Positions 1-64,000 of a stretch of DNA of 64,000 nt are shown here, in pieces. Under the pieces are notes generated by a model. That model made no database searches and had not been told where the DNA came from. It saw nothing but the letters and a program-made list of their open reading frames with translations. Every line of letters begins with the position of its first letter. Within the stretch, counting starts at the first letter, position 1. A program made the translations under genes and the position numbers. The DNA comes from Burkholderiaceae bacterium (lineage in GTDB: Bacteria > Pseudomonadota > Gammaproteobacteria > Burkholderiales > Burkholderiaceae_E), in contig JAMLIR010000008.1 in assembly GCA_023954045.1 (NCBI GenBank), forward strand, positions 1-64,000, given 5' to 3'.

Positions 1-67
1 TCGCGGCGGCCAATGCGAGACCGGCAAGCGCGACGGGGATGGCGACGACAGTCTGGCGGCTAAGCAT
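1..67 (-). CDS. Start of an unidentified exported or membrane protein (cut by the window edge)
   Basis: Only the first 22 codons are in the window. They read MLSRQTVVAIPVALAGLALA and then Ala-Ala, a short basic start followed by a hydrophobic stretch, which is what a signal peptide or membrane anchor looks like. The ATG overlaps the last 8 bases of the oligopeptidase gene, suggesting translational coupling. No function can be assigned from this fragment. Confidence 0.5.
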   Translation of the reverse strand, partial: MLSRQTVVAIPVALAGLALAAA

Positions 68-2207
68 GGGACGGTTCCGGAGCGGATGCCTCGACCATTC
101 CATTATGGCGAAGCAGGGCATCCAGCTCGGGATCTCGTCCTCTGAACGCGCGAAACGAGTCGATGGCCGGTCGGCTCCCGCCCACCGACAGGATCTCGTC
201 GAGGAAGCGCCGCCCCGTCTCGGCCACCCGGGCCGGTGCGTCCGGTTGCGCCATGGCTTCCTCGAACGCCGCATAGGCGTCGGCCGACAGCACTTCGGCC
301 CACTTGTAGCTGTAGTACCCCGCCGAGTAGCCTCCCGCGAAGATGTGCGAGAAGCTGTTCTGGAAGCGGTTCCACGACGGCGGAACGACCACCGCGACCT
401 CGCGACGCACCTCGTCGAGCACGTCCTGCACGCTGCGCGCGCCGCCGGGCTCGAAGCCGGCGTGCAGCCGCATGTCGAACAGCGCGAACTCGATCTGCCG
501 CAGCGTCGCCATGCCGCTCTGGAAGTTCTTCGCGGCGAGCATCCGGTCGAACAGCTCGCGCGGCAGCGGCGCGCCGGTCTCGACGTGCGCGCTCATCGAC
601 GCGACGATGTTCCACTCCCAGCAGAAGTTCTCCATGAACTGGCTCGGCAGCTCGACCGCGTCCCACTCGACGCCCGAGATGCCCGACACGGCGAGATCGT
701 CGACCCGCGTGAGCAGGTGGTGCAGGCCGTGGCCGAACTCGTGGAATAGCGTCGTCACGTCGTCGTGCGTGAGCAGCGCCGGGCGTCCACCGACCGGCGG
801 CTGGAAGTTGCACACCAGGTAAGCCACCGGCGTCTGCAGCGCGGCGTGGCGGCGCCGCCGCGAGCGCGCGTCGTCCATCCACGCGCCCGGCCGCTTCGAG
901 GCGCGCGCGTACAGGTCGGTATAGAACTGGCCGACAAGTTGCCCGTCGCGCTCGACGCGGAAGAAGCGCACGTCGGGATGCCAAACCGGCGCCGAGTCGG
1001 GCGCGATGCGCACCGAGTACAGGCGCTCGATCAGGCTGAACAGTCCGTCGAGCACGCGCGGCAGCTGGAAGAACTGCTTCACCGTCTGGTCGGAGAACGC
1101 GTAGCGCGCCTCCTTGAGCTTCTCGCTGGCGAAGGCGAGATCCCAGGCCTGCAGCTCGGGCAGCGACAGCTCGTCGGCGGCGAAGCGCCGCAGCTCGGCC
1201 ATGTCGCGCTCGGCGAACGGGCGCGCGCGCGCGGCGAGGTCGTGCAGGAACTTCATCACCTGCTCGGGCGACTCGGCCATCTTCGGCACCAGCGAAACCT
1301 GCGCGAAGTTGGCGTAGCCGAGCAGGCCGGCCTCCTCGTGGCGCAGCGCGAGCAGCCCGTCGATGATCGGCGCGTTGTCGAGCGCCGCGGCCGCCTCGCC
1401 GTCGGGTGCGAGCGCGTTCGACGAGGCGCGCGTCGCATAGGCGCGGTAAATGCGCTCGCGCAACGGACGGTGCGCGGCGTACTGCATGACCGGCAGGTAC
1501 GACGGGAACTGGAGCGTGAACGTCCAGCCTTCGTGGCCGTCGCCCTGCGAGGCCTCGCGCGCGGCCTCGATGGCATCCGGGTGCAGGCCGGCGAGTTCGG
1601 CGGGGTCGGTGACGCGCAGCTTGAACGCGTTGGTTGCGTCGAGCACGTTCTCGGAGAACTTCTGGCCGAGCGCGGCCTGCCGGTCCTGAAGCTCGGCGAA
1701 GCGCTCGCGCGCGGGAGACTTCAACTCGGCGCCGCCGAGCCGGAAGTCGCGCAGCGCATGGTCGACGATGCGCCGGCGCACCGGCGAGAGCTGCGCGTAC
1801 TGCGCCGACGCGGCGAACGCCTTGTACTTCTCGAACAGCGCTTCGTGCTGCGACAGTTCGGTCCAGAACTGCGTGACCTTGGGCAGGTTGGCGTTGTAGG
1901 CCTCGCGCAGCGGCGGCGTGTCGGCGACGCCGTTCAGGTGCCCGACGACGCCCCACGCGCGGCCGAGCCGCTCGGTGGCGTCTTCGAGCGGCTCGACGAA
2001 GGCGTCCCAGGTCGTCGGCGTCGCCAGATCGGTGACGGCGGCCAGCGTGGCGCGCGCGTGGGCGAGCAGGTCGTCGATCGCGGGCGTGACCAGCGCCGGG
2101 TCGAACTCCGCGAAGCGCGGCAGGCCCGAGAAGTCGAGCAGCGGGTTGGCGGTGACGGCGGTGACAGCGGCGGGAGCAGGGGCTTGCATCGTCAGGCGTT
2201 CGTCCAT
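60..2207 (-). CDS. prlC: M3-family zinc oligopeptidase (oligopeptidase A)
   Basis: A 715-residue cytoplasmic metallopeptidase expected to degrade short peptides, including cleaved signal peptides. The zinc motif HEFGH is at about residues 489-493, with a Glu-rich helix (VEWDAVELPSQFMENF) downstream that supplies the third ligand in this family. The N-terminus (NPLLDF..LPRF..F.P..V.PAI) matches the usual M3A start. Length is normal for the family (about 680-720). A second in-frame Met six codons later (2189) is an equally possible start, because no clear ribosome site favours either. The gene lies 52 bases downstream of folD on the same strand. Confidence 0.93.
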   Translation of the reverse strand: MDERLTMQAPAPAAVTAVTANPLLDFSGLPRFAEFDPALVTPAIDDLLAHARATLAAVTDLATPTTWDAFVEPLEDATERLGRAWGVVGHLNGVADTPPLREAYNANLPKVTQFWTELSQHEALFEKYKAFAASAQYAQLSPVRRRIVDHALRDFRLGGAELKSPARERFAELQDRQAALGQKFSENVLDATNAFKLRVTDPAELAGLHPDAIEAAREASQGDGHEGWTFTLQFPSYLPVMQYAAHRPLRERIYRAYATRASSNALAPDGEAAAALDNAPIIDGLLALRHEEAGLLGYANFAQVSLVPKMAESPEQVMKFLHDLAARARPFAERDMAELRRFAADELSLPELQAWDLAFASEKLKEARYAFSDQTVKQFFQLPRVLDGLFSLIERLYSVRIAPDSAPVWHPDVRFFRVERDGQLVGQFYTDLYARASKRPGAWMDDARSRRRRHAALQTPVAYLVCNFQPPVGGRPALLTHDDVTTLFHEFGHGLHHLLTRVDDLAVSGISGVEWDAVELPSQFMENFCWEWNIVASMSAHVETGAPLPRELFDRMLAAKNFQSGMATLRQIEFALFDMRLHAGFEPGGARSVQDVLDEVRREVAVVVPPSWNRFQNSFSHIFAGGYSAGYYSYKWAEVLSADAYAAFEEAMAQPDAPARVAETGRRFLDEILSVGGSRPAIDSFRAFRGRDPELDALLRHNGMVEASAPEPSHA

Positions 2208-2259
2208 CGGTTCGCTCGGTCGGTTCGTCGCACGCGCGCCGCGCGGCTTGCAGCGTGCC

Positions 2260-3111
2260 TCATCGGGCCGCGCGCTCGGCCGCCTCGATCGTGTTCACCA
2301 GCAGCATCGCGCGCGTCATCGGGCCGACGCCGCCGGGCACCGGCGTGATCCAGCCCGCGACCTCGCGCGCGCTGTCGAAATCCACGTCGCCGCAGAGCTT
2401 GCCGGCGGCGTCGCGGTTCATGCCCACGTCGACGACGATCGCGCCCGGCTTCACCATGTCGCCGGTGATCATCTTCGCGCGGCCGACGGCCGCGACGAGG
2501 ATGTCCGCGCGCCGCGTGTGGGCGGCCAGGTCGCGCGTCCTGCTGTGGCAGATGGTGACGGTGGCGTCGGCCTGCAAGAGCAGCATCGCCTGCGGCTTGC
2601 CGACGATGTTGCTGCGCCCGACGACGACCGCCTCGGCGCCCTTGAGCGCCGCGCCGGCGTGCTCGAGCATCTTCATCACGCCATAGGGCGTGCACGGCCG
2701 GAAGCCGGGTTGCCCGGTCATCAGCGCGCCCGCGCTCGCGACGTGGAAGCCGTCGACGTCCTTGGCGGGCGAGATCGCCTCGATCACCGCGTGCGCGTCG
2801 ATCTGCGGCGGCAGCGGCAATTGCACCAGGATGCCGTGCACGGCGGGATCGTCGTTGAGCGCGCGGATGCGCGCGAGCAGCGCCGCCTGCGTGGTGTCGG
2901 CCGGCATGCGGTCGAGCGTCGAGCGGATGCCCGCTTCCTCGCAGTCCTTGACCTTGTTGCGCACGTAGACCGTCGACGCGGGGTCTTCGCCGACGAGGAT
3001 GACCGCGAGTCCGGGTGGGCGGCCGCGCGCGGCGAGTGCGGCGGCGCGTTGCGCCATCTCGGCGCGGATCGATTTGGCGAGCGCTGCGCCATCGAGGATC
3101 CTGGCGGTCAT
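2260..3111 (-). CDS. folD: Bifunctional methylenetetrahydrofolate dehydrogenase/cyclohydrolase
   Basis: Interconverts 5,10-methylene-, methenyl- and 10-formyl-tetrahydrofolate in cytosolic one-carbon metabolism. The 283-residue protein has the catalytic YxxxK pair (Tyr49, Lys53), the substrate loop VQLPLP, the nucleotide-binding [11 protein letters not shown] segment and the C-terminal [11 protein letters not shown] block. The frame stays open for 30 more codons upstream, but that stretch is Arg/Pro-rich, and the family start (M-A/T-A-x-I-x-D-G) fits the Met at 3111. It probably forms a transcription unit with prlC. Confidence 0.95.
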
Positions 3112-3216
3112 CGGAGCGGTCCGGATTGGGAAGTGGGGAGGTGGCCGCGCGCGCCGCGCGCGGCAACGCCGGCGCGCGCGGGACGCGATCGAGTCTAGCA
3201 CGCGGCCTGACGCGAC

Positions 3217-3246
3217 TTGCGCCTCACCACGGTCGTGTCATATACT
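3217..3246 (+). promoter_or_regulatory. Sigma-70 promoter for the tRNA pair
   Basis: TTGCGC (3217-3222), an 18-base spacer and TATACT (3241-3246), followed by a G/C-rich discriminator as is common at stable RNA promoters. The predicted start lies a few bases before tRNA-Ala at 3261. Confidence 0.6.
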
Positions 3247-3260
3247 CGCTGGCTCTTCGG

Positions 3261-3336
<76 letters not shown>

Positions 3337-3373
3337 CGTAGAACAGAAGAACAACGAACCGCAGCAACGACGA

Positions 3374-3449
3374 GTCCCGTTCGTCTAGAGGCCTAGGACA
3401 CGACCCTTTCACGGTTGTAACAGGGGTTCGAATCCCCTACGGGACGCCA
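3374..3449 (+). tRNA. tRNA-Glu (anticodon TTC)
   Basis: A 76-nt cloverleaf with acceptor GTCCCGT pairing with ACGGGAC, anticodon loop CTTTCAC (TTC) and T-arm GGGGTTCGAATCCCC. The encoded CCA ends at 3449. A P4-type integrase gene starts 173 bases downstream, so the 3' end of this tRNA is the likely integration target of the neighbouring element. Confidence 0.97.
3434..3449 (+). other. Candidate attL at the tRNA-Glu 3' end
   Basis: The tRNA 3' end CCCCTACGGGACGCCA reappears, with one base missing, as CCCTACGGACGCCA at 14782-14795. P4-type integrases normally recombine at tRNA 3' ends. The match is imperfect, so this is a candidate only. Confidence 0.4.
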
Positions 3450-3493
3450 GGTATCCATCCGGCAAGGCCCGGGAAGCACCGGCACGAAGACAT

Positions 3494-3519
3494 AAAGCCC
3501 TGAAAAATCAGGGCTTTTT
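3494..3519 (+). terminator. Rho-independent terminator of the tRNA transcript
   Basis: A perfect 10-bp stem, AAAGCCCTGA (3494-3503) with TCAGGGCTTT (3508-3517) around an AAAA loop, runs into a T-rich tail. It lies 45 bases after tRNA-Glu and also insulates the integrase gene. Confidence 0.9.
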
Positions 3520-3576
3520 CGTTTTCTGGCGTCCGGAGTCGTCCATTGGCAGCCGGCGCAAGTGGGGGTACATTCC

Positions 3577-3622
3577 GGGGGAACGCAGCACGGTTCCCCC
3601 TTGAATCGAGGCCTGTTCCCCC
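3577..3622. promoter_or_regulatory. Three GGGGGAAC boxes overlapping the integrase start
   Basis: GGGGGAAC occurs at 3577-3584, and its complement GTTCCCCC at 3593-3600 and 3615-3622. The first two form an inverted repeat and the third abuts the integrase ATG, so there is no room for a normal ribosome-binding site. The same box recurs at the other end of the element (14700-14707). They could be integrase arm sites, AlpA operators or both. Confidence 0.5.
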
Positions 3623-4858
3623 ATGTTGACCGACCCGAAGTGCAGGAACGCGAAGTGCCCGGCGGGCACGACCCGCGTGCGCCTGGCCGATGCCGAAGGC
3701 CTGTATCTCGAAGTCTCGCCGCTGTCGAAACGCTGGTTCTGGAAGTACCGCTTCCAAGGCAAGGAGAAGCGCCTGGCGCTCGGCATCTACCCGGCGGTCG
3801 GGCTCGCGGCGGCGCGTGCGGCTCGCGACGATGCTCGCAACACCCTGAAGGCCGGCACCGATCCCGTCGCCGCCAAGCAGCAGCGCCAGCGCCTGGCGCG
3901 CGAGCAGGCGGACAACACTTTCGTGGCCGTCGCGCGTCGCTGGTACGCGCACTGGAGCCCTGCGCAGAGCGCCCGGCACGCCGAGTACGTCCGGCGCCGG
4001 CTCGAAGCCGACGTCTACCCGGAGATCGGCGATCGGCCGATCGGGGAGATCACCGCGCGCGAGCTGGTCGCGCTGGCCGAGAAGATCCAGGAGCGCGAGG
4101 CGCTCGAGCTGGCACGGCGCTCGCTGCAGTACGCGGGGCAGGTGTTCCGGTGGGCCGTGGCGCGCGACCTGGTCGATCGGAACCCGGCTGCCGACGTGAA
4201 GCCGCGCGACGTGCTCAAGCCGCGCGAGAAGCGCAACTATGCCCGGCTGCCGATCAAGGACGTTCCCGAGTTGCTGCGCAAGATCGAGGCCTACCAGGGC
4301 GCCTACACGCGCCTGGCGATGAAGCTCATGGCGCTGACCTTCGTGCGTACCGGCGAGCTGATCGGGGCGCATTGGGACGAGTTCGAGAACCTCGACGGCG
4401 ACGCTGCGCTGTGGCGGATCCCGGCGGCGCGCATGAAGATGAAGACCGAGCACCTGGTCCCGCTGTCGCAGCAGGCCGTCGACGTGCTCCACAGCCTGTA
4501 CGAGATCCGCGGCCGCTCGGGCCTGTTGTTCGTCGGCGAGCGCAACCACGAAAAGCCGATGTCGAACAACACGATCCTGAAGGCGCTGGAGCGCATGGGC
4601 TTCAAGGGCCGGATGACCGGGCACGGCTTTCGTGGGGTCGCGTCGACCGAGCTGCACGAGATGGGTTTTCCGCACGAGTGGATCGAGCTGCAGCTGGCCC
4701 ACCAGGAGCGCGACCAGGTCGCCGCCGCGTACAACTACGCGAGCTACCTGCAGCAGCGCCGGAAGATGATGCAGGCGTGGGCGGATCGGCTCGACGCGCT
4801 GCGCCAGGGCACTGAGCGCGCGGGCAACGTCGTTCCGATGAAGGCGGCGCGGTCGTGA
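3623..4858 (+). CDS. P4-type tyrosine integrase
   Basis: A 411-residue site-specific recombinase expected to insert and excise the element. The N-terminus (LTD..CRNAK..., LYLEV, WKYRFQGKEKRLALGIYP) is the DUF4102 arm-binding domain. A core-binding domain follows (about 95-190), then the catalytic domain with Arg in VRTGELIG (about 241), HGFR (about 333-336), LAHQE (about 359) and a Tyr in AAYNYASY (about 370). Length is usual for the P4 family. It lies next to tRNA-Glu, reads into the element and overlaps the next gene (GTGA). The start is fixed by the family pattern, although the bases before it are GTTCCCCC rather than a ribosome site. Confidence 0.93.
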   Translation: MLTDPKCRNAKCPAGTTRVRLADAEGLYLEVSPLSKRWFWKYRFQGKEKRLALGIYPAVGLAAARAARDDARNTLKAGTDPVAAKQQRQRLAREQADNTFVAVARRWYAHWSPAQSARHAEYVRRRLEADVYPEIGDRPIGEITARELVALAEKIQEREALELARRSLQYAGQVFRWAVARDLVDRNPAADVKPRDVLKPREKRNYARLPIKDVPELLRKIEAYQGAYTRLAMKLMALTFVRTGELIGAHWDEFENLDGDAALWRIPAARMKMKTEHLVPLSQQAVDVLHSLYEIRGRSGLLFVGERNHEKPMSNNTILKALERMGFKGRMTGHGFRGVASTELHEMGFPHEWIELQLAHQERDQVAAAYNYASYLQQRRKMMQAWADRLDALRQGTERAGNVVPMKAARS

Positions 4859-5298
4859 GCACGCCGAAGCCGGGCGGCAAGGCGATCAGGATCGAGCCGG
4901 CGGCACGCGACTGGCGCGGGCTGTTCATCACCGTCCGCTACCCCGATCGGCCCGACGATCCACCGATGGAGCGATTCGCCGTGTTCGCGCTCGACCTGCC
5001 GCGCGGGCGCGTGGTCTGGATCGAGGGCTCCTACGCGGACCCCTACGGCTGGCCGTCGCCGTCGTCACACGAGGTGCATCGGCTTCGCGAGGTTGCGCCG
5101 CTGCGCACGGCCGGGCCGGCGTTCGAGGGCGCGTGCACGTCGGCCGACTGGACCGCTGTGATCGAACCGTATCGGCGCGGGCTGCGCGAGGACTTCGACC
5201 GGGCGCTGGCTTGGTTCGAGGGCTACCTGCGCGAGCAGGGGCGCACTTGGGATGAGGAGCGCGAGCAGGTTCGGCGTTCGTTCGAGGAAGAACAGTGA
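4855..5298 (+). CDS. Hypothetical protein
   Basis: A 147-residue soluble protein I do not recognise. It starts at a GTG whose GTGA overlaps the integrase stop, and its own stop overlaps the next ATG (TGATG), so three genes appear translationally coupled. A strand-rich N-terminal half (LFITVRYPD, FAVFALDLPRGRVVWIEG) is followed by an acidic, probably helical C-terminus (DRALAWFEGYLREQGRTWDEEREQVRRSFEEE). No signal peptide or membrane segment is visible. Confidence 0.65.
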   Translation: MSTPKPGGKAIRIEPAARDWRGLFITVRYPDRPDDPPMERFAVFALDLPRGRVVWIEGSYADPYGWPSPSSHEVHRLREVAPLRTAGPAFEGACTSADWTAVIEPYRRGLREDFDRALAWFEGYLREQGRTWDEEREQVRRSFEEEQ

Positions 5299-5945
5299 TG
5301 GCTGGCCGCAAGCGCGCGACGGCACCTGCGTTCCCGGACCGCGTTCCGCCCGCGCTGCAGGCGCGACTGCGCGTGATCGCGGAGGGGTTCGCCGCGACTG
5401 CGGGACTTGCATCGCCGAAGGCCTCCGATCGGTGGACGGACGCGAAGGCGATTCAGAAGAAGGCTGCCGATTTGACCAAGCTGGTGCGGGCTTGGCACAA
5501 GGAGTTCTCCGGCCTGGCGATCGACGCAGGCGCTCGCGAGGGTGCCGAGCGCGACCTGGCCGACCTGGGACTCGACGCCGGCGAGGTCGCGCTTGCCCGC
5601 GCGGGCTTCGATCCTCACGCGCTGCAGTTCGTGCTGCTCGGACTGCAGGCTCACCTGCGCGCCGTCCAATTGCGGCATCCGAAAGGCCCGGATGAGCTTT
5701 GGCGTGCACGACTTCTGGTCAAGATCGCCGCCGAGGAGTTCCGCAAGGCGAAGCTGCCGGTGAAACGCGTCGAACGCAAAAGCCCCAAACCGAACCTATT
5801 CGCCGAGACGTGCACGACGATGTTCGCGATTTCCGGGGTCGCTGGTCGCAAGGGGCAGACGCCCGACCCTGTCGACCTGATCCGTGAACTGAAGGAAGGG
5901 CGCAGAAAGCGTCCGCCGCGCCGGAAGAAGCCCGAGCCCGATTGA
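5298..5945 (+). CDS. Hypothetical basic protein
   Basis: A 215-residue protein of unknown function. The first ATG overlaps the upstream stop; a GTG one codon earlier is less likely. It is Ala/Lys/Arg-rich and probably mostly helical, with a strongly basic end (GRRKRPPRRKKPEPD) that could bind nucleic acid. It closes the integrase-proximal transcript; the next gene, the AlpA-like regulator, starts 115 bases on, behind inverted repeats. Confidence 0.65.
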   Translation: MAGRKRATAPAFPDRVPPALQARLRVIAEGFAATAGLASPKASDRWTDAKAIQKKAADLTKLVRAWHKEFSGLAIDAGAREGAERDLADLGLDAGEVALARAGFDPHALQFVLLGLQAHLRAVQLRHPKGPDELWRARLLVKIAAEEFRKAKLPVKRVERKSPKPNLFAETCTTMFAISGVAGRKGQTPDPVDLIRELKEGRRKRPPRRKKPEPD

Positions 5946-5954
5946 TCGCCGCGC

Positions 5955-5997
5955 GCCGGGGGAGACCGGCTGAAAACTGCGGTAGAGATCCCCCGGC
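5955..5997. promoter_or_regulatory. Inverted repeat upstream of the alpA-like gene
   Basis: A perfect 9-bp inverted repeat: GCCGGGGGA (5955-5963) and TCCCCCGGC (5989-5997). It shares the GGGGGA core with the boxes in front of the integrase, so the same protein may bind both. Confidence 0.4.
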
Positions 5998-6021
5998 CTT
6001 CCGCAGCCCGGCCTACTTAGC

Positions 6022-6048
6022 ATCGGTCCCGTTCAACTCGGAACCGAT
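6022..6048. promoter_or_regulatory. Second inverted repeat immediately upstream of the alpA-like gene
   Basis: ATCGGTCCC (6022-6030) pairs at 8 of 9 positions with GGAACCGAT (6040-6048). It ends 12 bases before the ATG of the regulator, the place expected for an autoregulatory operator. Confidence 0.35.
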
Positions 6049-6060
6049 GGGGGTAGCCGG

Positions 6061-6270
6061 ATGAAAGCCACAGTCAATCAGTCGAGCGCGCCCGAGCGCC
6101 TGCTGCGCATTCGTGAGGTCGTCGATCGCACGGGCCGGTCGCGGTCGATGGTCTACGACGACGTCAAGGCGGGGCGTTTCCCGGCGCCGATTCGGATCGG
6201 CCTGCGCGCGATCGCGTGGCGCCAGGGCGACATCGATCGCTGGATCGAGACGCGGCCGTCGGCGCGCTGA
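6061..6270 (+). CDS. AlpA-family transcriptional regulator
   Basis: A 69-residue MerR-like winged-helix protein. RLLRIREVVDRTGRSRSMVYDDVKAGRFPAP and the following IGLRAIAWRQGDIDRWIE match the compact AlpA/excisionase fold seen in P4, CP4-57 and PICIs. In those elements AlpA activates the integrase or primase/replication genes. Here it sits between the integrase block and the primase/helicase genes, behind two inverted repeats, so a switch role is likely. The exact operator is unknown. Confidence 0.85.
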   Translation: MKATVNQSSAPERLLRIREVVDRTGRSRSMVYDDVKAGRFPAPIRIGLRAIAWRQGDIDRWIETRPSAR

Positions 6271-6280
6271 GGCGGGCGCC

Positions 6281-6754
6281 GTGTCCGTCGAAGCCCTGGT
6301 CCCGCACCTGAAGCGCGTCCGGCGCGTGGGTCGCAATAGGTTGGTCGCGTGCTGCCCGGCGCACCCCGACCGCGGACCGAGCCTGTCGGTCGCCGAGGGC
6401 GACGACGGGCGAATCCTGATTCACTGCTTCGCCGGATGCGCGCCGCTTGCCGTACTCGAGGCCGTCGGGCTCGACTTCGCCGCTCTGTTCCCCGAGCGCG
6501 ATCCCGACGACGTCGGTCGGCGCGCCGGCTGGCGCTCGGCAGTAGCGCGCGACGCCCGCCAGCGCACCGAGGCGATTCCGCCGCGCACGGCGCTGATCGC
6601 GATCCACGCCGACGCGACCGAGGCTGCGGTGATCGTATCGGACGTCGCCGAGGGCAGGCGCACCGCCGAGTCGGCCCGCGCCGATCTCTGGACGCTGGCC
6701 GGGCGCATTGCGGCGGCGCTGTCGATGACGGAGGGGCGCCGTGGCCACGCCTGA
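6281..6754 (+). CDS. CHC2 zinc-finger primase-like protein
   Basis: A 157-residue protein starting at GTG, with GAGGCGGG before it. The N-terminal part has the bacterial-primase zinc finger: CCPAHPDRGPSLSV (Cys about 24-25) and IHCFAGC about 20 residues later. There is no TOPRIM or polymerase domain; the rest is Ala/Arg-rich and probably helical. It overlaps the helicase gene by 14 bases. It may be a loader or template-recognition half of a split primase-helicase, as the long primases of satellites fuse such domains. Alternatively it is a reduced regulator of replication. Confidence 0.75.
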   Translation: MSVEALVPHLKRVRRVGRNRLVACCPAHPDRGPSLSVAEGDDGRILIHCFAGCAPLAVLEAVGLDFAALFPERDPDDVGRRAGWRSAVARDARQRTEAIPPRTALIAIHADATEAAVIVSDVAEGRRTAESARADLWTLAGRIAAALSMTEGRRGHA

Positions 6755-7892
6755 TCGGGTCGCCGGTTCACGAGCGGCTGTCGACCGGCTCGTCCGAGAG
6801 CAGGGCGAGCAGGCGCCGCGGCTCCGCTTCGTCACCGTCGACGAGCTGCTGCGCCAACCACCGCAGATCTGGCGCGTGCTTCGCGTCATCCCTGGGCGCG
6901 GCCTGGTCGTGCTGTGGGGTGCGAGCGGCAGCGGGAAGACCTTCACCGTGCTCGACCTGGCCGGCGCAGTTGTGCGCGGTCTGCGGTGGGCTGGTCGTCG
7001 AACCCGGCGCGGCGTCGTCGCCTACATCGCGGCCGAAGGGCACCTGCGCGACCGGCTCGACGCCTATCTGCAGGACAACGATCTGCAGGCGTCCGATCTG
7101 AGCGGCCTGCGCGTGCTCGACTCGTCGGTCAACCTGCTCGACCCGACCGCCGACATCGACTCGCTGCTCGCGGGCCTGCGCGAGGTCGTCGCCGAGGCCG
7201 GACCGCTCGCGATCGTGGTCATCGACACCTTGAACCGGGTCATGCCTGGCGGCGACGGGAACTCGTCCGAGGACATGGGCGCGGTGATCGCCGCCGCAAA
7301 GCTGATCGAGCGCGAGTTCGACTGCGTAGTGCTGTTCGTCCACCACAGCGGCAAGGATGAGGCGAAGGGCAGCCGCGGGCACTCGTCTCTGAAAGGCGCG
7401 ACCGACGCCGAGATCAGCGTCAAGCGCGACGGCGACGTCCGCACCGTGACCGCCGAGAAGGTGCGCGATGGCGTCGACGGCGAAGTGCTGATGACGTTCC
7501 GGCTGCGCCCGGTCGACCTGGGGCCGATGTCGGACGCCGACCCCGAGGCGGAACCGGACGAGCGCAGGACGTCGTGCGTGGTCGAGCTGGTCGAGGCCGT
7601 CCAGACGCCCGGCACGGTGCGCCTGTCCGATGTCGAGGAAATCGCGCTGCAGGTGTTCAAGGACCTGTGCTCGAGCGCCGACGATCGGACCGAGGCGACT
7701 TCCCTGCATCCAGCGGGTCGTCCACGCGTGGCGCTCGACGACTGGCGCGAGCGGTTCCGCCAGAAGCGCGGCGTGGACAAGGCCGACGCGAAGGCGATGG
7801 ATGCCAGCCAGAAGGCGTTCCGGCGTGCGGTCGACAAGCTGATCCGGCTGCGCATCGTCGGCGTCCACGAACGGCGGGCCTGGCTGTGGTGA
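6741..7892 (+). CDS. RepA-like AAA/RecA-fold replication helicase
   Basis: A 383-residue ATPase of the AAA_25/RepA type. Walker A GASGSGKT lies at about 60-67, the Walker B strand VVIDTLN at about 158-164 and the HHSGKDEAKGSRGHSSLKG segment typical of this group at about 200-218. The C-terminal third is helical and may be a small HTH/oligomerisation region. RSF1010 RepA and related satellite proteins unwind DNA at an iteron origin, and an iteron-like array begins 10 bases after this gene stops. It starts at GTG inside the primase-like gene, indicating coupled translation. Confidence 0.85.
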   Translation: MATPDRVAGSRAAVDRLVREQGEQAPRLRFVTVDELLRQPPQIWRVLRVIPGRGLVVLWGASGSGKTFTVLDLAGAVVRGLRWAGRRTRRGVVAYIAAEGHLRDRLDAYLQDNDLQASDLSGLRVLDSSVNLLDPTADIDSLLAGLREVVAEAGPLAIVVIDTLNRVMPGGDGNSSEDMGAVIAAAKLIEREFDCVVLFVHHSGKDEAKGSRGHSSLKGATDAEISVKRDGDVRTVTAEKVRDGVDGEVLMTFRLRPVDLGPMSDADPEAEPDERRTSCVVELVEAVQTPGTVRLSDVEEIALQVFKDLCSSADDRTEATSLHPAGRPRVALDDWRERFRQKRGVDKADAKAMDASQKAFRRAVDKLIRLRIVGVHERRAWLW

Positions 7893-7902
7893 TCCGCCGG
7901 AC

Positions 7903-8019
7903 CGGACAGCCGGACAACGGACACCCCTATAGGGGTGTGTCCGTGTCCGTCCGGCTGCTGCACTCGGGCTCCGGTGCCGGACATGTCCGGCCCATGTCCG
8001 TGTCCTGTCCGTTTGTCCG
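7903..8019. repeat. Iteron-like array of ten TGTCCG hexamers (candidate replication origin)
   Basis: TGTCCG or its complement CGGACA occurs ten times in 117 bases, starting at 7903, 7911, 7918, 7938, 7944, 7978, 7984, 7995, 8006 and 8014. Three copies (7984, 7995, 8006) are exactly 11 bases apart, one helical turn. Two perfect palindromes are embedded: 18 bp at 7921-7938 centred on CTATAG, and 14 bp at 7977-7990 centred on CATG. The array directly follows the RepA-like helicase gene. Confidence 0.65.
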
Positions 8020-8039
8020 CCTGCTCGATGAGGTTCCCC

Positions 8040-8252
8040 ATGCCTGACGATCGTCGCGCCGTCCGGCGCACCTTCCGGGTCGGCCGCTTCACCTGCGAGC
8101 TGACCATTCCGGTCCTGGGCGCCGGCGGCATCGCGGCGGCGACCTGCGAATGGTCCCCGTCGGTGCCCGAGCGCCTGTCCGACGCCGAGCAGACGGTCTA
8201 CGCGACCGAGCTGCAGCGCGCGCTTGCCGAAGCGATGGAGGCCCGGTCATGA
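8040..8252 (+). CDS. Small hypothetical protein
   Basis: A 70-residue protein starting at the ATG just after the iteron-like array. The N-terminal half looks strand-rich (RTFRVGRFTCELTIPVLGAGGI) and the C-terminal half helical (RLSDAEQTVYATELQRALAEAMEA). It overlaps the next small ORF by ATGA. I do not recognise the family. Confidence 0.55.
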   Translation: MPDDRRAVRRTFRVGRFTCELTIPVLGAGGIAAATCEWSPSVPERLSDAEQTVYATELQRALAEAMEARS

Positions 8253-8410
8253 CCCCCTCGAATCGGGCAGGGGGAACGAACCGGGGGAATACGTCGGGCG
8301 CCGAACGGCGACATCGGCCACGGCCGCCGGTCTACGGCCGATATCCGGATACCTGTGTCCTTCCGGAAGGGCTGCACCCGATCAGGAAGCACCTGGAGGC
8401 CGAATCGTGA
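8249..8410 (+). CDS. Possible small ORF carrying the 81-bp repeat
   Basis: A 53-codon frame linked to both neighbours by ATGA/GTGA overlaps, which is why it is listed. Composition is Arg/Pro/Gly-rich, and half of it is the 81-bp repeat also found at 14700. The better amino-acid conservation between the two repeat copies is in a different frame, so this may be a spacer rather than a gene. Confidence 0.25.
   Translation: MTPSNRAGGTNRGNTSGAERRHRPRPPVYGRYPDTCVLPEGLHPIRKHLEAES
8270..8350. repeat. 81-bp imperfect direct repeat, copy 1
   Basis: Aligns without gaps to 14700-14780 (offset 6430). The first 21 bases are identical and contain GGGGGAAC followed by a related GGGGGAAT box. The middle has diverged. 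The last third is a hairpin, ATCGGCC...GGCCGAT, followed by a shared TCCGGAT. Confidence 0.7.
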
Positions 8411-8760
8411 AGCGTGAGCCCTGCACCGTCGCGTTCGAGGGCGCGGCGCTCCCGCCGGCGCTCCTCGAGCTGTTCGAGCACTGCGTGCGCCACGGCCTGT
8501 ACGACGGTGACGCCGACCGCGCGAGCCTGCTCGCGATGCACCGGCTCGATCCCGGCGCGACCTGCGACCTCGTGGGTGAAATGGCGGCGCGCGTCTTGCG
8601 CTGCCGGCGCTGCGCGCACTTCCGGCGGCCGGGCCTGGCCGATCAGGGCTACTGCGGCGAGCGCGCGGACCTGCCGATCGTCTACGGCCTGCTGCACGCG
8701 CTACCGCCGGACGGCGGCGCCTGGTGCCCGCTGTTCGCCAGCACGGAGGTGCGGCCGTGA
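8407..8760 (+). CDS. Cysteine-motif hypothetical protein (tandem paralogue A)
   Basis: A 117-residue protein starting at GTG. A helical N-terminus is followed by a likely metal-binding tail: CRRCAHFRRPG, then GYCGERADL, then GGAWCPLF. The next gene has the same tail with the same Cys spacing pattern (CxxC, FC/YC, GAWC), so the two look like a duplicated pair. Four cysteines suggest a zinc ribbon, possibly for DNA or protein binding. Function unknown. Confidence 0.6.
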   Translation: MKREPCTVAFEGAALPPALLELFEHCVRHGLYDGDADRASLLAMHRLDPGATCDLVGEMAARVLRCRRCAHFRRPGLADQGYCGERADLPIVYGLLHALPPDGGAWCPLFASTEVRP

Positions 8761-9098
8761 GCCCGGTCACCTTCGAGTTCCCCATCGACGAGCGCGGCGA
8801 GCCTCGCCCGGCGCTGGCCGAGCAGGTTGACCTGCTGCTCCGGCGCCTGGTCGTCTCTCAGGTGATCACCGGCGGCAAGGCCGACGACCTGCGGTTGCAG
8901 TTCGCAGAGTCGCCGCGCGGGACCGCGGGCCGGATCATCGACCTGGTCGAGCGCGTCGACCGCTGCGATCGCTGCGCATTCCTGCGGCGCCCGGCTTCCG
9001 GTCGCTCGTTTTGCGCCGGGCGCGGCTCGGCCTTCGAGCTTCCGGCCGACCGCGGCGCCTGGTGCGCGGGCTTTCGTCCGCGTGGAGACCGGCCGTGA
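8757..9098 (+). CDS. Cysteine-motif hypothetical protein (tandem paralogue B)
   Basis: A 113-residue protein beginning at a GTG that overlaps the previous stop. Its C-terminal tail CDRCAFLRRPASGRSFCAGRG...DRGAWCAGF parallels that of the gene before it, while the N-terminal half (FEFPIDERGEPRPALAEQVDLLLRRLV) differs. Probably a zinc-binding accessory protein of the element; no function can be assigned. Confidence 0.6.
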   Translation: MSPVTFEFPIDERGEPRPALAEQVDLLLRRLVVSQVITGGKADDLRLQFAESPRGTAGRIIDLVERVDRCDRCAFLRRPASGRSFCAGRGSAFELPADRGAWCAGFRPRGDRP

Positions 9099-9262
9099 TT
9101 CGGGCCGATGCCGCACGGACGCCTGAATCGGGCGACACGGCGCGTTTTCAGGGCGCGGGGCTATCGACCCCTTACCCGCTCGCCGACAGGCGCACACGCG
9201 TCGATCTGGCGCGTCGCGCGGCGGGCTCCCCTTTCCCTGACCACCGGAGGTTCCCGAAATGA
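9095..9262 (+). CDS. Possible small ORF linking two genes
   Basis: A 55-codon frame that starts GTGA at the previous stop and ends ATGA at the next start. The coupling is the only support; composition (Arg, Ala, Pro) is not distinctive and no motif is visible. Confidence 0.25.
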   Translation: MIRADAARTPESGDTARFQGAGLSTPYPLADRRTRVDLARRAAGSPFPDHRRFPK

Positions 9263-9483
9263 TCACCGTCGAAGACCGCGAGCGCCGCGCCGGCCAGAAA
9301 GCCGCGCTCGAAGTCATCGCCAGCTTCAATGCCTTCCAGGCGAAACCCGACGCCGTGCAGGCCGCGCTGATGGCGCTGCTCGAGGACGCGGGCCTGAAGC
9401 CCGTTCCGCCCGAGATCGCGAACCGGATCGAAGGCTTCGCAATCGCGCTCCATCGCGAGTTGGCGATGAAGGCTGCGCGCTGA
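9259..9483 (+). CDS. Small hypothetical protein
   Basis: A 74-residue, probably all-helical protein (AGQKAALEVIASFNAFQAK..., VQAALMALLEDAGLKPVPPEIANRIEGFAIALHREL). The upstream GGAGG gives a good ribosome site for the ATG. Unrecognised; it belongs to the run of small genes downstream of the replication module. Confidence 0.55.
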   Translation: MITVEDRERRAGQKAALEVIASFNAFQAKPDAVQAALMALLEDAGLKPVPPEIANRIEGFAIALHRELAMKAAR

Positions 9484-9496
9484 TCGCTTCCCCACC

Positions 9497-10189
9497 ATGA
9501 CGAGGTTCACCATGACCGCTGCTACCGTTTCTGCCCCCTCCGAGTCGCCCGAGCTGGCCGCGCTGCGCGCCGCGAAGGCACGCTTCGACGCCGCCCAGGC
9601 CGAGGTCGATCGCGTGCTCGCCGCCAAGCCCACACCGCCGGACCTGTCCGCCGTGCTGGTGGCGCTCGCAGACGCCCAGCGCGACTTCGAGGACGCGTCC
9701 GCCGCGCGCGTCCTGGGCACCGCCACCGACGACGAAGTGCGCCAGGCCGCCGAGGTGCTGGCGAAGGCGCGCAAGGCGCACGAGGCCGCCGCCGTGAAGG
9801 CCGAGCAATTCGCGATGCTCGAGGCCGGCTTCACGCGTGCACTCGCGCAAGTCCAGGCCGAGGTCGACGCCGCCGCCGAGGCCAGGCGCGAGGCCGAGAA
9901 CGCGTGGCTGCGCGCCGAGTTGGTCGACGCCGACGAGCGGTACTGCCGCGCTGCCGAGACAATGTTCGCGCAATGGCGCCGCGCGAAGTCGCTCCATCGC
10001 GCGCTCATGACGCGCGGCGGGCGCTCGACCAACTATCTCGACATCGCGCCACCGCCGACGGCCCCTGCACTCGCTGTCTGGCGCAGCAAGAAGGACCACG
10101 ATGACACGCTCTTCCGCGCTCAGTTCGTCGACCTGCACGCTGCCGAGCTCGCCCTGCAGGCCGCGTCGATCTCGGCGGGCGAGGGCTGA
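9497..10189 (+). CDS. Coiled-coil hypothetical protein
   Basis: A 230-residue protein dominated by long Ala/Glu/Arg-rich helices (about 15-160) with heptad-like spacing, then a shorter tail. A second Met at 9512 (MTAATVS) has an equally plausible ribosome site. Such coiled-coil proteins in phages and satellites can be scaffolds or SMC-like accessory factors, but nothing specific identifies this one. Confidence 0.6.
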   Translation: MTRFTMTAATVSAPSESPELAALRAAKARFDAAQAEVDRVLAAKPTPPDLSAVLVALADAQRDFEDASAARVLGTATDDEVRQAAEVLAKARKAHEAAAVKAEQFAMLEAGFTRALAQVQAEVDAAAEARREAENAWLRAELVDADERYCRAAETMFAQWRRAKSLHRALMTRGGRSTNYLDIAPPPTAPALAVWRSKKDHDDTLFRAQFVDLHAAELALQAASISAGEG

Positions 10190-10316
10190 TTCGGCGGCGC
10201 CGATGCTACTTACGGTTGCGCGCTGCTACTGATGGCGTACTACCGAAAATTGTGTTGCGAGCCGGGCGCACCAGAGGGAACGTACCCGGACCGCAACGCA
10301 CGTCACGGAGCCTCGC

Positions 10317-10505
10317 ATGAAAACGATCGTGGTCACCTTCACCGACTCGCTATCTGGCCGGGTCGTCTACACGGTGGGCGTCGAATCCGTCGCGCACGAC
10401 GAGGCGGCGCGGTGCGCTGCCCTGTCGGCCGCCTACGAAGCGGCGCGGACCAGTGGGGTGACGGTCAACGACCCGCACCTTCGCCATTCGTTCGCTTGCC
10501 TGTAG
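10317..10505 (+). CDS. Small hypothetical protein
   Basis: A 62-residue protein with an N-terminal strand pair (TIVVTFTDSLSGRVVYTVGVESV) and a helix (HDEAARCAALSAAYEAARTSG). CGGAGCC precedes the ATG. Unrecognised. The 127 bases before it contain no other convincing gene. Confidence 0.5.
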   Translation: MKTIVVTFTDSLSGRVVYTVGVESVAHDEAARCAALSAAYEAARTSGVTVNDPHLRHSFACL

Positions 10506-10531
10506 CCGACGCCCGCGTCACGGAGACCGCA

Positions 10532-10750
10532 ATGAGCCCAAGCACCTACCCGCCGCCGTCGCGCGACTGGCTGATCCGGCTGCACGAGTTCGTCTGGAAT
10601 TGGCTGCGCGCCGTCGAGCCGAGCACCACCGACCTGCGCTTCATCGATGGCGAGTTGTTCGTGCGTGACTTCGGCGGCTGGTCGTCGCTCGGCGGCTTCG
10701 CCGGCTGGTTGCGCCTGGCCCGCGCGCTCGGCGCGCTGCGTTCGGAGTGA
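10532..10750 (+). CDS. Small Trp-rich hypothetical protein
   Basis: A 72-residue protein with five Trp residues (DWLIRLHEFVWNWLRAVEP, GGWSSLGGFAGWLRLARAL), possibly amphipathic and membrane-associated. CGGAGA precedes the ATG, and the stop overlaps the next GTG start. Function unknown. Confidence 0.5.
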   Translation: MSPSTYPPPSRDWLIRLHEFVWNWLRAVEPSTTDLRFIDGELFVRDFGGWSSLGGFAGWLRLARALGALRSE

Positions 10751-11100
10751 TCACCATGAAGACCCGGAGGAACCCGCACGCCGGCACCGACGTTCAGTCG
10801 ATCACGCTCCACGCGGACGGCTACGCCTGGGAGGCGCTCGTTCGCGTCGCCGGCGTCGCCTACGCCGCCAGCTACATCGGCGCGCGCCTGCAGGTCCGGC
10901 TCGCCGCGACCGAGCGCCCGAGCCGGCGCCGCGCCTGGCACGTGGAGGCCGTGCGCGTCTGGGCGTTGTCGAAGATCCTTGCCCTGCCGCCTGCCTGGCA
11001 CGCGCGCCACGAGGCCCTGCACGGCGTGCGCGAGCAGCGCGAGGCGGTGCGCCGGGCTGCGCTCGATCGCCTGGTCGCGCTCGAAGGGCAGGCCGCCTGA
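10747..11100 (+). CDS. Hypothetical protein
   Basis: A 117-residue protein starting at GTG (10747, overlapping the previous stop) or at ATG 10756. The N-terminal half is strand-rich (SITLHADGYAWEALVRVAGVAYAASYIGARLQVRL), followed by helices rich in Arg, His and Ala. Its stop overlaps the next ATG (TGATG). Unrecognised. Confidence 0.5.
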   Translation: MITMKTRRNPHAGTDVQSITLHADGYAWEALVRVAGVAYAASYIGARLQVRLAATERPSRRRAWHVEAVRVWALSKILALPPAWHARHEALHGVREQREAVRRAALDRLVALEGQAA

Positions 11101-11339
11101 TGGACCCGGTGGCCGCGCGCGCGGCGCTCGCCGACGAGCTGGAGCGCTTCCTCGCGTACTGCTCGGAGAACCCCGACGACCGGGCAGCGCAACGTCAAGG
11201 CCGAAGCTGGACCTTCGGCGCGTGCCGGGCCGCGGTCGCGGTCGGGCTGATGACAGAAGCCGAGGCCGAGGCTTGGGTCCAGCGGGCTTGGCTCGTTGCC
11301 GGGCGGAGCGGGCGCCCGGCGCAGGGCGCTGCCCGATGA
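11100..11339 (+). CDS. Small hypothetical protein upstream of the TerS-like gene
   Basis: A 79-residue, probably all-helical protein (MDPVAARAALADELERFLAYCSENPDDRA..., LMTEAEAEAWVQRAWLVAGR). It overlaps both neighbours (TGATG and ATGA), so it is likely translated together with the TerS-like protein. No family recognised. Confidence 0.5.
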   Translation: MDPVAARAALADELERFLAYCSENPDDRAAQRQGRSWTFGACRAAVAVGLMTEAEAEAWVQRAWLVAGRSGRPAQGAAR

Positions 11340-11836
11340 CCGCGAAGAACGCCACGTCGCCGCGCTCGCTGGTCTCGCTGCAGCGCCAGCAGCAGGCGGT
11401 CGAGTTGCGCCGGTCGGGTCGTTCGTACCGCGAGATCGCACACGCGATCGGGGTCGGCGTGACGACCGCACACCGGCTGATCTCGGGCGCGATGGCGGAG
11501 GCACGCTCGGCCGTGGCCGAGGACGTCGTCGAGCTTCGCGCGCTCGAGCTGTCGCGCCTGGACGGGCTGATGGTCGCGCTGTGGCCGAAGGCGCGGCGCG
11601 GTGAGCTGTCGGCTGTCGATCGCGTTCTGAAGATCATGGAGAGGCGTGCCAAGCTGCTCGGCCTGGACGCGCCGGCGAAGGTCGCCCGGACGAACGCGGC
11701 CGGCGACGAGGATGAGGGCGACGGCACGCGCTACATCGTGCCGGTGCCGGCGCAGATGTCGCTCGACGAGTGGGTCCGCCGGTTCGCGCCGGTGGGCTCG
11801 GCGCCGGGCGTCGAGGGATCTCGCGCGTCGGCCTGA
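11336..11836 (+). CDS. Terminase-small-subunit-like HTH protein
   Basis: A 166-residue protein with a homeodomain-like helix-turn-helix near the start (QQQAVELRRSGRSYREIAHAIG, then VTTAHRLISGAM). A helical segment ends VDRVLKIMERRAKLLGLDAP, a signature often seen in phage TerS-like proteins. TerS selects DNA for packaging together with TerL. No TerL is present here, so the protein could redirect a helper phage terminase, as TerS of PICIs does. It could equally be a plain regulator. It ends the forward small-gene run. Confidence 0.6.
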   Translation: MTAKNATSPRSLVSLQRQQQAVELRRSGRSYREIAHAIGVGVTTAHRLISGAMAEARSAVAEDVVELRALELSRLDGLMVALWPKARRGELSAVDRVLKIMERRAKLLGLDAPAKVARTNAAGDEDEGDGTRYIVPVPAQMSLDEWVRRFAPVGSAPGVEGSRASA

Positions 11837-12139
11837 CGCGCGGGGTGAGGGCCGGCCGATTCTGTTCGCGGCCGGGCGGGTATCAGTCGGCGAGTCGCCC
11901 GCGTCAGAAAGCAACCCCGACAGCCCGCGGCGGCCGCTCCGTGAACGGCCGCGCGGCGGGCAACCCTTTACAGCAGGCGGCGGGTCGTATAGGGCGCGGC
12001 CGTTCCGCTGCTATGCGTTCCGCGAGCGGCCGGTTGCGGTGGCCGGTCCGAATCGTTCTGTGACCCGCCCCGGGTCTTCGCGGGCCAATGTAAAGTGTCG
12101 GCTGATCCCGACAACTTTGCGACCCCACGACGGATTTTC
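11837..12139. other. Gap before the restriction-modification genes
   Basis: About 300 bases with no convincing gene. The first two thirds are G+C-rich, with the complementary arms CGGCCG repeated several times. Base composition turns more A+T-rich towards the restriction gene, and an inverted repeat lies at 12096-12113. Confidence 0.5.
12096..12113. promoter_or_regulatory. Inverted repeat upstream of the restriction gene
   Basis: TGTCGG and CCGACA flank the spacer CTGATC, 27 bases before the ATG at 12140. Such symmetric sites in front of restriction genes often bind a controller or the methyltransferase itself. The spacer contains GATC, which may matter if the partner methylase acts on a GATC-containing site. 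Confidence 0.35.
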
Positions 12140-12997
12140 ATGGTAAAGAAGGCGGCGACTCCCGAGCCTGATCCTGAGAACGGAGATGGCGAAACCGACG
12201 ATGGTGAAGATCAGGAGAACGGCGCACTTGATGACGTCGCGCTGCATCCGGGGCCAAACGCGGACTCGGCAGTCGATATCGAGCGGTACATCACTGCTGA
12301 CGTGCGGGCGCTCTACGACGTATTCAGCTACAGGCACGCGGCTGCGATCCTCGCGAATGAATTCCCGGCAGAGCTGAAGGAGATCGAAGGCGCTCTTCTG
12401 GCCTTTCGAATTACGACGAAGGACATCGGCGCGCCAGGGGGAAACGAGTCGATTGTGCCGAAGAAGTATTCAAGCATGTTGCGGCCCTTGAAATGGTACG
12501 AAGCGAGAATTCAGGGCGACCTGATCGTTCGGCAGACGCTTCACGCGCGGAGCCTAAGGGCAGGTGGTAAGTCGAAGAAGTCCGAGGTTGCAGGCGCCGA
12601 CCAGCGGATGATCGAGAACTTCATCGACGGCCACAAGATTGATTACGTGAAGGGGCGCGTCGCGTTCGACTTGGAATGGAACTCGAAAGATCAGACGTTC
12701 GACCGCGATCTGTACGCGTTTCGAACTTTTCACGAATGCGGTCTGATCAGTGCTGGGGTGATGGTCACGCGTAGCGCGAGCTTGAATCCCGTATTCGATC
12801 AGGTTCCGCTCCTCAATAAGAATGGCGAGCCAGTCCTGGATGAGTCGGGCGCGGTTACGCCGGCGAAACGAAAGTACGGCGCGAGCACAACCTGGATGGG
12901 TAAGCTTTTGTATCGGCTGAATGCAGGAAGGCACGGGGGATGTCCGGTGCTAGTCTTTGGGATCACGCCGCGACTGATTGAAGATTGGAACCCATAG
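12140..12997 (+). CDS. BglII/BstYI-like type II restriction endonuclease
   Basis: A 285-residue protein. After a charged acidic linker (about 1-50), the rest resembles the BglII/BstYI family: YDVFSYRHAAAIL near the start, KIDYVKGRVAFDLEWNSKD (about 166-184), FDRDLYAFRTFHECGLISAGVMVTRS, YGASTTWMGKLLYRL and GGCPVLVFGIT. The catalytic segment would be the Asp of KIDY plus DLEW, where family members usually have a Glu and Gln/Glu pair. BglII and BstYI cut A/RGATCT/Y, but specificity cannot be read here. GTG 12095 is an alternative start. A 2-base gap to the methyltransferase indicates one transcript, and base use is more A+T-rich than its neighbours. Confidence 0.8.
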   Translation: MVKKAATPEPDPENGDGETDDGEDQENGALDDVALHPGPNADSAVDIERYITADVRALYDVFSYRHAAAILANEFPAELKEIEGALLAFRITTKDIGAPGGNESIVPKKYSSMLRPLKWYEARIQGDLIVRQTLHARSLRAGGKSKKSEVAGADQRMIENFIDGHKIDYVKGRVAFDLEWNSKDQTFDRDLYAFRTFHECGLISAGVMVTRSASLNPVFDQVPLLNKNGEPVLDESGAVTPAKRKYGASTTWMGKLLYRLNAGRHGGCPVLVFGITPRLIEDWNP

Positions 12998-12999
12998 CC

Positions 13000-13689
13000 A
13001 TGTCGAAACATCGTGTAGGCGAACCGAACCTCGCCGCCGTCGATCTACTAGCACAGCAGGGCGGCCGGAAGTTTCGAACGATCCTCGCCGATCCGCCGTG
13101 GCAGTTCCAGAACCGAACCGGCAAGATGGCGCCGGAGCACAAGCGGCTCTCCCGGTACGGAACCATGAAGCTCGAACAGATCGTGGCGCTACCGATTTCG
13201 CAGCTCGCCGATGACACGGCCCACCTGTACCTGTGGGTCCCGAACGCGCTTTTGCCTGACGGACTTCGGGTCATGGAGGCGTGGGGCTTCCAATACAAGA
13301 GCAATCTTGTCTGGCACAAGGTTCGTAAAGACGGTGGGTCGGACGGCCGTGGTGTCGGCTTCTACTTCCGCAATGTCACGGAGCTTGTTCTGTTCGGTGT
13401 CCGCGGCAAGAACGCGAGGACGCTGGCTCCTGGTCGCCGCCAGGTCAATCTCTTGGCGAGCATGAAGCGCGAGCATTCTCGCAAGCCTGACGAGCTCTAT
13501 GAGGTGGTCGAGTCATGTAGCCCTGGCCCGTACCTCGAGCTGTTCGCGCGCGGGCCGCGGAAGGGCTGGTCCGTATGGGGGAATCAGTCGGACGACTACT
13601 ATCCGACTTGGCCGACCTACGCCAATCACTCCCAAGCCGAACGTATTCAGGACGTGGTCGTCGAGATGGCTGCAGGCTCTGGGGAGTGA
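13000..13689 (+). CDS. MT-A70-family adenine-specific DNA methyltransferase
   Basis: A 229-residue Rossmann-type N6-adenine methyltransferase. Motif IV is DPPW (about residues 30-33, ILADPPWQF). LYLWVPNALLPDGLRVMEAWGF and LVWHKVRKDG follow, and the AdoMet-side motif is near the end (PYLELFARGPRKGWSVWGNQ). It is co-directional with and two bases after the BglII-like gene, so it most likely protects the host DNA from that enzyme. MT-A70 enzymes in phages can also act alone. The start is ATG 13000; an in-frame TTG at 12985 would overlap the endonuclease. Confidence 0.88.
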   Translation: MSKHRVGEPNLAAVDLLAQQGGRKFRTILADPPWQFQNRTGKMAPEHKRLSRYGTMKLEQIVALPISQLADDTAHLYLWVPNALLPDGLRVMEAWGFQYKSNLVWHKVRKDGGSDGRGVGFYFRNVTELVLFGVRGKNARTLAPGRRQVNLLASMKREHSRKPDELYEVVESCSPGPYLELFARGPRKGWSVWGNQSDDYYPTWPTYANHSQAERIQDVVVEMAAGSGE

Positions 13690-13873
13690 CGTCTGGTCGT
13701 AAGCCGTAAGCCCGCGATTCTGGTCGTCCAGCCCCGATGCGGCAGACACTCCAAGTAGCCTGAGTAGCACCAGCGCCGCCCCTTGTTGATCTCCTCGTGG
13801 CTCATGCGCGCGTCGTGTGCCGACAGCTCGCTGCCGTCTACTCGGCTGCCGGTCTAGGCCAATAGGCTGATCT

Positions 13874-14419
13874 CTATTCGATTGAGAGCGGCTTGTCCAC
13901 GAAGCCGCAATAGCTCAGATATCGCACCATCGCGTCCCGCGTTGCGGCGGCATACCAGAGCGACAAGCCTTCATCTTCTTGATTGCTGACGGCAAGCCAG
14001 GCTGATCGTCCGTCCATGGCTCGCAACTCGGCAATCCAGAATTCCATGCCCATCCCCTCATCGAGACATGCGTTAGCCCATCGCCTTACGAGCAGAAGCT
14101 TTTCGTCGCTCTCCAACCTCCGCGTGGCGCGAATCTCATCGGCGCGCTCGGATCCAAACAGCTCATCAAGGTCCTGAAGAAACTCGTCGAGCAACGGGTA
14201 CGGTGCCTCCACGCGGTCGACGTAGTGGCCGGTTGGTAGGCGTCCGCGAACCACCGCAGCCGGAAGCGCCGGGTCATGCAACCGATCCACGACCTCCGGT
14301 GCGATACGTGTGAGTTCGTCCGTGAGCCTGTCAATCGACACCGAGTCGCCGCCATTCTTTTCAGCCACGCTATGCAGGGCCTCGACGATTGCGTCGATGG
14401 TTGCTTGTTCGAGGTTCAT
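13874..14419 (-). CDS. Hypothetical protein
   Basis: A 181-residue soluble acidic protein of unknown function, reading against all other element genes. It is helical at the start (NLEQATIDAIVEALHSVAEK), with DELFGSERADEIRATRRL in the middle and a Trp-containing C-terminal part (MEFWIAELRAMDGRSAWLAVSNQEDEGLSLWYAAATRDA). No motif identifies it. Reverse-strand genes at an island end are often cargo such as defence or immunity functions, but this is only position-based. Confidence 0.6.
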   Translation of the reverse strand: MNLEQATIDAIVEALHSVAEKNGGDSVSIDRLTDELTRIAPEVVDRLHDPALPAAVVRGRLPTGHYVDRVEAPYPLLDEFLQDLDELFGSERADEIRATRRLESDEKLLLVRRWANACLDEGMGMEFWIAELRAMDGRSAWLAVSNQEDEGLSLWYAAATRDAMVRYLSYCGFVDKPLSIE

Positions 14420-14576
14420 CTATCGATCCTAACGTCGACTGCTGATCTTGCTGGCCGCGCCTAGTCGACTCAGAAATTGGGCCTCTAGCCGGACTCACAC
14501 GCTCCGATCTCATTTGATCCTGGACCCACCCTAGCAGCTCGCCAGCGAGGCGTTCGCTGATTTCGTCGTGGTTCAT
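14370..14576 (-). CDS. Possible small ORF upstream of the reverse-strand gene
   Basis: A 68-codon frame beginning MNHDEISERLAGELLGWVQDQM, a plausible amphipathic helix, followed by a low-complexity basic tail. It overlaps the start of the 181-residue gene by 50 bases and lacks a clear ribosome site. It may be just leader sequence. Confidence 0.3.
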   Translation of the reverse strand: MNHDEISERLAGELLGWVQDQMRSERVSPARGPISESTRRGQQDQQSTLGSIDEPRTSNHRRNRRGPA

Positions 14577-14699
14577 GCCCGCGGGCTGCCCGATCCGGGG
14601 CTTCGGCGGTATCGGCGCAACGGTTTAGGCTGACGGTAGTGGTCACGAAGCGACAGCGCCCGCGGTCGGCGCCGTTGTCCGGTAGCGTCCGACTGAAAC

Positions 14700-14780
14700 G
14701 GGGGAACGAACCGGGGGAATCGGCCTGTTCTAAATCTCTGAGATCGGCCACGGGCGCGCCTTTCCGGCCGATTTCCGGAT
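14700..14780. repeat. 81-bp imperfect direct repeat, copy 2
   Basis: Ungapped match to 8270-8350: the first 21 bases are identical (boxes GGGGGAAC at 14700 and GGGGGAAT at 14713). The hairpin ATCGGCC...GGCCGAT and the TCCGGAT end are also shared. It ends two bases before the candidate attR. Confidence 0.7.
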
Positions 14781-14781
14781 G

Positions 14782-14795
14782 CCCTACGGACGCCA
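14782..14795 (+). other. Candidate attR (tRNA-Glu 3'-end remnant)
   Basis: CCCTACGGACGCCA matches the tRNA-Glu 3' end except for one missing G; the flanking T-arm bases match partially. If right, the element spans about 11.36 kb. Confidence 0.4.
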
Positions 14796-15016
14796 AGCGC
14801 CAAGGTCACGGCGGCGTTTGGCCACAAACCAGCGATCCGGTCTGTCGGCCGCCTGCGCCGACCGCGCAGTCGGTGGGGCGTTGCGATCCGCATGCACCGA
14901 AGCGACATTCGTCGCGTCGGATCGTCGACGATCACCATCGGCGGTTGACGGACGTCAACGCACGGTCGCGGTTCGGGCGTAGCGTGACCGGGATCCGTTC
15001 GGCTCGAGTTCCACCG

Positions 15017-15820
15017 ATGTCCCGTTTGTTGCGTCATCTGCGTGCCCACCTCGTCGCCGCCCTGATGGGCGTCGGCCTGGTCGCTCCGGCGCACGCGGTC
15101 CTCGAGTTCGAGCCCGGGACGTGCTTCTGGAGCACGCTTCGTTACCCGGACCACCTGTACCTGGATTACGCCGGCGGGCCGAGCATGCCGCGGCGCGCCG
15201 CGGATCTCGTCCAGTGGGCCGAACTGCTCGACACGGACCTGCTGGCGGGCGACGACCCGCAAGGTCCGACATTGAACTCGGGCGTCTCCCACTGCGTCCT
15301 GCCGTTCCGCACCTACGGTGCGCTGATCACCCATGAGTTCTCGGCGGCCGGACGCATCTTCGCGGCGTTCGTCGACGAGCCGGGGGCGTACCTGTCGATG
15401 TTCCTCGACCTCTCGTCACGGATCCTCGACAGCGCGGGCAACGTCCTCAGCAGCTTCGAGCAGCGCTACGACATCCAGCCTGGCCCCGGTGACGCCGGGG
15501 TGGTCGACCTCGACGTCGACTATTCGCCGGCAGGCAGGCTGCTTTATCCGCACGCCGTCCCGCCCCCGAAACCCGAAGACTATCCCTTCGGCCCGCGCTT
15601 CTTCCTCGACTCGACGATCGCTTGGGGATACGTCTATTCGTCGGGCTATCTGTTCTTCGACTTCGCCGGCGCGTTTCGAGGAGAAACCGGCGACGGACTG
15701 GTGCGGGCGTCGATCAGTGAGTTTCCGTACTACGTTCCCGAGCCGGGTGTGATCGGCCTGCTCGCGGCGGGTGCAGCGGTTCTGCTGATGGCCGGAGCGC
15801 GCGCCCGCGCGGGACGTTAA
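15017..15820 (+). CDS. PEP-CTERM sorting-domain protein
   Basis: A 267-residue exported protein. Residues 1-27 (MSRLLRHLRAHLVAALMGVG then LVAPAHA) form a signal peptide, which fixes the start at 15017 although the frame is open upstream. The C-terminus has VPEPG (about 240), a hydrophobic stretch (VIGLLAAGAAVLLMAG) and a basic end, the tripartite PEP-CTERM signal processed by exosortase in exopolysaccharide-producing bacteria. The middle is a strand-rich region of unknown function. No exosortase gene is in the window. It is the first host-like gene after the element. Confidence 0.8.
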   Translation: MSRLLRHLRAHLVAALMGVGLVAPAHAVLEFEPGTCFWSTLRYPDHLYLDYAGGPSMPRRAADLVQWAELLDTDLLAGDDPQGPTLNSGVSHCVLPFRTYGALITHEFSAAGRIFAAFVDEPGAYLSMFLDLSSRILDSAGNVLSSFEQRYDIQPGPGDAGVVDLDVDYSPAGRLLYPHAVPPPKPEDYPFGPRFFLDSTIAWGYVYSSGYLFFDFAGAFRGETGDGLVRASISEFPYYVPEPGVIGLLAAGAAVLLMAGARARAGR

Positions 15821-15857
15821 TCTTCGTTTCAGCCTCCGCCCGCGATACTCCGTCCGA

Positions 15858-15885
15858 CCCTCTCGTTCGGGCGCGAACGGGAGGG
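15858..15885. other. Hairpin between the PEP-CTERM gene and the efflux operon
   Basis: CCCTCTCGTTCG (15858-15869) pairs at 11 of 12 positions with CGAACGGGAGGG (15874-15885) around a 4-base loop. There is no T-run, so it could be a weak terminator or an mRNA-leader structure of the efflux operon. Confidence 0.4.
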
Positions 15886-15911
15886 AGACGAAATCCCGGA
15901 CGAGGATCCAC

Positions 15912-17033
15912 TTGACGCCACCGAATTGCCGCGGCCGCAGGGCCGCCATCGTCGCCGTGCTGATGACCTTCGCAGTCGCGGCGTCGGCGCAGCCGCCCTC
16001 CGTCGAGCGTCGGACGATCGCCGCGCAGCAGGTCGACGCGCTCGGCATCCGGGTCCAGCCTGCCGACGGCCCGAACGCTGGTTCGCAGGCGCGCTACCCG
16101 GCGCAGGTGGTGGTGCCGGTCTCGCGACAACGCCTGGTGGCCGCGCCGCTGCCGGCGCTGGTCGAGTCGCTGCAGGTCGCGGTCGGCGACGAGGTCCGCG
16201 CGGGGCAGGTGCTCGCCGTGCTGCGCAGCACGCAGGCGAGCGAGTTGCAGCGCGACGTGGCGCAGGCGAACAGCCAGGCCGACCTCGCGCGGCGCAATCT
16301 CGAGCGCGACGAGCAGTTGTTCGCCGAAGGCCTGATCGCGCAGTCGCGGCTCGAAGCAGCGCGCGCGCAGGCCCGCCAGGCGCAGGCCCAGCAGCTCGAG
16401 CGGCGCCGCGCGCTCGCGCAGGCCGGGGTCGGCGCCGACGGAGGCGCCGGGCAGATCACGTTGCGCGCGCCGATCGCGGGCGTGGTGCTCGAGCAGCAGG
16501 CCGTCGTCGGGGAGCGTGTCGAGCAGGCGGCGCCGTTGTACCGGATCGCGGCGCTCGACCCGCTGTGGGTCGAGATGCAGGCGCCGGCTACCGACGCCGC
16601 GTTGCTCGCGCGCGGCACTGCGGTGCGCATCGAGGCCGGCCCGAAGGCGGGCCAGCGCGACACGGCCGCAATCGCCGGTCGCGTGATCGCGCTCGGCCAG
16701 AGCGTCGACCCGGCGACGCAGACGCTGCTCGTGCGCGCCGAGGTGCGCGCGCCTGCGGGCGCGCTGCGTCCGGGCCAGACCGTCGTGGCGGTGGTCGAGG
16801 TGCCGGGTGCCGCGTCGGTTCGCGTGCCGTCGGAGGCCGTGGTCGACGAGGGCGGTGCGCCCGTCGTCTTCGTCGAGGAGGTGGCCGGCACGTTCCGACG
16901 CGTACCGGTAACGCTTGGCGGCAGCGCCGACGGGATGGCCACCGTGACGGGCATCGACGCGGGCACCCGCGTGGTCGTGCAGGGGACGGCGGCGCTGAAG
17001 TCGATCTTCGCGACGCCCGAGCCCGGAAAGTAG
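15912..17033 (+). CDS. RND efflux periplasmic adaptor (CusB/CzcB type)
   Basis: A 373-residue membrane-fusion protein linking the inner-membrane pump to the outer-membrane factor. A signal peptide (about 1-26, ending AVAASA) supports the TTG start at 15912. The lipoyl/biotinyl-like halves are at about 75-100 (VAVGDEVRAGQVLAVL) and 175-205 (ITLRAPIAGVVLEQQ.VVGE), separated by a coiled-coil hairpin (about 105-160), with beta-barrel and proximal domains behind. It lies 16 bases before the pump gene. Metal versus drug specificity is inferred from the CzcA-like partner. Confidence 0.88.
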   Translation: MTPPNCRGRRAAIVAVLMTFAVAASAQPPSVERRTIAAQQVDALGIRVQPADGPNAGSQARYPAQVVVPVSRQRLVAAPLPALVESLQVAVGDEVRAGQVLAVLRSTQASELQRDVAQANSQADLARRNLERDEQLFAEGLIAQSRLEAARAQARQAQAQQLERRRALAQAGVGADGGAGQITLRAPIAGVVLEQQAVVGERVEQAAPLYRIAALDPLWVEMQAPATDAALLARGTAVRIEAGPKAGQRDTAAIAGRVIALGQSVDPATQTLLVRAEVRAPAGALRPGQTVVAVVEVPGAASVRVPSEAVVDEGGAPVVFVEEVAGTFRRVPVTLGGSADGMATVTGIDAGTRVVVQGTAALKSIFATPEPGK

Positions 17034-17049
17034 CGGAGCACCTGCCGCG

Positions 17050-20138
<3,089 letters not shown>

Positions 20139-20142
<4 letters not shown>

Positions 20143-20492
20143 CCGCGCCGACGCCCCTGGTGTGCCTGATCCTGCTGATTCCGACGAGGGTCGAGGATCG
20201 CGTCGTCGACTGGCTGCTCGAGCGTTCCGACGAGCGCATCGAGTTCAGCGTCCACCGGGTGGCCGCGCGCGGCCCGCTGGTGAAGCTGGACGCCGCCGAC
20301 GAGCGCGTACAGGGCTTCGCCGAGCGGGTCGAGGTGAAGCTCATCCTCGAGCGCGAGCTTTGCCTGGCGCTGGTCAACTCGCTGCGCGAGTTGCTGCAGG
20401 GCGTCGACGGCGGCTACTGGACGCTGCCGGTGGAGTGCTTCGACACGTTCGGCCACCTGTCGGCGCAGGCGATCGCGGGAGGACAGGCATGA
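20139..20492 (+). CDS. DUF3240 family protein of the metal efflux operon
   Basis: A 117-residue cytosolic protein with no signal peptide, beginning LVCLILLIPTRVEDRVVDWLLER. Proteins of this type sit next to czcA-like genes in proteobacteria and have a ferredoxin-like, PII-like pattern, suggesting a metal or conformational sensor for the pump. That role is inferred. It overlaps both the pump and the outer-membrane gene by ATGA, so the three are coupled. Confidence 0.8.
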
Positions 20493-21769
20493 GCGGCCAT
20501 CGATCGTGGCGCGCCGTCGCCGTGGCGGCGATCGGCCTGGCCGTGGCGGCGGCTGCGCACGCGGGCGACGACGAGGCGCTGCTGCCCGCCGATCGCGAGG
20601 TGGCTGCGGTGCTGGCGCGCACGCCAGCCTGGCGCGCGGCGCGGCAGGCGATCGAGACCGAACGCGAGGCGCGCCGGCAGGGCGTCGTCGGCCCGCAGGA
20701 GTGGATCGGCAGTGTCAACGTCGCGCAGCGCCGGATCCGCGACTCCGCGCTGGGCAACACGCTCGAATGGGAGGCGGGTCTCGACCGGACGCTGCGCCGC
20801 GCGGGCAAGCTCGAAGCGGCCGACCGGCTCGGCGGCTCGCGCGTCGAACTCGCACAGGCGATGGGCAGTCTCGCGTGGCGCGAGCAGGCGCGCGCGCTGA
20901 TCGAGCGCTACGGCGCGTGGCTGCGCGAGCGCGAGTCGGCGCGGGTCTGGCGCGAGCAGGTGGCGCTGCTCGAGGCGCAAGCCGACGCGGTGGCGAAGCG
21001 GCAGCGACTCGGCGACGCGGCCCGGATCGAGCGGATCCAGGTCGATGCGGCGCTCGCGCAGGCGCAGGCGCAGGTCGTGATCGCAGAAGGGCGTGCACAG
21101 GCCGCGCGCGAGGCGCTCGAGCAGCAGTTCCCGGAGCTGGCGTTTCCGCAGCCTCCGAGCCTGCCCGATCCGCCGGGACTGGCGGCGGACGAGGGCGCGT
21201 GGATCGACGCGCAACTCGCGCACGCGCCCGAGCTGGAGTCGGCGCGCCGCGAGGTGCAGGTCGCCGAGGAGCAGCTCCGCGTCGAACAGCTCGAGCGACG
21301 CCCCGACCCGACGGTCGGGCTGCGGCTGGGGCAGGCGCGCGACGCGAACGAGCAGGTGGTCGGCGTCGTGCTCAGCATCCCGTTCGGCGGCGAGTATCGC
21401 GCGGCTGCGGCGCGCGCCGCGGCGTCACGGGCGGCAACGGCGGCGCTGCGGCGCGACGACGCGCAGCGCCGCGCCGAGACCGACGCGCGCCTGAAGCTGC
21501 GCGAGGCGCAACTCGCTCACGGCGGCTGGCAGCGCGCGCGCGCCGCGCAGGACAAGCTCGAGCAGGCCGCGCAGGGGCTGGCGCGCGGCTACCAGCTGGG
21601 CGAGGGGTCGCTCGCCGACTTGCTGGCGGCGCGACGGTTGGCCAACGAGCAGCGGCTGGCGACGTCGACCTCGGCGGTCGACGCCTGGGTGGCGCGTTGG
21701 CGCCTGCTGCTCGAATCGGGGCGGCTGTGGGAGGAGTCAGCCGCGCCGGTGGGGCCCGCCGGCGGCTGA
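20489..21769 (+). CDS. TolC-family outer-membrane factor (CusC/CzcC type)
   Basis: A 426-residue outer-membrane efflux channel. A signal peptide (about 1-25, ending AAAHA) is followed by two TolC-type helical repeats: HAPELESARREVQVAEEQLRV in the second repeat, and a PDPTVGLRLGQARDANEQVVGVVLSIPF strand region. It is the last gene of the adaptor-pump-DUF3240-channel operon. Its 3' end overlaps the convergent DAHP synthase gene by 33 bases. Confidence 0.88.
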   Translation: MSGHRSWRAVAVAAIGLAVAAAAHAGDDEALLPADREVAAVLARTPAWRAARQAIETEREARRQGVVGPQEWIGSVNVAQRRIRDSALGNTLEWEAGLDRTLRRAGKLEAADRLGGSRVELAQAMGSLAWREQARALIERYGAWLRERESARVWREQVALLEAQADAVAKRQRLGDAARIERIQVDAALAQAQAQVVIAEGRAQAAREALEQQFPELAFPQPPSLPDPPGLAADEGAWIDAQLAHAPELESARREVQVAEEQLRVEQLERRPDPTVGLRLGQARDANEQVVGVVLSIPFGGEYRAAAARAAASRAATAALRRDDAQRRAETDARLKLREAQLAHGGWQRARAAQDKLEQAAQGLARGYQLGEGSLADLLAARRLANEQRLATSTSAVDAWVARWRLLLESGRLWEESAAPVGPAGG

Positions 21770-22864
21770 CGCGCGCTGGCGCCGCTGCGCGACGGCCCGA
21801 TCGAGCGTCTCGAGCAGCCGCACCGAGTCGTCCCAGCCGAGGCAGCCGTCGGTAATGCTCTGGCCGTAGGCGAGCGTCGACGGGTCGTCGCCGCCGGGCG
21901 TGAATGCCTGGCGACCGGCGACCAGGTGACTCTCGACCATCACCCCCATGACGTGGCGGCTGCCGTCCGCGATCTGCGCCGCGACGTCGGCGGCGACGTC
22001 GACCTGCCGCTCGGGCTGCTTGCCGCTGTTGGCGTGCGAGCAGTCGATCATCAGCGCGGGCATGCAGTCGCTCTGCTTCAGCGCCGCGCAGGCGGCCGCG
22101 ACGCTGGCGCTGTCGTAGTTCGGCGCGAGCCCGCCGCGAAGGATCAGGTGGCAGTCGGGATTGCCGCTGGTGCGCACCATCGCGACGTGGCCGTTCTTGT
22201 GGATGCCGAGGAAGTTGTGCGGGCTGCGCGCCGCGAGGATCGCGTCGATCGCCACGCGCACGTTGCCGTCGGTGCCGTTCTTGAAGCCGATCGGCGCCGA
22301 CGTGCCCGAGGCCAGCTCGCGGTGGACCTGGCTCTCGGTCGTGCGCGCGCCGATCGCGCCCCAGGCGACGAGGTCGGCCAGGTACTGGGGCGAGGTCGTG
22401 TCGAGCAGTTCGCTGCCCGCGGGCACGCCGAGCCGGGCGATGTCGATCAGCAGCGAGCGCGCGATCCGCAGCCCCTCGTTGATCCGGCAGCTCTCGTCGA
22501 GGTACGGGTCGTTGATCAGGCCTTTCCAGCCGACGGTGGTGCGCGGTTTCTCGAAGTAGACGCGCATCACGACTTCGAGCGTGTCGCGGAATCGCTCGCG
22601 CTGCGCGGCGAGGCGCTGCGCATAGTCGAGCGCCGCACGCGGATCGTGGATGGAACACGGTCCGATCACGACCAGCAGACGATCGTCGTCGCCGCGCACG
22701 ATGCGCCGGACCGCGCTGCGGCACTCGCCTACCATCCGCTCGACGCGCGTTCCCTGGATCGGGAAGAAGCGGATCAGGTCTTCGGGGGGAGGCAGGACGA
22801 CGACCTGCGATACGCGCTCGTCGTCGGTGGTCGAGGTCTTGTCGGGCTCTTCGGGTTGCATCAC
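21737..22864 (-). CDS. aroG: Class I DAHP synthase (3-deoxy-7-phosphoheptulonate synthase)
   Basis: Condenses phosphoenolpyruvate and erythrose 4-phosphate, the first step of aromatic amino-acid synthesis in the cytosol. The 375-residue protein has IGPCSIHD, YFEKPRTTVGWKGL, GFKNGTDG, GIHKNGHVAMVRTSGN and the metal-ligand region DCSHANSGK. Which amino acid feeds back on it cannot be read, so aroG is used generically. It is 3' of the DsrE-like/anti-sigma gene with a 4-base overlap, so read-through from the sigma operon is possible. Confidence 0.93.
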   Translation of the reverse strand: MMQPEEPDKTSTTDDERVSQVVVLPPPEDLIRFFPIQGTRVERMVGECRSAVRRIVRGDDDRLLVVIGPCSIHDPRAALDYAQRLAAQRERFRDTLEVVMRVYFEKPRTTVGWKGLINDPYLDESCRINEGLRIARSLLIDIARLGVPAGSELLDTTSPQYLADLVAWGAIGARTTESQVHRELASGTSAPIGFKNGTDGNVRVAIDAILAARSPHNFLGIHKNGHVAMVRTSGNPDCHLILRGGLAPNYDSASVAAACAALKQSDCMPALMIDCSHANSGKQPERQVDVAADVAAQIADGSRHVMGVMVESHLVAGRQAFTPGGDDPSTLAYGQSITDGCLGWDDSVRLLETLDRAVAQRRQRASAAGGPHRRG

Positions 22865-23616
22865 GCCTTCACGTAGACCCAGCCCTCTTGCAGGCGGCGC
22901 ACGACCTGGTCGAGCGCGGAACTGGCCCGGCGAACGCCGGGGAGCAGCTGCACGGTCGCGCCGCGCTCGCGCAGCCGCTCCAGCGTCTGCCCGCAGGCGA
23001 TGAACGAAAGTTCGGGGTAGGCCGCCTGCAGCGCCGCGATCCGCGCCGGATACGGCGACGCGCCGACGCGCAGCAGGTCGATCCCGCCGATATTGGCGAT
23101 GACCTCGACCGCCACCGGCCGCCCGGCAGCGCGCGCATCGCGCAGCAGCCCCTCGATTCCGTCCAGCGCAGGGCCGACGTGCCCGGTGTCGGACGAGGCG
23201 ATGTGCACCAGCACGTGGTTGGCCGAGGCCTGCCGCACCGCTTCGAGGCTGCTTCCGACCAAGCCGGCGCGCTGCACCGGGTCGTCCGGTGCCGACACGC
23301 GGGCCAGCGTCGTCGCGAGCCTGGCCGGCAGCCAGTCGTGAGCCTGCCAGCCGACCAGGGCGGCCAGCACCGCGATCGCCAGCAGCACGACCGGCGCCCG
23401 GCGCCGCCGCGGTGGCCCGGGCGGCTCGGCCTGCGGCGCCGCGTCGCGGTAAGCTGCGCGGACCATCTCCTTGACGAGGCGCGTGCGACAGACCCGGTCG
23501 CGCAGGCGCGGGTCGCCACCCATCCGCTCGAGCATCTCGGCGTTCTCGCGGGCGTCGAGTTGACCGTCGACGAAGGCGCTCTGCATCTCGTCGGAGAGGC
23601 GTTGCGGCTGGCTCAT
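22861..23616 (-). CDS. Anti-sigma-like protein with a periplasmic DsrE-like domain
   Basis: A 251-residue protein. Residues 1-60 (RLSDEMQSAFVDGQLDARENAEML...DPRLRDRVCR) resemble the cytosolic part of RseA-type anti-sigma factors. A basic linker is followed by one membrane helix (about 74-91, APVVLLAIAVLAALVGW). The C-terminal 130 residues (VLVHIASSDTGHVGPALDGIEGLL..., VEVIANIGGIDLLR, LSFIACGQTLERL) look like a DsrE/DsrF fold expected in the periplasm. It overlaps the ECF sigma gene by ATGA. I infer that the periplasmic domain senses a sulfur or redox signal and releases the sigma factor. Confidence 0.7.
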   Translation of the reverse strand: MSQPQRLSDEMQSAFVDGQLDARENAEMLERMGGDPRLRDRVCRTRLVKEMVRAAYRDAAPQAEPPGPPRRRRAPVVLLAIAVLAALVGWQAHDWLPARLATTLARVSAPDDPVQRAGLVGSSLEAVRQASANHVLVHIASSDTGHVGPALDGIEGLLRDARAAGRPVAVEVIANIGGIDLLRVGASPYPARIAALQAAYPELSFIACGQTLERLRERGATVQLLPGVRRASSALDQVVRRLQEGWVYVKA

Positions 23617-24167
23617 CGCCGGCTCCCCAGCGCGATGACCTGTGCGCTGGCGCGCTCGTCGGTCAGCGCATCGCGCAGCGTCGCGCGCGCCCGGCACAGC
23701 CGGCTCATGACCGTGCCGATCGGAATGCCCAGCGCCTGGGCCACCTCGGCGTAGCTGAGCTCCTCGAGGTCGACCAGCGTGACCACCTGCCGCTGTCCGA
23801 GCGGCAGCCGGGCGATCGCCGCGCGCACCCGCGCGACGATCTCGGCCGTTGCCCGGTCGTCCTCGGGGGTCGGCGCGGTGCCCGGCATCTCGTCGGCGAG
23901 TTCGTCGATGTCGTCGTGCACGCGCTGGCGTCGCAGGTGGTCGCGAAACCCGTTGTTCAGGATCGCGAACAGCCACCCTTTGAGCCGCTCGCAGTCGCGC
24001 AGCTGCTCGCGTCGCGCCAATGCCTTGAGCAGCGTCTCCTGGACCAGGTCATCGGCCAGCGCGCGGTCGTGGCACCACGAGTAGGCGACCCGGTACAGCG
24101 AGGGGCGCCAGTGCTCGATCTCCTGCCGCGGCGGCGGAGCGCCGAAGATGAGGCTTCTGAGGTCCAT
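23613..24167 (-). CDS. ECF-family RNA polymerase sigma factor
   Basis: A 184-residue group IV sigma factor. Region 2 is at about 25-85 (SLYRVAYSWCHDRALADDLVQETLLKAL..., RLKGWLFAILNNGFRDHLRRQR) and region 4 at about 118-170 (LPLGQRQVVTLVDLEELSYAEVAQALGIPIGTVMSRLCRAR). It is coupled to the anti-sigma-like gene behind it. The predicted promoter of its own type (24177-24202) lies only about ten bases before the ATG, so the transcript would be nearly leaderless, or the true start is slightly downstream. The open frame upstream of 24167 is not typical sigma sequence. Confidence 0.88.
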   Translation of the reverse strand: MDLRSLIFGAPPPRQEIEHWRPSLYRVAYSWCHDRALADDLVQETLLKALARREQLRDCERLKGWLFAILNNGFRDHLRRQRVHDDIDELADEMPGTAPTPEDDRATAEIVARVRAAIARLPLGQRQVVTLVDLEELSYAEVAQALGIPIGTVMSRLCRARATLRDALTDERASAQVIALGSRR

Positions 24168-24176
24168 GAGCGGATA

Positions 24177-24202
24177 GACGCGCGCGAAGCCGCCAGTATT
24201 CC
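24177..24202 (-). promoter_or_regulatory. Predicted ECF promoter of the sigma factor gene
   Basis: On the minus strand, GGAAT (24202-24198), 17 bases, then CGTC (24180-24177). It has the same -35, spacer length and -10 as the divergent promoter at 24239-24264, implying autoregulation. Confidence 0.65.
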
Positions 24203-24238
24203 ACCGACGGGGCTGCGCCGCCAGCCGGGGGCGGCGAC

Positions 24239-24264
24239 GGAATAACGGCGGCGCCGGGGACGTC
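24239..24264 (+). promoter_or_regulatory. Predicted ECF promoter of the DsrE-like lipoprotein gene
   Basis: GGAAT (24239-24243), a 17-base spacer and CGTC (24261-24264), an RpoE-like -35/-10 pair. The leader to the ATG at 24322 is about 50 bases and contains GAGGAGA as ribosome site. Confidence 0.65.
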
Positions 24265-24321
24265 TCAACAGCGGGCGACAGGCGGGCGGCCCGCCCACCG
24301 CGCCTTGCGAGGAGACGACAC

Positions 24322-24762
24322 ATGCAACGCAGACTGGCGCTGGCCCTGGGCGCAGCGATCCTGAGCGGCGCGCTGGGCGCCTGCAGCACCACGGCGCCCG
24401 GGCCCACCGCCCAGGCCGAGATGAAGAAGGTCGTGTTCCAGGTCAGCGAGGCAGACCCGCGCACCTGGAACCTGGCGCTGAACAACCTGCGCAACGTCCA
24501 GAACACGATCGGCAAGGACAAGGTCCTGACCGAGCTCGTCGTCTACGGGCCCGGGATCGCAATGCTGAAGGGCGAATCGAAAGTCGAGCCGCGCGTGACC
24601 GCTGCCCTGACCGACGGCGTCAGGATCGTCGCCTGCGAGAACACGATGCACGCGCAGAAGCTCACCAAGTCCGACATGATTCCCGGGATCGGCTACGTTC
24701 CCGGCGGCGTCGTCGAGCTGATGGAGCGCCAGCGCGAGGGTTGGGCGTACATCCGGCCGTAG
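24322..24762 (+). CDS. DsrE-like lipoprotein, probable target of the ECF sigma factor
   Basis: A 146-residue exported protein with a lipobox (LGAC, Cys about 20). The mature part KKVVFQVSEADPRTWNLALNNLRNVQ..., ELVVYGPGIAML and IVACENTMHAQKL resembles DsrE/DsrF sulfur-handling proteins. The conserved Cys in ACENTM sits where DsrE proteins have their active cysteine. Its C-terminus (ELMERQREGWAYIRP) resembles that of the anti-sigma fusion (RRLQEGWVYVKA), so the two may share a ligand. It is divergent from the sigma gene under a matching promoter. Confidence 0.75.
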   Translation: MQRRLALALGAAILSGALGACSTTAPGPTAQAEMKKVVFQVSEADPRTWNLALNNLRNVQNTIGKDKVLTELVVYGPGIAMLKGESKVEPRVTAALTDGVRIVACENTMHAQKLTKSDMIPGIGYVPGGVVELMERQREGWAYIRP

Positions 24763-24781
24763 GCTTCGCGCTGCCTCGGCG

Positions 24782-24807
24782 CCCGTTCCGGAGGCCGCCG
24801 GAACGGG
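24782..24807. terminator. Hairpin between convergent genes
   Basis: CCCGTTCCGG (24782-24791) and CCGGAACGGG (24798-24807) form a perfect 10-bp stem 19 bases after the lipoprotein stop. No T-run follows in either direction, so it is only terminator-like. Confidence 0.5.
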
Positions 24808-24852
24808 TGCCTGGCTCGCGCCGGCCTCGTGGGCCGACTTCGCGCGTCGGGT

Positions 24853-25281
24853 TCAGGCGCCGATCCAGGCTTCGATCTGCGCTGCGCTCATCGCGCCGGC
24901 GCTGCGTCGCACCTCCCGGCCGCCGTGGAACAGCGCGATCGTCGGAATGCTGCGGATCGCGTAGCGCTGGCTCAGGTCCGGGTTCGCGTCGGTGTCGACC
25001 TTCACGAACTGCACGCGCCCGGCGAGCCGCTTCGCCGCCTGCTCGAACTGCGGCGCCATCATCCGGCACGGCCCGCACCAGCTGGCCCAGAAGTCGACGA
25101 CGACCGGCAGGTCGGTGCGGCGCAGGTATTCGTGGAAGCGCGCGTCGTCCATCTCGATCGGCTTGCCCGGAAACAGCGGCTTGCCGCAGGCACCGCAATC
25201 GGGCAGCTGGCCGACCCGCTCGGCGGGAAGGCGATTGGTCTTGCCGCAGTGCGGACAGACGGCGTGGATCGGTTCGGACAT
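24853..25281 (-). CDS. trxC: Thioredoxin 2 with N-terminal zinc ribbon
   Basis: A 142-residue cytosolic disulfide reductase. Two CxxC pairs near the start (CPHC 9-12, CGAC 29-32) form the zinc-binding domain specific to TrxC. The thioredoxin active site is WCGPC (68-72), and the cis-Pro segment is SIPT. It lies convergent to the DsrE-like lipoprotein, and its redox function may relate to the sigma system beside it, but it has no visible copy of the GGAAT-N17-CGTC promoter. Confidence 0.93.
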   Translation of the reverse strand: MSEPIHAVCPHCGKTNRLPAERVGQLPDCGACGKPLFPGKPIEMDDARFHEYLRRTDLPVVVDFWASWCGPCRMMAPQFEQAAKRLAGRVQFVKVDTDANPDLSQRYAIRSIPTIALFHGGREVRRSAGAMSAAQIEAWIGA

Positions 25282-25405
25282 CGTCGGGGCTCCGGATCGG
25301 GTGCGGCCCGCCCGGCGGCCGCCTGGGGCTGCCGTGGCGCGATGCCGCCTGGCGTCGATATGGAGCGCGCCGGCGCAATCTCAAGGGGCGGGGGCTTGAC
25401 CTGCC

Positions 25406-26335
25406 TCAGGCGTTGAAGTTCAGCCGCAAGCCGGGGATCGCCCAATCGTCGATGGCCACGAGACGCCCGCTGCCCGACAGCGTCACGTAGACGGTGCGCA
25501 TCTGCGGACCGCCGAAGCAGAGGTTGGTCGTGTAGCGATCGGGCAGCGGCAGGTGCCGGCAGACGCTGCCGTCGGGCGAGAGGATCGTCAGGCCGCCGTG
25601 CAGCAGGGTTGCGACGTAGAGGTTGCCCAGCGCGTCGACCGCCATCGAATCGAAGCGCTGGTACTGTCCGCCCGGCGCGGCGACGACCAGGCGGCCGCCG
25701 TGCGGCGAGGGCCAGCCGTGCCTGCGAATCAGCCCCGGCGCGGCGAGGTCGAACGCCCAGAGCCGCGCGCCTTCGGTTTCGGCGTAGTACAGCGTGGCCC
25801 CGTCGGGCGACAGCGCGGTGCCGTTCGGGGTCATCACCGGACGCGCGGCGGCGGCGATCGAGCGACCGTCGGCGCTGGCGTAGTAGAGCGCGCCGCGATC
25901 CATCTCGTGCTCGCGCACCTTGCCGAGGTCGGTGAACCAGAAGTGGCCCGTTGCGTCGAAGACGAGGTCGTTCGGCCCGCGCAGCCCGCGACCGTCGACG
26001 CGCTCGTACAGGCGCTCGCTGCGACCCGTCGCGAGGTCGACGCGCTCGATGCGGCCGGTCTCGTAGTCGTCGGCCTGTGCGACCGGGCGAACGCAGCCGT
26101 CGGCTTCGGTGGCCCAGCGGAAGCCGCCGTTGTTGCAGACGTAGACCGCGCCGTCGGGGCCGATCGCCGCGCCGTTCGGCCCGCCGCCGAGATGGGCGAC
26201 GACCGAGACCCGCCCGCCGGGCGCGACCCGGGTCAGCGTGCCGCGCGCGATCTCGACGAGCAGCACCGAGCCGTCGTCCATGGCGACCGGGCCTTCGGGG
26301 AACTGCAGACCGCACGCCAGCTCACGGATTTTCAC
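25406..26335 (-). CDS. SMP-30/gluconolactonase-family protein
   Basis: A 309-residue six-bladed beta-propeller, expected to hydrolyse a sugar-acid lactone. It has FPEGPVAM with the metal-ligand Glu near the start, the repeats PNGAAIGPDGAVYVCNNGG, GPNDLVFDATGHFWFTD and PNGTALSPDGATLYYAET, and the metal-site SMAVDALGNLYVA. The GTG start at 26335 is chosen because GAGGAG lies just upstream; the frame opens further but without a ribosome site. The first 14 bases overlap the 3' end of the LacI-type gene, so it shares that regulator's transcript and probably acts in the same pathway. Confidence 0.85.
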   Translation of the reverse strand: MKIRELACGLQFPEGPVAMDDGSVLLVEIARGTLTRVAPGGRVSVVAHLGGGPNGAAIGPDGAVYVCNNGGFRWATEADGCVRPVAQADDYETGRIERVDLATGRSERLYERVDGRGLRGPNDLVFDATGHFWFTDLGKVREHEMDRGALYYASADGRSIAAAARPVMTPNGTALSPDGATLYYAETEGARLWAFDLAAPGLIRRHGWPSPHGGRLVVAAPGGQYQRFDSMAVDALGNLYVATLLHGGLTILSPDGSVCRHLPLPDRYTTNLCFGGPQMRTVYVTLSGSGRLVAIDDWAIPGLRLNFNA

Positions 26336-27455
26336 TTGTCTGTCTCCTCTTCGAGGGTTGCCGCTGCCGCACACTTACCAACGAGCGGGTGGGAACGGGC
26401 CCGGAGCTCCCTCGGACGATCAACTCGAATGGCAGGGGCGACGGGGGGGAAGGGTTCTCGCCTCGCATGCGTGCAACCAGGTAACGTCCGGCCTGCTCGC
26501 CGATCTCCGCAATCGGGAGATGCACCGAGGTTAGCGGCGGGTGCAGGTACGCCGCGAATTCGTTGTCATTGAAGCTGGCGATGGACATGTCTCGCGGCAC
26601 CTCGACCCCGGCGCGGTCGAGCGCCGACAAGGCGCCTGCGGCCAGGTAGTCGTTTCCACACACCACGGCCGTGGCGTCGCTGCGGGACGCGATTAGCGTA
26701 TTCATGGCCTCGAAGCCCTGGCGAAATCCGTAGTCGGTCTCGATCAATGCGCGTTCGCAAAGGCTCATGCCGTGGCGTGCGACCGACTCGACGATTCCAC
26801 GATATCGCCTGCGGGCGCGTTCGTTGTCGGCGGTATGCCCGCCGATGAATCCGATCCTGCGATGGCCGAGTTGCGCCAGATGGTCCACGACGCAGGCCGC
26901 GGCCCCATGCTCGTCGAAGCCGACGCAATCGCCGTCGTCGCTCTCGAGGGCCCACATCATCACGAACGGGATGCGGTGCGCAGAAAGCGTCGAGAAAGTC
27001 TGTCTTGGCTGTCGAGAACCGAGGAGCGCCACGGCGTCGACGCCCCGCTCTATCAGCGCCCGCAGGATTGCGGGCTCGCGCGCCTCCTCGTGTGCGGGTG
27101 CCGAAAGCAGGAGCGTGTAGCCCTTGGCGGCCAAGGCCGTTTCGAGGCCCTGGATCATCGTAGGAAACGACGAAGAGCCGAACCGAGGAACGATCGCGCC
27201 GACGGTCATGGTGCGACGCATCGCCAGGGCGCGTGCCGCGCCATTGGCGACGTATCCGAGCCGCTCCACCGCCGCAAGGACCCGGTGTCGTGTCGCGTCG
27301 CTGATCATGTCCGGGTGGCGAAGCGCGCGAGAAACGGTACCGGTCGAGACGCCGGCGAGCTGGGCGACATCAAGCAACGACGCTGGCCGGCCAACGCGCG
27401 GGGTTGCGCCGGGGTGAATGGTCCGGTTTGCGGTGTCGGCGGGACGGCGGGGCAT
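26322..27455 (-). CDS. LacI-family transcriptional repressor
   Basis: A 377-residue regulator. The N-terminal HTH (SLLDVAQLAGVSTGTVSRALRHPDMISDATRHRVLAAVERLGYVAN) is followed by the sugar-binding-protein-like core (VGAIVPRFGSSSFPTMIQGLE..., RIGFIGGHTADNERARRRYRG, VVCGNDYLAAGALSAL). It is divergent from the TPP-enzyme operon, and two LacI-type operators lie in the gap, so it likely represses that operon and itself until an effector binds. The start at 27455 (MPRRPADT) is preferred; an ATG at 27566 would place the start inside the operator region. Confidence 0.9.
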   Translation of the reverse strand: MPRRPADTANRTIHPGATPRVGRPASLLDVAQLAGVSTGTVSRALRHPDMISDATRHRVLAAVERLGYVANGAARALAMRRTMTVGAIVPRFGSSSFPTMIQGLETALAAKGYTLLLSAPAHEEAREPAILRALIERGVDAVALLGSRQPRQTFSTLSAHRIPFVMMWALESDDGDCVGFDEHGAAACVVDHLAQLGHRRIGFIGGHTADNERARRRYRGIVESVARHGMSLCERALIETDYGFRQGFEAMNTLIASRSDATAVVCGNDYLAAGALSALDRAGVEVPRDMSIASFNDNEFAAYLHPPLTSVHLPIAEIGEQAGRYLVARMRGENPSPPSPLPFELIVRGSSGPVPTRSLVSVRQRQPSKRRQTSENP

Positions 27456-27507
27456 GTGCGGCGGCGCATTGTTCGATGCGCGAATCCTAGCGGGATTCTT
27501 CGGCCGA

Positions 27508-27533
27508 TGCAGTGCAAACGCTTGTGCACTGCA
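27508..27533. promoter_or_regulatory. LacI-type operator O2, near the regulator gene
   Basis: Perfect 9-bp arms TGCAGTGCA and TGCACTGCA flank AACGCTTG. The inner core TGCAAACGCTTG (27513-27524) is identical to the core of the second operator at 27591. The site lies about 53 bases before the repressor start, fitting autoregulation. Confidence 0.65.
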
Positions 27534-27559
27534 GAAGATGGAAACGAAACTATGGTGGG

Positions 27560-27588
27560 TTGACAACGGCTAGGTCGTGGAATAGCGT
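27560..27588 (+). promoter_or_regulatory. Promoter of the TPP-enzyme/TRAP operon
   Basis: A consensus -35 TTGACA (27560-27565), a 17-base spacer and a weak -10 TAGCGT (27583-27588). The operator at 27591-27604 covers the predicted start of transcription. Confidence 0.5.
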
Positions 27589-27590
27589 GG

Positions 27591-27604
27591 TGCAAACGCT
27601 TGCA
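27591..27604. promoter_or_regulatory. LacI-type operator O1, at the operon start
   Basis: TGCAAACGCTTGCA, a near-palindrome with the central CG typical of LacI-family sites. It is 78 bases from the matching core in O2, compatible with looping. Confidence 0.65.
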
Positions 27605-27646
27605 TAACTCGCAGGCCTCGATCGAGAACGAACCGGAACGAGGACA

Positions 27647-29329
27647 ATGGCTGCAACCAAACGCGAGATTGTCCGCACGATCGCCGAGTGCGGAGCGACG
27701 CATGCCTTCACGTTGCCTGGGCTGGGCGTGACGTGGATGCTCGACGAGTTTTACGAGGCGCGCGACCGCGTCAAGCTGGTCCTCAATCGAAGCGAGCAGT
27801 TCGCCTCGATCATGGCTCAGGCCTACGGCAAAGTGCTCGGCAAGCCGGCGGTGTTTCTGGGTCAAGGGCCTTTCGCGAGCACGACCGGGGCCTTCGGGAT
27901 CCTCGAGGCGCACTTCGCCGGAACACCGATGGTCGTGATCACCGATACCTCCTGCTACGACGGTTTCGGAATGCGCGGCGTCTACCAGACCATGACGGGA
28001 GACTACGGCGCGGCCGATGTCGCGACGGTGCTCAGGACCATGACCAAGTTCTGCGCGTATGCGACCGAAGTCGACGAAGCGGTATTCGGGCTGCAGATGG
28101 CATTCAAGCACGCCTCGTTGCCGCGGCTGGGTCCGGCGGCGTTGGTGCTCAAGACACCGATCATCCGGCGCGAATTCGTACCGAATCCGCGGGTACGTTT
28201 GTTCGACCCGGCCGGGCATCTTGCCTACACGCCGGCCCGACCGGACGAAAAAGCGGTAGCCGAGCTCGCCGCGATGATCAGGCAGGCAGAGCGTCCGCTG
28301 ATCATCGCAGGGCAGGGCGCGCAGTCGGACGGCGCAAGGCGCCTGCTGGCTGATGTGGCTACCAAGGCCGGCATTGCCGTTGCCACGAGCTACAACGGAA
28401 AGGGCGTCCTCGACGAAACCTCGCCCGTCAGCGTCGGAATGCTGGGAACCTGGGGCTGCAAGGCGGGCAACGAGGCCGTCAGGCAGGCTGACGTCGTCGT
28501 CGCGCTCGGCGCCAGCCTCGGACCGGACTACATGCGATTCTGCGAAGAGGGTTTCTTGCGCCCGGGCGCGCAACGGATTGCCCAGATCGACGTCGATCCA
28601 AGAAATGCAGGGTGGGTCTATCCGGTCGATCTCGCGATCACGGGCGACGCAGTCGATGTACTTGCGGCCCTGTCCCGACACGACACCGGCGAGTCGGCGC
28701 GCAGTGAGCGCCTTCGCTGGATCGCGTCAAACAACGAACGGATGGGATACGGTTTGGCGCCCGCGTGGACAGCGAGGGAGGGGACCGTCCACAACGCCGA
28801 CATCCTGAAGGCGCTCGACGGCTTTCTCACGGATCGCCACATGCTCACCTTGGATGCCGGCAACAACCGGATCTGGCTCACGACGACAATGCGGGTACGC
28901 ACGCCTGGCCAGTTGCTGGTTCCGGGCGGAATCGGCGGAATGGGTTGGGCCATTCCAGCGGCCATCGGCGCCAAGATCGCGCGACCCGATCGTCGACTGA
29001 TTGCGCTGACCGGAGACGGTGGCGCGGGGATGTCGGTTTCTTCGCTGACGACGGCGATCGCCGAGGGCATGCCTGTCACGGTAGTAGTCGCGAACAATGC
29101 CGGTCTGGGCATGGTCCGCGACAACATGCGCGGCAAGCGCATCGCGGTCGACTACCCGCCCACCGATTTCGCAACCATTGCGCGCGGTCTGGGTTGCGCT
29201 GCGTTCGCGGTACGTCACCCTTCGGAGATTGCGGATGCCTTGCATCAGGCCGAGAAGTCGGGCCGCCCCGCGCTGATCGACGTAGCGGTCGATCCCGACG
29301 CAAGTCATCACCCGGCTTCCGACTACTAG
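27647..29329 (+). CDS. Thiamine-diphosphate-dependent enzyme of the acetolactate synthase/decarboxylase superfamily
   Basis: A 560-residue three-domain enzyme. The catalytic Glu is in NRSEQFASIM (Glu50), the central domain is at about 195-330 (RPLIIAGQGAQSDGARRLL) and the TPP/Mg motif GDGGAGMS (about 455) ends in NN (about 482-483). It acts on a 2-oxo acid, as a lyase, carboligase or decarboxylase; which one is not evident. It is the first gene of the operon controlled by the two LacI-type operators and precedes an SDR by 8 bases. Biosynthetic acetolactate synthase is unlikely, because no small subunit is present and the setting is catabolic. Confidence 0.8.
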   Translation: MAATKREIVRTIAECGATHAFTLPGLGVTWMLDEFYEARDRVKLVLNRSEQFASIMAQAYGKVLGKPAVFLGQGPFASTTGAFGILEAHFAGTPMVVITDTSCYDGFGMRGVYQTMTGDYGAADVATVLRTMTKFCAYATEVDEAVFGLQMAFKHASLPRLGPAALVLKTPIIRREFVPNPRVRLFDPAGHLAYTPARPDEKAVAELAAMIRQAERPLIIAGQGAQSDGARRLLADVATKAGIAVATSYNGKGVLDETSPVSVGMLGTWGCKAGNEAVRQADVVVALGASLGPDYMRFCEEGFLRPGAQRIAQIDVDPRNAGWVYPVDLAITGDAVDVLAALSRHDTGESARSERLRWIASNNERMGYGLAPAWTAREGTVHNADILKALDGFLTDRHMLTLDAGNNRIWLTTTMRVRTPGQLLVPGGIGGMGWAIPAAIGAKIARPDRRLIALTGDGGAGMSVSSLTTAIAEGMPVTVVVANNAGLGMVRDNMRGKRIAVDYPPTDFATIARGLGCAAFAVRHPSEIADALHQAEKSGRPALIDVAVDPDASHHPASDY

Positions 29330-29337
29330 GGCCCGCG

Positions 29338-30060
29338 ATGACCCGGCCCGTAGCACTCGTCACAGGCGGCAGTCGGAACATCGGTCTGGCGATCGCGCGG
29401 CGATTTGCATTGGACTACACGGTGCTGATCGCGGATCTGCAGCGCCCGGCATGCGAACTTCCCAATGAGGCTCGATGGGTAGACGTCGACGTTCGCGACT
29501 ACGCGACTTGCGTCAGGGCCGTCGAAGCGGCGGTCTCGCTGGGGCCGCTCGCCTGCGTGGTTCATTCGGCGGCAATCACGGTGCCCCCTGTGCCTTTCGC
29601 GGAGCTCGATCCGCTCGAGTGGGCAAAGGTGATCGACGTGAACCTGAACGGGGCCTTCAACACGATGCGCGCATCAGTGGCGGCGCTGCGCGAATCGCGC
29701 GGTTGCGCGCTTCTTATCGCCTCCAGGGCGGCGCGGGTCGGCTACGCCGCGCTCGACCCCTCGCCGCGTGGCACCAAGCCTCACTACTGCGCGTCCAAGG
29801 CCGGCGTGATATCGCTTGCAAGATCGCTGGCCGTCGAGCTCGCAGCTGACGGTGTTCGCGTCAACTGCGTGGCGCCCGGCTCGATCGAGGGCGACATGAT
29901 TCCCCGGGAGCGCTGGGCTGAAATCTCCGGGAAGGTGCCGTTGCGCCGCATGGGGCGGCCGGAGGACATTGCCGAGGCATGTTGGTTTCTCTGCACGCCG
30001 GCTGCATCCTATATCACGGGCCATGTGCTCGATGTCAATGGCGGAACCTGGATGAACTGA
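29338..30060 (+). CDS. Short-chain dehydrogenase/reductase
   Basis: A 240-residue cytosolic NAD(P)-dependent oxidoreductase. The cofactor loop is TGGSRNIGLAIA (about residues 9-20), the N-x-x-AG-like region is VHSAAITVPP, the catalytic Tyr/Lys are in HYCASKAG (Tyr about 150, Lys about 154), and the C-terminal ITGHVLDVNGGTWMN is typical of classical SDRs. It is co-transcribed with the TPP enzyme and TRAP genes. The substrate is unknown; a hydroxy acid or sugar alcohol from the transporter is plausible. Confidence 0.85.
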   Translation: MTRPVALVTGGSRNIGLAIARRFALDYTVLIADLQRPACELPNEARWVDVDVRDYATCVRAVEAAVSLGPLACVVHSAAITVPPVPFAELDPLEWAKVIDVNLNGAFNTMRASVAALRESRGCALLIASRAARVGYAALDPSPRGTKPHYCASKAGVISLARSLAVELAADGVRVNCVAPGSIEGDMIPRERWAEISGKVPLRRMGRPEDIAEACWFLCTPAASYITGHVLDVNGGTWMN

Positions 30061-30118
30061 GCGGAGGCACCGGAGGTGCTGCGCCACGCATGAATGCATA
30101 CCCAAGGAGGAGACGTCA

Positions 30119-31171
30119 ATGAAGCGCTTCGATAAGTACGCAAGTTGGCTCGTTTGCGTTGCCGTACTCACCGCGACATTCGGGTTCTTCACAGCCCCGG
30201 TCAATGCCGCCGGCCCGATCCTGAGCATCAATCTGGCGCAATGCTGCCCGCCCGATCAGGCCTACGGCATGTACGCGCACGGCTTCGCCGAGCGACTCGC
30301 AAAGAACTCCGGCGGTGCCATCACGGTCAAGAACCTTGACGGCGGAGTCATGGGCGACGAGCAGGTGATGGCACAGAAGGTTCAAATCGGAACTCTGCAA
30401 ATGGCCGCTGTCACGTCGAATAACGTCGCACAGTTGGCTCCGTCGGTAAACGTCCTGGTTCTTCCGTACCTGAACAGCAGTCCGTCGGATCTGCTCGGCC
30501 CGAAGGGTCTGCTTCGTCCTGGGCCTTACCTGGACGAGTTGAATCGCCGCGTCCTTAAGGAATCGGGCACGGTACGGATCATCGGTGGGTTCACCAACGA
30601 CTTCCGAAAGCTGTTCACGAAAGACAAATGCGTCGAGACGCTTGCCGACCTGAAGGGGCTGAAAATCCGGATGCCGAAGAACCCGGTGATGGAGCAATTG
30701 TGGGGTGCATGGGGGGTGTCGACGTATCCGATCGCATGGTCCGAGACATTTGGAGCGATCCAGCAAGGGGTCGTCGACGCGTTCGACAGTCCGCTCGACG
30801 TGATTCCCAAGATGGGCTTCTACAAGCACATCAAGTACGTCATCGACACGCACTATCTGCCGCAAGCAGCCCTCCTGATCGTCAACGAGCGCTGGTTCCA
30901 GGGCCTGCCGCAATCCGATCGCGAGCTGATCATGAAGACCGCCGCGGAGAACGATCAGTGGCACTACGAATGGGTCGGCAGCCAGCAGAAGACGATGCGA
31001 GCTGACCTCGAGTCGAAGCACGGCACGAAGTTCTGCACGCTGAAGGACGCTGATGAGTGGGAGAAGAGAGCGCGCTCGACCTGGCCGGCGCTCTACGGGC
31101 TCGTGGGCGGCGGCAAGGAGTGGGTCGATGCCACGCTCGCCTACAAGAGGACGGGAAGGTTCCCGAACTGA
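30119..31171 (+). CDS. TRAP transporter substrate-binding protein (DctP family)
   Basis: A 350-residue periplasmic solute receptor. A signal peptide covers about 1-30 (ending APVNA). The family signatures are LKGLKIRMPKNPVMEQLWGAWG with the Arg that pairs with a substrate carboxylate, and SETFGAIQQGVVDAFDSPLDV. AAGGAGGAG provides a strong ribosome site. With the two permease genes it makes a full sodium-coupled TRAP system for an organic acid. The unusual CC in NLAQCCPPDQAYG may form a disulfide in the mature protein. Confidence 0.9.
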   Translation: MKRFDKYASWLVCVAVLTATFGFFTAPVNAAGPILSINLAQCCPPDQAYGMYAHGFAERLAKNSGGAITVKNLDGGVMGDEQVMAQKVQIGTLQMAAVTSNNVAQLAPSVNVLVLPYLNSSPSDLLGPKGLLRPGPYLDELNRRVLKESGTVRIIGGFTNDFRKLFTKDKCVETLADLKGLKIRMPKNPVMEQLWGAWGVSTYPIAWSETFGAIQQGVVDAFDSPLDVIPKMGFYKHIKYVIDTHYLPQAALLIVNERWFQGLPQSDRELIMKTAAENDQWHYEWVGSQQKTMRADLESKHGTKFCTLKDADEWEKRARSTWPALYGLVGGGKEWVDATLAYKRTGRFPN

Positions 31172-31217
31172 ACCCGCGAACCGGTGAAAGGCGTCCGACA
31201 GGAGCGCTGATCGCCGG

Positions 31218-31745
31218 ATGGCTCGCTCGCAGACCACATTGCACATTCGTATGCACATGGGCTCTCTGCTGAACAGCTTCGAGAAGCACGCCGCCAACCT
31301 GGCGCTGGCCGGGCTGGTGGTCGTGCTGGCGCTGCAGGTGTTCTTTCGCTACGTGCTGCAGACCGGATTGTCTTGGACGGAGGAGGTGTCGCGCTTCCTG
31401 TTCGTTGGATTCGTATACGTGTCGGCCAGTTACGCGGTGCAACAAGGTACGCACATTCGCGTCAGTATCGGCGTCGACGCTCTCCCGCCTCGTGTCAGGC
31501 GTGCGGCGTTACGCCTCGCCGACGCACTATGGATCTGCTTCAACGCGCTAGTGGTGATTTCCGGCGTCGTTCTGATCAAGGGGATGATCGCCCATCCCGT
31601 CTATTCGACCTCGCTGTTCATTCCGCTATCGCTGGTGTATCTGGTGATCCCCGTTGCGCATGCGCTCATGATCGTCCGCATCGTTCAGTCGCATATCCGG
31701 GCACGAAGCACGGAAGGAGAAACGCGCACTGGGAGCAAAGCGTGA
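31218..31745 (+). CDS. TRAP transporter small permease (DctQ)
   Basis: A 175-residue inner-membrane protein with four helices (about 25-45, 60-80, 105-125, 140-160) and the DctQ pattern NLALAGLVVVLALQVFFRYVLQTGLSWTEEVSRFLFVGFVYVSA. In-frame Mets at 31251 and 31257 are alternative starts, as no ribosome site is decisive. It overlaps the large permease gene by GTGA. Confidence 0.85.
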   Translation: MARSQTTLHIRMHMGSLLNSFEKHAANLALAGLVVVLALQVFFRYVLQTGLSWTEEVSRFLFVGFVYVSASYAVQQGTHIRVSIGVDALPPRVRRAALRLADALWICFNALVVISGVVLIKGMIAHPVYSTSLFIPLSLVYLVIPVAHALMIVRIVQSHIRARSTEGETRTGSKA

Positions 31746-33001
31746 CGATCGTCGTTCTTATGATACTGAGCCTCGCGATCGGTGTGCCGATCTTTGCGGC
31801 GCTCGGGATCGCGACGCTGGGCGAGTTGCTCTATTCACCGGTTCCTCTGGCAACACTCGCGTACACGCTGTACAGCGGGGTCGACCAGTTTCCGCTGATC
31901 GCGATCCCGTGTTTCGTGCTGGCGAGTGCCCTGATGACGCGCGCGGGCATTACCGGTGACATGGTACGGGTGATGCGACTGCTGGTCGGCGCGAGACCGG
32001 GCGGTCTCGCAGCGGTGACCATCCTGGCGTGCATGTTCTTCGCGGCGATTTCGGGCTCGGGGCCGGGAACCGTGGCCGCGGTCGGCGCGCTGATGATCCC
32101 GGCGATGGCGCGCGACGGTTATGACGAAGACTACGCGGCCGCCGTGGCTTCGTCGGGCGGGACGCTGGGAATCCTGATTCCGCCCAGCAATCCGATGATC
32201 GTCTACGGCGTGCTCGCCGGTGTCTCGATTGGCGACCTGTTTATCGCGGGCGTGCTTCCCGGCATCCTGATGGGGGTGCTGTTGATCGCGGTGGCGATCC
32301 GGATCGCCCGAAGGCGCGGCTATCGCTCGTCCATCGGCGCGACCGCCGACGAGACGCTTGGCAAGGCTGTCTGGCAGGGAGCGTTCTCGCTGGCAATGCC
32401 CTTCGTCGTTCTGGGGGGTATCTATGTCGGAGTGTTCACTCCTGTCGAGGCGGCGATCGTCGCGGTCGTCTATGCGCTGCTGGTCGGCGTGATCGTGAAA
32501 CGGGCGCTGAGCCTCGCCGCGATCTGGGAGGCACTGAGCGAGACCAGCGCGATCTGCGGCGGATTGGTGCTGATCATGGGCACGGCAATCCTGTTCGGAG
32601 AGTCGCTCGCGTTGAACCAGGTACCGCAGCGACTGGCGAGCGCGATGCTGGCGGTAACGACCGACCCCACGCTGATGTTGTTGCTGATCGGCGCGCTGCT
32701 TGTGTTCCTCGGCACGTTCATGGAGACTCTCTCGACTATCATCATCCTGACGCCGATTTTGTTGCCGATGGTGACGCAACTCGGCGTTCATCCGATCCAC
32801 TTCGGGATCATTCTCGTCGTGGCAAGCGAGATCGGATTTCTCACACCTCCGCTCGGGGTCAACCTGTTCGTGTCATGCAACCTGACCGGGTTGCCGCTGG
32901 AAAAGGTCGCACGGGCGGCCGTCCCGTTCATCGTCGCCATGGCGGCCGCGCTGATCGCCGTGATCGTCTTTCCCTGGTTCTCCCTGGCGATCGTGGGATG
33001 A
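31742..33001 (+). CDS. TRAP transporter large permease (DctM)
   Basis: A 419-residue sodium-coupled channel subunit with about 12 helices. Conserved stretches include AAISGSGPGTVAAVGALMIPAM, the Pro-containing motif GILIPPSNPMIVYGVLAGVSIGDLF and GFLTPPLGVNLFV. The GTG start overlaps the DctQ stop. It works with the upstream DctP/DctQ proteins to import the acid substrate of this operon. Confidence 0.92.
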   Translation: MTIVVLMILSLAIGVPIFAALGIATLGELLYSPVPLATLAYTLYSGVDQFPLIAIPCFVLASALMTRAGITGDMVRVMRLLVGARPGGLAAVTILACMFFAAISGSGPGTVAAVGALMIPAMARDGYDEDYAAAVASSGGTLGILIPPSNPMIVYGVLAGVSIGDLFIAGVLPGILMGVLLIAVAIRIARRRGYRSSIGATADETLGKAVWQGAFSLAMPFVVLGGIYVGVFTPVEAAIVAVVYALLVGVIVKRALSLAAIWEALSETSAICGGLVLIMGTAILFGESLALNQVPQRLASAMLAVTTDPTLMLLLIGALLVFLGTFMETLSTIIILTPILLPMVTQLGVHPIHFGIILVVASEIGFLTPPLGVNLFVSCNLTGLPLEKVARAAVPFIVAMAAALIAVIVFPWFSLAIVG

Positions 33002-33080
33002 GAGGCTGCATCCCGGCGGCCGATCGGCGCCGCTCCGCAACGCGGAGGGGGCGGGCGTTGCTTTCATCCGGACGGAGGGA

Positions 33081-34064
33081 ATGGTGAAGACGAATCTTCT
33101 GATGTGCGTACTGGCGATCTTCTCGGCCGCGATCATGGGACCGGGGGCGGCGCGGGCGCAAGAGGCCGACTGGCCGAGCCGACCGGTGCGCATCGTGGTG
33201 CCGTTCCCGCCGGGAGGAACCACCGATATCCTCGCCAGAGAGGTGGGCCAGCGGATGGCAGTGACGTTCAAGCAAACGTTCGTCGTCGACAACCGGGCCG
33301 GGGCAAGCGGCGCGATAGGGCTGGAGCACGTCGCGCGGGCTGCCCCGGACGGCTACACGCTGGTCATCGGTTCGCCGCAGACGCTGACGATCAATCCGCA
33401 TCTGTTCAAGCTCAACTTCAGACCGATGGAGGACTTCGCGCCGATCGTCATCATCGCGAGTGTGCCGAACGTGCTGGTCGTCAATCCGAAGTTGCCCGCA
33501 AGGACCGTTGGCGAAGTCGTGGAACTCGCCAGGAAGAGCCCCGGACGGCTCAACTATGCGTCGACGAGCATAGGGGGCACGCCACACCTGACGGGCGAGA
33601 TGCTCAAGCGTGTCGCCAACGTGGATATCCAGCACGTGCCTTATAAGGGGAGCGCTCCGGCACTCGCCGACCTGATCGCCGGACATGTCGAGATGATGTT
33701 CGACAATCTCCCGTCGGCGTTGCCGTACGTCAGATCGGGACAGCTTCGCGCGATTGCGGTCACGACGAGCAATCGCTCGCCGGTGCTGCCAGAGCTTCCG
33801 ACTTTCGGAGAACAGGGCATGTCCGGTTTCGAGAGCCAAGGCTGGTTCTCGATTCTCGGTCCGAAGGGGACGCCTAGCGTCGTGGTTGAGCGAATCAATG
33901 CCGAGGTCAATCGACTGATTGCCACCGACGACTTCAAGCAGAAGCTCATCCAGCTCGGATCACAACCGGTCGGGGGAAGTCCGGAGTTCTTCGCGCGGCA
34001 CATGCGGGATGAATCCGAAAGGTGGGGGGCACTGATTCGCAGCGCGGGCATCAAGGCGGAATGA
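33081..34064 (+). CDS. Bug/TctC-family periplasmic solute-binding protein
   Basis: A 327-residue exported receptor. A signal peptide covers about 1-26 (ending GAARA). DWPSRPVRIVVPFPPGGTTDILAREV and DNRAGASGAIGLEHVARAAPDGYTL are hallmarks of the Bordetella uptake gene family, and VPYKGSAPALADLIAGHVEMMFD is the second conserved block. No TctA/TctB membrane genes are nearby, so it is an orphan receptor, common in Burkholderiales. Its presence beside a complete TRAP system suggests two receptors for related acids or a sensory use. Confidence 0.9.
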   Translation: MVKTNLLMCVLAIFSAAIMGPGAARAQEADWPSRPVRIVVPFPPGGTTDILAREVGQRMAVTFKQTFVVDNRAGASGAIGLEHVARAAPDGYTLVIGSPQTLTINPHLFKLNFRPMEDFAPIVIIASVPNVLVVNPKLPARTVGEVVELARKSPGRLNYASTSIGGTPHLTGEMLKRVANVDIQHVPYKGSAPALADLIAGHVEMMFDNLPSALPYVRSGQLRAIAVTTSNRSPVLPELPTFGEQGMSGFESQGWFSILGPKGTPSVVVERINAEVNRLIATDDFKQKLIQLGSQPVGGSPEFFARHMRDESERWGALIRSAGIKAE

Positions 34065-34081
34065 TCGGATCGGGGCGAAGC

Positions 34082-34858
34082 ATGAGCGAGTGCAGGCGGT
34101 TGGTTGGGCGCAAGGCGGTCATCACCGGTGCCGGACGGGGGTTGGGGCTTGCAGCAGCGATGCGCCTCGCGTCGGAGGGAGCCGACGTGACCATCACGGA
34201 CGTCGATACGTCCGCTCTGGACGAGGCCAGGCGCGTTGGCGCCCAGCGCGGCTTCACCCTCAGCACGCTGGTTCTCGACAGTCTCGGCGACGCGGACCAC
34301 GCGTCGCTGGCGAGCCATATCGAGAAACTGGGCGGCCTGGACATCCTGGTTGCCAATGCGGGCGGCTCGCTGCATACGCCGTATCGGTTTCTCGACGAGA
34401 CAGACGAGGACTGGCGTCGGGTCACGGACTTGAACCTGATGGGCGCGGTGCGCGCCTGCCGTTGCGCGCTTCCCTGGATGCAGCGCGCTCGCTACGGGCG
34501 AATCGTCAACCTTGGCTCGAAGGCCGGCGCTTACGGCAGCCTGATCGCAGGTGCGAACTATGCTGCGTCGAAAGGCGCGATCGCAGCGCTTACTCGGCAA
34601 CTCGCGCTCGAATTCGGAGCGAGCGGAATTACGGTCAACTGCATCCAGCCAGGGATCGTGATGACCGAGCGGGTCAAGGGGCTATGGGCGCAGCGGCGCA
34701 CTGAGGAAGAGCGGCGACGCGTACTCGAAGACGTGCCGCTGCGTCGTCACGGAGTGGTGGAGGACGTCGCCGCCGCTGTAGCGTTCCTGGCGTCGGACGA
34801 CGCGGCCTTCATTACCGGCGCGTGTCTGGACGTCAATGGTGGCCAAGCGATGTCCTGA
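34082..34858 (+). CDS. Short-chain dehydrogenase/reductase (second in the cluster)
   Basis: A 258-residue SDR. The cofactor motif is TGAGRGLGLAAA (about 16-27), NAGG follows, and the catalytic Tyr/Lys are in NYAASKGA (about 160-164). The C-terminus is FITGACLDVNGGQAMS. ATG 34082 is chosen with GGGGCGAAG upstream; ATG 34061, which overlaps the previous stop, is possible. It is the last gene of the catabolic operon. Two SDRs plus a TPP enzyme suggest successive oxidation and C-C cleavage steps. Confidence 0.85.
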   Translation: MSECRRLVGRKAVITGAGRGLGLAAAMRLASEGADVTITDVDTSALDEARRVGAQRGFTLSTLVLDSLGDADHASLASHIEKLGGLDILVANAGGSLHTPYRFLDETDEDWRRVTDLNLMGAVRACRCALPWMQRARYGRIVNLGSKAGAYGSLIAGANYAASKGAIAALTRQLALEFGASGITVNCIQPGIVMTERVKGLWAQRRTEEERRRVLEDVPLRRHGVVEDVAAAVAFLASDDAAFITGACLDVNGGQAMS

Positions 34859-34899
34859 GCTTCCAAGTTGGGCATCGACGCAACAGCGAGGACGCCCGA

Positions 34900-35559
34900 T
34901 CAGTCGATTATCCGCAGCCCGAGCCGGCTCGCGACGATCACGGCCTGCGTGCGGTTGCGCACGCCGAGCGCGCGCAGCACGGCGCTGACGTGGACCTTGA
35001 CGGTGCCCTCCGCGAGGTCGAGCTGCCGGCAGATGAGCTTGTTCGGCAATCCGCGCAGGATCAGCCGCAGCACGTCGCACTGCCGGTCGGTGAGGCCGAG
35101 CCCGCGCGGGTCGCCGCCCGCGTCGCGCAGGCGGACCGGCTCCTTGGCCTCTCGGCGCGGGTCGACCGCCTCGCGCGGGACGTAGACGTGCCCCGACGCG
35201 ATCAGCCGCAGCGCGTGCGTGATCACGTCCGCGTGGTAGGTCTTGGGGATGTAGCCGGCGGCGCCGAGGTCGAGGCAGCGCAGGATCGTCTCGCGATCGG
35301 TCTCGGCCGACAGCACGACGGTGGGCAGCTGCGGGTATTGCGCGCGCAGCGCCTTCAGCGCTTCGAAGCCGGCGCTGTCGGGCAGGTTCAGGTCGAGCAG
35401 CGTGAAGTCGTACGCGGTGTTCAGCGCGAGCAGCCGACGCGCCTCGGCGAAGCTGGCGGCGAGGTCGATGCGGCTGCCGGGGGCGACCGCGTCCATCGTC
35501 ATGCGCACCGCGTCGCGCATCAGTGGATGGTCGTCGATGATCAGCACGCAGACCGCCAT
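34900..35559 (-). CDS. NarL/LuxR-type response regulator
   Basis: A 219-residue two-component regulator. The receiver domain (1-120) has the acidic pocket IDDHP, phospho-acceptor Asp56 in LLDLNLP, Ser/Thr in VVLSAE and Lys in YIPKTY. The LuxR HTH is at about 150-210 (LTDRQCDVLRLILRGLPNKLICRQLDLAEGTVKVHVSAVL). No cognate histidine kinase lies beside it, so its signal is unknown. It is convergent with the catabolic operon. Confidence 0.9.
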   Translation of the reverse strand: MAVCVLIIDDHPLMRDAVRMTMDAVAPGSRIDLAASFAEARRLLALNTAYDFTLLDLNLPDSAGFEALKALRAQYPQLPTVVLSAETDRETILRCLDLGAAGYIPKTYHADVITHALRLIASGHVYVPREAVDPRREAKEPVRLRDAGGDPRGLGLTDRQCDVLRLILRGLPNKLICRQLDLAEGTVKVHVSAVLRALGVRNRTQAVIVASRLGLRIID

Positions 35560-35757
35560 GATCGCTCTCCCTGTTCGTCGTGACGCGGGACGACCGTTTT
35601 ACGGGCGCGGCGGCGCAGCGTCAAGACGACCGTGGGATGAATCGGGCGTACTCGGCCGAAAGGCCTAGTCGATTGCGCGCCGATTTCGCCGTCTTCGCGA
35701 TCCGCGCCGGGCGGCCGGTGCCGCGCAGGGCATAATCCCGGGGCTTCGAACCGGACC

Positions 35758-36762
35758 ATGAACCCGCACCGCTTCTGCGTGGCGCCGATGCTCGATCACA
35801 CCGATCGGCATTGCCGCTACTTCCACCGGCAACTGAGCCGCCGCGCCCGGCTGTACACCGAGATGGTGAGCACCGGCGCGCTGCTGCACGGCCCGCGCGA
35901 GCGGCTGCTGCGCTTCGATCCCGCCGAGCACCCGGTTGCGCTGCAACTTGGAGGCAGCGAGCCGGACGAACTGGCGAAGGCGGCGCGCTTCGGCGAGCGC
36001 GCGGGCTACGACGAGATCGACCTGAACTGCGGATGCCCGAGCGAGCGCGTGCAGCGCGGCGCGTTCGGCGCCTGCCTGATGGCCGAGCCCGCGCTGGTCG
36101 CCGACTGCGTGCGCGCGATGCGCGACGCGGTCTCGATTCCGGTCACCGTCAAGCACCGGATCGGGTTGGACCGCGTCGACGACTACGGCTTCGTGCGCGA
36201 TTTCGTCGGCACCGTCGCGCGCGCCGGCTGCGAGGTGTTCGTGGTTCACGCGCGCAATGCGTGGCTGAAGGGCCTGAGCCCGCGCGAGAACCGCACCGTG
36301 CCGCCGTTGCGCTACGAGGTGGTCGCGCGGCTCAAGCGCGACTTCCCCGGGCTGACGATCGTGCTCAACGGCGGGCTGCGCGACCACGCGACGGCGCTCG
36401 CGCAGCTGTCGCGGGTCGACGGGGTGATGATCGGCCGCGAGGCCTGCGACAACCCGTGGATGCTCGTCGATGTCGACGCGCGCTACTTCGGGGAGCCGGC
36501 GCCGCACGCGACGCGCGAGGCAGTGGTCGACGCGATGCGCGCATACCTGGAGCGCGAGGTCGCGGCCGGGACGCCGCCGCGCGCGGTGGTGCGGCCGATG
36601 ATCGGCCTGTTCAACGGCCTGCCTGGAGCGCGCAACTGGCGCCGCGCGCTCAGCGATCCTTCGCTGCTGGCGAGCGCGGGTCCGCGGGTGATGGACCGTG
36701 CGCTTCAGGCATTGCGCGCCCCGAGCGGCGCGCCTCCCGCACGAACAGAAGAATTGCAGTGA
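35758..36762 (+). CDS. dusA: tRNA-dihydrouridine(20/20a) synthase
   Basis: A 334-residue flavoenzyme reducing uridines 20/20a of tRNAs. The FMN-barrel start CVAPMLDHTDRHCRYFHRQLS is DusA-like, the catalytic Cys is in LNCGCPSERVQRGAFGACLM (Cys93), and VKHRIGLD and IVLNGGL, with the FMN-phosphate site VDGVMIGREACDNPWML, follow. Length fits DusA. Its 3' end overlaps the convergent DUF2069 gene by 113 bases. Confidence 0.94.
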   Translation: MNPHRFCVAPMLDHTDRHCRYFHRQLSRRARLYTEMVSTGALLHGPRERLLRFDPAEHPVALQLGGSEPDELAKAARFGERAGYDEIDLNCGCPSERVQRGAFGACLMAEPALVADCVRAMRDAVSIPVTVKHRIGLDRVDDYGFVRDFVGTVARAGCEVFVVHARNAWLKGLSPRENRTVPPLRYEVVARLKRDFPGLTIVLNGGLRDHATALAQLSRVDGVMIGREACDNPWMLVDVDARYFGEPAPHATREAVVDAMRAYLEREVAAGTPPRAVVRPMIGLFNGLPGARNWRRALSDPSLLASAGPRVMDRALQALRAPSGAPPARTEELQ

Positions 36763-37060
36763 ACGCGAGCGCGGCCAGCCCGGTCTCGACGATCGCCAGC
36801 GGCACGCTCGGGCCTCGGTCGGAGGTCGCCCGCACCAGGCCTTCGGCGAGATAGGCGAGCACGAACATCGACCACCACTGGTAGGTGCGAACGTGCCCGC
36901 GCAGCAGCGGCGGCAGCGCGAACACGAGCGGCAGCACCTTCAGCGACAATGCCGAACCGCCGGGGCGCAGCGGGGCCACCCAGAGCTCCCAGGCGAGGCC
37001 GAGGACGATCAGGGCGACGAACGCGCCGACGACGAGCCGGCGCAGTGCGGCGAGCAGCAT
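36650..37060 (-). CDS. DUF2069 family inner-membrane protein
   Basis: A 136-residue protein with four predicted membrane helices (about 7-27, 40-58, 62-80, 90-110) and the family core WWSMFVLAYLAEGLVRATSD. The hydrophilic tail beyond about 112 is encoded within the overlap with dusA and may be an extension of low importance. Function is unknown. It is divergent from the YihY-type gene, with 24 bases between the starts. Confidence 0.8.
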   Translation of the reverse strand: MLLAALRRLVVGAFVALIVLGLAWELWVAPLRPGGSALSLKVLPLVFALPPLLRGHVRTYQWWSMFVLAYLAEGLVRATSDRGPSVPLAIVETGLAALAFTAILLFVREARRSGRAMPEAHGPSPADPRSPAAKDR

Positions 37061-37084
37061 GGTTGCGGATTATAGATAGGCTCG

Positions 37085-38425
37085 ATGACGATTCCGTACT
37101 CACGCCCCGAGGGCGACGACGTCGTGGCGGCGCCCCCGCGGCCCGTGCCGCAATCGCTGTTGCGGCTCGCGCGCGCGATGACGCGTCAGGCGCGCCAGCT
37201 GCAGCTGCTGCAGGCCGCTGGCAGCCTGGCCTTCCTCTCGCTGCTCGCGATCGTGCCGATGTTCTCGATCGCGTTTGCGGTGACCACTGCCTCTCCGGCC
37301 TTCGGGCGGCTGCGCGAGGCGCTGCAGAAGTTCCTCGTCTCCAACCTCTTTCCGGCGGCGATCAGCGACACGGTGATCGACCACCTGAACCAGTTCGCAG
37401 CCAAGGCGAACGAGCTGTCGCTGATCGGCACCGTGGCGTTCCTGCTGACGGCATTCGCCGCGCTGGTCACGATCGAGCGCACGCTCAATCGTATCTGGGG
37501 AGCGGACCGGCCGCGGCCGCTGGCCAACCGGCTGACGCTGTACTGGATGCTGCTCACGCTCGGGCCGCTGCTGCTCGGCGCCTACCTGGCGGTGCACGGC
37601 ATGGTGGCGACGGCCTGGCTGCGGGGAACCGACCTGCGCGAGCTGCGCGGCGTGTGGTATGTCGTGCTGCCGTGGGTGACGACGGTCGGCGGCCTGATGC
37701 TTCTCTACCGGCTGCTGCCGAGCGCTTCGGTGCGATGGCGCGAGGCGTTCGCCGGCGCGCTGCTCGCGGCGCTGCTGTTCGAGCTGCTGCGCAGCCTGCT
37801 CGGCTGGTACGTGACGCGGCTGCCCACCTATGCGGTCGTCTACGGCACGTTTTCGGCGCTGCCGGTGTTCCTGTTGTGGCTGGCGCTCGGATGGATGGCC
37901 CTGCTGGCCGGTGCGCTGCTGGCCGCGAACCTTCGCTTCTGGGGGCAACCGGGCGAGCCGCACCTGTCGCGCACGCCGGCCGAGCGGTTCGACGACGTCT
38001 ACGCGGTGCTCGTCGCGATGCGCGACACGCTGGGCGGCGATCGCCACGGCGCGCTGCCGGTCGCGCGCCTCGCGCCGATACTCGATCACGACCCGCAGCG
38101 CGCGAGCCAGGCGGCGCTGCTGCTGGCGCGGCTCGGCTACGTCACCCGCTTCGTGTCGATCGGCGACCCGAACGCCTTGCGCGACGCCCCGGCGACGCGG
38201 CGCGCCCGGATCGCGCTGCGGCTTGCCAGGCGCTGGTCGGCGGCGCGGCCCGACGCGGAATCGATCTGGTCCGAGCGCTGGGCCTGGGCCGACGACCCGC
38301 GCGCGATGACCGCGCGCGCGCTGTTCGAGCAGCTGTGGCAGGACGGGTGCCCCGCGTCGGAGGCGTCGGGACCGTTCCGCGCCGCGTTCCTCGACGAGCC
38401 GCTCGTCGGCGGCCGGCAGTCGTGA
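37085..38425 (+). CDS. YihY/BrkB-family inner-membrane protein
   Basis: A 446-residue membrane protein. About six helices in residues 40-285 carry the family pattern ALVTIERTLNRIWG and YAVVYGTFSALPVFLLWLALGWMALLAGALLAANL. The C-terminal 150 residues are cytosolic and resemble a winged-helix-like region (RFDDVYAVLVAMRDTL...). Once proposed to be RNase BN, the family is now regarded as membrane proteins of uncertain role. The start is the ATG 24 bases from the divergent gene. Confidence 0.88.
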   Translation: MTIPYSRPEGDDVVAAPPRPVPQSLLRLARAMTRQARQLQLLQAAGSLAFLSLLAIVPMFSIAFAVTTASPAFGRLREALQKFLVSNLFPAAISDTVIDHLNQFAAKANELSLIGTVAFLLTAFAALVTIERTLNRIWGADRPRPLANRLTLYWMLLTLGPLLLGAYLAVHGMVATAWLRGTDLRELRGVWYVVLPWVTTVGGLMLLYRLLPSASVRWREAFAGALLAALLFELLRSLLGWYVTRLPTYAVVYGTFSALPVFLLWLALGWMALLAGALLAANLRFWGQPGEPHLSRTPAERFDDVYAVLVAMRDTLGGDRHGALPVARLAPILDHDPQRASQAALLLARLGYVTRFVSIGDPNALRDAPATRRARIALRLARRWSAARPDAESIWSERWAWADDPRAMTARALFEQLWQDGCPASEASGPFRAAFLDEPLVGGRQS

Positions 38426-38453
38426 AGCGGTCCCGGCAGGCGGGCTTCGCGGC

Positions 38454-39278
38454 CTAGGACGGCGCGGCGAGGAACTCGCGCAGCGCGGCCAGCAAGGCGT
38501 CGGGCCGTTCCATCATGATCGCGTGGCCGCAGTCGGGGATCTCGACGATGGCGGGCGCCGGCAGGCCGGCGGCGGCACGCGCGCGGCAGCGCTCGATCAG
38601 CTCGCGCGCCTGGCGCGGCGCGGTCATCGAGTCGCGCTGCGCGAGCACGAACAGCGCCGGGCAGGCGAGCGCGTCGGCGGCGGCGAATCCGTGCGCGTAC
38701 GCGTTGCAGGCGGCGAAGTCGGCGAGCAGCACGCCGGGGCGTTGCCGTTCCATCAGGCGCCGGTTCTGCACGAACACCGAAAAGCCCGGGCCCGGGGTTC
38801 CCGGCCGCGCGTTGATCGTCGAGTGCGACCAGAAGTTGATCATGTCGAGCGCCAGGGGCTCGTCGTCGCGCGCGGCGGCGAGCAGGGCGTCGGCGACCTT
38901 CATCGGAAACGCGGTGGCGACCAGCGCGACGCGCTCGACGCGGGCCGGCGCGCGGGCGGCCGTCTCGAGAGCGACCAGCGAGCCCATGCTGTGGCCGACC
39001 AGCGTGGCGCGCGCGACGCCGGCCGCGTCGAGCAGCGCGACCAGCCAGTCGGCGATTGCCTCCACCGACGCGATCGGGTTGCCCGCGCTGCGCCCGTGTC
39101 CCGGCAGGTCGAGCGCCAGGACGGCGAATCCGTGGTGCGCGAGGTAGCGCGACTGCAGCGCCCAGACGCTGTGGTCGTGCTCGGCGCCGTGGACGAAGAC
39201 GACGACCGGGCGCGACGGGTCGAACGGGCGGCCGCCGGTGTAGGCGTAGGCGGGCGTGGCGTGGACCTCGAAGAACAT
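38454..39278 (-). CDS. Alpha/beta hydrolase
   Basis: A 274-residue cytosolic hydrolase. The oxyanion segment is VVVFVHGAEHDHSVW, the nucleophile elbow GHSMG (95-99, Ser97), the acid in LFVLAQRDSMTAP and the catalytic His in DCGHAIMM near the end. LDLPGHGRSAG is typical of esterases and C-C hydrolases. The substrate cannot be predicted. It follows metY by 39 bases on the same strand and may be co-transcribed. Confidence 0.85.
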   Translation of the reverse strand: MFFEVHATPAYAYTGGRPFDPSRPVVVFVHGAEHDHSVWALQSRYLAHHGFAVLALDLPGHGRSAGNPIASVEAIADWLVALLDAAGVARATLVGHSMGSLVALETAARAPARVERVALVATAFPMKVADALLAAARDDEPLALDMINFWSHSTINARPGTPGPGFSVFVQNRRLMERQRPGVLLADFAACNAYAHGFAAADALACPALFVLAQRDSMTAPRQARELIERCRARAAAGLPAPAIVEIPDCGHAIMMERPDALLAALREFLAAPS

Positions 39279-39317
39279 GGTTGCGAGCGCAGGCGAGCGA
39301 AGGGGAAGGGGGCCGCC

Positions 39318-40622
39318 TCAGCGCTTCGGGGCGCGGGCCGCGGCCTTGAAGGCGGCCTCGAGGTCGGCGATCAGGTCGTCGGGGTCTTCCAGCCCGATCG
39401 AGAGCCGCAGCGTGCCCTCGCCGATCCCCGCCGCGGCGAGGGCCCGGTCGTCCATCCGGAAGTGCGTGGTCGAGGCCGGATGGATCACCAGGGACCGGGC
39501 GTCGCCGACGTTGGCCAGGTGCGAGAACAGCCGCAGCGCCTCGACGAAGCGGCGCCCGGCCGCGCGATCGCCCTTCATGTCGAAGCTGAACACGGCGCCG
39601 CAACCGCGCGGCATCAGCCGGCGCGCGAGCGCGTGGTCCGGGTGATCGGGCAGGGCGGGGTAGGACACCTGCGAGACCATCGGATGGGCGGCGAGGAAGT
39701 GCGCGATCCGCTCGGCGCTGGCCACGTGGCGCGCCATGCGCAGCGGCAGCGTCTCGATGCCCTGCAGGATCTGGAACGCGTTCATCGGGCTCAGGCACGC
39801 GCCGAAGTCACGCAGACCCTCGCGGCGCGCGCGCAGCAGGAACGGCGCGACCGTCGATTCCTCGCTGAAGACCATGCCGTGGAAGCCTTCGTACGGCTCG
39901 GTCAGCTCCGGGAACCGCCCCGAAGCGTCCCAGTCGAAGCGGCCGATGTCTACCAGCAGGCCGCCGACCACGGTGCCGTGCCCGCAGAGGAACTTGGTTG
40001 CAGAGTGGTAGACGAGGTCGGCGCCGAGTTCGCCCGGCCGCACGAGGTACGGGGTGGTGAAGGTCGAGTCGACCAGCAACGGCACGCGGTGGGCGTGCGC
40101 GATCCCGGCCACGGTCGGGATGTCGAGCACGTCGAGGCCCGGGTTGCCCAGCGTCTCGCCGAACAGCAGGCGGGTCTCGGGGCGCAGTGCCGCGCGCCAG
40201 GCATCGGGGTCGCGCGGGTCGACGAAGGTCGTCTCGATGCCGAAGCGGCGCAGCGTGTAGTCGAGCAGGTTGTGCGAGCCGCCGTAGAGCGCGCGCGACG
40301 CGACGACGTGCGAGCCGGCGCCGGCCAGCGTGGCGACCGCGAGGTGCAGCGCCGCCTGCCCGCTCGCGGTCGCGATCGCGCCGACGCCCGCCTCGAGCGC
40401 CGCGATGCGTTCCTCGAGCACCGAGACGGTCGGGTTGCTGATGCGCGAGTAGACGTGGCCCGACTGCTCCATGTTGAACAGCGAGGCGGCGTGGTCGGAA
40501 TCGCGGAACACGAACGCCGTCGACAGGTAGATCGGGGTCGCGCGCGCGCCGGTTTCGCGATCGGGCGCGGCCCCGGCATGAAGCGACAGCGTGTCGAAGG
40601 CGTAGTAGTCGCGCTGGCTCAT
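39318..40622 (-). CDS. metY: O-acetylhomoserine sulfhydrylase
   Basis: A 434-residue PLP enzyme making homocysteine from O-acetylhomoserine and sulfide in methionine synthesis. It has FDTLSLHAGAAPDRETGARATPIYLSTAF, the PLP-stacking GQAALHLA region, YGGSHNLLDYTLRRFGIE, the Schiff-base Lys210 in YHSATKFLCGHGTVVGG, and the C-terminal HPASTTHFRM. Length (about 430) and sequence fit the MetY group rather than the shorter MetB/MetZ. Confidence 0.92.
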   Translation of the reverse strand: MSQRDYYAFDTLSLHAGAAPDRETGARATPIYLSTAFVFRDSDHAASLFNMEQSGHVYSRISNPTVSVLEERIAALEAGVGAIATASGQAALHLAVATLAGAGSHVVASRALYGGSHNLLDYTLRRFGIETTFVDPRDPDAWRAALRPETRLLFGETLGNPGLDVLDIPTVAGIAHAHRVPLLVDSTFTTPYLVRPGELGADLVYHSATKFLCGHGTVVGGLLVDIGRFDWDASGRFPELTEPYEGFHGMVFSEESTVAPFLLRARREGLRDFGACLSPMNAFQILQGIETLPLRMARHVASAERIAHFLAAHPMVSQVSYPALPDHPDHALARRLMPRGCGAVFSFDMKGDRAAGRRFVEALRLFSHLANVGDARSLVIHPASTTHFRMDDRALAAAGIGEGTLRLSIGLEDPDDLIADLEAAFKAAARAPKR

Positions 40623-40837
40623 CGGTGCTCGCTCGGTGCGGGGGCTGTTTGATCGGGGGGCGGGGGCTGGCGGGCGATCGATGCTAGCACGGCCCCTGCG
40701 GGCGCCGCCGGCGCCCGGGCCGGCGCCGGTCGTCGGTCGGCGCGTGGCGAGGGCGGAACAGCCGCCGGCGGGCGACTTGGGTTCGGGCGCGTCTCAAGCG
40801 ACAATGCGGAACAACGAACGACCCTGACGCCACAGCC

Positions 40838-41995
40838 ATGCCAAGCAGACCGGTCTATCGCGTGGCCGCGGCCGGTCTCGACCCGCGCGACGTGCGGCTG
40901 ATCGAGATCGTCTTCAAGCACAGCCAGTACAACCGGTTCGAGTTCGTGCTGGAGCCCAGGCTCGTGCCCGAGACGGTGGACATCCTGATCGTCAACCCGG
41001 TCGAGTCCGACGGGCTGCGGGCGCTCGCGCGCCTGCGCACGCTCGGGCGCGACGTGCCGGTCATCTCGGCGGTGCCGCGTGGCGCGCCGAGCAGCGCGCG
41101 GCACGCGATCTCGATCGATCGGCTGACGCTGCAGCTGCTGCCGATCCTGAATCGGGTCGTCGACATGGAACTGGTGTCGCCCGACACGCGGCCGATGGCC
41201 GCCGTGCCAGCCGCGACGCCGGCTGCGGCATCGGCTCCGGCAGCGGCTGCGGCATCGGCTCCGACTTCGACTCCGATCCCGACCCGGGCGAGCGCAGATC
41301 TGCCGACCCGCGACTTCCTTCGCGAGGCCGGCCGGTTGTCACGCGAAGGCGACAGCGCGCGGGCGGCCGCGCCCGCACCGGCCGCCGACGCGGCGCCGTC
41401 GGGCGCGCGCACGGGCGCCCCCGGGTCGCAGCCGGGCGCGACCGGGAGCTCGAACCTGGTCGCGTTTCCGCTCAACGGCGACGCGCCCGCCCCGCAGATC
41501 CGCGTGCTCGTGGTCGACGACAGCCCGACGGTGCGCAAGCAGCTGTCGCTCGCGTTCTCGCGGATGCGGGTCGAGTGCGACGCGGTGGCGAGCGCCGCCG
41601 AGGCGCTGCAGCGACTGGCCGAGCACCACTACGACCTCGCGCTCGTCGACGTCGTGATGCCAGAGGTCGACGGCTACAAGCTCACGCGGCAGATTCGCCG
41701 CAAGCACCCGGGCACGCCGGTGATCATCCTCACCAGCCGGTCCTCGCCGTTCGACCTGGCGCGCGGTGCGCTGGCCGGCTGCAGCACGTTCCTCGTCAAG
41801 CCGGTGCCGCTGCGCCAGCTCGAGGCCGCGATCGTCAAGCAACTGCGCCGCTCGCTGGCGATCGACGACCTGCGCGGGCTCATCAGGCTGAGCGGCGACG
41901 CTGCGCAACGCGCCCCGCAGCAGGGGGTCTCGTCCGCCGCGCCGGCGCAGGGCAGCGCTCCTTCCGGGCACGCGCCCCGATCGTCCGGACGGTGA
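40838..41995 (+). CDS. PilG-like response regulator with an N-terminal pseudo-receiver
   Basis: A 385-residue protein heading the twitching-chemotaxis operon. The C-terminal receiver (about 225-345) has VVDDSPTVRKQLS, the phospho-acceptor Asp about 271 in LALVDVVMPEVDGYKLTRQI, ILTSRSSPFDLARG and the conserved Lys in FLVKPV, and resembles PilG. Residues 1-110 (FKHSQYNRFEFVLEP, VDILIVNPVESDG, VPVISAVPRG) look like a receiver without the phospho-Asp. A long Ala/Pro/Ser linker joins the two. It probably relays phosphate from the ChpA-like kinase to pilus motors. Confidence 0.8.
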   Translation: MPSRPVYRVAAAGLDPRDVRLIEIVFKHSQYNRFEFVLEPRLVPETVDILIVNPVESDGLRALARLRTLGRDVPVISAVPRGAPSSARHAISIDRLTLQLLPILNRVVDMELVSPDTRPMAAVPAATPAAASAPAAAAASAPTSTPIPTRASADLPTRDFLREAGRLSREGDSARAAAPAPAADAAPSGARTGAPGSQPGATGSSNLVAFPLNGDAPAPQIRVLVVDDSPTVRKQLSLAFSRMRVECDAVASAAEALQRLAEHHYDLALVDVVMPEVDGYKLTRQIRRKHPGTPVIILTSRSSPFDLARGALAGCSTFLVKPVPLRQLEAAIVKQLRRSLAIDDLRGLIRLSGDAAQRAPQQGVSSAAPAQGSAPSGHAPRSSGR

Positions 41996-42003
41996 AGACT
42001 GCC

Positions 42004-42378
42004 ATGGACATCGCCACCCGGACAGCGCTCGTCGTCGACGACCAGGCCACGGCGCGCGCACGCATGTCGACGATCCTGGCCGACGCCGGCTGGCGCGTGA
42101 GCACCGCCGGCAGCGCCGCCGAAGCGCTCGAGAAGGCGCGTGCCGAGCGCCCGTCGATCATCTTCATGGACATCGTGATGCCGGGCATGGACGGCTACCA
42201 GGCCTGCCGCAGGCTCGCGGTCGATCCCGCCACGCGCGCGATCCCGGTGGTGTTCGTGTCCACCAAGTGCCAGCGCGCCGACCAGGTCTGGGCCCGGATG
42301 CAGGGCGGCAAGGCGCTGATCGGCAAGCCGTTCAGCGACGTCCAGGTCCTCGACGCCCTGAGGTTCGCGGCCCGATGA
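42004..42378 (+). CDS. pilH: PilH-like single-domain response regulator
   Basis: A 124-residue receiver domain: VVDDQATARARMSTIL, the phospho-acceptor Asp about 56 in IIFMDIVMPGMDGYQACRRL, FVSTKCQRADQVWARMQGG and Lys in LIGKPF. The KCQ.AD..W.RMQGA-like segment is diagnostic of PilH. It overlaps the CheW-like gene by ATGA. Confidence 0.85.
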   Translation: MDIATRTALVVDDQATARARMSTILADAGWRVSTAGSAAEALEKARAERPSIIFMDIVMPGMDGYQACRRLAVDPATRAIPVVFVSTKCQRADQVWARMQGGKALIGKPFSDVQVLDALRFAAR

Positions 42379-42851
42379 CGCCGCGCTCTCCCGAGCAGGC
42401 CGACGCGCCGACTCCCGCCACGCGCTTCGGCGTTCGGCTGGGCGGCGTCGCCGTGGCGCTGCCGGCGGGAACGCCGCTCGAGTTCGTCGCCGGCGCGGTG
42501 ATCTATCCGCTGCCGCTGGCGCCGGCGCGGGTCGCCGGGCTGATGCCGCTGCGCGGCCAGCCGCTGCTCGTGCTCGATCCCTCGAAGGTGCCCGAAGCCG
42601 CCGCGGCGATCCGTCGTCGCGACGTGCTGGTCGTCGGCCAGCCGCCGCAGGCCGCGGCGCTGCTGGTCGACGCCGCGCCGCAGCCGCTCGAGGACGGCAG
42701 CTGGCATCGCGCCGGGACCGCTCCTCCCGACTGCGCGTTCGCGTCGGCGATCCGGTTCGTCGACCCGGGGTCGGCCTCCGGACGCGCGCCGGGCGAGGCG
42801 TGGCACGAGGTCGATCCCGCAGGCCTGCTCGAGTCGCTCGCGCGGAGCTGA
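42375..42851 (+). CDS. pilI: CheW-like scaffold protein (PilI type)
   Basis: A 158-residue coupling protein that should bridge the MCP and the ChpA-like kinase. It has a CheW-fold core (FGVRLGGVAVALPAGTPLEFV, VAGLMPLRGQPLLVLDP, VLVVGQPPQAAALLVDAAP). Sequence similarity is modest and the C-terminal part is loop-rich, so identification leans on position between pilH and the MCP gene. Confidence 0.75.
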   Translation: MTPRSPEQADAPTPATRFGVRLGGVAVALPAGTPLEFVAGAVIYPLPLAPARVAGLMPLRGQPLLVLDPSKVPEAAAAIRRRDVLVVGQPPQAAALLVDAAPQPLEDGSWHRAGTAPPDCAFASAIRFVDPGSASGRAPGEAWHEVDPAGLLESLARS

Positions 42852-42854
42852 GCG

Positions 42855-44246
42855 ATGGCCTCGCGATCCTTCGCACGGCAGCTGCGCCTGGGCATCGGGG
42901 TGCTCGCCGCGGTGCCGCTGGTCGTCGCGGCGGTCGCCGCCGCCCTGGCCTGGCTGATCGGGCGCGAAGCGCTCGATCCGGCGCAGGCGCTGGGCATCGT
43001 GGCGGTGGTGCTGGCGCTGGCCGCGTTGCTCGCGCTGGGGGGCTTCGCCTACGGTCGGCGGCTGGCGCGCTCGGCCAGCGAGCCGATCGAGCGGATCCAG
43101 GCGACGCTCGAGGCGCTCGCCGACGGCGACCTCGACGCGCGCGTGCGCTGGCGCGGTCGCGACGAGTTCGCGGGCCTGGCCGACGCGCTGGACCGGCTGC
43201 TCGACGATCGCGTCGCGAGCCTGAACCGCACGATCCGCGACAGCGAGGAACTCAACAACTCGGTGATCGAGATCATGCAGGCGGTCGGCACGATCGCCTC
43301 CACCAAGGACCTCTCGATCCGCGTCCCGGTCACCGAGAACGTCACCGGCGCGATCGCCGACGCGCTGAACCTGCTCACCGAGGAGACGGCCCGCGTGCTG
43401 CGCAACGTCGCGGCGCTGTCGAGCGACGTCGCGCAGGCCACGTTCGCGGTGCGCGGCCAGTCCGACCTGGCGATCCAGGCCGCGGCGCGCGAGCAGCGCG
43501 AGGTCGGGATGGCGGCGAGCGAACTGGCGCAGGCCGCGCAGGCGCTGGTCACCGTGGCCGATCGGGCGCGCCAGGTCAACGAGTCGGCGGCGCGCGCGGT
43601 CGTCGAGACCGGCGAGGCGGTGCGCGTCGTCGGGGCCACCGTGCAGGGGATCGTGCAGTCGCGCGAGTTGATTCGAGAGACCGAGAAGCGCATCAAGCGA
43701 CTCGGCGAGCGTTCGCAGGAAATCGGCCAGGTCGTCGGCATCATCCAGGCGATCGCCGAGCGCACCGGGATCCTGGCGCTGAACGCGTCGATGCAGGCCG
43801 CGACCGCCGGCGAGGCCGGCCGCAGCTTCGCGGTCGTCGCCGACGAGGTCAAGCGCCTGTCCGAGTCGGCGCGCGAGTCGGCGACGCGGATCTCGCGGCT
43901 GGTCAACGCGATCCAGACCGGCACGCACGAGACCGTGCGTGCGATGAACGAGGCGATCACGCAGGTGGTGCAGATCAGCCGCATGGCCGACGACGCGGGC
44001 CAGGCGATGCGACGAACGCAGCAGGAGACCGAGTCGCTGGTGGCCAACGTGCGCGAGATCGCGGCGACGTCCGAGGAGCAGGCGCGCGCGAGCTCGGCGC
44101 TGCAGGCGCGCGCCGACGTGATTCGCGAGGCGAGCGCCGAAACCACTCGCCAGCTGCGCGCGCAGTCGATCGAGACGCGGCGGCTGGTCGAGTACGCGCG
44201 CTCGCTGGTGACCGAGGTCAGCGTCTTCAGGACGCCGAAGCCGTGA
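42855..44246 (+). CDS. pilJ: Methyl-accepting chemotaxis protein (PilJ type, almost no periplasmic domain)
   Basis: A 463-residue transducer. Two membrane helices (about 13-34 and 46-67) are separated by only about ten residues, so the usual large ligand-binding region of PilJ is absent. A HAMP-like segment (about 68-125) and the signalling hairpin follow (EIGQVVGIIQAIAERTGILA, NASMQAATAGEAGRSFAVVADEVKRLSESAR at about 290-345). It feeds the ChpA-like kinase next door. Sensing must be cytosolic, in-membrane or via a partner. Confidence 0.85.
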   Translation: MASRSFARQLRLGIGVLAAVPLVVAAVAAALAWLIGREALDPAQALGIVAVVLALAALLALGGFAYGRRLARSASEPIERIQATLEALADGDLDARVRWRGRDEFAGLADALDRLLDDRVASLNRTIRDSEELNNSVIEIMQAVGTIASTKDLSIRVPVTENVTGAIADALNLLTEETARVLRNVAALSSDVAQATFAVRGQSDLAIQAAAREQREVGMAASELAQAAQALVTVADRARQVNESAARAVVETGEAVRVVGATVQGIVQSRELIRETEKRIKRLGERSQEIGQVVGIIQAIAERTGILALNASMQAATAGEAGRSFAVVADEVKRLSESARESATRISRLVNAIQTGTHETVRAMNEAITQVVQISRMADDAGQAMRRTQQETESLVANVREIAATSEEQARASSALQARADVIREASAETTRQLRAQSIETRRLVEYARSLVTEVSVFRTPKP

Positions 44247-44262
44247 CGAGCGAGTCGACGCC

Positions 44263-47200
44263 GTGAGCGCAACCCGAACCGACGCAGCGGACGGCGGCGC
44301 GCCGGCCAGGGCCGACGCGCGCCTCGACGCGCTCGACGCCGCCGCGGTCGGCCTGCTCGAGCCGCTGATCCACGCGACCGACCTCGACATGGTTGGGATG
44401 TTGCCGGCTGCGGGGGGCGCTGCGGGGCAGGGGGACCGGCCCGCCGGTGCAGCGCCGGGAGCGCCGGCTGCCTGGCGCGTCGGGCTGGCCGGTGCGCTCG
44501 ACCGCCTGGCCGAGGCCGCGCTCGAGCTCGAACTGATCGGGCTGGGCCATGCAGTGGGCCTGTTGCGGGCGCACCTGCTGGGAACCGGCCGCCCCGACGA
44601 TGCGGCTCTCGAGCTCGCTTCGGCCGAGGGCTGGGTGTCGGACGCGATCGCCTTCTGCAGCGGACAGCTGCCGGCCGACGAAGCCGCGAGCCTGATCGAG
44701 CGGCTGCGCGACTGGCCGGGGCTGGCCGAGCGGATCACTCCCGAACTCGTCGCGCCGATCGCCGCCCGCTTGCGGCAGGACGCCGAGCGCATTGCCGCCG
44801 CGACGCTGGCCGCGATGGCGCGGGCCGGGCGGCCTGCGGAGGGCGGCGCCGGAACCGGCGAGGCGCGGGAGGTCGAGGCGCAGGCCGGCGAAGGAAGGGC
44901 AGCCGAGGCGCAGGCGGGCGAAGCGCAGGCGGCGTCTGCCGAGGCCGGCGTGCTCGCAGTCGGCGCCGACGAGCTCGAGATGCTCGCCGAGGCGGCGGAG
45001 CAGCTCGACGAGGAATTCGGTCCGGCGCTGGCCGCGCCCGCGGCCGGCGGCGACCGTGTCGCGTACGACGCGCAGGTCGCCGACGCACTCGAGGCCGGCG
45101 CCGACGCGATCGAGCGATTCGCCAACGCAGTCGGCTACGTCGGGCTCTCCGCGGTCGCGGCGGTGCTCGCGGCGTTCGGCGGCAACCTGCTGGCGCTGGC
45201 GCGCGAACCGGGGCGAGTCGAGGCCCGGCACCGCGCGCTGCTGGCGCAGGTGGCGCCGGCCTGGGCGCGGCTGTTTCGCGAACCCTCCGCGCAGGCGGCG
45301 AGCGACGCGACCGCGCTGCTCGCGGACCCGGCGTGGTCGCAGCCGGCGCAGCGCGAGGCGCTGGAGTCCGCGCGGCGCGAGTTCGGCTCGCTCGCAACCG
45401 TGGCGTCGCGGCGGGTGGCGGCGGTCGAGCAGCCGATCGACGCGCGCGACCTCTCGCTGGACATTCCGCTCGATGCCGATCGCAGCGTCGTCGACAACCT
45501 GCTGCGCGAGCTGCCGGCGCTCTCGGCCGAGTTCTCCGCGTGCATCGACCGGCTCGCGTCGGGCTCGGGCGACGCGATCGCGTCGGCGCAGCGCATCGCC
45601 CACACGCTGAAGGGATCGGCGAACACGGTGGGCGTGCGCGGCATCGCGGTGCTGACCCACCAGCTGGAAGACCTGCTGCAACTGCTCGGACCGGTCGACG
45701 GCAGGCTGTCGGGCGAACTGGTCGACGTGCTCGCCGACGCAGCCGACTGCGTCGCCGAGATGAGCGAGTCGGTCGCGGGCCTCGGGCCTGCCCCGGCGGG
45801 CGCGCTCGACGTGCTGCAAAGGGTTCGCGACTGGACGCACCGCGTGCTGCAGGATCCGGCCGCGGCGATCGCGGGTCGCGCGCCGGCCGTCGCGCCAGAA
45901 ACCACGCCGGCCGCCGTTCCCGTTTCGCCGCCGCGCGAGCGTGTCGCGGGTGCCGAGTCCGCCGCGGCGCCGCGGCACCCGCCCGAACCGACCGAAGAGC
46001 CGGTCCCGGCACCGGCTGCGCCGGCGCCCGAGGAACCCGCAGAGGCCGCGGGCGCCGAGGAGTGGCTGCGGGTGCCGGCCTCGCTGATCGAGCGCCTGCT
46101 CGGGTTCGCCAACGAGGCGTCGATCCTGCTGTCGCAGGCCCAGGAGCAGGCGATCGAAGTCGACCGGATTCGCGCCGGGCTGCGCACCGGTACCGACCAG
46201 CTGCAGGATCTGGCCGGCGAGCTCGAGCGCCTGGTCGACGTGCGCGGCACGGCGCTGAACGAGCGCCGCGCGCGCGACGATTTCGATGCGCTCGAGCTCG
46301 ACGAGTACAACGACCTCCACACGGTGTCGCGCCGCATCGCGGAGTCCGGCGCGGACGGCCGGTTGATCGAGCAGCAGCTCGGCGGCAACGTCGCGGCGCT
46401 GCGCGACTCGCTGTCCCAGCTCGAACGCATCCAGGTGGACCTGCGCGAAGCGGCGCTGCAGACGCGCACCGTGCGCGTCGAGACGGTGGTGCCGCGCTGG
46501 CGGCGCACCGTGCGCCAGGCGGCGCGGATGGCCGGCCACGAGGTGAGCCTGCAGGTCGACGGCGAGGCGACCGAGATCGACGCGGAGCTGCTGCAGTCGC
46601 TCGTCGAGCCGATCGCGCACCTGCTGCGCAACGCGGTCGACCACGGGATCGAGCCGCCGGCGCAGCGCCGGGCGCTCGGAAAGCCGCCCGCCGGCCGCAT
46701 CGTCCTCGCGTTCGTGCGCGACGGGGCGGACCTGGTCGTCGATTGCAGCGACGACGGGCGCGGGCTCGACCTGCGCTCGGTGCGCGAGCGGGCGATCGCG
46801 CTGGGCCTGCTCGACACCGGCGAGGCCTGCGACGACGCGGCGCTCGCCCGCTTCGTGTTGCGACCCGGCTTCTCGACGCGAACGCGCGCGACCCAGCTCT
46901 CAGGGCGTGGCATCGGGCTCGACGTCGTCAACCAGGCGGTGCGCGAGCTGCGCGGCGCGCTCGACATCGAGTCGGCGCCGGGACTGGGAATGCGCGTGCG
47001 GCTGCGCGTTCCGGTTCGCCTGGCGGCGGTGCCGGTCATCGTCGTGCGTTCGCCGTCGCACGTGCTCGCGCTGGCGGTGCGCGACGTCGAGCAGATCCTG
47101 CCGGCCGACCGCATCGTCGACGACGCCGACGGGGTGCGCCGCTTCCACGGCACCGCCGGACCGATGCGACTGGTGCGCCTGGAAGACGCGCTGGGCCTGC

Positions 47201-47856
47201 CCGAGGACGCCTTCGCGCCGCTGCCGGGCGTCGAGGCGGCGGCGCCGGCCGTTCTGCAGGTGCGGATGACAGGCGGCGAGCGCGTCGCGGTGCTGGTCGC
47301 CGAGCCGGGGCAGACGCGCAACGTGGTGGTGCGCCCGCTCGCGCCGTTCCTCGCGCCGATCCCCGGGATCGAAGGCGCGGCAGTGCTCGGCGACGGCGCG
47401 GTCGCGCCGGTCGTCGACCTGCCGCAGCTGCTCGCGGCGCGCGAGGGCGCGCGCGCGGCGCCGGCGCGCGACCAGGCGCGCCGCGCGGCGCCCGTGTGCC
47501 TGGTCGTCGACGACTCGGTGAGCGTGCGCCGGACGATGGAGCTCTTCGCCCGCGACCTCGGCTACGAGGTCGACAGCGCGGCCGACGGCGTCGACGCGCT
47601 CGAGCGCGTGGCGCGTCGCGTGCCCGCGCTGGTGCTGGTCGACCTCGAGATGCCGAGGATGAATGGCGTCGAGTTCGTGCGCGCGCTGCGCGAAAGGCCG
47701 GCGACGCGCACGGTGCCGGTCATCATGATCACCTCGCGCTCGTCGGAGAAGCACCGGCGGCTCGCCATGGACGCCGGCGTCGACGTCTTCCTCACCAAGC
47801 CCTATACCGAGGACGCGCTGGCCGGCCACATCGCAGAGCTGGTCCGGCGGCATTGA
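44263..47856 (+). CDS. ChpA/PilL-like hybrid chemotaxis histidine kinase
   Basis: A 1197-residue CheA-type kinase. Two FimV/HPt-like helical regions (about 1-140 and 230-400, probably degenerate) precede a canonical HPt domain with His about 447 in HTLKGSANTVG. An Ala/Pro linker, dimerisation helices (about 600-740), the ATPase domain (LLRNAVDHGIEPP at about 787, DDGRGLD), a CheW domain (about 925-1055) and a C-terminal receiver (phospho-acceptor Asp about 1127 in LVLVDLEMPRMNG) follow. The GTG start at 44263 overlaps no neighbour. P. aeruginosa ChpA is longer, with more HPt repeats. Confidence 0.9.
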   Translation: MSATRTDAADGGAPARADARLDALDAAAVGLLEPLIHATDLDMVGMLPAAGGAAGQGDRPAGAAPGAPAAWRVGLAGALDRLAEAALELELIGLGHAVGLLRAHLLGTGRPDDAALELASAEGWVSDAIAFCSGQLPADEAASLIERLRDWPGLAERITPELVAPIAARLRQDAERIAAATLAAMARAGRPAEGGAGTGEAREVEAQAGEGRAAEAQAGEAQAASAEAGVLAVGADELEMLAEAAEQLDEEFGPALAAPAAGGDRVAYDAQVADALEAGADAIERFANAVGYVGLSAVAAVLAAFGGNLLALAREPGRVEARHRALLAQVAPAWARLFREPSAQAASDATALLADPAWSQPAQREALESARREFGSLATVASRRVAAVEQPIDARDLSLDIPLDADRSVVDNLLRELPALSAEFSACIDRLASGSGDAIASAQRIAHTLKGSANTVGVRGIAVLTHQLEDLLQLLGPVDGRLSGELVDVLADAADCVAEMSESVAGLGPAPAGALDVLQRVRDWTHRVLQDPAAAIAGRAPAVAPETTPAAVPVSPPRERVAGAESAAAPRHPPEPTEEPVPAPAAPAPEEPAEAAGAEEWLRVPASLIERLLGFANEASILLSQAQEQAIEVDRIRAGLRTGTDQLQDLAGELERLVDVRGTALNERRARDDFDALELDEYNDLHTVSRRIAESGADGRLIEQQLGGNVAALRDSLSQLERIQVDLREAALQTRTVRVETVVPRWRRTVRQAARMAGHEVSLQVDGEATEIDAELLQSLVEPIAHLLRNAVDHGIEPPAQRRALGKPPAGRIVLAFVRDGADLVVDCSDDGRGLDLRSVRERAIALGLLDTGEACDDAALARFVLRPGFSTRTRATQLSGRGIGLDVVNQAVRELRGALDIESAPGLGMRVRLRVPVRLAAVPVIVVRSPSHVLALAVRDVEQILPADRIVDDADGVRRFHGTAGPMRLVRLEDALGLPEDAFAPLPGVEAAAPAVLQVRMTGGERVAVLVAEPGQTRNVVVRPLAPFLAPIPGIEGAAVLGDGAVAPVVDLPQLLAAREGARAAPARDQARRAAPVCLVVDDSVSVRRTMELFARDLGYEVDSAADGVDALERVARRVPALVLVDLEMPRMNGVEFVRALRERPATRTVPVIMITSRSSEKHRRLAMDAGVDVFLTKPYTEDALAGHIAELVRRH

Positions 47857-47929
47857 CGGCCGCGGCTGCGGACCTGGTGCCCCGGCCGGCCGGGCCCGTC
47901 GGTGGCCGCTTCCGGCAAGCCGTGGCCCC

Positions 47930-47992
47930 GGGCCCCGTGGCCCCGGACCCCGCGGTCCCCGACCCCCATGGCCTCCGACCCCCATGGCCTCC
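47930..47992. repeat. Tandem GC-rich repeats upstream of the CBS-domain gene
   Basis: GACCCCCATGGCCTCC occurs twice back-to-back (47961-47976 and 47977-47992). A degenerate run of GGCCCCG/GGACCCC units precedes it. No function is apparent. Confidence 0.6.
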
Positions 47993-48079
47993 GACCCTTG
48001 TCCCACGCCGCTGCGTTGGGATAGCATCGACTCGGGCATCCTGGCCGTCGGGGCCGGTGAGCGGTGCGCGGGAGGGGAC

Positions 48080-48544
48080 ATGCAGGTCAGCGAAGTACTT
48101 CGGGTGAAGGGCAGCACGCTGTTCACCGTCAACCCGGAAATGATGCTGTCCGACTGCGTGATCACGATGGCCGATCACGACATCGGCTCGCTGGTCGTGA
48201 TGGACCGCGGGCGCCTGGCCGGCATGCTGACGTTCCGCGAGGTCCTGCGCGTGCTCGCGCGCCGCCAGCTCGAGCAGCGGGCGGGCCCGACCGGGCCGGT
48301 CGCCGAGACGGTCGTGCGTGACGTGATGAACACCGATCCGTTCGTCGTCTCGCCCGACATGGACGTCAACGAGCTGCGCCGCGTGATGCTCGAGACGCGC
48401 CAGCGTTACCTGCCGGTGATGGACGGCCAGACGTTGCTCGGCGTGATCTCGTTCCACGACGTCGCCCGGGCGGTGCTCGAAGAGCAGAGCTTCGAGAACC
48501 GGATGCTCAAGGCCTACATCCGCGACTGGCCCGCAGAGGGCTGA
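48080..48544 (+). CDS. CBS-domain protein
   Basis: A 154-residue cytosolic protein made of two CBS domains (about 5-60 and 78-140), which bind adenine nucleotides and act as energy sensors. Core signatures are VITMADHDIGSLVVMDRGRLAGMLTFREVL and VRDVMNTDPFVVSPDMDVNELRRVML. The start at 48080 follows a strong GGAGGGG ribosome site; an earlier in-frame ATG (47984) lies in the repeat region and is unlikely. Confidence 0.9.
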   Translation: MQVSEVLRVKGSTLFTVNPEMMLSDCVITMADHDIGSLVVMDRGRLAGMLTFREVLRVLARRQLEQRAGPTGPVAETVVRDVMNTDPFVVSPDMDVNELRRVMLETRQRYLPVMDGQTLLGVISFHDVARAVLEEQSFENRMLKAYIRDWPAEG

Positions 48545-48579
48545 GTTTTCCGCATGGGCCGATTCGCTAGAATCCGCCC

Positions 48580-49326
48580 ATGCGCATCCTGATCAGCAAC
48601 GACGACGGCTACTTTTCTCCCGGCATCCAGGCGCTCGCCGATGTCGCTCGCGAATTCGGCGAGGTCACCGTCGTCGCGCCCGAGCGCGACCGCAGCGGCG
48701 CGTCGAACTCGCTCACGCTCGATCGTCCGCTGTCGGTGCGCGTCGCGGCGAGCGGCTTCCTGTACCTGAACGGAACGCCGACCGACTGCGTGCACGTCGC
48801 GGTGACCGGGTTGCTCGACCACAAGCCCGACCTCGTGCTCTCGGGCATCAACGACGGCGCCAACATGGGCGACGACACGATCTACTCGGGCACCGTCGCC
48901 GCGGCGATGGAGGGTTACCTGCTCGGCGTGCCGTCGATCGCGTTCTCGCTCGCCAGGCGCGGCCACGAGCACCTCGCGACCGCCTCCAGCGTCGCGCGCG
49001 ACCTGCTGCGGCGCTTCACGCGGCACCCGCTGAAGGGGCCGATGCTGCTCAACGTCAACGTTCCGTCCTGCGCGCTCGAGCAACTGCGTGGTGTGCAGGT
49101 CACGCGGCTGGGCCGTCGGCACCTCGCCGAGCCGGTCGTGCGCGCGCGCAGCCCGCGCGGCGACACGATCTACTGGATCGGCCCGGCCGGCGGCGCCAAG
49201 GAGGCCGGCCCCGGCACCGATTTCCACGCGGTGGACAACGGGTGGGCGTCGATCACGCCGCTCGACATCGACCTGACGGCTGCCGGCTCGCTCGGGCAGG
49301 TGCGCAACTGGCTCGGCCAGGCATGA
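48580..49326 (+). CDS. surE: 5'/3'-nucleotidase SurE
   Basis: A 248-residue metal-dependent phosphatase of nucleoside monophosphates. The signature is [20 protein letters not shown] with Asp8/Asp9, [18 protein letters not shown] and [11 protein letters not shown], then [25 protein letters not shown]. The start codon is fixed by the conserved N-terminus. It begins the surE-pcm-nlpD block. Confidence 0.95.
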
Positions 49327-49375
49327 GCGCACGCGCCTCGGCCCGCCGCGTCCTCGCCCGGAGCACGGACCCCTC

Positions 49376-50116
49376 ATGAGCCGTCGTCCGGCCTGGCTGC
49401 CGATGCCACCGGCCTCGAGCGCGCGCACGCGTCGTCCGGCGCTGCCGCAGAATCCGGGAGGCCTCGGCCTCGCGTCCGACCGCGCGCGGGCGAGGATGGT
49501 CGACGCGTTGCGCCGGATCGGCGTGCGCGACGCCCGGGTGCTCGACGCGATGGCGCAGGTTCCGCGTCACGCGTTCGTCGACGCCGCGCTGGCCAGCCGC
49601 GCCTACGAGGACGTGGCGCTGCCGATCGGCCACGGCCAGACGATCTCGAAGCCGAGCACGGTCGCGCGGATGATCGAATTGGTCGCGCAGTCGCTGCCGG
49701 AATCGCGGCGCGCGCAGGCGAGCGTGCTCGAGATCGGCACAGGCTGCGGCTACCAGGCGGCGGTGCTGGCGCGCGTGTTCGGGCAGGTGCTGTCGGTCGA
49801 GCGCGTGCGCGGCCTGCACGAGCAGGCACGCAACAACCTGCGCGCGATGCGGCTGGCCAACCTGCGGCTGGTGTTCGGCGACGGCAACCTCGGCGTCGCG
49901 CAGGCTGCACCCTTCGACGCGATCGTGATGGCCGCGGCCGCGGAAGAGATCCCCGACGCGTTGCTCGAGCAGATGCGCGTGGGCGCACGGCTGATTGCGC
50001 CGATCGGCGTGACGAGGCAGGCGCTGCACCTGGTCGAGCGCGTCGAGCGCGAGCAATGGCAGGTCACGGTGCTCGATGCGGTACGATTCGTCCCATTGCG
50101 CACCGGCACTTCGTAG
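49376..50116 (+). CDS. pcm: Protein-L-isoaspartate O-methyltransferase
   Basis: A 246-residue repair enzyme that methylates isoaspartyl residues in aged proteins. It has [18 protein letters not shown], the AdoMet motif [35 protein letters not shown] and [17 protein letters not shown]. The first about 30 residues are an Arg/Pro-rich extension beyond the usual start; family members begin near RARMVDALR, and no other clear start is nearby. It directly follows surE, as in many proteobacteria. Confidence 0.93.
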
Positions 50117-50163
50117 TGCCCTTGCTCCGCCTAACCAGCGCGCCCGCGCGGCGCGACACAGTC

Positions 50164-51078
50164 ATGGTGAAACACACAGAAGGCGTCAGCCTCGCCGGCG
50201 CTTCGGCGCGCATCCGGGGTCTGCGCGCCGGAATGCTCGCGGCGCTCACCGCGCTCCTCGCCGCTTGCGCGAGTCCTCATCCGGCACCGATCGTGCACCG
50301 CACGCCGACGATGCGGCCCGCGGCCACTCCGACTCCGGTGCCTCGGGCGGCGACCCCTGCGGCCGCTGCCACGGCCCCGGCCGCCGCGGCGCCCGACGCG
50401 GCGCCGCTCGTGATCGAGACGACGCCGATTCCGTCGAGCCGGGTCGAGTCGCGCCCGCTGCCGGGGCCGGGCGGCACGATCGCGGCGCCGCCGCCGCCGC
50501 AGTCCTCGAACATGCTGAAGACCGAACCGAGGGCGGGCAAGCAGCCGTACTCGGACTCGCTGTTCGAGCAACTCAAGGGCAAGGAGCCGCAGCCCGCGGC
50601 GGCGCCAGGCCCGGTCGCAGTGGCGCCGCCGAGCGCGCCGGCGCCCGCGGCACCGGCTGCGCCGGCCGCACCGTCCACTCCCGCGGCCCCGTCGACGCCC
50701 GCCGCTTCAGCCGCGGGCGACTTCGTCTGGCCCGCGGCGGGCCAGGTCGTGCAGGGCTTCGCCGAGCCGCGAAGCATGGGCATCGCGATCGCCGGCAAGC
50801 CCGGCGACCCGATCGTCGCCGCGGCCGACGGCCGCGTGATCTTCAGCGGTCCCGGCCCGCGCGGCTACGGCAACCTCGTGATCCTGAAGCACGCGAACGA
50901 GACGCTGTCGGTCTACGGGCACAACCGCACGCTGCTGGTGAAGGAAGGCCAGAACGTCAAGCGGGGGCAGCGCATCGCCGAGCTCGGCAGCTCGGGCACC
51001 GACAGCCCGCAGCTGCGCTTCGAGATCCGCAAGGACGGCAAGCCGGTCGATCCGCGCAAGTACCTGCCGGCGCGCTGA
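50164..51078 (+). CDS. nlpD: NlpD-like lipoprotein with degenerate M23 (LytM) domain
   Basis: A 304-residue outer-membrane lipoprotein, probably activating an AmiC-type amidase during division. Lipobox LAAC (Cys about 35). A long Pro/Ala region fills about 40-185 and I see no LysM domain there, unlike E. coli NlpD. The C-terminal LytM domain (about 190-304) lacks the zinc ligands of active M23 enzymes (GIAIAGK instead of G-x-D, QLRFEIR instead of HLHFEIR), as expected for an activator. It lies in the surE-pcm-nlpD order, but no rpoS follows. Confidence 0.85.
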   Translation: MVKHTEGVSLAGASARIRGLRAGMLAALTALLAACASPHPAPIVHRTPTMRPAATPTPVPRAATPAAAATAPAAAAPDAAPLVIETTPIPSSRVESRPLPGPGGTIAAPPPPQSSNMLKTEPRAGKQPYSDSLFEQLKGKEPQPAAAPGPVAVAPPSAPAPAAPAAPAAPSTPAAPSTPAASAAGDFVWPAAGQVVQGFAEPRSMGIAIAGKPGDPIVAAADGRVIFSGPGPRGYGNLVILKHANETLSVYGHNRTLLVKEGQNVKRGQRIAELGSSGTDSPQLRFEIRKDGKPVDPRKYLPAR

Positions 51079-51097
51079 CCTGACCGGGCCCGCGGCG

Positions 51098-51883
51098 ATG
51101 GTTCCCGTGATGTGCTTCGACATCGAGACCGTCCCGGACGTGGTCGGCCTGCGCACGATCCACGGGCTCGACGACTCGATCGACGATGCCGAAGTCGCGC
51201 AGCGCGCGTTCGCGCGCCGGCGCGAGCAGACGGGTAGCGACTTCCTGCCGCTGCACCTGCACCGCGTGGTCGCGATCGGCGCGCTGCTGCGCGACGACAG
51301 CGGGCTTCAGGTCCGCTGCCTGGGACAACCCGACGATCCCGAGTCGAAGCTGGTGCAGATGTTCTACCGCTTCGTCGACCGCTACACGCCGCAGCTGGTG
51401 TCCTGGAACGGCGGTGGCTTCGACCTCCAGGTCCTGCACTACCGCGGCCTGGTGCACGGCGTGCAGGCCGCACGCTACTGGGAGCAGGGCGACGAGGACC
51501 GCGAGTTCAAGTGGAACAACTACCTGGGCCGGTATCACACGCGGCACCTCGACCTGATGGACATGCTGGCGCTCTACACGCCGCGGGCGAACGCGCCGCT
51601 GGACGAGCTGGCGAGGCTGTGCGGCTTCCCCGGCAAGCTCGGCATGGACGGCTCGCAGGTGTGGCCCGCATACCGGGAAGGCCGGCTGCGCGAGATCCGC
51701 GCCTACTGCGAGACCGACGTCGCGAACACCTACCTGATGTTCTGCCGCTTCCAGCTGATGCGCGGGCTCTGGAACCCCGAGCACTACCGCCGCGAGCTCG
51801 CGCTGCTGCGCGAGACGCTGGCGGGGCAGTCGGAGCAGGCCCCGCACTGGCGAGAGTTCCTGCAGGCATGGCAGCCGGCGTGA
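51098..51883 (+). CDS. Predicted 3'-5' exonuclease (PolB-like exonuclease domain)
   Basis: A 261-residue DnaQ-like nuclease. ExoI is CFDIETVPD near residue 7, ExoII is [19 protein letters not shown] (about 100-118) and ExoIII is in [21 protein letters not shown] (about 200). [11 protein letters not shown] and [22 protein letters not shown] are further blocks. The role is presumably DNA repair. The stop lies inside the start of rlmD. Confidence 0.88.
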
Positions 51884-53244
51884 GCGCGGCCGGCGCGCCG
51901 CTGACGCTGGCCATCGCTTCGCTCGACCTCGAGGCGAACGGGGTCGCCCACCACGAGGGCAAGGTGGTGTTCGTCCGCGGCGCGCTGCCGGGCGAGCGCG
52001 TGCGCGCGACGCTGGTGCGCAGCAAGCCGCGCTTCGACGTCGCGCAGACCGTCGAGGTGCTGCGCGAGTCGCATTCGCGGGTGACGCCGCGCTGCCCGCA
52101 CTTCGGCGTCTGCGGCGGCTGCTCGATGCAGCACCTGGAGCCGGGCGCGCAGCTCGCGATCAAGCAGCGCGCGCTCGAGGACCAGCTCTGGCACATCGGC
52201 AAGGTCCGGCCGGAGTCGATCCTGCGCCCGCTCGCCGGCCCGGCGTGGGGCTACCGCTATCGGGCCCGCCTGTCGGTGCGCCACGTGCCGAAGAAGGGCG
52301 GCGTGCTGGTCGGATTCCACGAGCGCGCGTCGAGCTACGTCGCCGACATGCGCGAGTGCCACGTGCTGCCGCCGCGCGTTTCGGCGCTGCTGCTGCCGCT
52401 TCGCGAGCTCGTCGGCGGGCTCGCGCTGCGCGAGCGGCTGCCGCAGGTCGAGGTGGCGGTCGGCGAGCGCGACGGGGACCTGCTCGTCGCGCTGGTGCTG
52501 CGGGTGCTCGACGAGCCGGGTGCCGGGGATCGGTCGCGGATGCTGGCGTTCGCGGCCCGGGAGCGCGTCGAGATCTGGCTGCAGCCGAAGGGACCGGACT
52601 CGATCGCGCTGCTGTGCGGCGCCGACGGCCGGCCGGCCGCCAGCGACCTCGATTCGCAACTGGCCTACCGGCTGCGCGAGTTCGACGTCGAGATGCCGTT
52701 CCGCCCGACCGACTTCACGCAGGTCAACCACCGGATCAACGAGGCCCTGGTGTCGCGGGCGGTTCGCCTGCTCGATCCGCAGCCGGACGATCGCGTGGCC
52801 GACCTGTTCTGCGGCCTGGGCAACTTCTCGCTGCCGCTCGCGCGGCGCGCGCGCCAGGTGGTCGGTATCGAGGGCAGCCCGGCGCTCGTGCGCCGCGCGC
52901 AGCAAAATGCGCAGCGCAACGGCCTGGCCGACCGCACCGAGTTCCGCAGCGCGAACCTGTTCGACGAGGAAGTGGCCGGGTTCCGCTCGCTCGGCCGGTT
53001 CGACCGGATGCTGATCGATCCGCCCCGCGAAGGGGCCCTCGAGGTGGCGAAGGCGCTCGCCGCCGACGCGGCACGGCCGCAGCGCCTGGTCTACGTGTCG
53101 TGCAATCCGGCGACGCTGGCGCGCGACGCGGCGATCCTGGTGCACCAGGGCGGGTACGTGATGACCGCCGCGGGGGCGGTCGACATGTTCCCGCAGACTT
53201 CGCACGTCGAGTCGATGGCGGTGTTCGACGCGACCACCGGGTAG
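51868..53244 (+). CDS. rlmD: 23S rRNA (uracil-1939-C5)-methyltransferase
   Basis: A 458-residue AdoMet enzyme. The TRAM domain is at the start (about 10-70, [30 protein letters not shown]). The 4Fe-4S cysteines [10 protein letters not shown] (Cys76, 82, 85) plus Cys about 158 follow, then the methyltransferase domain with [13 protein letters not shown], the catalytic region IDPPREGAL and [12 protein letters not shown] (Cys about 412). ATG 51868 overlaps the exonuclease; GTG 51880 is a shorter alternative. Confidence 0.92.
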
Positions 53245-53247
53245 GTC

Positions 53248-53303
53248 GCATTTCGGGGCGCGCCGCCGCCCGGCGGGCTCGGCGGCGGCGCGCCCCGGAA
53301 TGC
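53248..53303. terminator. Long GC-rich hairpin after rlmD
   Basis: A stem of about 23 bp, GCATTTCGGGGC...GCCCCGGAATGC with one G-T pair, whose inner part GGGGCGCGCCGCCGCC pairs perfectly with its complement. It starts 3 bases after the rlmD stop. Confidence 0.7.
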
Positions 53304-53328
53304 AAAGGCCGCCCGGTGGGCGGCCTTT
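53304..53328. terminator. Bidirectional terminator between rlmD and the BI-1 gene
   Basis: AAAGGCCGCC and GGCGGCCTTT form a 10-bp stem around CGGTG. With A-run and T-run flanks it can end transcripts from both strands. Confidence 0.75.
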
Positions 53329-53350
53329 GGTGCAGCAGGGTGGGGCTGCG

Positions 53351-54061
53351 TCAGTCGCGGTCGCCGCCGAGCACGCCCAGCAGCATCAGCAGGTTGCTGA
53401 ACACGTTGTAGATGCTCAGGTAGACCGCCAGCGTCGCGCTGACGTAGTTGGTCTCGCCGCCGTTCACGACCCGCTGCAGGTCGTACAGGATGAATGCTGA
53501 GAAGATCAGGACGGCCAGCGTCGAGATCGTCAGCGCGAGGGCCGGCATCTGCAGCCAGATGTTGGCGATCGCCGCGACGAACACGACCATGAAGCCGATG
53601 AACAGCCACCTGCCCATGCCGCCGAAGTCGCGCTTCGAGACGGTCGCGATGGTGGCCATCACGGCGAAGATCGCCGCGGTGCCGCCGAAGGCGGTCATGA
53701 TCAGGCTGGCCCCGTTGGAGAAGCCGAGCACCGCGCCGACCAGGCGCGACAGCATCAACCCCATGAAGAACGTGAAGCCGAGGAGCAGGGCCACGCCGAT
53801 GCCGCTGTTCTTGAAGCGCTCGATCGCGTAGAAGAAGCCGAACGCGACGCCCAGGAACACCAGCAGCCCGACCATCGGGGAGCCGGCGAAGAAGCGAAAG
53901 CCGGTCTGCACGCCGATCCAGGCGCCCAGCACGGTCGGTACCATCGAAAGCGCGAGCAGCCAGTAGGTGTTGCGTAGAACCCGGTTACGGGTGGCGGTCT
54001 CGACGACGCCCCCCGTGGCGCCGAACCCGCGCGCGCCCAGTTGGTTTTGCTCGTAAGCCAT
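53351..54061 (-). CDS. Bax inhibitor-1 (BI-1/YccA) family membrane protein
   Basis: A 236-residue protein with seven hydrophobic helices from about residue 28 on (NTYWLLALSMVPTVLGAW..., GFTFFMGLMLSRLVGAVL, TAIFAVMATIA, ALTISTLAVLIFSAFILYDLQRVVNGGETNYVSATLAVYLSIYNVF). The C-terminal Asp-containing segment YDLQ is the pH/Ca2+-sensing part of this family. YccA modulates FtsH proteolysis in E. coli; that role here is inferred. Confidence 0.9.
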   Translation of the reverse strand: MAYEQNQLGARGFGATGGVVETATRNRVLRNTYWLLALSMVPTVLGAWIGVQTGFRFFAGSPMVGLLVFLGVAFGFFYAIERFKNSGIGVALLLGFTFFMGLMLSRLVGAVLGFSNGASLIMTAFGGTAAIFAVMATIATVSKRDFGGMGRWLFIGFMVVFVAAIANIWLQMPALALTISTLAVLIFSAFILYDLQRVVNGGETNYVSATLAVYLSIYNVFSNLLMLLGVLGGDRD

Positions 54062-54416
54062 GCGTATTGCCTCCAGAAAAGCGGCCGTCGCCGGCCGGTA
54101 AGTCTCGACCGGATATGGGGACGAAAGTCTCCCGCCGCAACGTCCGGCATCATGACAGCCGGCCGGCGCCCGGTACAGATCTTTTGTCACCCGGCTGTGC
54201 TAAACTTACAAGTTGGCCCGACTCATGAGAAACCGGCATAATTAAGTGAGCCAAGCCACTAATTTTGCTGGATATTTCCTGAGGCCCTGACCAGCCGTCC
54301 AGGCCCGGACGACCCGCCTCCGGGCATGCTCACAGCCTGGTCAGCGGGCGTGGCGGGCCAGGACGGCGGGCACCAGATCCATTTCACACCTCCACTTCCG
54401 ACCTGCGGGAAAGCAC
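54062..54416. other. Intergenic region between the BI-1 gene and ndk
   Basis: About 355 bases with no convincing gene. It contains an A+T-rich stretch (54240-54285) downstream of the ndk promoter and otherwise G+C-rich leader sequence. Confidence 0.5.
54214..54243 (+). promoter_or_regulatory. Predicted sigma-70 promoter upstream of ndk
   Basis: TTGGCC (54214-54219), 18 bases, CATAAT (54238-54243), followed by an A+T-rich stretch. The leader to the ndk ATG would be about 165 bases. Confidence 0.55.
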
Positions 54417-54842
54417 ATGGCTGTCGAACGGACCCTCTCCATCATCAAGCCGGATGCCGTCGCCAAGAACGTCATCGGCCAGATCTATTCGCGCTTCGAA
54501 GGCGCCGGCCTGAAGGTCATCGCCGCGCGGATGATGCATCTGTCGCGCGAGCAGGCCGGGGCCTTCTACGCCGTGCACAAGGAGCGCCCGTTCTTCAAGG
54601 ACCTGGTCGAGTTCATGACCTCGGGCCCGGTGATGATCCAGGTGCTCGAGGGCGAGAACGCGATCCAGAAGAACCGCGACCTGATGGGCGCCACCGATCC
54701 GAAGAAGGCGGCACCGGGCACGATCCGCGCCGACTTCGCCGACAGCATCGATGCCAACGCGGTGCACGGCTCGGACGGTGCCGAGACCGCGCGTGCCGAA
54801 GTGGCGTTCTTCTTCGCGGCGCTCGACGTCCATTCGCGTTAA
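54417..54842 (+). CDS. ndk: Nucleoside-diphosphate kinase
   Basis: A 141-residue enzyme balancing nucleoside triphosphate pools. It has [16 protein letters not shown] (nucleotide site), [38 protein letters not shown] and the phospho-acceptor His117 in NAVHGSD. Length is normal. Confidence 0.97.
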
Positions 54843-54889
54843 GCTCGCGGAAGTCCCTGTTCCGGCGGCCGCATGACGAGCGAATCGGG

Positions 54890-56080
54890 ATGAGCGAGAT
54901 CGTCGACCTGCTCGGGCTGGATGCTGACGGGTTGGCGCGCCGCTGCGCCGACTGGGGGCAGAAGCCGTTTCGCGCGCGCCAGCTGATGCGCTGGATCCAC
55001 CAGCGCGGCGAGCACGACTTCGAAGCGATGACCGATCTCGCCCGGGACTTCCGCGAGGTCCTGAAGCGCAGCGCCCGCGTCGCGGCGCCTGCCGTCATCG
55101 CCGACAATGTGTCGGCTGACGGCACCCGCAAGTGGCTGCTCGACGTCGGCGCGGGCAACGCGATCGAGACCGTCTACATCCCCGAGGCCGATCGCGGCGC
55201 GCTGTGCATCTCCACGCAGGCAGGCTGCGCGGTCAACTGCCTGTTCTGCTCGACCGGCAAGCAGGGCTTCTCGCGCAACCTCGAGGCGCACGAGATCGTC
55301 GCCCAGCTCTGGCACGCGAGCCGGGCGCTCGGCGCCGGCGACCCCGCGCAGCGCGCGCGCGGCGAGCGTCCGATCACCAACGTGGTGTTCATGGGGATGG
55401 GCGAGCCGCTGCAGAACTACGCGGCGACGCTGGCCGCGCTGCGAATCCTGCTCGACGACAACGCTTACGGCCTGTCGCGGCGGCGCGTGACCGTCTCGAC
55501 GTCGGGCGTCGTCCCGATGATCGATCGGCTGCGCGACGATTGCCCGGTTGCGCTCGCCGTCTCGCTGCACGCGCCCGACGACGCGCTGCGCGACCGCCTG
55601 GTGCCGCTGAACCGCAAGTACCCTCTGACGGAGCTGATGGCAGCCTGCCGACGCTACCTCGAGCGCGCGCCGCGCGACTTCATCACCTTCGAGTACGTGA
55701 TGCTCGACGGCGTGAACGACACCGACCGGCACGCCGTGCAGCTGCTCGCGCTGGTGCGCGACGTGCCCTGCAAGTTCAACCTGATCCCGTTCAACCCGTT
55801 CCCCAACTCGGGCCTGAGGCGCTCGCCCCCCGATCGGATCCGGCGCTTCGCGCAGCAACTCGTCGACGCGGGCATCGTGACCACGATCCGCCGGACCCGG
55901 GGCGACGACATCGACGCGGCCTGTGGCCAGCTGGCCGGGGAGGTGCAGGACCGCACCCGCCTGGCCCAACGCAGCGCACGCGCTGCCGGGAATGCCGGCG
56001 CAGCGGCCACGACGGGCGGTCGCGTCGCGCAACCGAAGCGCCCGGCGGACCGGCGCACGAGGCAGCCAGCGGAGACGTAA
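54890..56080 (+). CDS. rlmN: Dual-specificity rRNA/tRNA adenine-C2 methyltransferase
   Basis: A 396-residue radical SAM enzyme methylating A2503 of 23S rRNA and A37 of some tRNAs. It has the N-terminal RlmN domain [17 protein letters not shown], the 4Fe-4S cysteines CAVNCLFC (Cys113, 117, 120), [26 protein letters not shown] and [18 protein letters not shown], with the acceptor cysteine near the end (about 344, [10 protein letters not shown]). A basic tail of about 40 residues follows that is not part of the usual fold. Its stop overlaps the pilF ATG. Confidence 0.94.
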
Positions 56081-56913
56081 TGAGATCGACGACGACGCTG
56101 CGACGCGCGGGCCGATGGGCCGCGGCCCTGGTGCTGGGCACTGCGCTGGCCGGCTGCGCCACGCCCGAGGGCACGACCCCGGCGAGCAGCGCGAACAAGG
56201 AGGTCGCGACGGTCATCCCGCAGGCGGCCAACGAGACCGAGCAGCGGCGTCGCGCGCGCATCAGGCTCGAGCTGGCAGCGAATTACTACCAGCAGGGCAA
56301 CTTCAACGTCGCGCTCGACGAGTTGCGCCACGCCCTCGAGGTCGACCCGGGGTATGCGGCCGCCTACGGCGTGCTGGGGCTCGTCTACCGCGACCTCGGC
56401 GACCTCGATCGCGCCGAGGACAGCTTCCAGCGCGGCCTGCAGCTGGCCCCCGGCGACCCCGACCTGAACAACAACTACGGGTGGTTTCTCTGCCAGACCG
56501 GCCGCGAGCGCAAGTCGATCGACTACTTCCTGCGCGCGCTGAAGGATCCGCTCTACGCGACGCCGGCCAAGCCGCTGCACAACGCCGGACTCTGCTCGCT
56601 GCGGCTCGGCGACGAGGCCGCGGCCGAGGGCTACTTCCAGCGCGCGTTCCAGGTCGACCCCGCGAACGCGGTGGCGATGTTCAACCTGGGCGAGCTCTAC
56701 CTGAAGCGCCGCGACTTCGAGCGCGCGCACTTCTACGCCCAGCGGCTGCTGACCACCTACGCGCCGACCGCGCAGACGACCTGGCTGGCACTCCGGGTCG
56801 CCCACGCGCGCGGCGACCGCGACACCGAGGCGAGCCTCGCCGCGCAGTTGCGCCGGCGCTTCCCCACCTCGCCCGAAGCCGGGCTGCTGGCAGCCGGCAA
56901 GTTCGGCGGCTGA
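56080..56913 (+). CDS. pilF: Type IV pilus biogenesis lipoprotein (PilF/PilW) with TPR repeats
   Basis: A 277-residue pilotin for outer-membrane secretin assembly. Lipobox LAGC (Cys about 26) is followed by about six TPR repeats (RIRLELAANYYQQGNFNVALDELRHALEVDP, AAYGVLGLVYRDLGDLDRAEDSFQRGLQLAP, and so on). The rlmN-pilF-rodZ-ispG order is characteristic of beta- and gammaproteobacteria. The start codon is fixed by the TAATG overlap and the lipobox distance. Confidence 0.92.
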   Translation: MRSTTTLRRAGRWAAALVLGTALAGCATPEGTTPASSANKEVATVIPQAANETEQRRRARIRLELAANYYQQGNFNVALDELRHALEVDPGYAAAYGVLGLVYRDLGDLDRAEDSFQRGLQLAPGDPDLNNNYGWFLCQTGRERKSIDYFLRALKDPLYATPAKPLHNAGLCSLRLGDEAAAEGYFQRAFQVDPANAVAMFNLGELYLKRRDFERAHFYAQRLLTTYAPTAQTTWLALRVAHARGDRDTEASLAAQLRRRFPTSPEAGLLAAGKFGG

Positions 56914-56917
56914 CGCG

Positions 56918-58036
56918 ATGTCCGCGACGAGCCAGACCGACCCGCAACGCGACGCCGCCGGCGCCGACGCTGCGACGCCCGCCGATGCGGGCGCGGACAT
57001 CGCCGGCGGGCGGCCGTCGGCCGTTGCCGCGATCGTCGCCACGCCCGCGCAGCTCGCCGCCGCGCGCGAGGCGCGCGGGTGGTCGGTCACCGACCTCGCC
57101 GCGAAGCTGGGGATGGTGCCCAGGCAGATCGAGGCGATCGAGCGCGGCGACTGGGACGCGCTGCCGGGGCAGGCCTTCGTGCGCGGCGCGATTCGCGCCT
57201 GCGGAAAGGCGCTGCAGGCCGACGTCGAGCCGCTGGTCGCGTCGGTCGGCGGCGCGGTCCGCTCCCCCGAGCTGCGTCCGTCGGCGTCGCTCGAAGCGCC
57301 GCTGCCCAGGCACGGTGCGCTCGGCTTCGACAATGGCGGGTCGGGCAGTCGCCTCACCTGGATCCTGCTCGGCGTCCTGGGCGTGATCGCGATCGCGATG
57401 TATTTCGGTCGCGGCGCCGAGTGGTCGCGGGTGCTCGAAGGCGGTCCGACCGGCGCGGGCGCACCCGGCCGCGCGGTGGAGACCGTGCCGCTGCAGCCGC
57501 CGGCTTCGCCGGGCGCGGCGCCCGCCCAGCCCGTCGAAGCGTCCGCGCCGCCCCCAGGATCGTCGGCCGGCGCGCCGCCGCAGCCCTCGAAGGCCGACGG
57601 CGAGGCCTCGCCGGCGGGTGATCGCGCCGTCGCAGGCGCGGCGCCCGCGGCTGCGGCGAACCCGGCCGCCGCCGCTTCGTCGGGCGCCGACGCATCGACG
57701 ATCCCGGCGACGGCGCCGGCGAACTCCACGGCCGCCGCATCCGCGCCGCCCGCCGCGTCGGGCGCGACGGGTGCCGCGGGCGGCGCCGGCGCTGAAGCCG
57801 GCGACGCGCTGCGCTTCCGTTTCGAGGCCGAGAGCTGGGTCGAGGTGCGCGACGCGGCCGGCAACCGACTCCTCTACGGAACGCAACCCGCAGGCAGCGC
57901 GCGCGAGATCGTCGGGCGCCGGCCCTACACACTGGTGGTCGGCAACGCCGCGCAGGTGCGGCTCGAACACGGCGGGCGCGCGGTCGACCTCGGCGCGATC
58001 GCGCGCAACGGCGTCGCGCGCCTGAAGATCGACTGA
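56918..58036 (+). CDS. rodZ: RodZ-like cell-shape protein
   Basis: A 372-residue bitopic membrane protein linking MreB to the elongasome. A disordered Ala-rich start (1-40) precedes the cytosolic HTH (about 43-105, [43 protein letters not shown]...). One membrane helix spans about 146-163 ([18 protein letters not shown]), a Pro/Ala linker is periplasmic, and a DUF4115 domain (about 285-372, [20 protein letters not shown]) closes the protein. It lies 4 bases after pilF. Confidence 0.9.
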
Positions 58037-58040
58037 CGCG

Positions 58041-59336
58041 ATGCGCGATTCCTGCCTGCCGATGCCTGCGGGACCGGCGCCGCGTCGCGCGTCGCGCGCG
58101 ATGCGCGTCGAATGGGGCCTGCGCAGCGTTCGCGTCGGCGGCGGCGCTCCGGTGGTCGTCCAGTCGATGACCAACACCGACACCGCCGACGTGGCGGCCA
58201 CCGCCGCGCAGGTCGCGGCGCTGGCGCGCGCCGGCTCCGAGCTGGTCCGCATCACGGTGAACACGCCGGCGGCCGCCGCCGCGGTGGCGCCGATTCGCGA
58301 GCGACTCGACCGGATCGGCGTCGACGTTCCACTGGTCGGCGACTTCCACTACAACGGGCACAAGCTGCTCGCGCAGTTCCCCGACTGCGCGCAGGCCCTG
58401 TCGAAGTACCGGATCAACCCCGGCAACGTCGGCACCGGGCGCACCCGCGACGACAACTTCGCGCAGATGATCGAGGTCGCCTGCCGGCACGGCAAGCCGG
58501 TGCGCATCGGGGTCAACTGGGGCAGCCTCGATCAGGCGCTGCTGGCGCGGCTGATGGACGAGAACGCGGCGCGCGCGCAGCCCTGGGATGCGCGCGAGGT
58601 GATGCGCGAGGCGCTGGTCGCCTCGGCGATCGACAGCGCAGACCGCGCCGCGCAGCTGGGCCTGCCCGCCGACGCGATCTGCCTGTCGGCCAAGGTCTCG
58701 AGCGTCCAGGACCTGATCGCGGTCTACCGCGAACTCGCCGTGCGCTGCGACTGGCCGCTGCATCTCGGGCTCACCGAGGCGGGCATGGGAAGCAAGGGCA
58801 TCGTCGCCTCGACCGCGGCAATGGCGGTGCTGCTGCAGCAGGGCATCGGCGACACGATCCGCGTCTCGCTCACGCCCGAGCCGGGCGGCGATCGCACCCG
58901 CGAAGTCGTCGTCGCGCAGGAGATCCTGCAGACGATGGGCCTGCGCGCCTTCGCGCCGATGGTCGTCGCCTGCCCGGGCTGCGGACGCACCAGCAGCACC
59001 TTCTTCCAGGAGCTCGCGGCGAAGATCCAGGGCTGGCTTCGCGACCAGATGCCGGCCTGGAGGGCGCGCTATCCGGGCGTCGAGTCCATGCAGGTCGCGG
59101 TGATGGGCTGCGTCGTCAACGGGCCCGGCGAGAGCCGCCACGCCGACATCGGCATTTCGCTGCCGGGGGCCGACGAGGCCCCGGTCGCGCCGGTGTTCGT
59201 CGACGGCCAGCGCACCGTGACGCTGAAGGGCGATCGCATCGCCGAGGACTTCCAGGCGATCGTCGACGACTACGTCAGGCGCCGCTACGGCGGCGCCGAA
59301 CAACGAGAGCGCGAGCGTTCGCCGGGCGTCGCCTGA
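58041..59336 (+). CDS. ispG: 4-hydroxy-3-methylbut-2-enyl-diphosphate synthase
   Basis: A 431-residue 4Fe-4S enzyme of the MEP isoprenoid pathway. It has [39 protein letters not shown], the cluster cysteines CPGC (about 311-314) and the third in GCVVNGPGE (about 356). Length fits the proteobacterial form; the N-terminal about 20 residues are basic and poorly conserved, so a later start (Met about 21) is possible. Confidence 0.95.
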
Positions 59337-59362
59337 CGCCGCGCGACGCGCGCCGACCGAGC

Positions 59363-60709
59363 ATGGATCGATCGACCCCCGTGAAGAAGACGCAGCCCGA
59401 GAAGCTGACCGGCGTGCGCGGCATGAACGACGTGCTGCCCGCCGACGAGCCGCTGTGGAGCCGCTTCGAGGACGCGGTGGCCGGCGCGATGCGCGCCTAC
59501 GGGTACGCCCGGATCCGCACGCCGATCGTCGAGCACACCAGGCTGTTCGTGCGCGGCATCGGCGAGGTGACCGACATCGTCGAGAAGGAGATGTACTCGT
59601 TCACCGACGCGCTGAACGGCGAGGACCTGACGCTGCGCCCCGAGAGCACCGCCGGCGTGGTGCGCGCGGCGATCGAGCACAGCCTGCTCTACGACGGGCC
59701 GAAGCGGCTCTGGTACGCCGGGCCGATGTTCCGCCACGAGCGCCCCCAGAAGGGCCGCTATCGCCAGTTCCACCAGGTCGGCGCCGAGGCGCTGGGAATG
59801 GCCGGCCCCGACGCCGACGCCGAAGTGATCCTCCTCTGCCAGCGCTTGTGGGACGAGCTCGGCCTGGACGGCGTTCGCCTCGAGATCAATTCGCTCGGCG
59901 CCTCGCACGAGCGGCGCGCGCACCGCGAGGCGCTCGTCGCCTACTTCGAGGCGCATCGCGACGTGCTCGACGCCGAGGCGCAGCGCCGCCTGCACAGCAA
60001 CCCGCTGCGCATCCTCGACACGAAGAACCCTGCGATGCAGGCGTTGGCCGAGCAGGCGCCGCGGCTGATCGACTACCTCGGGCCGGAGTCGCTCGCGCAC
60101 TTCGAGCGGCTGCAGGCGCTGCTGCGCTCGCAGAACCTGCCGTTCCGGATCAACCCGCGGCTGGTGCGCGGTCTCGACTACTACAACCTGACCGTGTTCG
60201 AATGGGTCGCCGACGTCGGCGGCACGGGGCTCACGGTCTGCGGCGGCGGGCGCTACGACCCGCTGGTCGAGATGCTGGGCGGCAAGCCGGCGCCGGCCTG
60301 CGGATTCGCGATCGGCGTCGAGCGCGTGCTCGAAATGATGCGCGCGCGCGGCGACGGCGCACCGCAGCCGCAGTGCGAGGTCTACGTCGTGCACCAGGGC
60401 GACGAGACGCTCGAGGCGGCGCTGCAGGCGGCCGAACGGCTGCGCGACGCCGGGATCGACGTGATCCTGCATTGCGGCGGCGGCAGCTTCAAGGCGCAGT
60501 TCAGGCGCGCCGACGCGAGCGGCGCGCGGCTCGCGGTCATCGTCGGCGGCGACGAACTGGCGCGCGGCGAGGTTTCGGTGAAGTGGCTGCGCGCCGGCGA
60601 CGCGGGCGCCGCGGGCCCGCAGCAATCCGTGGCGCTCGACCGGCTCGCCGAACTGGTCGTCGACGCGATCTTGGCGAACGAACGGCATCCGGACGATCCG
60701 GGGCAATAA
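59363..60709 (+). CDS. hisS: Histidyl-tRNA synthetase
   Basis: A 448-residue class II synthetase. Motif 1 region [24 protein letters not shown], motif 2 [24 protein letters not shown], His-binding [15 protein letters not shown], motif 3 [13 protein letters not shown], and an anticodon-binding domain after about 330. Some Ala/Gly expansion occurs near the end ([13 protein letters not shown]). It is separated by 15 bases from yfgM. Confidence 0.96.
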
Positions 60710-60724
60710 GGACAGGGGCGGTCG

Positions 60725-61366
60725 ATGGCCTACAACCTCGAAGAGCAGGAACAGCTCGAGAACCTGAAGGCGTTCTGGAAGCAGTACGGCAACTTCATCG
60801 TCACCGTGATCACGGTGGCCGCGCTGGCCGTCGCCGGCTGGAGGGGCTGGGGCTGGTACCAGGCGCGCGAGGCGGCGCAGGCCGCGGCCGTCTACGAGCA
60901 GTTGCGCGAGGCGGCGTCGGCGAAGGACCTCGACAAGGTCCGCGCGGCCGCCGGCACGGTGTTCGAGCAGTACGGCGGCACCGCCTACGGCCAGATGGCG
61001 GCGCTCGTGGCGGCGAGGGCCTACGTCGAGGCCAATGATCCGAAGGCCGCGAAGGTCACGCTCGAATGGGCGGTCTCCAACGCGAAGGACGACGAGTTCC
61101 GCCACGCGGCGCGCCTGCGGCTGGCCGCGCTGCTGATCGACGAGAAGGCCTACGACGAGGCGGGCAAGCTGCTCGCGGTGGAGGCGACCGGTCGCTTCGC
61201 CGGCGAATACGCCGATCGGCGCGGTGACCTCCTGGTCGCGCAAGGCAAGACGGCCGAGGCGCGCGCCGCCTACCGGCAGGCGCTCGAGGCGCTGGCGCCC
61301 GACAGCCCGATGCGCCGGCTGGTGCAGCTGAAGCTCGATTCGCTGGGAACGGAGGGCAAGCAATGA
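60725..61366 (+). CDS. yfgM: YfgM-like membrane-anchored TPR protein
   Basis: A 213-residue inner-membrane protein with one helix (about 24-41, FIVTVITVAALAVAGW) and a periplasmic TPR-like domain (AAVYEQLREAASAKDLDKVRAAAGTVF..., AKVTLEWAVSNAKDDEFRHAARLRLAALLIDEKAYDEAGKLL). In E. coli it associates with SecYEG and PpiD. It overlaps bamB by ATGA. Confidence 0.9.
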   Translation: MAYNLEEQEQLENLKAFWKQYGNFIVTVITVAALAVAGWRGWGWYQAREAAQAAAVYEQLREAASAKDLDKVRAAAGTVFEQYGGTAYGQMAALVAARAYVEANDPKAAKVTLEWAVSNAKDDEFRHAARLRLAALLIDEKAYDEAGKLLAVEATGRFAGEYADRRGDLLVAQGKTAEARAAYRQALEALAPDSPMRRLVQLKLDSLGTEGKQ

Positions 61367-62517
61367 CCCCGCTTCGCGGCACGGCGCGCCGTCGCGCCGC
61401 CCGGCTGGCCGGCGCGCTCGCCCTGGCGGTGCTCGGCGGCTGCGGCATCTGGCCCTGGTCGAACTCGAAGGAGCCGTTGCCGCCGCTGCCGCCGCTCACC
61501 GCGCCTGCCGGCGCCCGGGTCGCCTGGTCGCTTTCGCTGCCGGGAGCCGGCGTCGGTTTCCAGCCGGTCGTCGCCGCTGACAGCGTGTTCGCCGCCGCGC
61601 GCGATGGCACCGTCGTTCGCGTCGACGCGGCCAGCGGCCGGGTGCAGTGGCGATCGAGCGCCGGCCAGCCGCTCGTCTCCGGGGCCGGCAGCGACGGGGA
61701 AACGGTCGTCGTCGGCGCACTGGACGGCTCGCTGATCGCGTTCGATCGCGACGGCCGTCGGAAGTGGAGCGTGCAGACCGGCGCCGAGGTGGTCACGGTG
61801 CCCAGTGTCGCGCTCGGCCTCGTGCTGGTGCGCACCAGCGACAACCGGGTCGCCGCATTCGAGTCCGACACCGGCAAGCGGCGCTGGACCTTCCAGCGGC
61901 AGAACCCGCCGCTGGTGTTGCGGCAGACCTCGCTGATCGCGATGGATACCGGATCGGCGTACGTCGGCCTGCCGGGCGGCCGGCTCGTCTCGCTGTCGCT
62001 GCAGACCGGGGCGCTGCACTGGGAAGCGGCGGTCGCGATCCCGCGCGGCTCCAACGAGATCGAGCGCATCGCCGACGTCGTCGGTTCGCCGCTGGTGAGC
62101 GGGCGCGAGGTCTGCGCCGTGACGTTCCAGGGCCGGGTCGGCTGCTTCGAGGCGTCCTCCGGACGCGCGCGCTGGGCGCGCGACCTGTCCTCGCCGTCGG
62201 GGCTGGACCTCGACGGCAGCCTGGTCGTCGTCCCCGACGATCGCGGCGAAGTCCACGCGTTCTCGCGCAGCGGCGCCAGCGTCTGGCGCCAGGACAAGCT
62301 GCGCCGCCGCGGCCTGTCGACGCCGCTGCTGATGTCGCGCTTCGTTCTGGTCGGCGACAGCACGGGGCTGGTGCACGGCCTTGCGCGCGACGACGGCGCG
62401 CTCGCCGCGCGCCTGCCGACCGACGGCTCGGCGATCGTCGCCGCGCCGGTCGCCGCGTCGGGTCTGGCGATCGTGCAGACGAGCGCAGGCGCGCTCTACG
62501 CGCTCGGCGTGGAATAG
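61363..62517 (+). CDS. bamB: Outer-membrane protein assembly factor BamB
   Basis: A 384-residue lipoprotein of the BAM complex. Lipobox LGGC (Cys about 27), then an eight-bladed propeller with repeated Trp motifs ([74 protein letters not shown]). It follows yfgM and precedes der, the standard proteobacterial order. Confidence 0.93.
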
Positions 62518-62522
62518 CCGCG

Positions 62523-63890
62523 ATGGCGCGCTTGCCGGTGCTGGCGCTGGTCGGCCGGCCCAACGTCGGCAAGTCGACGCTGTTCAACCGCCTCACGCGC
62601 AGCCGTTCGGCGCTGGTCGCCGACGTTCCGGGCCTGACCCGGGACCGGCAGTACGGGCGCGGGCGCGTCGGCGAGCGGCCGTTCATCGTGATCGACAGCG
62701 GCGGCTTCGAGCCGGTCGCGAAGTCGGGCATCGCCGCCGAGATGGCGCGGCAGACGCGGCAGGCAGTGCTCGAGGCCGACGCCGTCGTCTTCGTCGTCGA
62801 CGGACGCGAGGGCATGTCGCCGCGCGACCAGGAGATCGCCGCCGAGCTGCGCCGCACCGCGCAGCGCGTGCTGCTCGCGGTCAACAAGACCGAGGGCATG
62901 CCGCGCGAGCAGGTCGCCGCCGAGTTCCACGCGCTCGGGCTGGGCGAGCCGATGGCGATCTCGGCCGCGCACGGCGACGGCGTGCGCGAGCTGGTCGAGG
63001 CGGCGCTCGCCCCGTTCGAGTCGGGCGCGCCGGCCGCGCCCACGCAGGGCGAGGTGGCCGACGAGGGCGAGCAGGCCGGGCCGCGGCGCGTGAAGGTCGC
63101 GGTGGTCGGGCGCCCGAACGCCGGGAAGTCGACGCTGATCAACACCCTGCTCGGCGAAGAACGTCTGATCGCCTTCGACCAGCCCGGGACCACCCGCGAC
63201 GCGGTGGCGGTCGACTTCGATCGCGCGGGCCGGCCCTACACGCTGATCGACACCGCGGGGCTGCGCCGGCGCGGAAAGGTGACCGACACGGTCGAGAAGT
63301 TCTCGGTGGTCAAGACGCTGCAGGCGATCGAGGATTGTCACGTCTGCGTGCTGTTGCTCGACGCGAGCGAGCAGGTCTCGGACCAGGACGCGACGATCGC
63401 CGGCCACGTCCTCGAAGCGGGGCGGGCCCTGGTCGTCGCGGTCAACAAGTGGGACCTCGCCGACGCGCAGGCGCGCCAGCGCATCAAGACCGACCTCGAC
63501 CGCAAGCTCTACTTCCTGCGCTTCGCGAAGCTGCACTTCATCTCGGCGCGCGAGGGGTTCGGCATCGGCGCGCTGATGCGCTCGGTCGACGAGGCCTACG
63601 CGGCGGCGATGAGCAAGCTGCCGACTCCCAAGCTCACGCGAGCGCTGCACGAGGCGGTCGAGCGACAGGCCCCGCCGCGGCGCGGCCCGATCCGCCCGAA
63701 GCTCCGCTACGCGCACCAGGGCGGCCAGAACCCGCCGATCGTCGTGATCCACGGCACCTCGCTCGACAGCGTGCCCGAGGCCTACCGGCGCTATCTCGAG
63801 GCCTGGTTCCGCGAGCGCTTCGGCCTGCTCGGCACGCCGCTGCGCATCGAGTTCCGCTCGGCGGCGAACCCCTACGCGCCGCGCGACTGA
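62523..63890 (+). CDS. der: Ribosome-assembly GTPase Der (EngA)
   Basis: A 455-residue protein with two GTPase domains and a KH-like C-terminus. First P-loop GRPNVGKST (about 11-19), with G4 NKTEG; second P-loop GRPNAGKST (about 196-204), with G3 DTAGL and G4 NKWD. The C-terminal KH-like domain [20 protein letters not shown] is involved in 50S assembly. hfq usually follows in this group but lies outside the window. Confidence 0.95.
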
Positions 63891-64000
63891 GGGCGGCCGG
63901 CGTCGGCCGCCGGCGACCGGCCCGGGGCCTTGAAACGCCGGCGGTCGCCCCGAAATTGCGATAGAGTTCACGAGGCGGGCACAGACCCGCGGCCGACCAG
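63891..64000. other. Intergenic region at the window end
   Basis: About 110 bases after der with a G+C-rich inverted repeat (GCGGCCG and CGGCCGC around 63893-63911) and TTGAAA at 63934, perhaps part of a promoter for the gene beyond the edge. I see no coding sequence. Confidence 0.3.

Follow-up and report, generated by a model that had tools for sequence, protein, structure and literature searches.

An island at the tRNA-Glu gene

The window, i.e. the whole stretch of 64,000 nucleotides analysed, carries an island inserted at the 3' end of a tRNA-Glu gene. Its features are as follows, in window positions and with L numbers for related loci:

3374..3449, plus strand: tRNA-Glu (UUC), the integration target (ARAGORN; empty site in the same-genus genome G015)
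3429-3449, plus strand: left att core, the tRNA-Glu 3' end (empty site in G015)
3564..3622, no strand: arm-type/operator repeats GGGGGTAC and GGGGGAAC (13 bp apart) plus two inverted GGGGGAAC
3623..4858, plus strand: tyrosine integrase with arm DNA-binding domain (Pfam PF13356/PF22022/PF00589)
4855..5298, plus strand: ORF of 147 aa (best E values 0.19 and 0.23 in Pfam and PHROGs; none in PADLOC)
5295..5945, plus strand: ORF of 216 aa (best E value 0.033 in PHROGs; none in Pfam or PADLOC)
6061..6270, plus strand: predicted AlpA-family regulator (PF05930, 8.7e-16)
6281..6754, plus strand: CHC2 zinc-finger primase-like ORF, start uncertain (PHROG DNA primase, 2.7e-10)
6741..7892, plus strand: AAA_25 (RepA-like) helicase (PF13481, 4.5e-35; PHROG primase/helicase families)
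7903..8019, no strand: putative replication origin, an iteron array with 10 copies of CGGACA in both orientations
8270..8353, no strand: internal copy of the right arm (BLAST, 75% over the whole)
8407..8760, plus strand: cysteine-containing ORF of 117 aa (part 52-53% identical to ORFs of L153 and L154)
9497..10189, plus strand: ORF of 230 aa (homologue in the tRNA-Leu island L119, 35% over 138 aa)
10747..11100, plus strand: ORF of 117 aa, phrog_28174 (PHROGs)
11336..11836, plus strand: terminase small subunit (TerS) by homology and context (phrog_645, 1.9e-28)
11876..11965, plus strand: non-coding block of ~90 bp, also present about as far 3' of terS in L119 and L045
12140..12997, plus strand: predicted BglII/BstYI-family type II restriction endonuclease (PF09195, 1.9e-46; ORF from 12095)
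12985..13689, plus strand: predicted MT-A70 family DNA methyltransferase with DPPW motif (PF05063, 1.3e-29; PADLOC MTase_II, 2.2e-89)
13874..14419, minus strand: ORF of 181 aa (no significant family match in Pfam, PHROGs, NCBIfam or PADLOC)
14700..14719, plus strand: right arm repeats GGGGGAAC-GAACC-GGGGGAA
14776..14795, plus strand: attR, repeating the tRNA-Glu 3' end imperfectly (G015 empty-site junction)

The borders of the element are exact. Sequence comparison revealed an empty tRNA-Glu site in G015, where the locus matches window positions 1929-3449 at 99.9% and continues immediately with 14776-18700 at 98%. Because G015 joins these two stretches directly, the element comprises positions 3450-14795 (11,346 bp), and the end point 14795 of the preliminary description, which had also proposed to look for an empty site in related genomes, coincides exactly with the right junction. 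A right att copy is present as well, but it is imperfect, differing from the tRNA-Glu end by two substitutions and one deletion over 21 positions. The same assembly contains a second occupant of a tRNA-Glu site, an island with a different integrase on contig C11, for which no structural family was detected among 10 scanned ORFs, nine of them inside that island.

The preliminary description had listed, in this order, an integrase beside tRNA-Glu, an AlpA-like regulator, a CHC2 primase-like protein, a RepA-like helicase, an iteron-like array, a TerS-like protein and a BglII-like/MT-A70 pair, and Pfam and PHROG searches recovered each gene in its place. The integrase (Pfam Phage_integrase, 1.5e-22; PHROG integrase, 8.3e-64) is 64% identical to that of island L127 and 58% to that of island L148, and an AlpA homologue is a feature of the Gram-negative branch of PICIs. 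An integrase, a replication module and a master regulator stand in conserved order, which, together with the lack of structural or lytic genes, is how PICIs are recognized in the Methods of PMC6092414. The same source gives a typical size of around 12-15 kb, with the 11.35 kb found here just under that range, and attachment sites never occupied by prophages. The 147-aa and 216-aa ORFs are without a match in L119, L127, L148, L153 and L154, and viral-contig scans returned no relatives of the helicase or the 230-aa ORF.

The array is real, its 10 CGGACA copies comparing with a mean of 0.11 and a maximum of 3 in 10,000 single-base shuffles of its own 141-bp stretch, and with at most two per 130-bp stretch elsewhere in the window. 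The arm-type/operator repeats adjoin int on its upstream side, and G-rich repeats occupy the equivalent place in L127, L148, L149 and L154. All six copies of GGGGGWAC in the 64-kb window lie inside the island (shuffles: mean 1.87, six reached in 1 of 100). The internal arm copy shares 20 of 20 bases with 14700-14719, and its part 8310-8353 is 80% identical to 14740-14783.

Packaging gene, cargo and absent gene classes

Homology and context support the identity of TerS. Among the matches listed, 10 of 30 phage relatives bear the name terminase small subunit, and TerL follows terS in both phage records inspected. TerL was found in 43 of 58 TerS loci by either of two profiles, both of which contain some of these loci as seeds, and wherever the first profile found it, it lay within about 1.1 kb downstream of terS. 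Neither profile detected TerL in L126 (same contig as L119), L127, L128 or the window island, which, as judged from PHROGs and these profiles, would carry terS without terL. This arrangement is common in PICIs. In PHROGs, phrog_645 is labelled 'Rnase E'.

A 64-bp block within terS (11612-11675) is about 80-88% identical among several distant terS genes, a likeness that led us to consider a pac site. We rejected it, as synonymous identity in the block (95/196, 0.48) is close to that elsewhere in the gene (108/253, 0.43); protein constraint therefore accounts for the conservation. RNA folding 3' of terS gave nothing unusual (z -1.14).

The endonuclease and methyltransferase frames are open, adjacent and overlapping, the arrangement of a type II restriction-modification (R-M) system, and their GC content of 0.57-0.61 compares with 0.71 for 3623-11836, indicating a foreign composition. 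The pair also occurs on plasmids, in one phage and on other chromosomes, and its two genes are neighbours in further genomes and plasmids as well. Together with the type II R-M systems already described on P4-like satellites (PMC9122126), this weakens the novelty that had been suggested for the cargo; a literature search covering few subscription papers returned no related paper on BglII with MT-A70. At the 3' end, the R-M pair had been described correctly, but the minus-strand 181-aa ORF between it and attR had been missed.

No virion or lysis genes were detected among 18 presumed genes by PHROGs, 10 by Pfam and 10 by NCBIfam, and two TerL profiles found no TerL on the island. Besides TerS, the 18 genes contain no PHROG head-and-packaging family, hence none of the capsid genes that capsid-forming PICIs carry. 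Pfam and NCBIfam, whose scans took in every gene longer than 124 aa, gave no relaxase or transfer family, and for the genes so covered the earlier statement on conjugation holds. Neither observation named beforehand as speaking against a satellite, namely capsid, portal or large-terminase genes on the element, or related genomes with these genes scattered over the chromosome and no empty site, was made.

A search of the genome with phrog_2 TerL led to C43, a 3.9-kb contig starting 141 bp before TerL, and to a weak match within a 1884-codon frame on C34. The C43 TerL belongs to the class covered by the broad TerL profile, which had taken it up in its final rounds. Neither match demonstrates a resident helper, while C43 leaves room for one in this genome.

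A probable phage satellite and competing explanations

We interpret the 11,346-bp island as a PICI-like phage satellite that is integrated at the tRNA-Glu 3' end and carries a type II R-M pair, with a probability of roughly 0.76. This reading is supported because the sequence tests were passed: the empty site, the order of integrase, AlpA and replication module, TerS without TerL, no structural gene among those scanned, and three other betaproteobacterial islands of the same order. By analogy with E. coli PICIs, a helper phage would switch AlpA on, whereupon Int may excise the element as a circle, using the tRNA end and attR, two sites that are observed. The CHC2 protein and the AAA_25 helicase would replicate this circle from the CGGACA iterons, and the island TerS would mark island DNA and bind the helper TerL, giving entry into helper capsids. 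The BglII-like nuclease and MT-A70 methylase together would cut unmodified DNA, probably that of competing phages, and the pair may help to retain the island in its lineage.

Alternatively, the island might be a stranded descendant, integrated once by Int, now immobile and kept through R-M protection or addiction of the host. We consider this rather unlikely, albeit worth weighing: attR shows its three changes over 21 positions although the right flank agrees with G015 at 98%, and no helper was shown in the genome, but the reading frames of the backbone are open, the element has its arm repeats and iterons, and the att difference could stem from the element's own attP instead of decay. It is improbable that the element is a genomic or defence island of a general type, spread by conjugation or natural uptake, and that its 'TerS' is just an HTH regulator. 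Pfam yields just a weak HTH match for this protein, its structure matches are mostly HTH regulators, and 16 of the 30 phage records among the matches listed name 'Rnase E' or an HTH protein; the TerL of 43 of 58 TerS loci, close downstream where the first profile found it, and the absence of transfer families from the scanned genes argue against it. Least probable is that deletions have reduced a full prophage to this remnant, which would explain an integrase and a TerS with phage homologues but neither the exact att-bounded ends and the AlpA and CHC2/AAA_25 module nor the fact that independent islands show a similarly reduced order of genes.

Related islands and known systems

The satellite reading gains context from three islands that share integrase, AlpA, helicase and TerS, found in Piscinibacter, in Rubrivivax and in a MAG of a betaproteobacterium, with Piscinibacter defluvii SH-1 and Rubrivivax albus ICH-3 among the hosts. 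One of the three sits at tRNA-Leu, the other two at tRNA-Ser. L119 and L127 have 14-base att repeats, and a search of L148 gave no convincing one. L149, a second Piscinibacter island, has an integrase of 61% identity, with no TerS, AlpA or helicase match up to the contig end. Two contigs with capsid genes, L153 and L154, match the front half of the island as well. Tentatively, all these elements and the window island could form a mosaic betaproteobacterial satellite lineage with a shared front module (int-AlpA-CHC2-helicase-Zn ORF) and packaging swapped like cargo, either as a self-made capsid module (L153/L154) or as a terS-only module with a post-terS cargo slot (window, L119, L127, L148); the arm copy at 8270-8353 might then be a joining scar.

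Satellites bearing R-M genes have been described before, and the island is one more, well-delimited member of an established class of elements. With it, a probable betaproteobacterium contributes a PICI-like satellite whose empty site is precisely placed; such an element did not appear in print as far as the same literature search reached for PICIs or phage satellites in Burkholderia, Betaproteobacteria and Burkholderiales. The island also connects satellites with a TerS family that this analysis otherwise met mostly in actinophage records. Downstream of terS it indicates a slot of varying gene content, occupied here by an R-M pair that plasmids carry too. Its relatives offer a testable set for packaging-module exchange among satellites, and suggest phages with a phrog_38-type TerL beside this TerS (L046, L047, L049) as candidate helpers.

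Gram-negative PICIs of the EcCICFT073 type likewise combine an integrase, AlpA and a primase/replication module in a compact element devoid of structural and lysis genes (PMC6092414). In contrast, the primase-like and helicase ORFs of the island are separate, its induction and packaging are predicted, and it has its own TerS, whereas EcCICFT073 needed a phage-encoded terS (PMC6092414). The element phiAH14b of Pseudomonas ANT_H14 resembles the island in its integrase (44% over 409 aa), its separate primase and helicase genes and an AlpA at the same place (26% identical), but has 16.8 kb and no R-M pair annotated in its record. Its authors found no terminase gene, and it is reported to be packaged in capsids whose identified proteins all belong to prophage AH14a (PMC4936722). 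L153 and L154 share with the island, in the same order, the integrase (58-60%), CHC2 ORF (about 33%) and Zn-type ORF (52-53%), with a 49% identical AlpA in L154. Unlike the island, both encode a major head protein and a portal and have an HNH gene, and in L153 a protease and another TerS (phrog_5601) were seen too. The two contigs resemble the capsid-forming PICIs, which PMC11389934 names as a family.

For the cargo, the Comamonas resistens plasmid pZM22-2 has the endonuclease and methylase adjacent and in the same order, with a 74% identical endonuclease, but in a plasmid context, where a recombinase gene and one for abortive infection lie next to the pair. P4 possesses a gene set of its own. 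The psu, sid and related capsid-size genes are markers of P4-like satellites (PMC4936722). Where P4-like satellites bear R-M genes, as in the case of EcoO109I, their cargo is like that of the island a type II pair (PMC9122126).

Integration site and borders of the island

The window forms part of contig C49 in an assembly of 50 contigs, and two tRNA genes lie ahead of the element:

3261–3336, tRNA-Ala
3374–3449, tRNA-Glu

A near-identical right-flank locus was found in one of the 60 relatives searched, the same-genus genome G015, where locus L016 matches window positions 1929–3449 at 99.87% over 1521 bp and positions 14776–18700 at 98.0%, the second match overlapping the left-hand one by 21 bp. 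This overlap is the tRNA end, with the right flank of the window directly after it. The G015 locus is an empty site, and it delimits the element to 3450–14795 (11,346 bp). The end point assigned in the preliminary description is correct, as it coincides with this junction. Two substitutions and one deletion separate the right att copy (CGGATGCCCTACGGACGCCA) from the tRNA end (CGAATCCCCTACGGGACGCCA), reflecting either decay or a sequence brought by the attP of the element with a crossover near the last bases.

The same assembly contains a further tRNA-Ala/tRNA-Glu locus on contig C11 (56235–70703; 2236–16704 of fetched locus L009) with flanks 88–90% identical to those of the window locus. Its island of ~14.4 kb is a different one, carrying another integrase, an exonuclease-BRCT protein, a resolvase and an OLD-like nuclease and terminating in an exact 20-bp copy of the tRNA end; this may be a duplicated locus or stem from a contaminating related strain. 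Outside the island, window positions 26000–35000 form a second low-GC stretch (0.59–0.68 vs 0.705 for the whole window).

Gene content, terminase small subunit and restriction-modification cassette

The island comprises 18 presumed genes, with significant Pfam matches for Int, AlpA, an AAA_25 helicase, BglII and MT-A70, and with the primase-like CHC2 ORF and TerS recognised by PHROGs. Eleven of the 18 have no assigned function; the sole strong PHROG match among them links 10747–11100 to phrog_28174, itself of unknown function. Each run on ten island proteins, PADLOC matched the methyltransferase alone and NCBIfam yielded no name above cutoff.

The TerS protein (11336–11836) gave 470 matches against 50,697 phage records, none reaching 60% identity; the best 30 of these 470 were named terminase small subunit (10), HTH protein (9), 'Rnase E' (7) and hypothetical protein (4). 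Its AlphaFold model (mean pLDDT 74.9) consists of an HTH and helices followed by a low-confidence tail. TerL and then portal directly follow the homologue in Arthrobacter phage Bolt007, and TerL is gene 7 of Microbacterium phage Blett, ~1 kb past the homologue. Across 58 TerS loci (42 from IMG/VR, many of them near-duplicates, 14 genome contigs and these two phage records), TerL was detected in 43 by either of two profiles built here, a count including the seed loci, and PHROGs independently identified it in L046, L047 and L049. The 15 loci without TerL comprise L045, the related islands L126, L127 and L128, three loci ending just past terS (L048, L082, L138) and eight others.

The restriction-modification pair shows a GC content of 0.572 and 0.611 vs 0.708 for 3623–11836. 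The endonuclease query matched 9 of 200 genomes, the window's own counted. The methylase adjoins it in six of the eight others (G146, G127, G046, G110, G118, G138; fetched loci of 1.8–3.6 kb) and G199 and G164 hold endonuclease fragments only; several matches are weak or interrupted, with internal stops in G127 and a split over two frames in G146. Thirteen plasmid records also matched, the best being Comamonas resistens pZM22-2 (73.9%); the two records whose gene order was inspected, pZM22-2 and one from Roseomonas, place a BglII/BstYI endonuclease ahead of an MT-A70 methyltransferase. An adenine methyltransferase likewise adjoins BglII in a Mesorhizobium phage. This recurrence in genomes, plasmids and a phage identifies the pair as a travelling cassette, here inserted after terS.

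Related islands and shared DNA signals

Three betaproteobacterial islands carry TerS homologues. The first (L119/L126), from a MAG titled Betaproteobacteria bacterium of the same order as the window's genome, combines tRNA-Leu, int (32%), AlpA, a replication-initiation-like protein, a DnaB helicase, a homologue (35%) of the 230-aa ORF (9497–10189) and TerS (61%); a 14-base att repeat at 14787–14800 sets its size to ~9.8 kb. Judged by its kinship with this MAG, the window's genome is probably betaproteobacterial too. The other two stem from the Burkholderiales Piscinibacter defluvii (L127: tRNA-Ser, int 64%, AlpA as a short match, DnaB, TerS 56%, 14-base att repeat at 15810–15823) and Rubrivivax albus (L128/L148: tRNA-Ser, int 58%, AlpA as a short match, AAA_25 helicase, TerS 50%); an att repeat was looked for in L148 and not found. 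Directly 3' of terS, L127 encodes a 941-aa tail tape-measure homologue (10514–13339), an odd cargo in an island where no TerL was found. Within 399 genomes drawn from the order of the window's genome, TerS occurred in two, one being the window's own, and the helicase in 28. The same-genus genome G007 harbours a tRNA-Ser island (contig C10, L122) with an integrase (35%) and an AAA_25 helicase (36%); the fetched stretch contained no TerS of the window's class.

Of 57 loci from an IMG/VR integrase scan, contigs L153 and L154 also encode CHC2 (~33%) and the cysteine-containing Zn-type ORF (8407–8760; 52–53%), L154 in addition AlpA (49%) and a weakly matched helicase. In both, capsid-module genes (major head protein, portal and HNH gene; in L153 also a head protease along with a TerS of another family) stand behind a front module related to that of the window island. 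Both contigs are compact and unusually ordered, L153 running head protein, protease, portal, HNH, TerS.

Directly 3' of the helicase, ten CGGACA motifs in both orientations (7903–8019) form a plausible iteron origin. All six copies of the motif GGGGGWAC in the 64-kb window fall inside the island (shuffles: mean 1.87, six reached by 1 of 100):

just before int, four copies
8270, one copy
14700, one copy

As G-rich repeats occupy the same position before int in islands L127, L148 and L149 and in contig L154, such repeats probably serve as arm sites of the integrase, close to the promoter of int. Positions 8270–8289 are identical to the right arm at 14700–14719, with 80% similarity continuing over 8310–8353; this internal copy lies in a non-coding stretch between the helicase and the Zn-type ORF, a stretch missing from L153 and L154, where the two genes abut. 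A non-coding block of ~90 bp after terS, possibly a packaging or termination signal, is common to the window (11876–11965), L119 (12998–13090) and L045 (2352–2444) at a similar distance from terS; L149 matches it weakly (E 0.003).

Proposed mode of action and comparison with known satellites

Site, borders, gene order, TerS family and restriction-modification pair are established at the sequence level. The PICI-like identity proposed in the preliminary description is supported, and we consider the element, with a probability of roughly three in four, a further member of the PICI-like phage satellites. Our confidence is slightly reduced because AlpA is weakly supported in two relatives and terS is absent from the PICI criteria in the available part of PMC6092414. 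What makes it noteworthy is its TerS class, the recurring betaproteobacterial relatives and the possibility that packaging modules are exchanged, rather than the restriction-modification cargo as such.

By analogy with E. coli PICIs, as described in that part of PMC6092414, a helper phage would induce the island via AlpA, Int-dependent excision and then replication would follow, and island DNA would be packaged into helper particles. The restriction-modification pair would probably restrict other phages; anti-phage cargo of P4-like satellites can benefit the helper, according to the available part of PMC9122126.

The island encodes its own TerS, whereas EcCICFT073 required a phage-encoded one (PMC6092414, same part). 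It resembles the satellite phiAH14b, whose integrase is 44% identical and whose AlpA holds the same place in the gene order; in the available part of PMC4936722, phiAH14b DNA was found in tail-less particles, all identified capsid proteins of which were those of prophage AH14a.
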